Made by a program: the position numbers and the translations under genes. A stretch of DNA of 35,286 nt, from positions 1 through 35,286 of the forward strand of contig JAOPWM010000148.1 of assembly GCA_025965695.1 (NCBI GenBank), written 5' to 3'. The notes under the pieces are model-generated. The model made no database searches, was not told the DNA's origin, and saw only the letters and a program-made list of their open reading frames with translations. How positions within the stretch are numbered: the stretch's first letter is position 1; each line of letters opens with the position of its first letter. Source of the DNA: Blastococcus sp. (GTDB taxonomy: Bacteria > Actinomycetota > Actinomycetes > Mycobacteriales > Geodermatophilaceae). Below are positions 1 to 35,286 of the stretch, in pieces.

Positions 1-372
1 TATCCACTTGTCGCCGAGTTCGGCCGGCGGGTGGCGGAGTCCGGTGACCCGGCCGCCGTCGCGACCCTCGGCCGGCTGTCGGCCCGGCTCCTGGCGCTGC
101 GGCAGATGTCGCTGCGGATCGCGGCCGCGCTCGACCGAGGGGAGCTGCCGAACATCCCGGCGGCGCTGGTGAAGGACGTCGGGACGACGTTCGAGGGCGA
201 CGTGATCGAGGAGATCCGCCGGGTGGTCGACGTGACGCCGTCCCTCGACTCGCCGGATCCGCTCGGACGAGCGCTGGCCGAGGCCCAGCTGCACGCGCCG
301 GGCTACACGCTGCGGGGTGGGACCAACGAGATCCTTCGCGGGATCGTCGCTCGAGGATTGGGGTTGCGCTGA
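1..372 (+). CDS. acyl-CoA dehydrogenase, C-terminal part (cut by window start)
   Basis: The reading frame is open from base 1, so only the last 123 residues of the protein are present. They form the helical C-terminal domain of a flavin acyl-CoA dehydrogenase and end in the family signature GGTNEILRGIVARGLGL. The enzyme would desaturate an acyl-CoA at the alpha-beta bond with FAD. The residue before GGT is Arg rather than the Glu of medium-chain enzymes, as in family members whose catalytic base lies elsewhere. Its TGA overlaps the ATG of a second, smaller acyl-CoA dehydrogenase by one base. In actinobacterial steroid catabolism such pairs form mixed complexes (FadE26/FadE27 type), so a heteromer is likely here by analogy. 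The N-terminus and true start lie outside the window. Confidence 0.9.
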   Translation, partial: YPLVAEFGRRVAESGDPAAVATLGRLSARLLALRQMSLRIAAALDRGELPNIPAALVKDVGTTFEGDVIEEIRRVVDVTPSLDSPDPLGRALAEAQLHAPGYTLRGGTNEILRGIVARGLGLR

Positions 373-1436
373 TGTCGGACCAGGACCTGGTGGTCGAGAC
401 CGTACGAGACATCCTCACCGGCTTCGAGCCGTTCGTGCTGACCGCGGAGCGGCGCTGGGACGCCGGCCTGTGGAGCGCCCTGGCCGAGGCCGGGCTCACC
501 GGTGTCGGGCTGCCCGAGGAGGTCGGGGGCTCGGGCGGTGAGCTCGCCGACGCCGTCGCGATCGTGCGGACCCTCGCGGCGGGCTCGGCGGCGGTGCCCG
601 TCGCCGAGCAGCTGCTGGTGGCCGGTCCCGCGGTCGTCGCGGCGGACCTCGCCATGCCCGCGGTCGAGGAGCCGCTGACCTTCGCGGTCGGCGACGCCGT
701 GACCGCGAAGGCATCCGACGACGGGGACGGTCCCGGCCGGTTCACCCTGACCGGGACGGCGACCGACGTGGCCTGGGCCGGGGCGGCGCAGCACGTGGCG
801 GTCCTCGCCACGAGCGCCGTCGGGCCGGTGCTGGCGCTGGTCGCCGTCGGGGACCTCCCGGCCGGCGACGCGTTCAACCTGGCCGGTGAGCCGCGCGGCT
901 CGCTGGTGTTCGACGGCGTCGCCGCGACCGGTGCCCTGCTGACCGACGCGCAGGCCGAGGAGCTGCGGGCACGGTACGCGCTGGCGCGCGCGGTGCAGCT
1001 GGCCGCCGCGCTGGAGCAGGTGCTGGCGTGGACCGTGCAGTACGCGGGGGAGCGACAGCAGTTCGGCCGGCCGCTGGGCAAGTTCCAGGCGATCCAGATG
1101 GAGCTGGCCGAGATGGCCGGCGAGGTGACGGCCGTGACCGCGCTGACCGACGCCGCCGTTCAGGCGCTGCAGCGTGGGTCGGCCGACTTCGTGCTCGCGG
1201 CGGCCGCGGCGAAGGTGCGCGCGGGTGCCGCCGTCGACGTCGTCGCCCGGCTGGCGCACCAGGTGCACGGCGCGATCGGCTTCACCCAGGAGTACAAGCT
1301 GCACCACCTGACGCGCCGGCTGTGGTCGTGGCGCGACGAGGCCGGCAGCGACCTGGCCTGGGCGCGTGTGCTCGGTACGGGTCTGCTGGCCGGCGGGCCG
1401 GACGGTCTCTGGCCCGCGCTGACCCGGGTGGTGTGA
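372..1436 (+). CDS. acyl-CoA dehydrogenase, short subunit
   Basis: A 354-residue acyl-CoA dehydrogenase-like protein. The C-terminal half is clear: QYAGERQQFGRPLGKFQAIQ around residues 224-243 is the conserved flavin-contacting helix region, followed by HQVHGAIGFTQEYKLHHLTR. The N-terminal and middle domains are shorter and more diverged than in a 380-390 residue enzyme. The ATG overlaps the upstream stop as TGATG, which implies translational coupling to the preceding dehydrogenase gene. Diverged small subunits of this kind partner a full-length one in the alpha2beta2 dehydrogenases of steroid side-chain degradation; I infer that role by analogy. A convergent MaoC gene ends only 19 bases beyond the stop. 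Confidence 0.9.
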   Translation: MSDQDLVVETVRDILTGFEPFVLTAERRWDAGLWSALAEAGLTGVGLPEEVGGSGGELADAVAIVRTLAAGSAAVPVAEQLLVAGPAVVAADLAMPAVEEPLTFAVGDAVTAKASDDGDGPGRFTLTGTATDVAWAGAAQHVAVLATSAVGPVLALVAVGDLPAGDAFNLAGEPRGSLVFDGVAATGALLTDAQAEELRARYALARAVQLAAALEQVLAWTVQYAGERQQFGRPLGKFQAIQMELAEMAGEVTAVTALTDAAVQALQRGSADFVLAAAAAKVRAGAAVDVVARLAHQVHGAIGFTQEYKLHHLTRRLWSWRDEAGSDLAWARVLGTGLLAGGPDGLWPALTRVV

Positions 1437-1455
1437 GCGGGGCCGAGCTGGGGGC

Positions 1456-1911
1456 CTATTCCGCGAACTGCATCGTGTGGTGGTCGGCGAGGCAGGCCGG
1501 CTTGGCGATGCCCTCGGCCTCCATGGTGTAGCGCACCGTCACCTTCGCACCGGCCGCCACGGGCTCGACGCGCAGCAGCGACGCCTGCGCGCGGATGCGG
1601 GAACCGCTCGGCACCGGCGCCGGGAACCGCACCCGGTCCAGCCCGTAGTTCAGCACCAGTTCCACGCCGTCGACCCGGTAGATCTGCTGCATGAAGTCGG
1701 CGATCAGGGCGAGGGTGAGGAACCCGTGCACCAGCGTGCCGCCGTACCCGGCCGCCGTCGCACGCTCCTCGTCGAGGTGGATCCAGTGGTGGTCGCCGGT
1801 CGCGTCGGCGAACCACTGCACCCGGTCCTGCCCGACGGTCAGCCAGTCGCTGTGGCCGAGGTCCTCACCCTCGGCCCCGGCCAGTTCCTCGAGCGATGCG
1901 AAGACCTTCAT
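1456..1911 (-). CDS. MaoC-like hotdog hydratase
   Basis: A 151-residue single hotdog-fold protein of the MaoC dehydratase family, which adds water to enoyl-CoA thioesters. The segment FADATGDHHWIHLDEERA at residues 34-51 matches the hydratase-2 motif, with the expected Asp40 and His45; the usual Asn-Pro between them is His-Trp. GTLVHGFLTLALI follows, another family hallmark. An in-frame longer version exists upstream, but ATG 1911 is preferred: it gives normal family length, follows AGAAGGGA, and overlaps the TetR stop as TGATG. It is the last gene of the monooxygenase-TetR-MaoC operon and may hydrate an unsaturated CoA ester made by the same pathway. Confidence 0.88.
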   Translation of the reverse strand: MKVFASLEELAGAEGEDLGHSDWLTVGQDRVQWFADATGDHHWIHLDEERATAAGYGGTLVHGFLTLALIADFMQQIYRVDGVELVLNYGLDRVRFPAPVPSGSRIRAQASLLRVEPVAAGAKVTVRYTMEAEGIAKPACLADHHTMQFAE

Positions 1912-2654
1912 CAGGTTGTCCCTTCTGTGCCCGGCAGCGGCCAGGAGACCGCCAGCCCGCGGCAGGTGATGGTGAGTGCGGTGGTGACGACGTCCTCGAG
2001 CGGCACCCGCTTGGGGTTCCACCACTCGGGCGCGGAGTTCAGTGCGCCGATGACGAGGAGCTGGGCGGCGTGCAGGTCGACGTCCGGGTCGATCTCACCG
2101 CGCGCCCGGGCCTCCTCGAACAAGCTGCGCCAGAGGATGCCGTAACGGGCCTGGGCCGCGACCAGCCGCTTACGCATCTCGTCCGGCATCTGGCCGATGT
2201 TGCGCACCGCGGCCGTCGCGTAGTCCGACAACTGCAGCACCGCGCGGAGGTGCGCCTCCACCGCGGCACAGATCTTGGTCATGGCGGACGCGCCGGCCGG
2301 GAGCTGCGCGAGGGCCGCCTCGACGTGCCCCTGCGCGCGCTCCTGGCCGCGCCGGATGACTTCCTCGATGAGCTCGTCACGCGACGCGTAGTAGTAGTAG
2401 ATGGCCGGCGCCTGGACCCCGGCGACGTCGGCGATCTCGGCCAGTCGGGTCCCCGCGTAGCCCTTGCGGCTGAGCACCTCGGCCGCGGCGTCGAGCACCC
2501 TCTCCCGGGTGCGGGCCGCCTTGGTGTCCGGCACCCCCGCGCCGATGGTCCCCGCGCCGATGGTCACCGCGTCGTCGGGCACGGCAGCAGTGTCGGACAC
2601 CGCGGCGGCGTCCGAAACCGCGGCCGGCCGGCGGGCCCGCGGGGGAGAGGTCAT
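1911..2654 (-). CDS. TetR-family transcriptional regulator
   Basis: A 247-residue TetR-type repressor. The DNA-binding domain spans roughly residues 45-95 (ARTRERVLDAAAEVLSRKGY, then AEIADVAGVQAPAIYYYYAS as the helix-turn-helix). The C-terminal domain (KICAAVEAHLRAVLQLSDYA onward) would bind a small ligand, perhaps a CoA ester. About 45 extra N-terminal residues are Ala/Val/Asp-rich and come from tandem DNA repeats, so the true start could lie further in. ATG 2654 is chosen because it overlaps the monooxygenase stop by one base (TGATG), although no strong ribosome site precedes it. The gene sits between an enzyme gene upstream and a hydratase gene downstream, so it probably controls its own operon through the palindrome at 4626-4642. 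Confidence 0.9.
   Translation of the reverse strand: MTSPPRARRPAAVSDAAAVSDTAAVPDDAVTIGAGTIGAGVPDTKAARTRERVLDAAAEVLSRKGYAGTRLAEIADVAGVQAPAIYYYYASRDELIEEVIRRGQERAQGHVEAALAQLPAGASAMTKICAAVEAHLRAVLQLSDYATAAVRNIGQMPDEMRKRLVAAQARYGILWRSLFEEARARGEIDPDVDLHAAQLLVIGALNSAPEWWNPKRVPLEDVVTTALTITCRGLAVSWPLPGTEGTT
2536..2565. repeat. 15-base tandem duplication in the TetR gene N-terminal region
   Basis: CCCGCGCCGATGGTC occurs twice back to back (2536-2550 and 2551-2565). A second, imperfect repeat of about 18 bases follows at roughly 2588-2625 (TCGGACACCGCGGCG and TCCGAAACCGCGGCC). Both lie in the 5' part of the TetR gene and encode the repeated TIGAG and AVSD segments, which look like unstructured protein. 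Confidence 0.8.
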
Positions 2655-4591
2655 CAGGCCGACGGCGAGAGCTCGGCCGCGGGTTCGACGACGAAGTCGG
2701 CCAGGTCCGCCGAGCGGGTCATGCGCCAGAAGTCGACGACCCGCCACGGGGAGTTCGTGACCACGCGCCCCTTGGCGTTGCGGTACCAGGTGTCCATGCC
2801 GCGATGGGTCCAGATCATCCGCTCGTGGGCCTCGTCGACCCGGCGGTTGTACTCGGCGCAGACGTCCTCGCGGCACTCGACGGCGCCGATGTGCCGCTCG
2901 GCCATCGTCCTCAGCAGATCGACGAGGTACCGCACCTGGCACTCGGCCAGGAACATGTAGCTGCCACCGTGCCCGAGGTTCGTGTTGGGCCCGTACATCA
3001 TGAAGAGGTTCGGGAAGCCCGGCGTCGTCATGCCGAGGTATGCCCGCGCGTCGTCGTCGCCCCAGACGTCGCGCACGGACACCCCGCCACGGCCGCGGAT
3101 GTCCAGGGGGTGCAGCAGCCGCTGGGCGAGGAAGCCGGTGGCGAAGACGATGACGTCGGCCTCGATCTCCTCGCCGGCCGAGGTGCGCACCCCGGTCTCG
3201 GTCACCGCGGCGACCCGGTCGGTGACCAGGTCGACCGTCGGCTTCTTCAGCGCGGCGAACCAGCCGTTGTCCAGCAGCATCCGCTTGCCGAACGGCGGGT
3301 AGGTGGGCAGGGCCTTCGCGATGAGGTCCTCGCGGCCGGCCAGCTGCTCCTCCAGGTAGCGGGTGAAGAACCGCCGGTGCCCGTCGTTGATGACGTTGAT
3401 CGATCCCTCCCCGGTCCACTCGGGGTCGAGCTGGAGCGAGGGGTGGACCCGGTCGTTGTTGATCCACGCCAGCCGGAACCGGTACCACGGGTGGTAGTAG
3501 GGGACGTGGGTCATCAGCCAGTTGATCTCGTCGCCCACGGGGCTGAAGTAGTTGGCGTTCGGCGCGGCCCACTGCGGCGAGCGCTGCACCACGGTCAGGT
3601 GGCCCACCTGGTCGGCGATGGCCGGCACGATCTGCATCGCGCTTGCCCCGGTGCCGACCACGACGACCTTCTTGCCCGTGATGTCGAGGTCCTCCGGCCA
3701 GCGGGCGGAGTGGAACAGCCGCCCGCGGAAGGTTTCCATGCCGGGGAGGTCGGGGATGGCGGGCCGGTTGAGCTGCCCCACGGCGGTGACGACGGCATTG
3801 GCCACGAGCTCGTCGCGGTTGCCGTGGGCGTCGACGGTGACGACCCGCCAGCGCTGGGCGGCCTCGTCGTACTCCGCCGAGACGACCTCGGTGTTGAACC
3901 GGATCGACGACAGCAGGTCGAACTCCTTCGCCATGTCCTGCACGTAGGTCTCGAGCTCCTTCCGCTTGCCGAAGTGGCCGGACCACTGGCGCGGGAAGAA
4001 GGAGAAGCTGTAGAGGTAGCTGGGGGTGTCCACGCCGCACCCGGGATACCGGTTCTCCAGCCACGTGCCGCCGACCTCGGCGTTCTTCTCGATCACCACA
4101 TGGGGGATGCCCGCCCGCTTCATCGCCAGTGCGGCCGTCAGTCCCGAGACGCCGGCGCCGATGACGACCACCGAGAAGTCGAGGTCGCCGTCGGCAGTCA
4201 GCGGTGCCGGCTCCTCCTCCTCGGCGAAGCCCATCTCGCCGGCCATCATCGGGGCGTAGTCGGCGGGGACGGCCTCGCCCATGCAGGCCGTCATCAGCTC
4301 GACGAGCAGGTCGCCGGTGGGGGCCGGCACGGCGACGGGTGCGCCGTTGCCCCAGGCGAGCAGGGCCTGGACGGCGGCCTCGCGGACGACCTCCTGGATC
4401 TCCCCGGGGAGCCCGCCGGTGTCGTTGTCGGTCATCCCCTTGGTGCGGGAGGGGCGGAACGGCTCGTCGAGCCACGCGCGGTCGCCGGTCAACTGGAACA
4501 GGACCATCAGCAGGGTGGGCAGGTTCGCGGCGGCGACGGCGGCGGTCAGCTGACGTTCGTCGAGCGGCTCAGGGGTGGGGCTGATGGGCAC
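2654..4591 (-). CDS. flavin-dependent Baeyer-Villiger-type monooxygenase, HAPMO-like (copy 1)
   Basis: A 645-residue class B flavoprotein monooxygenase that would use FAD, NADPH and O2 to insert oxygen beside a ketone carbonyl, giving an ester or lactone. Residues 1-130 form an extra helical N-terminal region like that of 4-hydroxyacetophenone monooxygenase, and the total length fits that group. The FAD-binding GAGVSG is at 145-150. The Baeyer-Villiger fingerprint FxGxxxHxxxWP is present at 288-299 (FRGRLFHSARWP). A second nucleotide-binding motif, VVVVGTGASA, follows. The start is GTG 4591 with GGAGG close upstream (CTGGAGGACCC). It is the first gene of the operon with TetR and MaoC. A paralogue lies at 28243-30168. 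The substrate is unknown. Confidence 0.92.
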   Translation of the reverse strand: MPISPTPEPLDERQLTAAVAAANLPTLLMVLFQLTGDRAWLDEPFRPSRTKGMTDNDTGGLPGEIQEVVREAAVQALLAWGNGAPVAVPAPTGDLLVELMTACMGEAVPADYAPMMAGEMGFAEEEEPAPLTADGDLDFSVVVIGAGVSGLTAALAMKRAGIPHVVIEKNAEVGGTWLENRYPGCGVDTPSYLYSFSFFPRQWSGHFGKRKELETYVQDMAKEFDLLSSIRFNTEVVSAEYDEAAQRWRVVTVDAHGNRDELVANAVVTAVGQLNRPAIPDLPGMETFRGRLFHSARWPEDLDITGKKVVVVGTGASAMQIVPAIADQVGHLTVVQRSPQWAAPNANYFSPVGDEINWLMTHVPYYHPWYRFRLAWINNDRVHPSLQLDPEWTGEGSINVINDGHRRFFTRYLEEQLAGREDLIAKALPTYPPFGKRMLLDNGWFAALKKPTVDLVTDRVAAVTETGVRTSAGEEIEADVIVFATGFLAQRLLHPLDIRGRGGVSVRDVWGDDDARAYLGMTTPGFPNLFMMYGPNTNLGHGGSYMFLAECQVRYLVDLLRTMAERHIGAVECREDVCAEYNRRVDEAHERMIWTHRGMDTWYRNAKGRVVTNSPWRVVDFWRMTRSADLADFVVEPAAELSPSA

Positions 4592-4625
4592 GGGTCCTCC
4601 AGGCGATCGGTCGTACGGCGCTTTC

Positions 4626-4642
4626 TAATCTAAATTAGATTA
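4626..4642. promoter_or_regulatory. perfect palindrome, probable TetR operator
   Basis: TAATCTAAATTAGATTA is an exact palindrome: two 8-base arms around a central A, strikingly AT-rich in this GC-rich DNA. It lies 34 bases upstream of the monooxygenase GTG and so overlaps its probable core promoter. The size and symmetry fit a TetR dimer site, and the TetR gene is the second gene of the operon. It could also affect the divergent GntR gene, whose start is 141 bases away. Confidence 0.8.
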
Positions 4643-4711
4643 AGCACCCGGCGTCAAGCAGGCCCGCTCGAGGGGGCCTTCCCAGGGCTGTCGGGTCACT
4701 CGTTCGGACCC

Positions 4712-4740
4712 GTGACGGCCGGAATATTTCGGTATAAGGT
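4712..4740 (+). promoter_or_regulatory. candidate promoter of the GntR gene
   Basis: GTGACG (4712-4717), a 17-base spacer and TAAGGT (4735-4740) fit a housekeeping sigma-factor promoter. An overlapping alternative -10 box is TATAAG (4733-4738). It points toward the GntR gene. Assigned by eye. Confidence 0.45.
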
Positions 4741-4742
4741 TT

Positions 4743-4766
4743 CGCCCCGGTGGGGGCGTGGCCCCC
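4743..4766 (+). promoter_or_regulatory. overlapping alternative hairpins before the GntR ribosome site
   Basis: CGCCCC (4743-4748) can pair with GGGGCG (4753-4758), or GGGGGC (4752-4757) can pair with GCCCCC (4761-4766). The two stems exclude each other and end 4 bases before the GAGGAGG ribosome site at 4771-4777. Either could influence access to that site; no ligand or mechanism is evident. Confidence 0.35.
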
Positions 4767-4783
4767 GGACGAGGAGGTCCGGC

Positions 4784-5608
4784 GTGGCTGACCCGGAGGT
4801 AGGTGCGGGCGAGACGGGTGGTGTCCCCGACCCGGAGCGCGACGACGCGACGCACGGCTCATCCGGCAACGGTGGTCGCACCCATGCGCTGCAGCGGCCG
4901 CCCCGTCGGCTCCCGAAGGCGGCAGAGGTGCTCGCCGAGGAGTTGCGGGGTCGCATCCTGCGCGAGTCGAAGCCGACCGGGACCCAGCTGACCACCGAAG
5001 CGGAGTTGATCGAGGAGCACGGCTTCAGTCGGGGCACCGTGCGGGAGGCCCTCCGGCTGCTCGAGGTCGAGGGCCTGATCGCCATCCGCCGCGGGCCGCG
5101 CGGCGGTGTGAGTGTCGGGCGGCCCGACCTGAGCCAGGTGAGCCGGACGCTGTCACTGCTCTTCACCCTCGACGAGACGCCGCTCTCGGAGTTCTTCGAG
5201 TTCCGCAAGCTCGTCGAGCCCTACGCCGCCCGGCTGACCGCGACGTCGGCGACCGACGAGGCCCGGCGCCGGCTGCTCGCCTACGTGGAGGCCGGCCCCG
5301 ACGACCCGGAGTACGCGACGAACTTCCACCGCGTCCTCGCCGAGTGCACGCCGAATCAGATCCTGCAGGTGATCCTCGTGGCCCTGCACGACGTGCTCGA
5401 CCGGCACGTGCGCCTGGAGGTCATCGACGAGCGCGAGGTGGAAGCCGTCACCGAGGTGCATCGCCGCATCGCTCGGGCCGTCATGGACGGCAAGTCCGAC
5501 GCCGCCGAGCGACTGATGCGCCGGCACCTGGAGGCGTTCGAGAAGCTGCTCGAGGACCAGGGGCGCCTGACCGAGCCGATCGTGCCGCGGTCCCGCTGGC
5601 GCAGCTGA
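4784..5608 (+). CDS. GntR-family (FadR/FCD subfamily) transcriptional regulator
   Basis: A 274-residue regulator. After a disordered N-terminus of about 45 residues comes a winged helix (AEELRGRILRESKPTGTQL, then FSRGTVREALRLLEVEGLI as the recognition part) and a C-terminal all-helical FCD ligand domain (EFFEFRKLVEPYAARLTA to EVHRRIARAVMDGKSDAAER). FCD regulators usually sense organic acids or acyl compounds, often with a bound metal. GTG 4784 is chosen because GAGGAGG lies 6 bases before it; a longer in-frame start at 4712 falls in the promoter. The gene is divergent from the monooxygenase operon and lies just before the thiolase operon. It is a candidate controller of the plus-strand operons, but nothing in the sequence proves which. 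Confidence 0.9.
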   Translation: MADPEVGAGETGGVPDPERDDATHGSSGNGGRTHALQRPPRRLPKAAEVLAEELRGRILRESKPTGTQLTTEAELIEEHGFSRGTVREALRLLEVEGLIAIRRGPRGGVSVGRPDLSQVSRTLSLLFTLDETPLSEFFEFRKLVEPYAARLTATSATDEARRRLLAYVEAGPDDPEYATNFHRVLAECTPNQILQVILVALHDVLDRHVRLEVIDEREVEAVTEVHRRIARAVMDGKSDAAERLMRRHLEAFEKLLEDQGRLTEPIVPRSRWRS

Positions 5609-5643
5609 GGCCTCGCTCCACCCTCCTTCCTTTCCCACCCAGG

Positions 5644-5677
5644 ACACCGCCGCGGCAGCACGCCGTGGCGGTGTTTC
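5644..5677 (+). terminator. probable intrinsic terminator after the GntR gene
   Basis: ACACCGCCGCGGC (5644-5656) and GCCGTGGCGGTGT (5662-5674) form a 13-pair stem with one G-U pair and a 5-base loop, followed by a short T-rich run (TTTCGTT). It lies 35 bases after the GntR stop and just before the next promoter. Confidence 0.75.
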
Positions 5678-5691
5678 GTTGGCGCAGGGTA

Positions 5692-5720
5692 TTGATAGTG
5701 CTAAATATGATGATTAGTAT
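5692..5720 (+). promoter_or_regulatory. promoter of the DUF35/thiolase operon, with embedded partial palindrome
   Basis: TTGATA (5692-5697), exactly 17 bases, then TAGTAT (5715-5720) is a near-consensus housekeeping promoter. CTAAATATGATGATTAG (5701-5717) within it is a partial palindrome (CTAA/TTAG ends, ATGAT core) and a likely operator overlapping the -10 box. Related AT-rich elements occur before the ABC importer (10275) and before the second thiolase (21789). The leader from here to the first start codon is about 155 bases, GC-rich and without a clear gene; inverted GGCGG/CCGCC segments near 5828-5847 could fold. Confidence 0.65.
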
Positions 5721-5881
5721 CGGTGGGAGTCGGAGAGGTGGGCTGCGCCGGAGAGTCGACGCGGGAAGTCGATCCGTCTCGACCCCTGTTCCGCCGCGGT
5801 GCGTCGCGACAGCCACGGACCGGTTCGGCGGGCGGCGCCGTCCGCCGGGCGGTCCCACGTCAGACAGCAAGGAGGACCGCA

Positions 5882-7072
5882 GTGCAGATCGCTGCCCTGG
5901 CCACGTACCGGCCGACCTGGGCCGACGCCCGAGGGAGGCGCACCCTCGGCTCCGACGAGGACGTCGCGACCCTCGCGGTGTCGGCCGGGCGGCTGCTGGG
6001 CGGGCGACTGACATCGGTCCAGCGGGTCGTCCTCGTGACCCGGCGCCCCGACGCTCTGCTCGGGACGGCGCCCGAGGTGGTGCTCGAGGGGCTGGGCCTG
6101 GACCCGTCCACGCCGCTGGTGGAGCAGATCGGCGGTGCGCCGGCCACGCTGGAGACCCTGCTCGGCTCGGCCGAGGGGACCCTCGTCCTGGCCGTCGACC
6201 CGGTGGCCCCGGCGGCGTCGGCCGCCGCGCTCGTCGGACCCGGCGGGATCACGCTGGACGGGCGCGCCGGAGCGCGGCACAGCGTGCCCGTGCGCACCGT
6301 TCCGCTGCCCGGCGCCACCGACCTCACCTACGACGACCCTCGGCTCCTCCGGGAGGGCGGGTGGAAGCGAGTGGTCCGGGAGCTCGCCGGCTCGGCGGAG
6401 GGCGAGCGGCACCTCGTGATCGCCGGGGTGACCGCCGCGGACGCCGCCAAGATCGCCCGCGGCGCGTCCGGCGTCGCCGAGACCGAGGCGGCCGCACCCC
6501 TCCTGCTCCTGGCACGGCTGGCCGGCAGCCGGTCGCCCGCCCGCCTGGTCGCCGTCGAGAACGGTCACGGCGTCGCCGTCGACGTCACCGTCGCGGGGGC
6601 GGTTCCGGTCCTGGCGGCCGAGCGGTCGGCGCACCCTGCCCCCGTTACCTGGGCTCCGTCCGTGGCGGCGGACATCCCGGCCTCTCCCGCGGCCTACGCG
6701 CGGGCCTTCGAGGCGAAGGTGGGCCTCAAGGCCGGCGTCTGTTCCTGTGGCGAGCTGAACTACCCGCCCCGCGCGCAGTGCCAGTCCTGTGGAGTTCTCG
6801 AGCCACAGCGCCTGCAGCCGCTGCCGCGCGCGGCGACGGTCTACTCCGTCGTGACCGTGCGGGCCAACGTCCCCGGCAAGACGGTCCCGTACTCCCTCGC
6901 CGTCGTCGACGTGGACGGGACCGGCGTCCGGGTGCTGGCCCACGTCACCGACGACCCACCGGGCGCGGCGCCCATCGGCTCGCCCGGAGAGCTCGTGCTC
7001 CGCCGGGTCGCGACACGGGCCGGCGTGCCCGACTACGGATACGCATTCCAGCCCGAGGAGCAGCAGGCATGA
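5882..7072 (+). CDS. thiolase-like domain fused to zinc-ribbon/OB-fold (DUF35) protein
   Basis: A 396-residue protein with two parts. Residues 1 to about 265 resemble the thiolase/HMG-CoA synthase fold only weakly; where that family has its Cys (CYGGT-like), this protein reads VEQIGGAPATL with no Cys. Residues 275-396 are a rubredoxin-like zinc ribbon, with Cys287, Cys289, Cys300 and Cys303, followed by an OB domain (VYSVVTVRANVPGKTVPYSL...): the DUF35 family. DUF35 proteins act as acyl-CoA-binding partners of thiolases or hydratases, as in Ltp2-ChsH2 and the archaeal HMGCS-thiolase complex. GTG 5882 follows AAGGAGG at 5869-5875; longer in-frame starts would read through the promoter. The stop overlaps the next gene as ATGA, so the two products probably form one complex. 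Confidence 0.85.
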   Translation: MQIAALATYRPTWADARGRRTLGSDEDVATLAVSAGRLLGGRLTSVQRVVLVTRRPDALLGTAPEVVLEGLGLDPSTPLVEQIGGAPATLETLLGSAEGTLVLAVDPVAPAASAAALVGPGGITLDGRAGARHSVPVRTVPLPGATDLTYDDPRLLREGGWKRVVRELAGSAEGERHLVIAGVTAADAAKIARGASGVAETEAAAPLLLLARLAGSRSPARLVAVENGHGVAVDVTVAGAVPVLAAERSAHPAPVTWAPSVAADIPASPAAYARAFEAKVGLKAGVCSCGELNYPPRAQCQSCGVLEPQRLQPLPRAATVYSVVTVRANVPGKTVPYSLAVVDVDGTGVRVLAHVTDDPPGAAPIGSPGELVLRRVATRAGVPDYGYAFQPEEQQA

Positions 7073-8229
7073 GAGACGTGGCCATGGTCGGCGCGGGGAT
7101 GATCCCGTTCGGCGAGCTGTTCGACCAGAGCATCAAGGACATGGTCAGCGGGGCCTTCGCCGCGACGCTGGCGTCTGTCGACAAGGGCATGCCCGTCGGT
7201 GACATCCAGGCGGCCTGGTTCGGCGAGGTCCAGAGCGTCGACGGCTTCCCGGCCGGACTGCTGGCCGACACCTGCGGCCTCCTGGACATCCCGGTGACCC
7301 GAGTGGAGAACGCCTGCGCCACGGGCAACGACGCCATCCGCAACGCGCTCTACGCCGTCGGCGGCGGGTACGTGGACGTGGCCCTCGTCGTCGGCACGGA
7401 CAAGGTGCGCGACACCTCGGCCGCCTCCACGTTCTGGGACTGGATGTCGACCAACCGGGACATGGCGTGGGACCTCCCGCTCGGCCTCATCTCACCGGCG
7501 AGCTTCGCGCTGCACGTGGCCCGCTACATGCACGAGTTCGGCGCGACCCGGGAGCACCTCGCCCGCGTGGTCGTGAAGAACCACCGCAACGGCGCCCGCA
7601 ACCCCTACGCCCACCTCCGGTTCGAGGTGTCGATGGAACAGGTGCTGAACGCGCCCCCCGTGGTGGAGCCGTTCGGCCTCCTGGACTGCGTGCCGCAGAG
7701 CGACGGCGCGGCCGGCGTCCTGCTGGTCAGCCGGGACGTCGTGGACCGCTACACCGACAAGCCGGTGTGGGTCCGCGGCGTGGGCACTGGGATGGACCGG
7801 ATCATGCATGCCCACAAGACCGATCTGTCGTCGTTCGCCGCCACCCGCAAGGCGGCGAAGCAGGCCTTCGCGATGGCCGGGATCGGGCCGCAGGACATCG
7901 ACGTCGCTGAGGTGCACGACTGCTTCTCGGGCGTGGAGATGATGACCTACGAGGACCTCGGGTTCTGCGACCGCGGGGAAGCGCCGCGCCTCCTGGAGAA
8001 GGAGGAGACGTCGATCGGCGGCCGCATCCCGGTCAACCCGAGCGGCGGGCTGAAGTCGAAGGGACACCCGCCGGGTGCCACCGGCGTGGCCCAGTGCACC
8101 GAACTGTTCGAGCAGTTGCGCGGCGACGCGGTCAACCAGGTCGACGGGGCGCGCTGGGCGCTGGCACACAACGTCGGCGGTCCCACCGCCGTTTCCGCCA
8201 TCACGATCCTGGAGGGCCCCCGTGGCTGA
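7069..8229 (+). CDS. thiolase of the lipid-transfer (SCP-x/Ltp) type
   Basis: A 386-residue thiolase-superfamily enzyme that would cleave or form carbon-carbon bonds in acyl-CoA substrates. Catalytic residues are in place: Cys83 in VENACATG, His283 and Cys285 in VHDCFSG, and His333 in SKGHPPGATG, with NVGGP near the C-terminus. The HDCF motif marks the SCP-x/Ltp branch, including the aldolases and thiolases that shorten sterol side chains together with a DUF35 partner. Here the DUF35 protein is the overlapping upstream gene (ATGA), which strongly suggests a thiolase-DUF35 complex. Whether it acts as a thiolase or as a CoA-free retro-aldolase, as Ltp2 does, cannot be decided from the sequence. 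Confidence 0.92.
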   Translation: MRDVAMVGAGMIPFGELFDQSIKDMVSGAFAATLASVDKGMPVGDIQAAWFGEVQSVDGFPAGLLADTCGLLDIPVTRVENACATGNDAIRNALYAVGGGYVDVALVVGTDKVRDTSAASTFWDWMSTNRDMAWDLPLGLISPASFALHVARYMHEFGATREHLARVVVKNHRNGARNPYAHLRFEVSMEQVLNAPPVVEPFGLLDCVPQSDGAAGVLLVSRDVVDRYTDKPVWVRGVGTGMDRIMHAHKTDLSSFAATRKAAKQAFAMAGIGPQDIDVAEVHDCFSGVEMMTYEDLGFCDRGEAPRLLEKEETSIGGRIPVNPSGGLKSKGHPPGATGVAQCTELFEQLRGDAVNQVDGARWALAHNVGGPTAVSAITILEGPRG

Positions 8230-8977
8230 TCTGTCGGGCAAGGCCGCCGTCGTCACCGGCGCGGCACAGGGCATCGGCCGCGCGGTCGCAGAGGCGTTCG
8301 CCGCCGCAGGCGCCGGCGTCGTGCTCGTCGACGTCGACGAGGCGGGTGTCACGGCTGCCGCAGCGGCCCTGGCCGACGCCGGTTACCCGGCGGTCGGCGT
8401 GGCCGGCGACGTCGGCGACGAACAGACGATCGCCCGTGCGGCCGACAGCGCCCGCGGTGCTCTGGGCGAGCTTGCGATCTGGGTCAACAACGCCGGGGTC
8501 AGCCGCCCGGCGATGCTGCACAAGATGGGGGTGGACCAGTTCGACCTCGTCCTCAGGGTGCACGCCCGGGGCACGTTCCTGGGCACCCGGGAGGCGGCAC
8601 GGCGCATGCGGGAGGCCGGAAGCGGGGGCTCGATCATCAACGTGACCTCGTCGGCCGGACTCGCCGGGACGATCGGTCAGATCAACTACGCGGCGGCCAA
8701 GGGTGCGATCACGGCCATGACCAAGTCGGCGGCCAAGGAACTGGGCCGGTACGGCATCCGGGTCAACGCCGTCTCCCCGGCCGCGGCGACCCAGATGACC
8801 GAGACGATCCGCAGTGACGAGCGGTTCGCCGAGCAGTACCTCGAGCGCATCCCGCTGCATCGTTGGGCGGAGCCCGACGAGATCGCCGGCGCGTTCCTCT
8901 ACCTGGCCGGTCCGGCCGCCGACTACGTCACCGGTCAGGTGCTCTGCATCGACGGTGGCAGCTACATGGCCAGCTGA
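8222..8977 (+). CDS. short-chain dehydrogenase/reductase
   Basis: A 251-residue classical SDR, probably oxidising a secondary alcohol or a 3-hydroxyacyl-CoA with NAD(P). TGAAQGIG at residues 12-19 binds the cofactor, NNAG follows, the catalytic Ser lies in NVTSSAG, and the Tyr/Lys pair is in NYAAAK. Asp at the end of the second strand (VLVDVDEAG) favours NAD over NADP. GTG 8222 overlaps the thiolase stop by 8 bases, so it is translated with that operon. The context suggests it makes the 3-keto substrate for the thiolase upstream. Confidence 0.92.
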   Translation: MADLSGKAAVVTGAAQGIGRAVAEAFAAAGAGVVLVDVDEAGVTAAAAALADAGYPAVGVAGDVGDEQTIARAADSARGALGELAIWVNNAGVSRPAMLHKMGVDQFDLVLRVHARGTFLGTREAARRMREAGSGGSIINVTSSAGLAGTIGQINYAAAKGAITAMTKSAAKELGRYGIRVNAVSPAAATQMTETIRSDERFAEQYLERIPLHRWAEPDEIAGAFLYLAGPAADYVTGQVLCIDGGSYMAS

Positions 8978-8978
8978 G

Positions 8979-10181
8979 GTGCCGCCGACACCGGTCGGGG
9001 GGGCGGCGCTCGACGACCTCACCCCCGAGGAACTCGCCATCGCCGAGCGGATCCGCCCGTACCTGACCCGTGGCTCCCGCGTGGCGGTGGCCGACGGCGC
9101 CGGGGCCCCGACGGGACTGGGCCGCCCGCTGGCGTACGCGGCGCGGCACGTCGGTGGCGTCCGGTTGCTCCTCGGCTGGTCGTTCCAACTCGCCGTCCCT
9201 CTGGACGACGTCGCCTTCCCCGACGTCCGGGCCGTGATCGGCGGCTACGGGCTGCGCCGACGGTTCGGCGGTGGCGTGCACTACCTGCCGGTCCGGCTGA
9301 GTGCGGTGCCCGCCCTGCTGCACTCCACCCTGCGGCCGGACGTCCTGCTCGCCGGGCTCCGTCCCGGCCCCCGGGGGCTCGTCTTCGGCAGTGAGGTCGC
9401 CTGGATGCAGGCGGCCGTCGACGCCGGCGCCCAGGTGCTCGCCGAGGTCAACCACGGCCTTCCGGCCGCATCCGGGGAGCCGGCCCTGCCCGCCGGGCGG
9501 GTGACCGTGGTGGCCGAGACCAACCGCCCGCCCATGACCCTGCCCCTGCCGCCTCCGCATCCGGTCAACGACGTCATCGGCCGGCACGTGGCCGCGCTCG
9601 CCCGCCCGGGCGCACACGTGCAGTTCGGGCCGGGCGGGGTCGGTGACGCCGCGCTGCGCGCGCTCGAGGTCCCGGTCCACGTGGACTCCGGCATCGTGGG
9701 GGACGCGGTCCTCGGCCTGGAGGCTCGCGGGCTGCTCGCGGGGGAGCCCCTGGCCACGTATCTGGGCGGCACTTCCGCCGTCTACGAGTGGGCGGACGGC
9801 CGGCACATCCTCGCCCGCGTGGAGCGCACCCACGACCCGAGCAGGCTCGCGGACGTGCCGTTGCTCGCGGTGAACACGGCGCTGGAGATCGACCACACCG
9901 GCCAGGTCAACGTCGAGGGGTTCGGCGGCGACGTCATCGCCGGCGTGGGGGGTCATCCGGATTTCGCGGGGGCAGCGGTGCGTGGCCTGAACGGGCTCAG
10001 CGTCGTGGCGCTGCCCACGGTCCGCGGCGGCCGGCGGACGCTCGTCGAGCGGTTGAGCGCACCCACGTCGACCACGCGCTCGGACGTCGACGTGGTGGTG
10101 ACAGAGTTCGGCGCGGCCGACCTGCGGGGACTCAGCGACGCCGAGCGGACCCGTGCACTGCGTGCCGTGTGGGGCGACTGA
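8979..10181 (+). CDS. acetyl-CoA hydrolase/CoA-transferase family protein
   Basis: A 400-residue protein of the acetyl-CoA hydrolase/4-hydroxybutyrate CoA-transferase family. The C-terminal domain is clear: LLAVNTALEIDHTGQVNVEG, then GGDVIAGVGGHPDF, and VVTEFGAADLRGLS near the end. Such enzymes move CoA between acids or hydrolyse the thioester through a glutamyl-CoA intermediate. Where relatives have HTEM or HSEM with the catalytic Glu, this one seems to read VHVDSGIVGD, so I cannot find the expected Glu. GTG 8979 lies one base after the SDR stop. It is the last gene of this operon and may release or exchange CoA on pathway acids, or may be a non-catalytic homologue. Confidence 0.85.
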   Translation: MPPTPVGGAALDDLTPEELAIAERIRPYLTRGSRVAVADGAGAPTGLGRPLAYAARHVGGVRLLLGWSFQLAVPLDDVAFPDVRAVIGGYGLRRRFGGGVHYLPVRLSAVPALLHSTLRPDVLLAGLRPGPRGLVFGSEVAWMQAAVDAGAQVLAEVNHGLPAASGEPALPAGRVTVVAETNRPPMTLPLPPPHPVNDVIGRHVAALARPGAHVQFGPGGVGDAALRALEVPVHVDSGIVGDAVLGLEARGLLAGEPLATYLGGTSAVYEWADGRHILARVERTHDPSRLADVPLLAVNTALEIDHTGQVNVEGFGGDVIAGVGGHPDFAGAAVRGLNGLSVVALPTVRGGRRTLVERLSAPTSTTRSDVDVVVTEFGAADLRGLSDAERTRALRAVWGD

Positions 10182-10266
10182 GCGGCCTCGCCGCCGTTCC
10201 CCGGGCCGCCGTTGCGACACGGGACGGAGTCGTTCCGGAATCCGTGCGACAGGTCACAAACAGTCG

Positions 10267-10295
10267 TTGACTCCCAATCATTAGCAGGATAACGT
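10267..10295 (+). promoter_or_regulatory. promoter of the ABC importer operon with candidate operator
   Basis: TTGACT (10267-10272), a 17-base spacer and TAACGT (10290-10295) form a good housekeeping promoter. The spacer carries CAATCATTAG (10275-10284), related to the elements at 5701-5717 and 21789-21806. The first gene of the operon starts 58 bases downstream. Confidence 0.6.
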
Positions 10296-10353
10296 CCGGC
10301 TCCGGATCAGCCCCGCTGCACATCTCGCGGGCAGACGACGATGGGATCTTCAG

Positions 10354-11118
10354 ATGCTCTCCGCAGGGACACCCGAGGCGCGCAACGGTGGCACGGCGAC
10401 CGCCGAGCCCGTGCTGCGCGTGGACGGCCTCACGGCCGGCTACGGCAAGCACGTCGTCCTGGACGGCGTCGCCCTGGTCGTCGGCGAGGGCGAGCTGGTC
10501 GCGCTCCTCGGCCACAACGGCGCCGGCAAGACGACGGCCCTGCGGTCGATCGTCGGCCAGGTCCGCCCCAAGGCCGGCAGCATCCACCTCGACGGCGCGG
10601 CCGTGACGGGCATGTCCCCGGCGGTCACCGCGAAGCGGGGGATGAGCATGGTCCCGCAGGGCCAGGGCGTCTTCCCCTCCATGACCGTCGAGGAGAACCT
10701 CCGGCTCGCCGCCGCGGTCGCGACCCGCCGGAGCTCGAACCCGCGCCCCCAGGACGAGGTGCGCGCCTTCGTCCTCGACATGTTCGGCATCCTCAAGCGA
10801 CGCCACAAGGACAAGGCCGGCTCGTTCAGCGGCGGTCAGCGGCAGATGCTCGCGATCGGCATGGCACTCATGACCCAGCCGCGGCTGATGCTCCTCGACG
10901 AGCCGTCCACGGGGCTGGCCCCCGTCCTGGTCGACGAGGTGCTCGCGGCGGTCCGGAAGGTCAACCAGGAACTCGGGACGAGCGTCCTCCTGGTCGAGCA
11001 GGACACCAAGCGAGTCCTCGCCGTGTCCGACCGGGTCTACGTCATCAAGCTCGGGGTGCCCGTCTTCGACGGCACGCCCGCAGAAATGCACCAGCAGGAC
11101 TGGTCCCAGCTCTTCTGA
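10354..11118 (+). CDS. livF: ABC transporter ATP-binding protein, LivF type
   Basis: A 254-residue ATPase of the branched-chain amino acid (HAAT) transporter group. Walker A is GHNGAGKT at residues 53-60, the signature is SFSGGQRQ, and Walker B is LMLLDEPSTGLAP followed by VLLVEQD. It energises import through the membrane subunits encoded just downstream. The start ATG 10354 has only a weak upstream ribosome site; about 19 N-terminal residues precede the conserved fold, so a later start is possible. LivF-type systems near CoA ligases and dehydrogenases in actinobacteria often import hydrophobic carboxylic acids rather than amino acids; that is inference here. Confidence 0.93.
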   Translation: MLSAGTPEARNGGTATAEPVLRVDGLTAGYGKHVVLDGVALVVGEGELVALLGHNGAGKTTALRSIVGQVRPKAGSIHLDGAAVTGMSPAVTAKRGMSMVPQGQGVFPSMTVEENLRLAAAVATRRSSNPRPQDEVRAFVLDMFGILKRRHKDKAGSFSGGQRQMLAIGMALMTQPRLMLLDEPSTGLAPVLVDEVLAAVRKVNQELGTSVLLVEQDTKRVLAVSDRVYVIKLGVPVFDGTPAEMHQQDWSQLF

Positions 11119-11184
11119 TCCTGGGCGCCTCCCCCAAGCGGTGACACGAGGTCGGAGCCTGTCCGACCCATGAAAGGAGAACCG

Positions 11185-12402
11185 GTGAACCTGGCAAAGA
11201 TGCCTCGTCGACTCGCCGCGCTGGCGCTGGTCGCCGGGCTCGGTCTGACTGCCTGTGGCGGGGGTGGTGACTCAGGCGGCAGCGGCAGCGGTAACGGCGC
11301 GGGCACCGAGACCTACCCGCTCGGTGTCGCCATGGCCCTGTCCGGGGCCAACGCGGCCCTGGGTCAGGACTTCGTCAAGTTCATGGAGTTCGCCGTCGAG
11401 GATGCCAACAAGGCGCACGCCTCGGACGGCTTCGAGATCAAGATGGTCAGCGAGGACACCCAGGCGACCGCCGAGGTCGGCCTGAACGCCCTGAACAAGC
11501 TGGCCACGGTCGAAAAGGTCCCCGCCGTCTTCACCGCCTGGAGCGCCGTCGTCAAGGCCATGGCCCCGGCGTCGGAGGACCTGGGCGTCGCGCTGTTCAA
11601 CGTGGGTGCCAACAGCCCCGAGCTCGAAGGCGCCGGTGCGAACCTGCGGAACTTCTTCCCCCTGTCCTCGGTCAACGTCCGCGCTCTCGGGACGTACATG
11701 GCCAAGGAGAAGGGCGCCAAGAAGGCCGCCATCATCCGGGTGAACAACGCCTCGGGCGAGGGTGCGGCCGACGTCTACAAGAAGGCGTTCGAGGCGGCCG
11801 GTGGCAAGGTCGTCGCGACCGAGACCATCGAGCAGGATGCGGTCGACGCGTCGTCCCAGGTCTCCAAGGTGCTGGCCCAGCACCCGGACACCATCCACGT
11901 GCAGCCGCTGCTGGGTGAGGCCGTGGCCATCTTCAAGGCACTCGACGACCAGGGGTACACCGGCCAGGTCACCACGTACTCCGGCGCGGGCGAGGCAGTC
12001 GCGGTCCGCCAGGCCTCGGGTGCGTCGATGAACGGCGTCACGTACGCCGCGCTGTCCGGAGCCAAGGCCGACGACCCGAAGGTGACGGCGCTGGTCGACC
12101 GCTTCAAGGCGGCCCAGGGCCGGGAGCCGGCCGGGCTGTCCTACGACGTCTACATGTACGACAGCGTCTTCATGTACGCCGACATCATCAAGCAGCTGCG
12201 TGACAAGAAGCAGGACGTCACCGGCAAGAACATCCTTGCCCTGGTCGACGACGTGAAGACGTTCAAGAACCTCCCGCTGGAGGGCTCGACCACGTTCACG
12301 GACAGCGGCACGGTGATCAAGGACACGATCATCAAGCGCATCGACGACTCCTCGGCCAACCCGGCCGCGGACCCCGAGGTCGTCACCCTCTCCGCCAAGT
12401 AA
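11185..12402 (+). CDS. ABC transporter substrate-binding lipoprotein, LivJ type
   Basis: A 405-residue periplasmic-binding-protein family member (Peripl_BP_6). The N-terminus is a lipoprotein signal: basic KMPRR, a hydrophobic stretch, then LTAC with the lipidated Cys at residue 24, followed by a flexible Gly/Ser linker. The mature part begins YPLGVAMALSGANAALGQDF, typical of LivJ-like proteins. GTG 11185 is chosen because AAAGGAG sits 5 bases before it; an in-frame ATG at 11170 would include that ribosome site in the coding region. It captures the substrate outside the membrane and delivers it to the LivH/LivM channel. A strong hairpin just after the gene may protect its message. The ligand cannot be read from the sequence. 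Confidence 0.94.
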   Translation: MNLAKMPRRLAALALVAGLGLTACGGGGDSGGSGSGNGAGTETYPLGVAMALSGANAALGQDFVKFMEFAVEDANKAHASDGFEIKMVSEDTQATAEVGLNALNKLATVEKVPAVFTAWSAVVKAMAPASEDLGVALFNVGANSPELEGAGANLRNFFPLSSVNVRALGTYMAKEKGAKKAAIIRVNNASGEGAADVYKKAFEAAGGKVVATETIEQDAVDASSQVSKVLAQHPDTIHVQPLLGEAVAIFKALDDQGYTGQVTTYSGAGEAVAVRQASGASMNGVTYAALSGAKADDPKVTALVDRFKAAQGREPAGLSYDVYMYDSVFMYADIIKQLRDKKQDVTGKNILALVDDVKTFKNLPLEGSTTFTDSGTVIKDTIIKRIDDSSANPAADPEVVTLSAK

Positions 12403-12408
12403 CAGCTT

Positions 12409-12445
12409 CCCCTGCCGCCCGCGCACCCGTGGCGGGCGGCAGGGG
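12409..12445 (+). terminator. strong hairpin between the lipoprotein and permease genes
   Basis: CCCCTGCCGCCCGC (12409-12422) and GCGGGCGGCAGGGG (12432-12445) form a perfect 14-pair stem with a 9-base loop. No T-run follows, so it is more likely an mRNA-stabilising element or partial terminator that raises the binding protein relative to the permease, as seen in other importer operons. Confidence 0.7.
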
Positions 12446-12503
12446 ACACCACTTCCCAGCCTCAGCTCTGCACACACCACGACTGCCGAAGGACTGCCCC
12501 CGC

Positions 12504-13385
12504 ATGGACCTGCTCCTCTCGCTCGCGAAGAACGGGGTGATCATCGGCCTGCTGTACGGACTCTTCGCGTACGGCATGAGCCTGATCATCGCGACGTCGG
12601 GAGTGCTGCACTTCGCGCACGGGCTGACGCTCGTCGGCTCCGCCTACTCGTTCTGGTTCTTCTTCCAGGAGAAGGAACTGGGTGTGTTCGTCGGCGTCCT
12701 CGCCGCGCTCGCAGTCGGTGGCCTGATCGGCGTCCTCGTGGAACTGGTGATCTACCGGCCACTGCGGCGCATCCACGCCACCGACATGGTCTTCCTGGTG
12801 GCGTCCCTGTCGGTGCTGACCCTGGGGCAGGCCGCCATCGTCTTCATCTTCGGCACCGACCCCAAGTCCGTGCGGCCGAACGAATTCCTCCGCTGGAGCG
12901 CCGACGTCGGGCCGTTCAACATCCGCACCTGGGACCTGCTCATCCTCGGCGCGAGCGCCCTGGCCTTCGCGGCGCTCTACCTGCTGCAGCGGCGCACCGC
13001 GGTCGGCCTGTCGTTCCGCGCCGTCGGTGACAATCCCCAGCGCGCAGAGACCCTCGGCATCAAGCTGCAGCACACCTACGTGTGGGTCTTCCTGGCCGGC
13101 TCCCTCGTGGCGGTCCTGCCGGCCATGCTCCTGGCGGTCCAGAACCCCGTCACGCCGTCCATGGGCTTCGACCTGCTCGTCAAGGCCGTCATCGCCCTCG
13201 TCATCGGTGGTATCGGCAGCATGCCGGGGGCCCTGCTCGGCGGCATCCTCATCGGCCTGGTCGAGAGCCTGGCCACCTACAAGCTGCCGACGGAGTGGGC
13301 GGAATTCACCCTCTACGCGCTGCTCTTCATCTTCGTCATCGTCCGGCCGAACGGTCTGACGAAGGGCGCGTTGCGCACAGCGTGA
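12504..13385 (+). CDS. livH: ABC transporter permease, LivH type
   Basis: A 293-residue membrane protein of the branched-chain amino acid permease family, with about eight hydrophobic segments. Family landmarks are GLLYGLFAYGMSLIIATSGVLHFAHG at the N-terminal side (residues about 15-40), GLSFRAVGDNPQRAETLGI in the cytoplasmic loop that meets the ATPase, and ALVIGGIGSMPGALLGGILIGLVE. The start ATG 12504 follows GAAGGA at a 10-base spacing. It forms the channel with the LivM part of the next gene product. The importer genes are arranged F-J-H-MG, and all four functions appear present. Confidence 0.94.
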   Translation: MDLLLSLAKNGVIIGLLYGLFAYGMSLIIATSGVLHFAHGLTLVGSAYSFWFFFQEKELGVFVGVLAALAVGGLIGVLVELVIYRPLRRIHATDMVFLVASLSVLTLGQAAIVFIFGTDPKSVRPNEFLRWSADVGPFNIRTWDLLILGASALAFAALYLLQRRTAVGLSFRAVGDNPQRAETLGIKLQHTYVWVFLAGSLVAVLPAMLLAVQNPVTPSMGFDLLVKAVIALVIGGIGSMPGALLGGILIGLVESLATYKLPTEWAEFTLYALLFIFVIVRPNGLTKGALRTA

Positions 13386-13434
13386 TCGCGCGCCGCCGGT
13401 CGATGTCCGCCCCCGTTCGAAGGGCTGCACCTAC

Positions 13435-15201
13435 GTGTCGTACTACCTGAACAACCTGCTGGCCCTTCTGGCCATCTTCTCCATCCTGGGTATGTCGTTC
13501 AACCTGATCATGGGTTACGCCGGGCAGTTCTCCATCGCCCACGGAGCCTTCTTCGGACAGGGCGCGTACACCACCGGCGTCCTCATGCGGGACTACGAGT
13601 GGTCGTTCCTGCCCGCGATGGTCGCGTCGTTCCTCTTCGCCGGCCTGGTCAGCGTCATCCTCGGTGTGGCAGCCCGCAGGGTCACCGACGTGTACCTGGT
13701 CATCCTGACGCTCGCGTGGCAGGTCGCGGCCGTCGAGCTGTACAGCAACCTGGACATCACGGGTGGCTCCGGCGGGTTGATCGGCATCCCCCGGGCGGAC
13801 ATCTTCGGCTACGAGCTGGCGGGCCCGACGCAGGTCATCATCCTTGCCTGGGCGGTGTGCATCGTGGTCGCACTGGCGGTCCGGTACATCGTCCGGTCGC
13901 CCTTCGGTCGGACGCTCCGGGGCCTCCGCGAGGACGAGATCGCGGCGCGGTCACTGGGCAAGCCGACGGCCAACCTCAAGATCAAGGCGTTCGTCATCTC
14001 GTCGGCCCTCGCCGGCGTGGCCGGTTCCCTGTTCGCCGTCCAGATCCGCTTCATCAGCCCTGCCGAGTTCGCGCTCGACCGGTCGATCGAGGTGCTCTCG
14101 CTCGCGATCATCGGTGGTCTGGCCACGCTCATCGGCCCGTTCGTCGGCGCCGCGGTGATCGTCCTGATCCCGGAACTGCTCGGCTACCTGGACCTGCCGA
14201 ACACCCTCGTCGGCGCCGTCAACGCCTTCCTCTTCTCCGGCATGGTGCTGGTCTTCCTGCGCTTCCGCCCCCAGGGGCTGGTGGGCCGCCGGCCGGTCAG
14301 GAACGCGGCGAACTCCCACCTCGGCGACGTCATCCCGGGGCCGCCGCAACCCCTCGGGGAGACCCTCGAGGACGGCGCAACCGCGCACGAGCGCGCACCG
14401 GAGCCCGCCGGGGCCGCGGGCCTGCCGGTCGCGGCGTCGCGCGAGGTGCGCACCCTGAGCTGCGAGGGCGCGTCGATCTCCTTCGGCGGGCTGACCGCGG
14501 TGGACGACGTGACGCTGACCCTGCGACCGGGTGCCATCACCGGCCTCGTGGGTCCCAACGGCGCCGGCAAGACGACGTTGTTCAACATCCTGAGCGGGCT
14601 GCTCACCCCGGACACGGGTGCGGTGCGCTTCGGATCCGCGGACATCACGGGGAAGTCGCTCGACGCCCGGGCTCGTGACGGGATCGTGCGGTCCTTCCAG
14701 GAGATGCGGCTCTTCGACGGCATGAGTGCCCAGGACAACATCCTGCTGGCCATGACACCGAAGGCCGACGAGCAGATCCTCCCGGCGCAACGCGGCGGGC
14801 TGCACCGCCGCAGGGCCGAGCGCGAGCGGCAGGAGCGCACCGCTGAGCTCCTCGCCTACCTCGGCCTCGGCCACCAGGCGCAGACGCTGGCCGGCGACCT
14901 CTCCTACGCGGAGCAGAAGCTCCTGATGATGGGCCGCCTGCTCGCGACCGACGCCGACTGCTACCTGCTCGACGAGCCGATGTCCGGACTCGACGCGGCA
15001 GGACGCGAGCGGATCATGCGGCTGCTGCAGGACACCGTGGCGCGCGGCGCCACGATCTGCCTGGTCGAGCACAGCCTCGACGTCATCCGGTCCGTCTGCT
15101 CCTGGGTCGCCTTCCTCGCCGACGGAAAGCTCGTCAAGCAGGGCCCCACCGAGGAGATCACCAATGACCGCGAGCTCGCGGCCATGTACTTCGGAAACTG
15201 A
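13435..15201 (+). CDS. ABC transporter permease-ATPase fusion, LivM-LivG
   Basis: A 588-residue fusion. Residues 1 to about 285 are a LivM permease (LGMSFNLIMGYAGQFSIAHG near the start, then GRTLRGLREDEIAARSLG and IIGGLATLIGPFVGA). A linker rich in Pro, Ala and Glu of about 55 residues leads to a LivG ATPase: Walker A GPNGAGKT at 373-380, a signature reading LSYAEQ, Walker B DCYLLDEPMSGLD, and a switch His in CLVEHSLD. A single polypeptide thus fixes one channel half to one ATPase; LivF supplies the other ATPase. GTG 13435 follows GAAGGG. The frame runs through the linker without a stop. Confidence 0.94.
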   Translation: MSYYLNNLLALLAIFSILGMSFNLIMGYAGQFSIAHGAFFGQGAYTTGVLMRDYEWSFLPAMVASFLFAGLVSVILGVAARRVTDVYLVILTLAWQVAAVELYSNLDITGGSGGLIGIPRADIFGYELAGPTQVIILAWAVCIVVALAVRYIVRSPFGRTLRGLREDEIAARSLGKPTANLKIKAFVISSALAGVAGSLFAVQIRFISPAEFALDRSIEVLSLAIIGGLATLIGPFVGAAVIVLIPELLGYLDLPNTLVGAVNAFLFSGMVLVFLRFRPQGLVGRRPVRNAANSHLGDVIPGPPQPLGETLEDGATAHERAPEPAGAAGLPVAASREVRTLSCEGASISFGGLTAVDDVTLTLRPGAITGLVGPNGAGKTTLFNILSGLLTPDTGAVRFGSADITGKSLDARARDGIVRSFQEMRLFDGMSAQDNILLAMTPKADEQILPAQRGGLHRRRAERERQERTAELLAYLGLGHQAQTLAGDLSYAEQKLLMMGRLLATDADCYLLDEPMSGLDAAGRERIMRLLQDTVARGATICLVEHSLDVIRSVCSWVAFLADGKLVKQGPTEEITNDRELAAMYFGN

Positions 15202-15211
15202 GGAGTCTGTC

Positions 15212-16030
15212 GTGGGCCAGCTGGACGGAAAGACCGTCATCGTCACCGGGGCCGCCCGGGGGATGGGGGCTGCGGAGGCCGCACTCATGGCGCGGGAGGG
15301 CGCGGCGGTCGTGGTCGCCGACGTGCTGCACGAGGAGGCGGAGGCGGTCGCCGAGGGCATCCGCCGCGACGGGGGACAGGCGGTCGGCGTCGCGCTGGAC
15401 GTGACCTCCGAGAGTGCGTGGTCCGCCGCGGTGGCGCGGGCGGAGCAGGACTTCGGGCGGATCGACGCGCTGGTGAACAACGCGGGCATCAGTTACCGGG
15501 TCGGCCTGCTGGACGCCGACCTCGACGACTGGAACCGGGTCATGGCCGTCAACCTCACCGGCCCGCTCCTCGGCATGCGCGCGGTGGTACCGGCCATGCG
15601 GCGGGCCGGCAACGGGTCGATCGTCAACGTGTCCTCGATCGCCGGACTCACCGCGTACCCGGCATCGGCCTACTCGGTGAGCAAGTGGGGCGTCCGTGGC
15701 CTGTCGAAGGTGGGCGCACTGGAGCTGGCTCCCCTCGGTATCCGGGTGAACTCCATCCACCCGGGCCTGATCGACACCCCGATGCTCGACAACGCGCCGG
15801 CGGTCATGCGGACCGCCTTCGCCGACGGCACCCCCGCCAAGCGCGCGGGGCGGCCCGAGGAGGTCGCCGCGCTGGTCCTCTTCCTCTGCTCCGACGGTTC
15901 GTCCTACATCAACGGCGCCGAGATCGCCGTCGACGGCGGCTTCACGGCCGGCGGCGCTTTCCGCGGCGTCCTCAACGGCATCGAGGCCCTCAACGGAGCG
16001 CCGGTCGCGCTCCGCACGGAGGGTGCATGA
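15212..16030 (+). CDS. short-chain dehydrogenase/reductase, hydroxysteroid-dehydrogenase-like
   Basis: A 272-residue classical SDR: TGAARGMG at residues 12-19 for the cofactor, NNAGIS, catalytic Ser in NVSSIAG, and Tyr/Lys in AYSVSKWG. The sequence around LDVTSESAW and the C-terminal VDGGFTAGGAFRG resembles the 3-alpha/20-beta-hydroxysteroid dehydrogenase group, which oxidises ring or side-chain alcohols. GTG 15212 follows GAGGAG and lies 10 bases after the importer fusion gene, so it belongs to the same transcript. The stop overlaps the next gene as ATGA. It may produce the ketone that a Baeyer-Villiger enzyme needs; the substrate is not determined. Confidence 0.9.
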   Translation: MGQLDGKTVIVTGAARGMGAAEAALMAREGAAVVVADVLHEEAEAVAEGIRRDGGQAVGVALDVTSESAWSAAVARAEQDFGRIDALVNNAGISYRVGLLDADLDDWNRVMAVNLTGPLLGMRAVVPAMRRAGNGSIVNVSSIAGLTAYPASAYSVSKWGVRGLSKVGALELAPLGIRVNSIHPGLIDTPMLDNAPAVMRTAFADGTPAKRAGRPEEVAALVLFLCSDGSSYINGAEIAVDGGFTAGGAFRGVLNGIEALNGAPVALRTEGA

Positions 16031-16677
16031 CAGCGCTCGACAGCTGGGATCCCGCCCGGACGGCGCTGCTGTCCATGGACTGTCAGAACGACATCTGCCA
16101 CGAGCGCGGCGTCTTCACCGGTCCGATCGCGGCGCAGGTCGCCGCCACCGGGGTGTTCGCCCGCATCGCCGAGTGCCTCGCCGCTGCGCGGGCGGCCGGA
16201 ATCCTCGTCGTCCATGTGCGCCACCTGACCGACCCGACGGCCGGTCCCGGATCCCGGGAGAGCAGCCGGGTCCTGCGCGGCATGCGCCGTGTCGGCGCCC
16301 TGGTGCCCGGGACGTGGGGGGCCGAGATCGTCGACGAGGCGCGCCCGGCCGACGGCGAACTCGTCGTCGACAAGCACCGGATCAGCGCCTTCGCCGGCAC
16401 CGACCTCGATCGGGTGCTACGCCAGCGCGGCGTCGACTCCCTCGTGCTGACCGGGATCAGCACGTCGTTCGTCGTCGAGGGGACCGCCCGGGATGCGGTC
16501 GACCGGGGATTCCGGACCGCCGTCGTGAGCGACGGCTGCGCCGACCTCGACCCGGAGACGCACCGGCTGGCGGTCGAGCGCGTCCTCCCCATGCTCGCGA
16601 CGGTGACCGACTCGGCCGCCGTCGCCCGGTGGCTCGCCACCGAACCCACCTCGCCGCTCGCGGCGGCAACTCCGTAG
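16027..16677 (+). CDS. isochorismatase-like (cysteine hydrolase family) protein lacking the catalytic Cys
   Basis: A 216-residue member of the isochorismatase superfamily. Of the usual Asp-Lys-Cys triad, Asp18 (SMDCQND) and Lys116 (VDKHRISAF) are present. The nucleophile position, normally Cys in a motif like TGVxTNxCVExTA, reads TGISTSFVVEGTA, so Val149 replaces Cys. Amidases and nicotinamidases of this family need that Cys, whereas true isochorismatases, which cleave a vinyl ether, do without it. The protein could therefore cleave a vinyl ether or act without covalent catalysis. It overlaps the SDR gene by ATGA and precedes a luciferase-like oxidoreductase gene. Confidence 0.88.
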   Translation: MTALDSWDPARTALLSMDCQNDICHERGVFTGPIAAQVAATGVFARIAECLAAARAAGILVVHVRHLTDPTAGPGSRESSRVLRGMRRVGALVPGTWGAEIVDEARPADGELVVDKHRISAFAGTDLDRVLRQRGVDSLVLTGISTSFVVEGTARDAVDRGFRTAVVSDGCADLDPETHRLAVERVLPMLATVTDSAAVARWLATEPTSPLAAATP

Positions 16678-16691
16678 TGAGGGAGCCACAC

Positions 16692-17666
16692 ATGCAGTTC
16701 GGATACGTCCTGGCCGGTCAGTACCTTCCGCAGGACGACCTGCAGGTCCGCCTGCGCGAGGCCCTCGAGCAGGTGCGCGCCGCCAAGCAGGCCGGCTTCA
16801 CGTCGATCTGGGCGACCCAGCACTTCCTCGCCGACTTCCAGTTCCTGCAGACCCTGCCCTTCCTCGCCCGGCTGTCGGCGGAGGCCGAGGGGATGACGGT
16901 CGGCTCCGCCGTGCTGATCGCGCCGCTGTACTCCCCGGTGCTGCTCGCCGAGGAGGTCGCCACGCTCGACGTGCTGACCGGTGGCCGGTTCGTGCTGGGC
17001 GCCGGGGCGGGGTACCGGGACGCGGAGTTCAATGCGTTCGGCATCAACCGCTCGGAGCGCCTCGGCCGGCTGTCGGAAATGGTGGAGCTGCAGCGGAAGC
17101 TGTGGAGCGGCGAGCCGGTGACCTACCACGGCAAGTACCTGCACCTGGACGACGCGCAGATGCAGATGCCCCCCGTGCAGCGGGAGAAGCTGCCGATCTG
17201 GATCGGCGCCCAGGGACCGAAGGGACTCGCCCAGGCCGCCGCGATCGGGGACGAGTGGCTGGTGTCCCCGGAGCTGTCGCTGGCGTCCATCGCGGAGCGT
17301 CAGCAGACCTACAAGGACGCGCTCCCTGCCGGGGTGTCGGCCGAGGACAAGCTCTTCCCGGCGCTGCGCGAGGCGTACTGCGCCAAGAACTACGAGGACG
17401 CCGTCCGGATCGCGAAGCCGGCGCTGGAGACGAAGTACGCGGCCTACGCCTCCTGGGGCCACGAGGTCGGCTCGTTCGACGACATGGCCCGGGGCTCGTT
17501 CGTCCTCGGCTCGCCCGACGACTGCGTGGAGCGCGTGCAGGACTACCGGACGACCCTCGGCAGCAAGTTCCTCGGCATGCGCATGCAGTGGCCCGGCCTG
17601 GAGCAGCGCGACGTGCTCGACAGCATCGGCGCCTTCGCCGAGGTCATCGATCGCTGCGGGTCCTGA
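16692..17666 (+). CDS. luciferase-like (LLM class) flavin-dependent oxidoreductase
   Basis: A 324-residue TIM-barrel protein of the bacterial luciferase family. Recognisable parts are FGYVLAGQYLP at the start, TSIWATQHFLADFQFLQTLPFLARL, then LLAEEVATLDVLTGGRFVLGAGAGY and the IWIGAQGPKGLAQAA region that contacts the flavin phosphate. Members are either FMN/FMNH2 monooxygenases or F420-dependent dehydrogenases; the sequence alone does not settle which. ATG 16692 follows GAGGGAG. It lies 14 bases after the isochorismatase-like gene within the large importer transcript, so it may oxidise the imported compound or a CoA derivative. Confidence 0.9.
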   Translation: MQFGYVLAGQYLPQDDLQVRLREALEQVRAAKQAGFTSIWATQHFLADFQFLQTLPFLARLSAEAEGMTVGSAVLIAPLYSPVLLAEEVATLDVLTGGRFVLGAGAGYRDAEFNAFGINRSERLGRLSEMVELQRKLWSGEPVTYHGKYLHLDDAQMQMPPVQREKLPIWIGAQGPKGLAQAAAIGDEWLVSPELSLASIAERQQTYKDALPAGVSAEDKLFPALREAYCAKNYEDAVRIAKPALETKYAAYASWGHEVGSFDDMARGSFVLGSPDDCVERVQDYRTTLGSKFLGMRMQWPGLEQRDVLDSIGAFAEVIDRCGS

Positions 17667-17704
17667 CCGCGCCACCACCGACTGACACGGACAGGAGCAG
17701 GAAG

Positions 17705-19285
17705 ATGCCGAGCGATGTGGCGCACCTGACGATCGGAGAGCTGCTCGACCGCGCGGTCGAGCGTTTCGGGGACCGGGAGGCCTACGTCTTCGAGGACCGG
17801 CGGCTGACCTATGCGCAGCTGTCCGAGGAGACCGACCAGTGGGCGCGCGCGCTCATGGCCGCCGGTGTGCGGCCGGGGGACAAGGTCTCGCTCTGGATGC
17901 CCAACCGGATCGAGTGGGTCCTGGTCTTCCTCGCCGTGTCCCGTATCGGCGCCGCACTGGTACCGGTCAACACCGGCTTCCGGTCGGACGAGGCCGCCTA
18001 CGTCGTCGGCCAGTCGGACTCCGTCATGCTCATCGTGTCGGCCGAGGTGCGCGGTCGCTCGCTGGCCGAGGAGGGCCTCGCGGTCCTGCGCGACGAGCAG
18101 GTCAGCGCGGGCACGCTGGTCGTCGTCGGGGGGCCGGCACCGGCGGGCGCCCTCGCGGTCGAGGACCTGCTCGCGCGGGCGCCCGAGGTCAGCCCCGAGG
18201 AGCTCGCCGCACGCATTGCCACGGTGCGCCACGAGGACGTCGTGCTCACGCTCTACACGTCGGGTACCACGGGCTTCCCCAAGGGTGCGATGCACTCGCA
18301 CAAGGTCATCCGCAACATGAGCGATGCGGCCGACCGGATGAAGCTGACCCCGGAGGACACCGTCGTCCTCTACCTGCCGCTCTACCACGTGTTCGGTGCC
18401 GCCGCCGTGCTCAGCTACATGTACTCCGGCGGCAGCATCGTGCTCGTCGAGACCTACGACGTCGGCCGGTCGCTGGAGCTCATGGAGCGCGAGCGGGCGA
18501 CGGTCGTCTACGGGATCAGCACGATGTTCTACGACCAGATGCAGCACCCTGACTTCGACACGCGGGACCTCTCCTCGATACGGCTCTGCATCACGCCGGG
18601 CACCGCCGACCTGGTCCGGCTGAACTCGGAGAAGATGGGGCCCTCGGTCAACGTCTACGGCATGACCGAGTCGACGTCGATGACGACGCTGGCCACCCTC
18701 GACGACCCGATGGACATGCGGGCCGAGACCGTCGGCCGGCCCCTGCCCGGCTTCGAGGTGAAGATCGTCGGTGCCGACGGGGAGACCGTGGGCCCGGACG
18801 TCGTGGGCGAGCTGGTGGTGCGCGGCCACCCCGTGATGCTCGGGTACTACAAGAAGCCCGAGGCGACCGCGGAGGTGCTCGACGCCGACGGGTGGTTCCG
18901 CACCGGCGATGCCGCGTCCCTCACGCCCGACGGGTACGTCCGGTACGCGGGACGGATCAAGGAGATCCTGCGGGTGGGCGGTGAGAACGTCGACCCGATC
19001 GAGGTCGAGACCGTCCTCATGCGCCACCCCGCCGTGGCCATGGCCTCGCTCATCGGCATCCCGGACGAGCGACTCGACGAGGTGGGCGTGGCCTACGTGC
19101 AACTGCTCCGGGGCGCCGAGGCCACCTCCGAGGAACTGCGCGCGTTCCTCAAGGAGCGGCTGGCCGCGTTCAAGGTGCCCCGGCACGTCGTGCTCACCGG
19201 CGAGTTCCCCAAGACGGGGAGCGGCAAGATCCAGAAGTTCGTGCTCAGGCAGCAGTTCCTGGAGCAGTCCGGGGCCGAGGGGTGA
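17705..19285 (+). CDS. acyl-CoA ligase (AMP-forming)
   Basis: A 526-residue ANL-superfamily ligase that activates a carboxylic acid to its CoA thioester through an acyl-AMP. The AMP-binding loop YTSGTTGFPKG begins at residue 184, YGMTES at 318 is the aromatic/A5 motif, GWFRTGDAA is A7, RIKEILRVGGENV is the hinge A8 region, and the catalytic Lys is Lys508 in KTGSGKIQK. ATG 17705 follows GGAGCAGGAAG. It shares the transcript with the importer, so it probably traps the imported acid as CoA ester. The stop overlaps a thioesterase gene as GTGA. The preferred acid cannot be deduced. Confidence 0.93.
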   Translation: MPSDVAHLTIGELLDRAVERFGDREAYVFEDRRLTYAQLSEETDQWARALMAAGVRPGDKVSLWMPNRIEWVLVFLAVSRIGAALVPVNTGFRSDEAAYVVGQSDSVMLIVSAEVRGRSLAEEGLAVLRDEQVSAGTLVVVGGPAPAGALAVEDLLARAPEVSPEELAARIATVRHEDVVLTLYTSGTTGFPKGAMHSHKVIRNMSDAADRMKLTPEDTVVLYLPLYHVFGAAAVLSYMYSGGSIVLVETYDVGRSLELMERERATVVYGISTMFYDQMQHPDFDTRDLSSIRLCITPGTADLVRLNSEKMGPSVNVYGMTESTSMTTLATLDDPMDMRAETVGRPLPGFEVKIVGADGETVGPDVVGELVVRGHPVMLGYYKKPEATAEVLDADGWFRTGDAASLTPDGYVRYAGRIKEILRVGGENVDPIEVETVLMRHPAVAMASLIGIPDERLDEVGVAYVQLLRGAEATSEELRAFLKERLAAFKVPRHVVLTGEFPKTGSGKIQKFVLRQQFLEQSGAEG

Positions 19286-19707
19286 CGGCGAGCTTCGCGG
19301 AGTTCCTGGAGCACGGTCTCGGTCCGCGGTTCGCGGCGGCGCACCTGGGGGTCGAGGTCGTCCACTGCGGCGACGGAAAGGCCCGCATGCGGCTCCGCGT
19401 ACGCCCGGAACTGATGCAGAACGCCGGGGTGCTGCAGGGTGGGATCACCGCGACGCTGATCGACATCACCATGGCGTGGGCGGTGCTGTCGGTGGTCTAT
19501 CCCCGGCACGCGCCGACCGTCGACCTGAACGTCAGCTACCTGCGCCCGATCGTCGAGGAGACGATCGAGTGCGAGGCGATCGTGGTCCGCGCAGGGCGCT
19601 CGGTGGCGCACGTGCGCGCCGAGGTGATGACGGAGTCGGGGGCGCTCGCGGCCACGGGGTCGGCCAACTTCCTCGTGACCGATCCCCTCAGCACCCGGGT
19701 GGGCTGA
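19282..19707 (+). CDS. PaaI-type hotdog thioesterase
   Basis: A 141-residue single hotdog domain of the PaaI/acyl-CoA thioesterase family. The active-site helix region reads NAGVLQGGITATLIDITMAW: Asn47, Gln52-Gly-Gly in the place of the commoner His-Gly-Gly, and Asp61. The later strand TVDLNVSYLRPI is typical. Such enzymes release CoA from dead-end or slow thioesters. GTG 19282 overlaps the ligase stop by four bases and its own stop overlaps the next gene by one, so ligase, thioesterase and CoA-transferase are tightly coupled. It may guard against CoA sequestration in this pathway. Confidence 0.9.
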   Translation: MTASFAEFLEHGLGPRFAAAHLGVEVVHCGDGKARMRLRVRPELMQNAGVLQGGITATLIDITMAWAVLSVVYPRHAPTVDLNVSYLRPIVEETIECEAIVVRAGRSVAHVRAEVMTESGALAATGSANFLVTDPLSTRVG

Positions 19708-20768
19708 TGACGGGTGACGGCGCAGACGCGCCTCCGCTGGCCGGCATCCGGGTGGTGGACCTCTGCAGTTACTACCCCGGCCCGCTGTGCACCTCGATCC
19801 TCGCCGACCTGGGTGCCGACGTGGTCAAGGTGGAACGGCCCGGCGGCGGTGATCCCGGACGGACCGTGACGCCCGGCACCCATCGGGTGCTCAACCGGCG
19901 CAAGCGGGTGGTGCAGCTCGACCTGAAGAGCGCCGCCGACCGGTCGGCCGTCCTCGAGCTGACCGACGGTGCGGACGTGGTCGTCGTGGCGTTCCGCTCC
20001 GGGGGGGCCGAGCGGCTGGGCGTCGGCGGCGCGCAGCTGACCGCGCGCAACCCCCGCCTCGTCCACTGTTCGATCAGCGGCTTCGGTTCGGCCTCGACGG
20101 CGTCAGCGCACGACTTCGACGTCTCTGCCCGCTCCGGGGTGCTCTGGATGTCCGGCGATGCGGACGGGCAACCCCGCCAGACCGGCATGGTCCCGCACGT
20201 CGACGTCGCCACGGCTTCGTACGCCGCGCAGGCCATCCTCGCGGCGTTGTTCCGCCGGGAGCGCACCGGCACCGGCGCCTGCCTCGAGGTCCCGATGACC
20301 GCGGCGGCGCTCAAGCTGCTCGAGCCGCGGCTGGCAGACCACGAGGCGGCCGGCCTGCCGTCGCGTCGGGCTTTCCTCGACCGGCCCGCCTACGCCGCCT
20401 TCCGGGCCGGGGACGACCGGCTGGTCGCACTGGCGGCTGTCACCGACGAGGACTGGGCCGGGCTGCTGGCCGTACTGGGGCCGGCCGGTCTGCCCGACGA
20501 CCCGCGGCTGCGGTCGGCGGCGGGCCGGAGAAGGCACGCCGACGTCGTCCGGACCGGACTGGACGCTGCCTTCGCGACCCGCCCGGCTGCGGAGTGGATC
20601 GAGCGACTGGAGGCGGTGGACGTGCCGGTGGCCCCGGTGCAGTCCCCGGCGGAACTGGCCGGGGACCCGCTGATCGCCGCGCTCGAGGTGCTGCTCCCGG
20701 GAGAGGACGGCCTCGAGGTCGCCTTCCCGGTCTCCGGGCTCGGCGTCACGCCGGCTGTCGCCCGGTGA
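19707..20768 (+). CDS. CaiB/BaiF family CoA-transferase
   Basis: A 353-residue family III CoA-transferase or alpha-methylacyl-CoA racemase relative. The N-terminal signature is GIRVVDLCSYYPGPLCTSILADLGADVVKVERPGGGD. The catalytic Asp is probably Asp136 in HDFDVSARSG, matching the YDxxxQAxSG pattern although Gln is Ser. The length is shorter than the usual 390-430 residues, closer to racemases (about 360). It would either exchange CoA between acids or invert a 2-methyl branch so that beta-oxidation can proceed; the second would suit a branched side chain. ATG 19707 overlaps the thioesterase stop as TGATG. Confidence 0.9.
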   Translation: MTGDGADAPPLAGIRVVDLCSYYPGPLCTSILADLGADVVKVERPGGGDPGRTVTPGTHRVLNRRKRVVQLDLKSAADRSAVLELTDGADVVVVAFRSGGAERLGVGGAQLTARNPRLVHCSISGFGSASTASAHDFDVSARSGVLWMSGDADGQPRQTGMVPHVDVATASYAAQAILAALFRRERTGTGACLEVPMTAAALKLLEPRLADHEAAGLPSRRAFLDRPAYAAFRAGDDRLVALAAVTDEDWAGLLAVLGPAGLPDDPRLRSAAGRRRHADVVRTGLDAAFATRPAAEWIERLEAVDVPVAPVQSPAELAGDPLIAALEVLLPGEDGLEVAFPVSGLGVTPAVAR

Positions 20769-20794
20769 CCGCCCGGCCGCGACCGAGGACGGGG

Positions 20795-21757
20795 ATGTAC
20801 CGCGGGGGGCGGCCACGCACACCCGCGGTCGAGCCTGCGGTGGAGACCGAGGCCGAGGCGGCCGACCGTCGGCGGGGGCTCTTCGCCGCGATCGCCGCCA
20901 ACGTCCTGTGGGGCGTCTTCCCGCTCTTCTGGCCGCTGCTGAAGCCGGCCTCGGCCATGGAGATCCTCGCCCACCGGATGGTGTGGTCGCTGTTGTTCGT
21001 CGTCGTCCTGCTCGGGGGGACCCGCCGTCTCAGGGGCATGCGGGCGCTGCTGCGGCAACGGCGCGCGATGCTGGCGCTGACCGGCGCCGCCCTGTTCCAG
21101 GGGGTGAACTGGGGCACCTACATCTACGCGGTGAACAGCGGGCACGTCCTGCAGGCGTCGCTGGGTTACTTCATCACCCCCCTGCTGGTGGTGCTGCTGG
21201 CCGTGGTGGTCCTGCGGGAGTCCCTGCGGCCGTTCCAGTGGCTGGCCGTCGGGCTCGGTGTCGTGGCCGTCGTCGTGCTGACCATCGACTACGGGCGGCC
21301 GCCGTGGCTCGCGCTCGTCCTGGGTGGTTGCTTCGCCGCCTACGGGTTCCTGAAGCGGGCGGCCGGCAGCGGTGCCATCGAGGGCGTCGCCGTCGAGACG
21401 GGGATCCTGGCCGGTCCCGCGCTTGTCTGGATCCTCTGGCTCGGGTCTCAGGGGGAGGGCACCTTCTCCACCGCAGCACCGGCCCACGCCCTCCTGATGT
21501 TCAGTTCGGGCTTGCTGACCATGCTCCCGCTGCTGTTCTTCGGCGCCGCGGCCACCCGGTTGTCGCTCACCACGCTCGGTCTCCTGCAGTACCTGGCGCC
21601 GGTCATCCAGTGGGTCATCGGCGTCGCCGTGGTCCACGAGCCGATGCCGCTCTCGCGGTTGCTCGGTTTCGCCCTCGTCTGGTGCGCCCTGGTGATGCTG
21701 GCACTGGACGGCTGGCGGGGCGCCCGCCCCGTCGTGGCGGCTGCGGAGAGCCGGTGA
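20795..21757 (+). CDS. RarD/EamA-like membrane transporter
   Basis: A 320-residue polytopic membrane protein of the drug/metabolite transporter superfamily, RarD branch. About ten hydrophobic segments are visible, starting RRGLFAAIAANVLWGVFPLFWPLLK. Landmarks are GVNWGTYIYAVNSGHVLQASLGYFITPLLVVLLA and TTLGLLQYLAPVIQWVIGV, which are characteristic of RarD. ATG 20795 is chosen because GAGGA lies 5 bases upstream; GTG 20765, overlapping the previous stop, is an alternative that adds ten polar residues. It may export a metabolite or have no link to the pathway; its position at the end of the long transcript is the only clue. Confidence 0.88.
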   Translation: MYRGGRPRTPAVEPAVETEAEAADRRRGLFAAIAANVLWGVFPLFWPLLKPASAMEILAHRMVWSLLFVVVLLGGTRRLRGMRALLRQRRAMLALTGAALFQGVNWGTYIYAVNSGHVLQASLGYFITPLLVVLLAVVVLRESLRPFQWLAVGLGVVAVVVLTIDYGRPPWLALVLGGCFAAYGFLKRAAGSGAIEGVAVETGILAGPALVWILWLGSQGEGTFSTAAPAHALLMFSSGLLTMLPLLFFGAAATRLSLTTLGLLQYLAPVIQWVIGVAVVHEPMPLSRLLGFALVWCALVMLALDGWRGARPVVAAAESR

Positions 21758-21759
21758 CA

Positions 21760-21774
21760 TCGCAGACCCTGCGA
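21760..21774. repeat. short inverted repeat after the RarD gene
   Basis: TCGCAG (21760-21765), ACC, CTGCGA (21769-21774): a perfect 6-base inverted repeat 2 bases after the RarD stop. The stem is short and no T-run follows. It may be a weak terminator or a regulatory half of the next promoter. Confidence 0.35.
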
Positions 21775-21786
21775 CGTAAGCTCCGT

Positions 21787-21807
21787 ACAATCATCATCAG
21801 TATTAGC
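21787..21807 (+). promoter_or_regulatory. AT-rich element upstream of the second thiolase gene
   Basis: CAATCATCATCAGTATTAG (21788-21806) stands out from the GC-rich surroundings 38 bases before the thiolase start. It shares AATCATCAT and TTAGC with the reverse complement of the element in the promoter at 5692-5720. I cannot place a convincing -35 box here. Confidence 0.5.
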
Positions 21808-21844
21808 CAGCGTTGCCTGCCCACCGCCTGCCCGAGGAGTTCCC

Positions 21845-22996
21845 GTGTCCGTTCGTGAAGCTGTCGTCGTCGAGGCCGTCCGCACGCCGATCGGGAAGCG
21901 CAACGGGTCGCTGTCGAACGTGCACGCGGTCGACCTGTCGGCGCACGTCCTCAAGGCCCTCGTGGAGCGGACCGGCATCGACCCGGCCGAGATCGACGAC
22001 GTCATCTGGGGCTGCGTCTCCCAGGTCGGCGAGCAGTCCAGCAACGTCGGCCGGTTCGGTGTCCTGGCCGCCGGTTGGCCCGAGAGCGTCCCCGCGGTCA
22101 CCATCAACCGGGCCTGCGGGTCCAGCCAACAGGCGCTGGACCAGGCCGCCCACGCGGTCATGGCCGGCGCGTACGACGTCGTCGTCGCCGGGGGCGTCGA
22201 GATGATGAGCCGCGTTCCGCTCGGCTCGGCCCGCGCGACCGGCTTCCCCTACGGCCAGACGGTCTTCGACCGCTACGGCATCGAGGGCTTCAGCCAGGGG
22301 ACGGGCGCGGAGATGATCGCGGCGAAGTGGGGTCTCTCCCGCGAGACCCTCGACGCGTTCGCCGCCCGGTCGCACGAGCTGGGCGCCGCCGCCGTCGACG
22401 CCGGTGCCTTCGACGAGCAGATCGCGCCCGTCATCACCGAGAACGGGCTCTTCGCCCACGACGAGGGCCTGCGCCGCGGCACCACCGTCGAGACGCTGTC
22501 GAAGCTCAAGCCCTCGTTCGTGGAGGACGGCCTCATCCACGCGGGGAACGCCTCGCAGGTCTCCGACGGTGCCTCTGCGCTGCTCGTGACCACGCCCGAG
22601 AAGGCCGCGCAGCTGGGTCTGCGCCCGCTGGTGCGGTACCACTCCGGCGCCGTCGCGGGCGACGACCCGGTGATGATGCTGACCGCGCCGATCCCGGCCA
22701 CGGCCAAGGTCCTGAAGCGGGCGGGGCTGACCATCGACGACATCGGCGCCTTCGAGGTCAACGAGGCCTTCGCCCCGGTGCCGCTGGCGTGGCTGGCGGA
22801 GACGGGGGCCGACCCGGCGCGGCTCAACCCCCTGGGTGGCGCGATCGCCTTCGGGCACCCGCTCGGTGGCTCGGGTGGGGTCCTGGCGACCCGGCTCATC
22901 CACCACATGCGGGCCAACGGCATCCGCTACGGGCTGCAGACGATGTGCGAGGGCGGCGGCACCGCCAACGCCACCATCCTCGAGCTCGTCGGCTGA
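21845..22996 (+). CDS. acetyl-CoA C-acyltransferase (thiolase)
   Basis: A 383-residue classical degradative thiolase. The acylated nucleophile is Cys91 in NRACGSSQQAL, His338 lies in AFGHPLGGSGG, and the proton-relay Cys368 lies in MCEGGGTANA. It would cleave a 3-ketoacyl-CoA with free CoA. GTG 21845 follows CCGAGGAG. The overall sequence (VRTPIGKRNGSLSNVHAVDL) is close to FadA5/FadA6-like thiolases of actinobacteria. It has its own upstream AT-rich control element and is followed 13 bases later by a PaaK-like ligase gene. Confidence 0.94.
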   Translation: MSVREAVVVEAVRTPIGKRNGSLSNVHAVDLSAHVLKALVERTGIDPAEIDDVIWGCVSQVGEQSSNVGRFGVLAAGWPESVPAVTINRACGSSQQALDQAAHAVMAGAYDVVVAGGVEMMSRVPLGSARATGFPYGQTVFDRYGIEGFSQGTGAEMIAAKWGLSRETLDAFAARSHELGAAAVDAGAFDEQIAPVITENGLFAHDEGLRRGTTVETLSKLKPSFVEDGLIHAGNASQVSDGASALLVTTPEKAAQLGLRPLVRYHSGAVAGDDPVMMLTAPIPATAKVLKRAGLTIDDIGAFEVNEAFAPVPLAWLAETGADPARLNPLGGAIAFGHPLGGSGGVLATRLIHHMRANGIRYGLQTMCEGGGTANATILELVG

Positions 22997-23009
22997 TCGG
23001 GACGCGACG

Positions 23010-24341
23010 GTGGGCGCCGATGTCCTGGACGAGATCGAGACCTGGTCCGCCGAGCGCGTAGCGGCCCTGGAGTCCGAACGGCTGGCCGCGCAGCTCGCCT
23101 ACGTGGCCGGTGCGTCGGAGTTCTACCGCCGGCAGTGGGCAGCGGCCGGGGTCGACTCGGCGCAGGTGCGTTCGGTCGCGGACCTGCACCGGCTGCCCTT
23201 CACCGAGAAGCAGGAGCTCCGGGACAGCCTGAGCGAGGAGCCACCCCTCGGCCGGCACCTGGCGGCGTCCCGGACCTCGCTCACCCAGGTGCAGGCGACG
23301 TCGGGCACCACGGGGACGCCGTCCTTCTTCGGCCTCACCGAGCACGACCTGCACGTCTGGGGCCAGATCGGCGCGCGCGCGTTCTTCGCGTCGGGTTTCC
23401 GGCCGGGTGACGTGATCCTGCACGGCTGGGGGCTGAGCAAGGGCTTCGCCGGTGGGGTGCCCGCGGTCCGGATCCTGCAGCAGCTGGGCTGCTGCGTGCT
23501 CCCGATCGGCGGTGAGGCCGGGGCGGAACGACTGCTGACCATCGCCGAGCTGATGCAGCCGCGCGGCTTCTGCACCGGCCCGAACTTCGCCATCCACGCA
23601 GGTCAGGCGGCCCAGGAGGTGCTCGGCCGTGCGGCGTCCACGCTGGGCGTCGAGCACGTCGTCGTCGGTGGCGAACCGGGCGGCGGCATCCCGACGGTGC
23701 GCGACCGCATCGAGTCACTGTGGGGGGCGACCTGCTGCGAGATGCTCGGCAACTCCGACGTCGCCCCGATCGTGTTCGCGGAGTGCCCGGAGCGCCAGGG
23801 CATGCACGTCTGCTCGCAGGGCCTCGTGCACGTCGAGCTCGTCGACCCGGCCTCGGGCGCGGCGGTGCCGTGGGAGACCGGCGCAACCGGTGAGGTGGTG
23901 CTCACCGCGCTCGACCGGCAGGCCTCGCCGCTGGTGCGGTTCCGCACCCGCGACCACGTCGAGGTGCTCGGCACCGACTGCGCGTGCGGGCGCACCAGCC
24001 CGCGCATCCGGTGCTTCGGCCGCACCGACGACATGCTCATCGTCCGCGGGATCAACGTCTGGCCGTCCGCGGTCCGGGAGCTGGTGATCGGGTTCCAGCC
24101 GCTGGCGACCGGCAACGTGCGGATCGTCGCCGACTTCCCCGGTCACTCCACCGAGCGCCGGCTCAAGGTGCGCGTCGAGCACGCACCCGACCTGGGCGCC
24201 CACCAGCTGGCCGGCCTGGCCGACGACCTGTCCCGGCGGATCACGCAGGTGCTCGCGTTCCGGCCGGACCTCGAGCTGGTGCCGCCCGGAGTCCTGCCGG
24301 AGGCGGGGGTCAACAAGACGATGCTGGTCGACCGACCCTGA
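23010..24341 (+). CDS. PaaK-like (phenylacetate-CoA ligase family) acyl-CoA ligase
   Basis: A 443-residue adenylate-forming enzyme of the phenylacetate-CoA ligase family. The N-terminal segment ASEFYRRQWAAAGVD and LPFTEKQELRDS are typical, the AMP loop is QATSGTTGTPSFFGLT, and the later RTDDMLIVRGINVWPSAVRE is the family hinge. It activates an aromatic or related acid to a CoA ester. The C-terminus ends GVNKTMLVDRP, with a Lys where the catalytic Lys is expected. GTG 23010 is the only good in-frame start near the thiolase stop; its ribosome site is weak, suggesting coupling. Its substrate is probably an intermediate freed later in the pathway, as another ligase is encoded with the importer. 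Confidence 0.9.
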   Translation: MGADVLDEIETWSAERVAALESERLAAQLAYVAGASEFYRRQWAAAGVDSAQVRSVADLHRLPFTEKQELRDSLSEEPPLGRHLAASRTSLTQVQATSGTTGTPSFFGLTEHDLHVWGQIGARAFFASGFRPGDVILHGWGLSKGFAGGVPAVRILQQLGCCVLPIGGEAGAERLLTIAELMQPRGFCTGPNFAIHAGQAAQEVLGRAASTLGVEHVVVGGEPGGGIPTVRDRIESLWGATCCEMLGNSDVAPIVFAECPERQGMHVCSQGLVHVELVDPASGAAVPWETGATGEVVLTALDRQASPLVRFRTRDHVEVLGTDCACGRTSPRIRCFGRTDDMLIVRGINVWPSAVRELVIGFQPLATGNVRIVADFPGHSTERRLKVRVEHAPDLGAHQLAGLADDLSRRITQVLAFRPDLELVPPGVLPEAGVNKTMLVDRP

Positions 24342-24363
24342 ACGGTCGGGCGCTTCAGCGCCC
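24332..24363. terminator. two tandem hairpins between convergent genes
   Basis: CCGACC (24332-24337) pairs with GGTCGG (24344-24349), and GGGCGC (24348-24353) pairs with GCGCCC (24358-24363). They overlap by two bases and enclose both stop codons of the convergent PaaK-like and enoyl-CoA hydratase genes. They probably end transcripts from both sides, though no T-runs are present. Confidence 0.5.
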
Positions 24364-25140
24364 CTGCCAGCGCGGGGTGCGCCGCTCGGCGAAGGCGGAG
24401 GCGCCCTCGCGGGCGTCGTCGGAGGCGAAGACCGGCTCGGTGTAGGCCGCCTGGCGGGCGAAGAGCTCCGCCTCCGGCCACTCCGCGGAGTCGAGCGCGA
24501 GCGCCTTCGCGGTGGCGACCGCCAGTGGCGCGTTCACCGCGACGGTGGCGGCGAGCTCCTTCGCGGCGCTCAGGGCCTCGCCGTCGGGGACCACCCGGTT
24601 GACCAGACCGTGCGCGGCCGCGCGGCCGGCCGTCAGCGGCTCGCCGGTGAGCAGGACCTCGAGCGCGATCGCGCGCGGCAGCCGGCGGGGGAGCCGCACG
24701 GCGCCGCCGGCCCGGGCGATGAGCCCACGCCGAGCCTCGGGCAGGCCGAACCGCGCGCCGTCGGCGGCGACCACGAGGTCGCAGGCCAGGACGAGCTCGA
24801 ACCCGCCGCCGAGCGCCCAGCCCTCGACCGCCGCGATCAGCGGCTTGCGCGGCGGTGCCTCCACCAGCCCGCCGAAACCGCGGCCCGGGACGTGGGCCTG
24901 CTCGCCGGCGAGGAACCGCTTGAGGTCCATGCCGGCGCAGAACGTGCCGCCCGTGCCGGTGAGCACGCCGACGGCCAGCTCGGGGCGCTCGTCGAGCTCG
25001 GTCAGTGCCGCGGCGATCGCCTCCGCCACGGAGCGCGTGACCGCGTTCCGCTGCTCCGGCCGGTTGATCGCGATCGTCAGGACGCCGCCGTCGGCCTCGA
25101 CCAGAACGTCGTCGGCGCCGGTGACCGGGACGTCACTCAC
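24355..25140 (-). CDS. enoyl-CoA hydratase, crotonase family
   Basis: A 261-residue crotonase-fold enzyme with an intact hydratase active site: the oxyanion-hole segment TFCAGMDLKRF near residues 67-76, GGGFE with Glu115, and FGLPE with Glu135. Both acidic residues needed to add water to an enoyl-CoA are therefore present. GTG 25140 overlaps the stop of the upstream SDR gene by four bases. With that SDR and the acyl-CoA dehydrogenase before it, it makes a beta-oxidation set: desaturation, hydration, oxidation. It is the last gene of the minus-strand transcript. Confidence 0.93.
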   Translation of the reverse strand: MSDVPVTGADDVLVEADGGVLTIAINRPEQRNAVTRSVAEAIAAALTELDERPELAVGVLTGTGGTFCAGMDLKRFLAGEQAHVPGRGFGGLVEAPPRKPLIAAVEGWALGGGFELVLACDLVVAADGARFGLPEARRGLIARAGGAVRLPRRLPRAIALEVLLTGEPLTAGRAAAHGLVNRVVPDGEALSAAKELAATVAVNAPLAVATAKALALDSAEWPEAELFARQAAYTEPVFASDDAREGASAFAERRTPRWQGR

Positions 25141-25904
25141 CGGGGCGCCATCCGGATGCCGCCGTCCAGCCGGATCGTCTCCGCGTTGACGTAGGGGTTC
25201 TGCAGGAGGCTCAGCGCGAGGTGCGCGTAGTCCTCGGGGGCGCCCAGTCGGCGGGGGTGCGGCACGCTCGCGGCCAGTCCCTCCCGGATGTCCTCGCGCA
25301 GCCGCGCCAGCATCGGGGTGTCGAAGATGCCGGGGGCGATGGTGTTCACCCGGATCTGGGCCGCCGCCAGGTCGCGCGCCGCCACCAGGGTCATGCCGTG
25401 CACCCCGGCCTTGGACGCGGTGTAGGACGTCTGCCCGATCTGGCCGTCGAAGGCGGCGACGGACGCGGTCATGACGACGGCACCCCTGTCGCCGTCGAGG
25501 GGCTCGTTGCGCACCATGCGCGCCGCGGCCAGGCGCAGGACGTTGTACGTGCCGACGAGGTTGATCCGGAGGACCTCCTCGAAGCTGGCGAGCGGGCTGG
25601 GCTCGCCGTCCTTGCCGAGGATCCGGAGCCGGTCGCCGCCGCGGCCGGCGCAGTGGACGACCGCGCGCAGGGGGCCGCGCTCGGTCGCCGCGTCCATGGC
25701 CGCGCCGAGGGTGAGCTCGTCGGTGATGTCGGCGGGGACGAAGCGGGTGCCGCCGCCGAGCGCCGCGGCCACCTCCTCGCCGGCAGAGGTGGGCAGGTCG
25801 GTGATGGTCACCTGTGCGCCGGCGGCGACCAGTGCGCGGGCGGTCGCCTCGCCCAGCCCGGAGGCGCCACCGGTGACCAGGGCGGAGATGTCGAACAGCT
25901 GCAT
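25137..25904 (-). CDS. short-chain dehydrogenase, 3-hydroxyacyl-CoA dehydrogenase type 2 (HSD10)-like
   Basis: A 255-residue SDR. TGGASGLG at residues 10-17 binds the nucleotide and Asp in ITDLPTSAG favours NAD. Catalytic Ser lies in MTASVAAFDG and Tyr/Lys in SYTASKAG. The insertion between strands (RGGDRLRILGKDGEPSPLASFEEVLRINLVGTYNVLR) and QIGQTSYTASK are typical of the HSD10 group, which oxidises 3-hydroxyacyl-CoAs, branched ones included, and some hydroxysteroids. ATG 25904 follows GAGGAG. It lies 55 bases after the acyl-CoA dehydrogenase gene and overlaps the hydratase gene. Confidence 0.93.
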   Translation of the reverse strand: MQLFDISALVTGGASGLGEATARALVAAGAQVTITDLPTSAGEEVAAALGGGTRFVPADITDELTLGAAMDAATERGPLRAVVHCAGRGGDRLRILGKDGEPSPLASFEEVLRINLVGTYNVLRLAAARMVRNEPLDGDRGAVVMTASVAAFDGQIGQTSYTASKAGVHGMTLVAARDLAAAQIRVNTIAPGIFDTPMLARLREDIREGLAASVPHPRRLGAPEDYAHLALSLLQNPYVNAETIRLDGGIRMAPR

Positions 25905-25959
25905 GTCGATGCTCCTCGGCCGGCTCGCGGCCCGTCGGGTGTGGAAGGGGGACGCCGGC

Positions 25960-27132
25960 TCAGCGGGAGCGCGGCGCCTTCGCGCGGCCGGCCAGTGACC
26001 GGCCGATGATCTCCTTCATGATCTCGGTGGTTCCGCCGACGATCGTCTGGACGCGGCCGTCGATGTAGGCCCGGGAGATCGGGTACTCCTCCATGTAGCC
26101 GTAGCCGCCGTGCAGCTGCAGACAGGCGTCGACCACGCGCTTCTGCAGCTCGGTGGCCCACCACTTGCACTTCGCGCCCTGCACGGCGTCGAGCCCCCCG
26201 GCGTTGTACCGGAGCACCTGCTGCTCGAGGTAGGCCCGGGTGACCTCGACCTCGGTGACCAGCTCGGCCAGCCGGAAGCGGCTGTTCTGGTAGTCGAGCA
26301 CCGGCCGGCCGAACGCCTCCCGGCCGGCCGTGTAGTCCAGGGTCCAGTCCAGCGCTGCCTCGGCGGCGGCGAGCGCGCGCCAGCCGACGGAGAGGCGTTC
26401 CAGCGGCAACTGGTCGGTCAGGTGGAAGAAGCCACGGCCCTCGAGGCCGACGAGGTTCGTGGCGGGCACCCGGACGTCGTCGAAGAAGAGTTCCGCGGTG
26501 TCCTGGGCGTGCAGGCCGATCTTGCGCAGCTTCTGGCCGCGGGTGAACCCGGGTGTGCCGGACTCCACGAGCAGGAGCGAGAACTCCGGCCGCTCGGGCA
26601 GGCCGCCCGTGCGGCAGACGACCACGACCAGGTCGGCGGTGTAGCCGTTGGTGATGAAGGTCTTCGCGCCGTTGATGACCCAGCTGTCGCCGTCCCGGGT
26701 GGCGGTGGTGCTGATGCCCCGCAGGTTGCTGCCGACGCCGGGCTCCGACATGGCCATGGAGGTGACGATCTCGCCGGCCGCCATGCGGGGGAGCCAGGCC
26801 TGTTGCTGCTCCGGCGTGCCCAGGACGGCCAGGTACGAACCGACGATGTCCTCGTTGATGCCGAACCCGGAGGCGAAGGCGGCCGCGCCCACGCGGGCGA
26901 ACTCCTCGGCCACCACGCAGCGGTACCGGTAGTCGGTCCGGCCGCCGCCGCCGAGCTCCTCGGGCACCCGGATGCCGAGCACACCCTGGCGCCCGGCCGC
27001 CTGCCACGCGCTGCGATCGACCAGCCGCTGCTCGTCCCATCGGGACTGATGGGGGACCACCTCCCGCGTCACGAACTCGCGGACGACGCCGCGGAACTCC
27101 TCGTGCCGGGGGCCGTAGAACGGCTCGAGCAT
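25960..27132 (-). CDS. acyl-CoA dehydrogenase
   Basis: A full-length 390-residue acyl-CoA dehydrogenase: helical N-terminal domain (FYGPRHEEFRGVVREFV), beta domain with MSEPGVGSNLRGISTTA and WVINGAKTFITNG, and C-terminal helices (REAFGRPVLDYQNSRFRLAEL, then LQLHGGYGYMEEYPISRAY and VGGTTEIMKEIIGRSL). The motif GGTTEIM lacks the Glu of medium-chain enzymes, as in long-chain and isovaleryl types, whose base comes from a middle helix. ATG 27132 follows GGGAGGA; the open frame continues far upstream, but that part is a shadow of the next gene. It begins the desaturation-oxidation-hydration set on this strand and probably has its own promoter at 27163-27204. Confidence 0.93.
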   Translation of the reverse strand: MLEPFYGPRHEEFRGVVREFVTREVVPHQSRWDEQRLVDRSAWQAAGRQGVLGIRVPEELGGGGRTDYRYRCVVAEEFARVGAAAFASGFGINEDIVGSYLAVLGTPEQQQAWLPRMAAGEIVTSMAMSEPGVGSNLRGISTTATRDGDSWVINGAKTFITNGYTADLVVVVCRTGGLPERPEFSLLLVESGTPGFTRGQKLRKIGLHAQDTAELFFDDVRVPATNLVGLEGRGFFHLTDQLPLERLSVGWRALAAAEAALDWTLDYTAGREAFGRPVLDYQNSRFRLAELVTEVEVTRAYLEQQVLRYNAGGLDAVQGAKCKWWATELQKRVVDACLQLHGGYGYMEEYPISRAYIDGRVQTIVGGTTEIMKEIIGRSLAGRAKAPRSR

Positions 27133-27162
27133 GCGTCCTCCCACGTGGTCCGGGTCCATCCG

Positions 27163-27204
27163 GGCGGACGTTACCTGAAGTTCATTATGAGGAAAACGTC
27201 CGCC
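27163..27204. promoter_or_regulatory. long inverted repeat enclosing an AT-rich core
   Basis: GGCGGACGTT (27163-27172) and AACGTCCGCC (27195-27204) are perfect 10-base arms around a 22-base AT-rich core that includes TTCATTATGA. It lies 30 bases before the acyl-CoA dehydrogenase start in an 89-base gap. On the minus strand the core gives CATAAT, a likely -10 box. The arms could be a bipartite operator, or a hairpin that ends the upstream transcript. Confidence 0.55.
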
Positions 27205-27221
27205 GACGGGGGAGGGCCCGG

Positions 27222-28238
27222 TCAGAGAACTCGGACGACCCGCTCGCCGTCGACGAGGCGGATGCCGGCGAAGGACGCCTTCCCGAGCGAACGGCTGAAG
27301 TGGCTCACGGCGATGAGCCAGACGGCGACGATGCGCTCGGGCGGGGCGCCCGCGAACCGGCTGACGTCGTCCCACACCGGGCGTGACTCGGTCTGCCAGG
27401 TCCCGAGCCCGGCGGTCCCGGAGCGGACGGCGACATGGGTCTCCCGGTCCCGCCACGACGGTGCCGGGCAGTGAAAGCCGGAGTTCTCGGGCAGCCCGGC
27501 GCTCCAGAACCACGTGAGGTCCCGGCCGTCGCCGAACTCGACGGCGACGCTCAGGTAGTCGTGGGACCACATGGTGTCCTCGCGCTCTGCCGACGGGAGG
27601 GCGTCCACGCGCCACGACCACTCGAGCACGGTCGACGGTGTCAGGGGCGCTCGGACCGGCGTGGTCAGGATGCCGATGTCGTCGTCGCAGACGACGTCGA
27701 TGGCCGGTGCACCGGCCGCCCGCCCGGCGCGGAAGATGTCGGTCTCGCCGAAGTCGAGCAGGTACGACCAACCCGGCGGCAAGGTCACCGGGGTGCCGAG
27801 ACGCCGCCTCTCCGCCCGGGCGAGCGCGGGGTCGACGTCGTCCAGGGTGGGCAGCCCGTCGACGGCGCACAGTCCCGGCGGCCACGCCACGACGGTCACG
27901 TCCAGCCCGCCCGATCCCTTGGCGTACGCCTCCGGGCCGGTGGCGAGGTGCCCGTACCGGTCGGCCCACGCGCCGCGGTAGACGCACACCTCCAGTTCGC
28001 CGTCGCGGTCGGCGACCGCCGTCGTCGTGTCCTGGGTGCAGCCGAAGGCCCGGCCGCCGCGCACCCGCGCCCAGAGGTGGAACTTCGGCCCGGCGCCGAC
28101 GTCGCGGGTCCGCGACCACCGGATGAAACCGGTGCCGAGCAGGGTGATCTCCTGGCCGGCCCGCACCCGCAGTCCGGTCGGCGTCCACGGCGGACGGTCC
28201 GCCGGCAGCGTGAGGTGGACGACCTCGGGGCGCGGCAC
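27222..28238 (-). CDS. protein of unknown function: lectin-like N-terminal and DUF3047-like C-terminal domains
   Basis: A 338-residue protein with no signal peptide or membrane segment. Residues about 5-120 look like a beta-sandwich reminiscent of PA-IL-type lectins (TGLRVRAGQEITLLGTGFIRW, DGELEVCVYRG, GGLDVTVVAW). Residues about 150-338 resemble DUF3047: VLEWSWRVDALP, then HDYLSVAVEFGD, LTWFWSAGLPENSG, IVAVWLIAVSHFSRSLGKASFAGIRLV. Both matches are from memory of pattern and are tentative. GTG 28238 lies four bases after the monooxygenase stop and has no strong ribosome site, so its translation is probably coupled. No catalytic residue can be named. Strict linkage to the monooxygenase suggests a role in the pathway: binding the hydrophobic substrate, or acting on the ester or lactone product. 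Confidence 0.8.
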   Translation of the reverse strand: MPRPEVVHLTLPADRPPWTPTGLRVRAGQEITLLGTGFIRWSRTRDVGAGPKFHLWARVRGGRAFGCTQDTTTAVADRDGELEVCVYRGAWADRYGHLATGPEAYAKGSGGLDVTVVAWPPGLCAVDGLPTLDDVDPALARAERRRLGTPVTLPPGWSYLLDFGETDIFRAGRAAGAPAIDVVCDDDIGILTTPVRAPLTPSTVLEWSWRVDALPSAEREDTMWSHDYLSVAVEFGDGRDLTWFWSAGLPENSGFHCPAPSWRDRETHVAVRSGTAGLGTWQTESRPVWDDVSRFAGAPPERIVAVWLIAVSHFSRSLGKASFAGIRLVDGERVVRVL

Positions 28239-28242
28239 GGGG

Positions 28243-30168
28243 CTACCCCGCGGCCGGCTCGACGGAGAAGTCGGCGAGGTCGGGGCGGCGGGTCATGTGC
28301 CAGTAGTCGACGACCCGCCAGGGCATGTTGGTGACGACCCGGCCCGCTGCGTTGCGGTAGTAGGTCTCCATCCCCGGATGGGTCCACACCATCCCCGCGT
28401 GGGCCTCGTCGAGCCGGCGGTTGTACTCCTCGTGCACCTCCGGCCGGCAGTCGACCGCGCCGGCGTCGCTGTCGATCACCTGGCTGAGCAGGTCGACGAT
28501 GTACCGCACCTGGCACTCGGCGATGAAGATGTAGCTGCCGCCGACGGGATTGGTGTTCGGGCCGTAGGTGAAGAACAGATTGGGGAAGCCCGGCATGCTG
28601 ATGCCGAGGTGGGCCGTCGCGTCGTCGGCACCCCAGAGCTCGCGCAGCGACCGGCCGTCGCGCCCGGTGATCTGCATGGGGTGCAGCAGCCGCTGGGCGT
28701 CGAAGCCCGTGCAGAGGACGACGACGTCGACCTCGTACTCCGCCCCCGAGGCGGTGCGCACCGCCGTCTCGGTGAACCCGGTGACGGCGTCGGTGACGAG
28801 CTCCACCTCCGGTCGCACGAGCGCCTCGAACCAGCCGGCGTCCAGGAGGATCCGCTTGCCGTAGGGCGGATAGGTGGGCCGGCACTTCTCCTGCAGGTCC
28901 GGCCGGTCGGCCAGGTGCCGCTCCATGTAGCGCAGGAAGGACTTCCGGTAGGCCTCGTTGATCGCGTTGAGCGAGCGCTCGGGGTGGGGCCACTCGGGAT
29001 CGATCTGCAGCGAGGGGTGGTGCTTGTCGTTGAAGGTCCAGGCGCCCCGGAACCGGTACCAGCGCTGGTAGAACGGCACGGCGGCCATCAGCCAGTTCAC
29101 CTCGTCGGGGACCCGGCGCGTGTAGTTGGTGCTGGGCACGACCCACTGCGGTGAGCGCTGGAACACGGTGATCGCCGCGGCGGTTCCGGCGATGGTCGGC
29201 ACGATCTGCATGGCGCTCGCGCCGGTGCCCACGATCGCCACACGCTTGCCCGTGAGGTCGAGGTCCTCCGGCCAGCGCGCCGAGTGGAAGAGCGGACCGC
29301 GGAAGTCGTCCATGCCCGTCAGGTTCGGCACCTTCGGCCGGCTGAGGAGTCCCACCGCGGTGACGACGGCGCGGGCGTGCAGCCGGTAGGTGGCGCCGTT
29401 CCCCTCGCGGACGACCGCCGTCCACTCCTGCTCCGCCTCGTCGTAGGAGAGGCTCTCCACCTCCGAGCCGAAGCGGATGGATGGCAGTAGGTCGAAGTGG
29501 CCGGCGACGTCGCGCAGGTACTGCGCCATCTCGCCGCGCTTGCCGAAGTAGGTCGACCACGTGTGCGGGAAGAAGGACAGCGAGTACAGGTGACTGGGGG
29601 TGTCGGTACCGGCCCCGGGGTAGCGGTTCTCCAGCCACGTGCCGCCGACGTCGTCGTTCTTCTCCACGACGACGAACGGGATCCCGCGTTCCCTGAGCTC
29701 CTTGGCGGTGGCGAGCCCCGAGACGCCGGCACCGACGATGAGCACGGGGAACCGCTCGGCCTTCTCCGGCGCGGGAGGACGGGCGCGGTCGCGGGGTGCG
29801 AAGCCCATCTCGGCGATCATCATCGTGGCGTACTCCGGCGGCACCGGCTCGCCCATGCAGACGCTCATCATCGTCTGCAGCAGTTCCTCGTCCGGGCTCT
29901 CCACGGCGACCGGCTTGCCCCGCGACCAGTCGGTGATCGCCTCGGCGGCGGCGGTGCGGATCTCCTCCTGGACGGCGTCGGGCAGTCCGCCGTCCGCGTG
30001 CTCGCTGAGTCCGGGCGTCCGGGTGGGCCGGTAGGGCTCCTGCAACCAGCGCTCCTCGCCGGTGAGGTGGAACAGGACCATGAGGAGGGTCGGCAGGTTC
30101 GCCGCCGCCAGTGCCCGCGCGAGCTGCTGCTGGTCCAGGTCGCCCCGCGGGGTCGCCGGTTCGAGCAT
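28243..30168 (-). CDS. flavin-dependent Baeyer-Villiger-type monooxygenase, HAPMO-like (copy 2)
   Basis: A 641-residue paralogue of the protein encoded at 2654-4591, colinear along its whole length. It has the same N-terminal helical extension (residues 1-135, with AAANLPTLLMVLFHLTGEERW), GAGVSG at 146-151, the fingerprint FRGPLFHSARWP at 289-300, and VAIVGTGASAMQIVP for NADPH. ATG 30168 follows GGAGGC. The partners differ from copy 1: here an acyl-CoA ligase gene precedes it by 31 bases and the two-domain unknown follows it. Both copies keep every motif, so both should be active, perhaps on successive or different ketones of one pathway. Confidence 0.92.
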   Translation of the reverse strand: MLEPATPRGDLDQQQLARALAAANLPTLLMVLFHLTGEERWLQEPYRPTRTPGLSEHADGGLPDAVQEEIRTAAAEAITDWSRGKPVAVESPDEELLQTMMSVCMGEPVPPEYATMMIAEMGFAPRDRARPPAPEKAERFPVLIVGAGVSGLATAKELRERGIPFVVVEKNDDVGGTWLENRYPGAGTDTPSHLYSLSFFPHTWSTYFGKRGEMAQYLRDVAGHFDLLPSIRFGSEVESLSYDEAEQEWTAVVREGNGATYRLHARAVVTAVGLLSRPKVPNLTGMDDFRGPLFHSARWPEDLDLTGKRVAIVGTGASAMQIVPTIAGTAAAITVFQRSPQWVVPSTNYTRRVPDEVNWLMAAVPFYQRWYRFRGAWTFNDKHHPSLQIDPEWPHPERSLNAINEAYRKSFLRYMERHLADRPDLQEKCRPTYPPYGKRILLDAGWFEALVRPEVELVTDAVTGFTETAVRTASGAEYEVDVVVLCTGFDAQRLLHPMQITGRDGRSLRELWGADDATAHLGISMPGFPNLFFTYGPNTNPVGGSYIFIAECQVRYIVDLLSQVIDSDAGAVDCRPEVHEEYNRRLDEAHAGMVWTHPGMETYYRNAAGRVVTNMPWRVVDYWHMTRRPDLADFSVEPAAG

Positions 30169-30199
30169 GGGTCTGCCTCCAGGTGTGGCGGTGGTCCGG

Positions 30200-31858
30200 T
30201 CAGGCGGGGACGTCGCCGGCGAGCCGCTCGGCGGCCCGGCGCGCCAGCTGGTGGCGCTCGATCTTCCCGGTGCTGGTCATCGGGAAGTCGTCGACGAACT
30301 GGATGTGGCGGGGGACCTTGTAGTCGGCGAGTGTGCGCCGGCAGGCGGCGATCACCTCCTCCGTGGACGGCGCGGCCCCGTCGGCCGGCTGGATGAACGC
30401 GTAGCCCACCTCGCCGAGCCGCTCGTGCGGAGCCCCGACGACGACGGCCTGACGGACGCCCGGGATGGCCTCGAGCTGCTTCTCGATCTCGGCCGGGTAG
30501 GCGTTGGTGCCGCCGACGATGAACATGTCCTTCAGCCGGCCGACGATCTTCAGGTAGCCGTCCTCGTCGAACACGCCCAGGTCACCGGTGCGGAACCAGC
30601 CCTCGGGGGTGATCGCGGCCGCCGTGGCCTCGGGGTCGCGGTAGTAGCCCTGCATGACCAGGTGGCCTCGCACCCGCACCTCGCCGGTCTCGCCGGTGGC
30701 GCGCGGCCGGCCGGTCTCGGGGTCGACCACCGCGACCTCGAACTCGCCGATCGGCAGGCCCTTGTTCTCGCAGACGACCTCGATCGGGTCGTCGTACCGG
30801 CACATCGTCGTCGACGACGTCGTCTCGGTCATGCCGTAGACGGCAAGGAGCGCGTCGAGCTGCAGCACGTCCTTGGCCCGGCGGGCGACGGCCGGGGTGA
30901 CGCTCGCGCCGCCGATCCACGCGCTCTTGAGGCACGACGTGTCGCGCGGCCGGCGGGTCAGGGACTCCGCCAGGTCGATGAAGTGGGTGGGGATCCCGCC
31001 GAAGATGGTCACCCGCTCCTCGGCGACGAGGTCGGCGGCCGCATCGGGCTCCCACTGCGGCATCGCGTAGTAGGTGCCGCCGACCAGGAGGGCGGGCACG
31101 AAGGCCGTGCAGAACCCGGCGATGTGGTACAGCGGCATGTGGCCGAGGACCCGGTCGCCGTCCTCGATGTGCATGGATCGGGCGATGTTGCGGACGTTCT
31201 CGACGAGGACGTGGGAGTGCATGGCGCCCTTGGGTGCGCCGGTGGTGCCGGAGGTGTAGACGACGAGCGTGGTGTCGTCGGTGGTCACCGCCTCTTCCGC
31301 CGCGCGGACGGCCGCCGCGTCGAGCGGTTCGGCGAGCAGGTCGTCGAGCGGGGTGGTGCCGGGCAGGGGGCCGGACGTGGCCGCGGCGATGACGTTGCGG
31401 AGGTCGGGCAGGGCGTCGCTGCGCAGGTCACCCGGGAGGTTGGAGCCCAGCTCCGGGGCCATGTCGCAGGCGGCGCCGTAGAAGTCGATGTTCCACCGGC
31501 GGTCGGTCATCACCAGGACCGTGGCGCGCGACCGGCGCAGCACATCGGCGGCCTCGCGGGGCTTGTAGCGCGTGTTGAGCGGCACGAGCACCGCGCCGAT
31601 GCGGAACGCCGCGAGGGCGACCAGCAGCCACTCGGTCGAGTTGGGCAGCCACAGCGCGATCGGGTCCCCGCGCCGGATCCCGCGGGCCAGCAGCGCCCCG
31701 GCCAGGACATCGACCCGCTCGTCGGTCTCGGCGAAGGTCAGCCGGCGGTCACCGTCGACGATGAACGTGCGGTCGGGCCACTGCCGGGCGGCAGCGCGAA
31801 GGAGGCCGCCGAGCGTGTCGGCGGCCTCTTCGGTGGTGACGGTGTCGACCGGTGACAT
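30200..31858 (-). CDS. acyl-CoA ligase (AMP-forming)
   Basis: A 552-residue ANL-superfamily ligase. VVYTSGTTGAPKGAMHSH is the AMP loop, VYGMTET the A5 motif, EGWFRTGDLG the A7 motif, GRLKDMFIVGGTNAYPAEIE the hinge, and the catalytic Lys lies in TSTGKIERHQ. It makes an acyl-CoA from a free acid. ATG 31858 follows GGGAGGT; a much longer open frame continues upstream, but that is the shadow of the TetR gene. It is the first gene of the second monooxygenase operon and sits behind a 20-base palindrome (31933-31952). It is distinct from the ligase at 17705-19285, implying a different acid or step. Confidence 0.93.
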   Translation of the reverse strand: MSPVDTVTTEEAADTLGGLLRAAARQWPDRTFIVDGDRRLTFAETDERVDVLAGALLARGIRRGDPIALWLPNSTEWLLVALAAFRIGAVLVPLNTRYKPREAADVLRRSRATVLVMTDRRWNIDFYGAACDMAPELGSNLPGDLRSDALPDLRNVIAAATSGPLPGTTPLDDLLAEPLDAAAVRAAEEAVTTDDTTLVVYTSGTTGAPKGAMHSHVLVENVRNIARSMHIEDGDRVLGHMPLYHIAGFCTAFVPALLVGGTYYAMPQWEPDAAADLVAEERVTIFGGIPTHFIDLAESLTRRPRDTSCLKSAWIGGASVTPAVARRAKDVLQLDALLAVYGMTETTSSTTMCRYDDPIEVVCENKGLPIGEFEVAVVDPETGRPRATGETGEVRVRGHLVMQGYYRDPEATAAAITPEGWFRTGDLGVFDEDGYLKIVGRLKDMFIVGGTNAYPAEIEKQLEAIPGVRQAVVVGAPHERLGEVGYAFIQPADGAAPSTEEVIAACRRTLADYKVPRHIQFVDDFPMTSTGKIERHQLARRAAERLAGDVPA

Positions 31859-31932
31859 GCAGACCTCCCGCAGGTGCGGCAGCGTGGCCGCGCTGTGCGA
31901 ATCGGCGCCCGGGGAGGCGCCCCGCATCGCAA

Positions 31933-31952
31933 CATACCGTCTGGTCGGTATG
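31933..31952. promoter_or_regulatory. palindrome upstream of the ligase-monooxygenase operon, probable TetR operator
   Basis: CATACCGTCTGGTCGGTATG has perfect 7-base arms (CATACCG/CGGTATG) around TCTGGT. Sites of the form ATACCG-n-CGGTAT are typical of TetR dimers. It lies 74 bases before the ligase ATG and just beyond the end of a TetR gene. A related half-conserved site is at 32717-32737. Confidence 0.75.
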
Positions 31953-31976
31953 CCCGGAAAGAGATGTCCAGGAGGG

Positions 31977-32582
31977 CTACCGGAGTACGACGCCGTCGAG
32001 CACGACCGAGGCGTACATCCGGCCGATCTCCCGCGGCGGCATGCCGCTGGGGCGGTACCAGTGGTACGCCCAGGCGGCCATACCGATGATCCCGAAGGCG
32101 AGAACCTGCGCGGACGGGACCTCGCGGAAGTCACCTCGGGCGATCCCGTTCTCGATCGTCTGGACCACCCGTCGCTCGTACTCGTCCCGCTTCGCGCGGA
32201 CCTGCTCGAAGGGTTCCTCCGACAAGCTGCGGCGCTGCTCGAAGAAGATGACGTACTCCCGCTGGAACTCCGCCGCCGAGACGACGATCTCCTCGATGAG
32301 GAGGGTGAGCGCCTCCCGGGGTGGGAGGTCGCCCGCGATGCCCGCCTCGAGCGCCTGCATCTGCTGGTCCATGAACCGGTCATGGATGTGCAGGAGCAGG
32401 TCGTCCTTCTTCGTGAAGTGGTGGTAGAACGCGCCCTTCGTGACGCCGGCCCGGTCCACGACGTCCTGCACCGACGTGCCGACGTAGCCGCGCTCGTAGA
32501 AGCAGTCGATGGCTGCCTGCACGATGGCCTCGCGCGCGCCGCCCCGCCGGTCAGCCGAGCGCAGATCCGCTCTCTCCGTCAC
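31977..32582 (-). CDS. TetR-family transcriptional regulator
   Basis: A 201-residue TetR regulator. The N-terminal helix-turn-helix region is REAIVQAAIDCFYERGYVGT then VVDRAGVTKGAFYHHFTKKDDLL; the C-terminal domain (SLSEEPFEQVRAKRDEYERRVV to MAAWAYHWYRPSGMPPREIGRMY) would bind the inducer. GTG 32582 is chosen for normal family length with GGGA upstream; GTG 32621 is an alternative that adds 13 residues. It lies upstream of and parallel to the ligase-monooxygenase operon and divergent from a crotonase gene. Palindromes on both sides of the gene make it the likely repressor of both transcripts. Confidence 0.9.
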   Translation of the reverse strand: MTERADLRSADRRGGAREAIVQAAIDCFYERGYVGTSVQDVVDRAGVTKGAFYHHFTKKDDLLLHIHDRFMDQQMQALEAGIAGDLPPREALTLLIEEIVVSAAEFQREYVIFFEQRRSLSEEPFEQVRAKRDEYERRVVQTIENGIARGDFREVPSAQVLAFGIIGMAAWAYHWYRPSGMPPREIGRMYASVVLDGVVLR

Positions 32583-32716
32583 GCCGTCGTCCCGTCTCCA
32601 TGCCGTTGCAGCCCCTCTCACGTGGCAGGCCCTGGTGCTCCGCGACGATAGTCACCACCAGGTCCGGACCCTTGACGCTGACGTGGGCACAGGGCGGGGG
32701 GCTGATTCGGGACATT

Positions 32717-32737
32717 CATACGCATGGTCTTATGCGT
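32717..32737. promoter_or_regulatory. inverted repeat in the TetR/crotonase divergent region
   Basis: ACGCAT (32720-32725), GGTCTT, ATGCGT (32732-32737) is a perfect 6-base inverted repeat. The wider stretch CATACGCATGGTCTTATG resembles the palindrome at 31933-31952 (CATAC, TGGTC and TATG in the same order). It lies 44 bases before the crotonase start. The rest of the 198-base divergent region holds no other clear feature. Confidence 0.55.
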
Positions 32738-32780
32738 CCGAGGACGGGCGAGACGCCGGTCCACGACGAAAGGCGTGCTC

Positions 32781-33530
32781 ATGGCTGCAGGCTCGGGCGA
32801 GATCCTCCTCGAGGTGGACGGCGGGGTGGCGGTGGTGACGCTGAACGCGCCGGACCGCCGGAATGCGCTGACGCCGGCGATGGCCGACGAGCTGATCGCG
32901 ACGTTCGACGAGGTGGACGCGCGGGCCGACGTCGGCGCTCTGGTCGTCAAGGCGGTCGGGAAGTCGTTCTGCGCGGGTGGGGACATCGCGACGCTGACCT
33001 CGGCGGGCAAGGACCCCGCTGCGCCGGACTCGTACGAGGGCATGAGCAAGATCTACGACTCCTTCTACCGGCTCGGGCAGGTGCGGGTGCCCACGGTGGC
33101 CGCCGTGCGCGGCTCGGCGGTGGGCGCCGGCATGAACATGCTGCTGGCCGCGGACCTGCGGATCGTGGCGTCCGACGCGCGGCTGATCTGTGGCTTCCTC
33201 AAGCGCGGGCTGCACCCGGGTGGTGGGCATTTCGTGATCCTTTCCCGGCTGATCGGCCGGGAGGCCGCCGCGGCGATGGCGTTGTTCGGCGAGGAGATCA
33301 ACGGCACGAAGGCTGTCGAGCTCGGGCTGGCGTGGGACTCGGTGGACGACGCCGCGGTCGAGGACCGCGCGCTGGAGCTGGCGACGCGGGTGGCTGCTGA
33401 CCCGGACCTGGCCCGGGCGGCGGTGGGCAACTTCCGCAAGGAGGTCGTCAACGGTGCCGTGAGCTGGGACGTCGCGATGCAGTTCGAGCGGCCCGCCCAG
33501 ATGTGGTCGATGCGCCGGTCGGCTCAGTAG
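32781..33530 (+). CDS. crotonase-family protein lacking the hydratase glutamates
   Basis: A 249-residue crotonase-fold protein. The oxyanion-hole parts are kept: KSFCAGGDIATL (residues 61-72) and RGSAVGAGMNMLLAADLRI (110-128). The two glutamates of enoyl-CoA hydratase are not: the first position is Asn119 (GAGMN instead of GGGxE) and the second lies in LICGFLKRGLHPGGG, with no PE motif. It is therefore unlikely to be a simple hydratase; isomerase, hydrolase, ring-cleaving or C-C-cleaving activity is possible within this superfamily. ATG 32781 follows GAAAGG. It is transcribed away from the TetR gene and probably shares its operator. Confidence 0.9.
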   Translation: MAAGSGEILLEVDGGVAVVTLNAPDRRNALTPAMADELIATFDEVDARADVGALVVKAVGKSFCAGGDIATLTSAGKDPAAPDSYEGMSKIYDSFYRLGQVRVPTVAAVRGSAVGAGMNMLLAADLRIVASDARLICGFLKRGLHPGGGHFVILSRLIGREAAAAMALFGEEINGTKAVELGLAWDSVDDAAVEDRALELATRVAADPDLARAAVGNFRKEVVNGAVSWDVAMQFERPAQMWSMRRSAQ

Positions 33531-33539
33531 CCGTACGTC

Positions 33540-33560
33540 GCTGACGGAGCAGCCGTCAGC
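33540..33560. terminator. hairpin between convergent genes
   Basis: GCTGACGG (33540-33547) and CCGTCAGC (33553-33560) form a perfect 8-pair stem with a 5-base loop, between the crotonase stop and the membrane-protein stop. It overlaps the latter's last codons and could serve both directions; no T-run is present. Confidence 0.55.
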
Positions 33561-34692
33561 CGCTGACGAGCCGGGGGGAGCAGTCCGGCTCCGCCAGGCC
33601 GTTGGCGGCGCACCACGCCGCGGCCTCGGCGCCGGAGCCGTAGGGCTGCGCGACCAGGCTCAGCCACCAGGTGTCGTCGAGGCCGGGCGCGCCGACGTCG
33701 TCCCCACGGGCGAGGACGGTCGGGAAGCGGGCCGTCCAGTCGTGCTGGCGGAGGGCGTAGGCCGAGGCGGCGGCATCGTCGGTGACCTGTGCGGCGGCGA
33801 CCTGCGGGACCCATGACCCGCGGAGGTCGTCGAGCTCGGGAGCGTCGGCGGCGCGAACGCTGAGCAGCCCGGCCAGGTCCTGCGGCGGTGAGGTGACGAA
33901 GGCGTCGGCGTGCGTCTGCGCGCTGCTGGCGATCGCCGAACCGCCGAGGAGCAGGAGGATGACGAGCAGCCAGGCACCGATCGTCACGCCCGCGACCTCG
34001 CCGGTGCCGATGCCTGCGTCGTCGCTGTGGGGGGAGCGCCATCGGAATGCCGCAGCGGCGGCGCTGCCGAAGGCGACCACGCAGACGATGCAGACGGGGA
34101 TGAGCTCCCACAGCCGGGCATCGAGGACGTCGAAGGTGGCCCACGCCGCGCGCGCGGTCGCAGCCGTGAGGACGACGGCGGTCGCCAGGACGACGAGGTC
34201 GGGCGCCTTCAGTCCGACGGCTGCGAGCACGAGAACGGCGAGGCCGACGAGGGCGGCCGTCGTCGCCACCCAGCCCGGCCAGAACCACGGCTCGCCTCCG
34301 CCCGGCCAGGGCGCGGCGGCGTTGCGGGCGGCGTCCGCGGCGCGGGTGGCGACCTCGAACCGGAGTCGGTCGAACAGCAGGGGCGCGAGGGCCAGACCGG
34401 TGAGCAGACCGGCGGCGGTGAGCAGCGAGGCACCGGCCGGGTGGTGCGCGATCGCATGCCGGGAGCGGATCGTCGCCGGCTCGGCCGGCTGCTCGACGGC
34501 GGACTTCTGGGTGCGGGGCTGCTCGTCGCGGACTGTCTCGGGCGGTCCCTCGACGGCGGGTGTCTTCTTGCGCGATTCCTCGACGTCCTGACCCTCGTCG
34601 TCCTGCCTCTCGCCGGGCCGATCGTCGGCGTCGTCACGCTTGGCGTGGCGGCCGCGCTTCTGCGGTCCCGCGTCGGGTTCAGCCGTGGTCAC
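33556..34692 (-). CDS. membrane protein of unknown function
   Basis: I do not recognise this protein. It has about 378 residues: a charged, probably disordered cytoplasmic N-terminus of some 75 residues (KRGRHAKRDDADDRPGERQD), five hydrophobic segments (including SLLTAAGLLTGLALAPLLF, VATTAALVGLAVLVLAAVGL and TIGAWLLVILLLLGGSAIAS), and a C-terminal region of about 120 residues outside the membrane with two Cys near the end (WCAANGLAEPDC) that may form a disulfide. The start is uncertain: GTG 34692 leaves room for a divergent promoter, while ATG 34752 adds 20 residues but has no ribosome site. It has no obvious link to the catabolic genes. Confidence 0.7.
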   Translation of the reverse strand: MTTAEPDAGPQKRGRHAKRDDADDRPGERQDDEGQDVEESRKKTPAVEGPPETVRDEQPRTQKSAVEQPAEPATIRSRHAIAHHPAGASLLTAAGLLTGLALAPLLFDRLRFEVATRAADAARNAAAPWPGGGEPWFWPGWVATTAALVGLAVLVLAAVGLKAPDLVVLATAVVLTAATARAAWATFDVLDARLWELIPVCIVCVVAFGSAAAAAFRWRSPHSDDAGIGTGEVAGVTIGAWLLVILLLLGGSAIASSAQTHADAFVTSPPQDLAGLLSVRAADAPELDDLRGSWVPQVAAAQVTDDAAASAYALRQHDWTARFPTVLARGDDVGAPGLDDTWWLSLVAQPYGSGAEAAAWCAANGLAEPDCSPRLVSG

Positions 34693-34798
34693 AAGATCCG
34701 TCCATGAGCCGGGGGTGGAGAGTCGGACCAAGGGTGCCCTGTCGGCGGTCATTCGGCTGGCCGGCGCCGTGCCCTGCCCAGCGTGGTCTCATGCAGGA

Positions 34799-35286
34799 AT
34801 GCGCTATCGGAAGCTGGGTCGCACCGGTCTCGACGTCTCCCCCATCTGCCTGGGCTGTATGAGCTTCGGCGGCCCGGACCGGGGGACTCACCCGTGGTCG
34901 CTGGACGAGGAGACGAGCCGACCGTTGATCCGCCGGGCGCTCGAGGCGGGGATCAACTTCTTCGACACGGCGAACGTGTACTCCGACGGGTCGAGCGAGG
35001 AGATCGTCGGTCGTGCGCTGGGCGAGTTCGCCGACCGCGACGAGGTCGTCATCGCGACCAAGGTGCACGGCGCCATGCGGCCGGGCGCGAACGGCCGCGG
35101 ACTCTCGCGCAAGGCGATCATGGCCGAGATCGACCACAGCCTGCGGCGACTGGGCACCGACTACGTCGACCTGTACCAGATCCACCGGTGGGACCGGCAC
35201 ACGCCGATCGAGGAGACGCTCGAGGCGCTGCACGACGTCGTGAAGGCGGGCAAGGCGCGCTACATCGGGGCGTCGTCGATGTTCGC
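34799..35286 (+). CDS. aldo/keto reductase, N-terminal part (cut by window end)
   Basis: The first 162 residues of an aldo/keto reductase, an NADPH-dependent TIM-barrel enzyme that reduces aldehydes and ketones. It begins MRYRKLGRTGLDVSPICLGC. The catalytic tetrad is complete: Asp56 and Tyr61 in FFDTANVYS, Lys88 in ATKVHG and His129 in YQIHRWD. ATG 34799 is the only good start; an AGGA directly abuts it, so the ribosome site is unusual. The frame is open to the end of the window and the gene continues beyond it. It is divergent from the unknown membrane protein. Confidence 0.92.
   Translation, partial: MRYRKLGRTGLDVSPICLGCMSFGGPDRGTHPWSLDEETSRPLIRRALEAGINFFDTANVYSDGSSEEIVGRALGEFADRDEVVIATKVHGAMRPGANGRGLSRKAIMAEIDHSLRRLGTDYVDLYQIHRWDRHTPIEETLEALHDVVKAGKARYIGASSMF

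Follow-up and report, generated by a model that had tools for sequence, protein, structure and literature searches.

The window, the 35,286-nucleotide stretch of Blastococcus DNA analysed here, carries at positions 27222-28238 of its minus strand a gene for a two-domain protein that joins a predicted PA-IL/LecA-like fold to a DUF3047 domain. The open reading frame (ORF) spans exactly this interval, begins with GTG and encodes 338 residues, and an in-frame stop rules out a plus-strand reading. Four bases separate its start from the stop of a preceding Baeyer-Villiger monooxygenase (BVMO) gene, as the preliminary description had stated for a 338-residue frame, the strand being the minus strand. 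Because its codon-position GC (0.71/0.58/0.94) falls inside the range of the neighbouring genes and three Pseudonocardia species carry relatives 61-63% identical to it over residues 4-338, the frame looks coding, and at the level of sequence we take it as confirmed that this is a real gene. The product is predicted to be soluble, with no signal sequence seen by eye. Its one Pfam match is DUF3047 and NCBIfam gives none; no esterase or hydrolase family of either collection and no Pfam glycosidase matches it, in keeping with the earlier view of the protein as uncharacterised, as no known enzyme family was matched. A likeness to guanylate kinase in a single-sequence PDB search (E 0.11-0.18) was taken as chance.

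The gene belongs to a minus-strand run headed by a TetR-family regulator (31977-32582; Pfam TetR_N and TetR_C_24 on the ORF 31977-32621), which is followed by an AMP-binding acyl-CoA ligase (30200-31927; Pfam AMP-binding, E 3.8e-86 on the longer ORF 30200-32383), the FMO-like BVMO (28243-30168; Pfam and PDB matches), the two-domain protein, an acyl-CoA dehydrogenase 62 bases downstream of it (25960-27159; Pfam), a short-chain dehydrogenase (SDR; 25137-25904; Pfam) and a crotonase/enoyl-CoA hydratase family protein (24355-25140; Pfam and NCBIfam). The gaps along this run are 49, 31, 4, 62, 55 and -4 bases. Steroid, cyclohexanone and phenylacetone monooxygenases are the best PDB matches of the BVMO. 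The operon neighbours had been described as CoA- or flavin-enzymes throughout, and the families found are indeed of CoA, flavin or NAD(P) type. The window had also been said to lack an α/β hydrolase, which holds for the 28 of its 33 called genes that were scanned, the others lying at 1-372, 8222-8977, 10354-11118, 12504-13385 and 34799-35284; the window does encode one 4HBT thioesterase and one isochorismatase-type hydrolase.

Elsewhere in the window lies a second BVMO gene (2654-4591), adjoined by a TetR gene and a MaoC gene; the two BVMO paralogues are about 60% identical, and both are kept in a sister species, G004, on separate contigs. A 378-residue minus-strand ORF at 33556-34692 has coding-like GC and no Pfam match, and may be a wrong-frame call.

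Predicted folds of the two domains

An AlphaFold model of the whole protein, built from nine homologues, has a mean pLDDT of 87.2 and a pTM of 0.80. Both domains are mostly β in the models and neither adopts an α/β-hydrolase fold, so that the protein, all-β and with no hydrolase family match, differs from the α/β-hydrolase esterases of BVMO pathways.

The N-terminal domain (residues 1-122; 27873-28238, minus strand) is modelled as a LecA-like β-sandwich. In Foldseek it matches LecA-type lectins (EclA 6ygq, PllA 5odu, 5ofz, LecA 2vxj, 4cp9, 1l7l) at E 1.8e-6 to 3.8e-4, the best being EclA 6ygq at E 1.8e-6, with TM scores on the lectin of 0.65-0.72, rmsd of 2.3-3.5 and identities of 12-19%. The LecA β-sandwich is thus clear at fold level in the predicted structure. 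By sequence the likeness to PA-IL appears marginal: PA-IL/LecA-type lectins make up three of the five PDB matches of a whole-protein profile (E 0.22-0.62) and three of the five of an N-domain profile (E 0.057, 0.057 and 0.24), and an unrelated yeast protein scores E 0.072 with the latter. Eleven N-domains compared with Pfam up to E 10 match six families between them, and PA-IL, which we take to be PF07828, is not one of these; the HMMER filters of this search drop most matches above E of about 0.1. The PA-IL-like N-terminus proposed in the preliminary description is therefore upheld by the fold of the predicted model, remains marginal in sequence and has no Pfam PA-IL counterpart. The domain further differs from PA-IL/LecA lectins (LecA, PllA and the EclA N-domain), with which it shares its fold, in being fused to DUF3047. 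LecA-type lectins hold calcium and galactose through a known set of ligand residues; compared with the N-domain alignment by sequence only, the calcium ligands are apparently unconserved, there being no invariant Asn/Asp pair ahead of the last strand, and the calcium/galactose site has probably been lost. Literature searches found no report of a PA-IL or galactose-binding lectin domain with a BVMO, nor of PA-IL with a wax ester synthase and an unknown domain.

The C-terminal domain (residues 150-338; 27225-27791, minus strand) matches Pfam PF11249 (DUF3047) on residues 168-326 with 85.2 bits (E 5.8e-24; profile 16-197 of 198), above the gathering cut-off of 27 bits, which bears out the DUF3047-like C-terminus proposed earlier. 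Modelled alone, it forms a jelly roll with a pLDDT of 93.6. The best 50 Foldseek matches have query TM scores of 0.32-0.54 at 7-13% identity and include the NopAA xyloglucanase domain, GH11 xylanases, Thermotoga cellulase 12A, a xyloglucan-binding carbohydrate-binding module (CBM) and doublet-microtubule proteins, whose jelly rolls are presumably of the CFA20 type. These proteins resemble the C-domain in general jelly-roll topology but differ in their low identity and in having no PDB sequence match to it, the C-domain profile finding no PDB entry at E up to 10. The modelled matches would accordingly give a fold class, a generic jelly roll, and no family assignment. DUF3047 is almost absent from the searched literature, in which we found no mention of PF11249; one paper (PMC3597751) names it, as a family of no known function within a correlation cluster from metagenome data.

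Subfamily residues and distribution

To set the two-domain proteins against the rest of DUF3047, we aligned 33 two-domain and 25 single-domain sequences to the C-domain profile. The two-domain rows exclude an empty row (L025), L103, L104 and the truncated L068, and the single-domain set comprises the 27 loci L030-L056 minus L031 and L056, which have no passing ORF; the latter are the best-scoring sequences of one phylum sample, many of them alike, and form a narrow set that under-represents DUF3047. All 25 single-domain sequences and at least 32 of the 33 two-domain ones have W207, W209, E220, D227, W245, R286 and D291, marking the single-domain proteins of Pseudomonadota as members of the same C-terminal family (PF11249). 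The two groups differ at a second set of positions, where most or all sampled single-domain proteins carry another residue than the two-domain ones: H226 (31/33) gives way to Asp in 25/25, H268 (32/33) to Met in 24/25, C257 (32/33) to Asn in 21/25, E266 (30/33) to Ala in 21/25 and D240 (28/33) to Ala in 21/25. E234 is found in 26 of the 33 two-domain sequences. Judged by eye, single-domain DUF3047 proteins mostly begin with a signal sequence, whereas most two-domain proteins have no evident one.

Parts of the conserved set are missing from five Pseudonocardia members (L060-L064). With these deviant sequences set aside, H226, D227, Y228, S230, G238, D240, W245, C257, P258, W262, E266, H268, R286 and D291 are found in 28 of 28 and E234 in 25 of 28. 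Two conserved segments are seen in the alignments, one of residues 226-246 (27501-27563, minus strand; H226, D227, Y228, S230, E234, D240, W245) and one of residues 257-268 (27435-27470, minus strand; C257, P258, W262, R265, E266, H268). Judging by strand alternation in the predicted secondary structure, Y228, S230, A232 and E234, together with E266 and H268, would sit on the non-core strand face. On these alignments the two-domain proteins appear to be a subfamily of DUF3047 marked by near-invariant residues of its own (H226, D240, C257, E266 and H268), which offer a candidate site that can be tested. Three of the deviant Pseudonocardia copies (L060, L061 and L063), each with several conserved residues lost, lie between Lsr2 and SnoaL-like genes and perhaps have a separate function.

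Whole-genome searches, in which seed genomes are counted, show the subfamily to be patchy across Actinomycetota, Pseudomonadota and Myxococcota. Matches were found in three of 146 relatives of the window genome (its own genome, one truncated congener and one weak partial match), in 11 of 62 genomes of the genus Pseudonocardia (one a fragment), in 3 of 249 of the Pseudonocardia family (all already known) and in 3 of 396 of the window's phylum. Further afield, the class that holds the Acidimicrobiia copies has 2 matching genomes of 247, both of them seeds, and the order to which G244 belongs has 5 of 7. A Myxococcota sample has 8 of 188 and Pseudomonadota 49 of 398, three of these with full-length copies and the other 46 matching only from profile position 131 on. 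The large searches scored part of each genome's first-look candidates, and misses are possible in these counts. Four plasmid records hold relatives (Methylorubrum, Komagataeibacter and, twice, Methylocystis), with transposase or integrase genes near three of the copies, one from each of these genera. In the tree, the window protein groups with Pseudonocardia and Acidimicrobiia sequences (12 rows, support 100/99).

Gene neighbourhoods of the relatives

Besides the window and the truncated congener L068, we read the surroundings of 34 further loci, which makes 36 in all, several of them cut by contig ends and stopping near the gene on one side (for example L004, L064 and L097). G206 (a 3.1-kb contig), G196 (a fragment) and G062 (a weak match) were left out; the low-GC L009 was missed by the gene caller and read from its ORFs, and the called genes run too far upstream in L005 and L008 and are too short in L059 and L064. 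Conserved adjacency to a BVMO was not found as a family trait: a BVMO directly adjoins the gene in 2 of the 36 loci, the window and L068, both of this genus. L006 has a BVMO-like gene (31% identical) 7.2 kb away, Methylorubrum extorquens L013 has an FMO domain 8.9 kb upstream, inside an aminotransferase-FMO fusion of a polyketide-like cluster, and L094 and L095 have luciferase-like monooxygenases within 1 kb. The preliminary description had held that homologues scattered with no link to monooxygenases would speak against its proposal, and this is largely the pattern observed.

Within the genus, 9 of 16 genomes carry BVMO genes at E up to 1e-100, in 12 places, and one of 15 congeners (G004) has a match to the two-domain protein. 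At five BVMO places besides the two in the window and the operon copy of G004 (G001, G002 twice, the second of G004, and G012; the comparison was made apart from those of G005, G010, G013 and G014), neither a match to the protein nor the order ligase-BVMO-dehydrogenase-SDR-crotonase was found, and dehydrogenase homologues of 29-59% identity occur in three of these five stretches.

Linkage to acyl metabolism is marginal when set against the within-locus background. Of 34 loci (all but the window and L009), 11 have an AMP-ligase or acyl-CoA dehydrogenase homologue on the strand of the gene and no more than 2 kb away, and these make up 6 of 21 clades, where random genes of the same loci, taken three or more places from the gene, lead to an expectation of 3.36 clades and reach six or more in 476 of 10,000 draws (0.048); the clades were delimited manually on the tree, and neighbours of the gene supplied the query proteins, which favours a positive result. 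We also compared near proteins (same-strand genes with gaps of up to 200 bases, omitting L068, L009, L103 and L104) with far ones (a random draw of 140 of 278 far genes), the far counts covering 25 of 161 families, so that rarer families are left uncounted there. Acyl-CoA dehydrogenases number 7 of 51 near vs 5 of 140 far proteins (Fisher p 0.017), five of the seven belonging to one clade, and AMP-binding proteins 4 of 51 vs 3 of 140 (p 0.083). A linkage through luciferase-like enzymes was rejected, as these are not enriched beside the gene (2 of 51 vs 4 of 140, p 0.66).

The clearest recurrent arrangement comes from five genomes of one order, in which an acyl-CoA dehydrogenase gene lies upstream and a wax ester synthase/DGAT (WS/DGAT) gene lies within 1.4 kb in four genomes and at 3.6 kb in L088, with an MFS gene beyond it in three genomes of that order. 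A hybrid histidine kinase gene on the opposite strand directly adjoins the gene in L067, L089, L090 and L091, all of one order. In M. extorquens AM1 the gene stands between a run of KS, AT, AMP-ligase and thioesterase genes and a Rieske-P450, and we read the ligase as FAAL-like by its C-domain. This PKS-like cluster (L013 24-14994), the Rieske-P450 fusion included, lies on the AM1 megaplasmid, and the PLSDB table has no feature there. An identification of the locus as the toblerol cluster found no support in the literature searched, including the portion consulted of PMC8969499, which has no bearing on the protein. Other copies adjoin Lsr2, SnoaL, nucleotidyl transferase, HAD, MscS, HNH, TatC and transglutaminase-like genes, and further ones have GNAT and MMPL genes or CoA transferases as neighbours, or no gene that could be recognised.

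Candidate roles for the protein

The sister species G004 offers a natural test of which of the two domains the operon requires. It keeps the operon, the other genes being 76-84% identical in protein, and its copy of the gene (L068 3271-3714) is an ORF of 147 residues that starts three bases after the BVMO stop and in which residues 1 to about 131 are joined in frame to roughly the final 15, with the DUF3047 core missing. The deletion is seen in one draft genome, where an assembly fault is possible; taken at face value, it suggests that a close relative carrying this operon can do without the DUF3047 core. G004 also has proline in place of H54, a residue common to all nine sequences of the alignment. 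Between the two species the N-domain has a dN/dS of 0.36 (Nei-Gojobori) and the other operon genes 0.19-0.31, which indicates that the N-domain is constrained, though less than its neighbours. Most of this divergence may predate the deletion, so that the ratio is not proof that the shortened protein works.

In our leading interpretation, which we put a little short of an even chance, the protein is an all-β and probably cofactor-free accessory to acyl-thioester pathways, with a binding or tailoring role. The LecA-like β-sandwich would serve as a recognition or scaffold module, and H226-D227-Y228, D240, C257, E266-x-H268 and usually E234, whose conservation is observed, would form one site on the DUF3047 jelly roll, binding an acyl or polyketide-like substrate and possibly tailoring it by hydration, isomerisation, hydrolysis or cyclisation. 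In this genome the soluble protein would have been recruited into the ligase-BVMO-β-oxidation operon, where it may improve or divert the pathway; since the operon persists in the sister species without the DUF3047 core, it is not expected to be an obligatory step. In its favour we count the DUF3047 match, the confident models, the LecA-like fold, the subfamily residues, the coupling to the BVMO at four bases here and three in G004, the acyl-enzyme neighbours, the M. extorquens AM1 cluster and the in-frame loss of the core in G004; against it stand the marginal linkage, the many other neighbours, the five deviant Pseudonocardia members, the narrowness of the single-domain set and the single draft genome behind the G004 deletion. 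The suggestion in the preliminary description that the protein binds the hydrophobic substrate comes close to this reading and is possible on our data.

A purely binding or chaperone module with no catalysis, acting on a carbohydrate, lipid or inclusion surface, is possible but less probable. Its likelihood overlaps with that of the accessory reading, because the latter leaves catalysis open. Both halves resemble binding folds (LecA lectins on one side, the xyloglucan-binding CBM and microtubule-associated jelly rolls on the other), the gene lies near WS/DGAT genes in one order, and the core is apparently dispensable in G004; however, the strictly conserved set of polar His, Asp, Glu and Cys residues goes, in our judgement, beyond what would be expected of a CBM-like module.

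Less likely again is that the gene is an unrelated passenger moved by horizontal transfer, its place in the operon being uninformative on function. Such a history would suit the patchy spread (3/146 relatives, 11/62 in the genus Pseudonocardia, 3/396 in the phylum), the plasmid copies with transposase or integrase genes nearby, a context linkage barely above background and the decay of the gene in G004, but it fits poorly with the 3-4-base coupling to the BVMO in two species, with an N-domain that is constrained, if less so than the other operon genes, and with the recurrent acyl-CoA dehydrogenase and WS/DGAT arrangement in one order.

The least probable reading, over which the accessory role is clearly favoured, is the one raised in the preliminary description, that the protein acts on the ester or lactone product as the missing hydrolase that opens the BVMO product before β-oxidation: the position between BVMO and acyl-CoA dehydrogenase, the conserved His, Asp, Glu and Cys residues, the lack of an α/β hydrolase among the scanned window genes and the glycoside hydrolases among the closest C-domain folds speak for it, but BVMO adjacency is limited to one genus, no esterase family or α/β-hydrolase fold is matched, the xylanase and cellulase scores are those of a generic jelly roll, and an obligatory lactone-hydrolysis step is argued against by G004, where an in-frame deletion has removed the DUF3047 core and the operon is retained.

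Returning to the accessory reading, its boldest extension, which we consider rather unlikely, would make the LecA-like/DUF3047 proteins an undescribed class of cofactor-free all-β enzymes. Their jelly-roll cleft, lined by H226-D227-Y228, E234, D240, C257 and E266-x-H268, would tailor products that ligases and monooxygenases make from acyl-CoA or polyketide precursors, serving a catabolic operon here and a cluster of biosynthetic type in M. extorquens. Should the subfamily prove catalytic, it would represent a new enzyme class of acyl metabolism. Fsa2 and MycB are two-domain, all-β, cofactor-free cyclases of fungal polyketide pathways, and the present protein would be like them in plan only, with two β domains, no cofactor and acyl or polyketide substrates, a lead drawn from architecture and not from homology.
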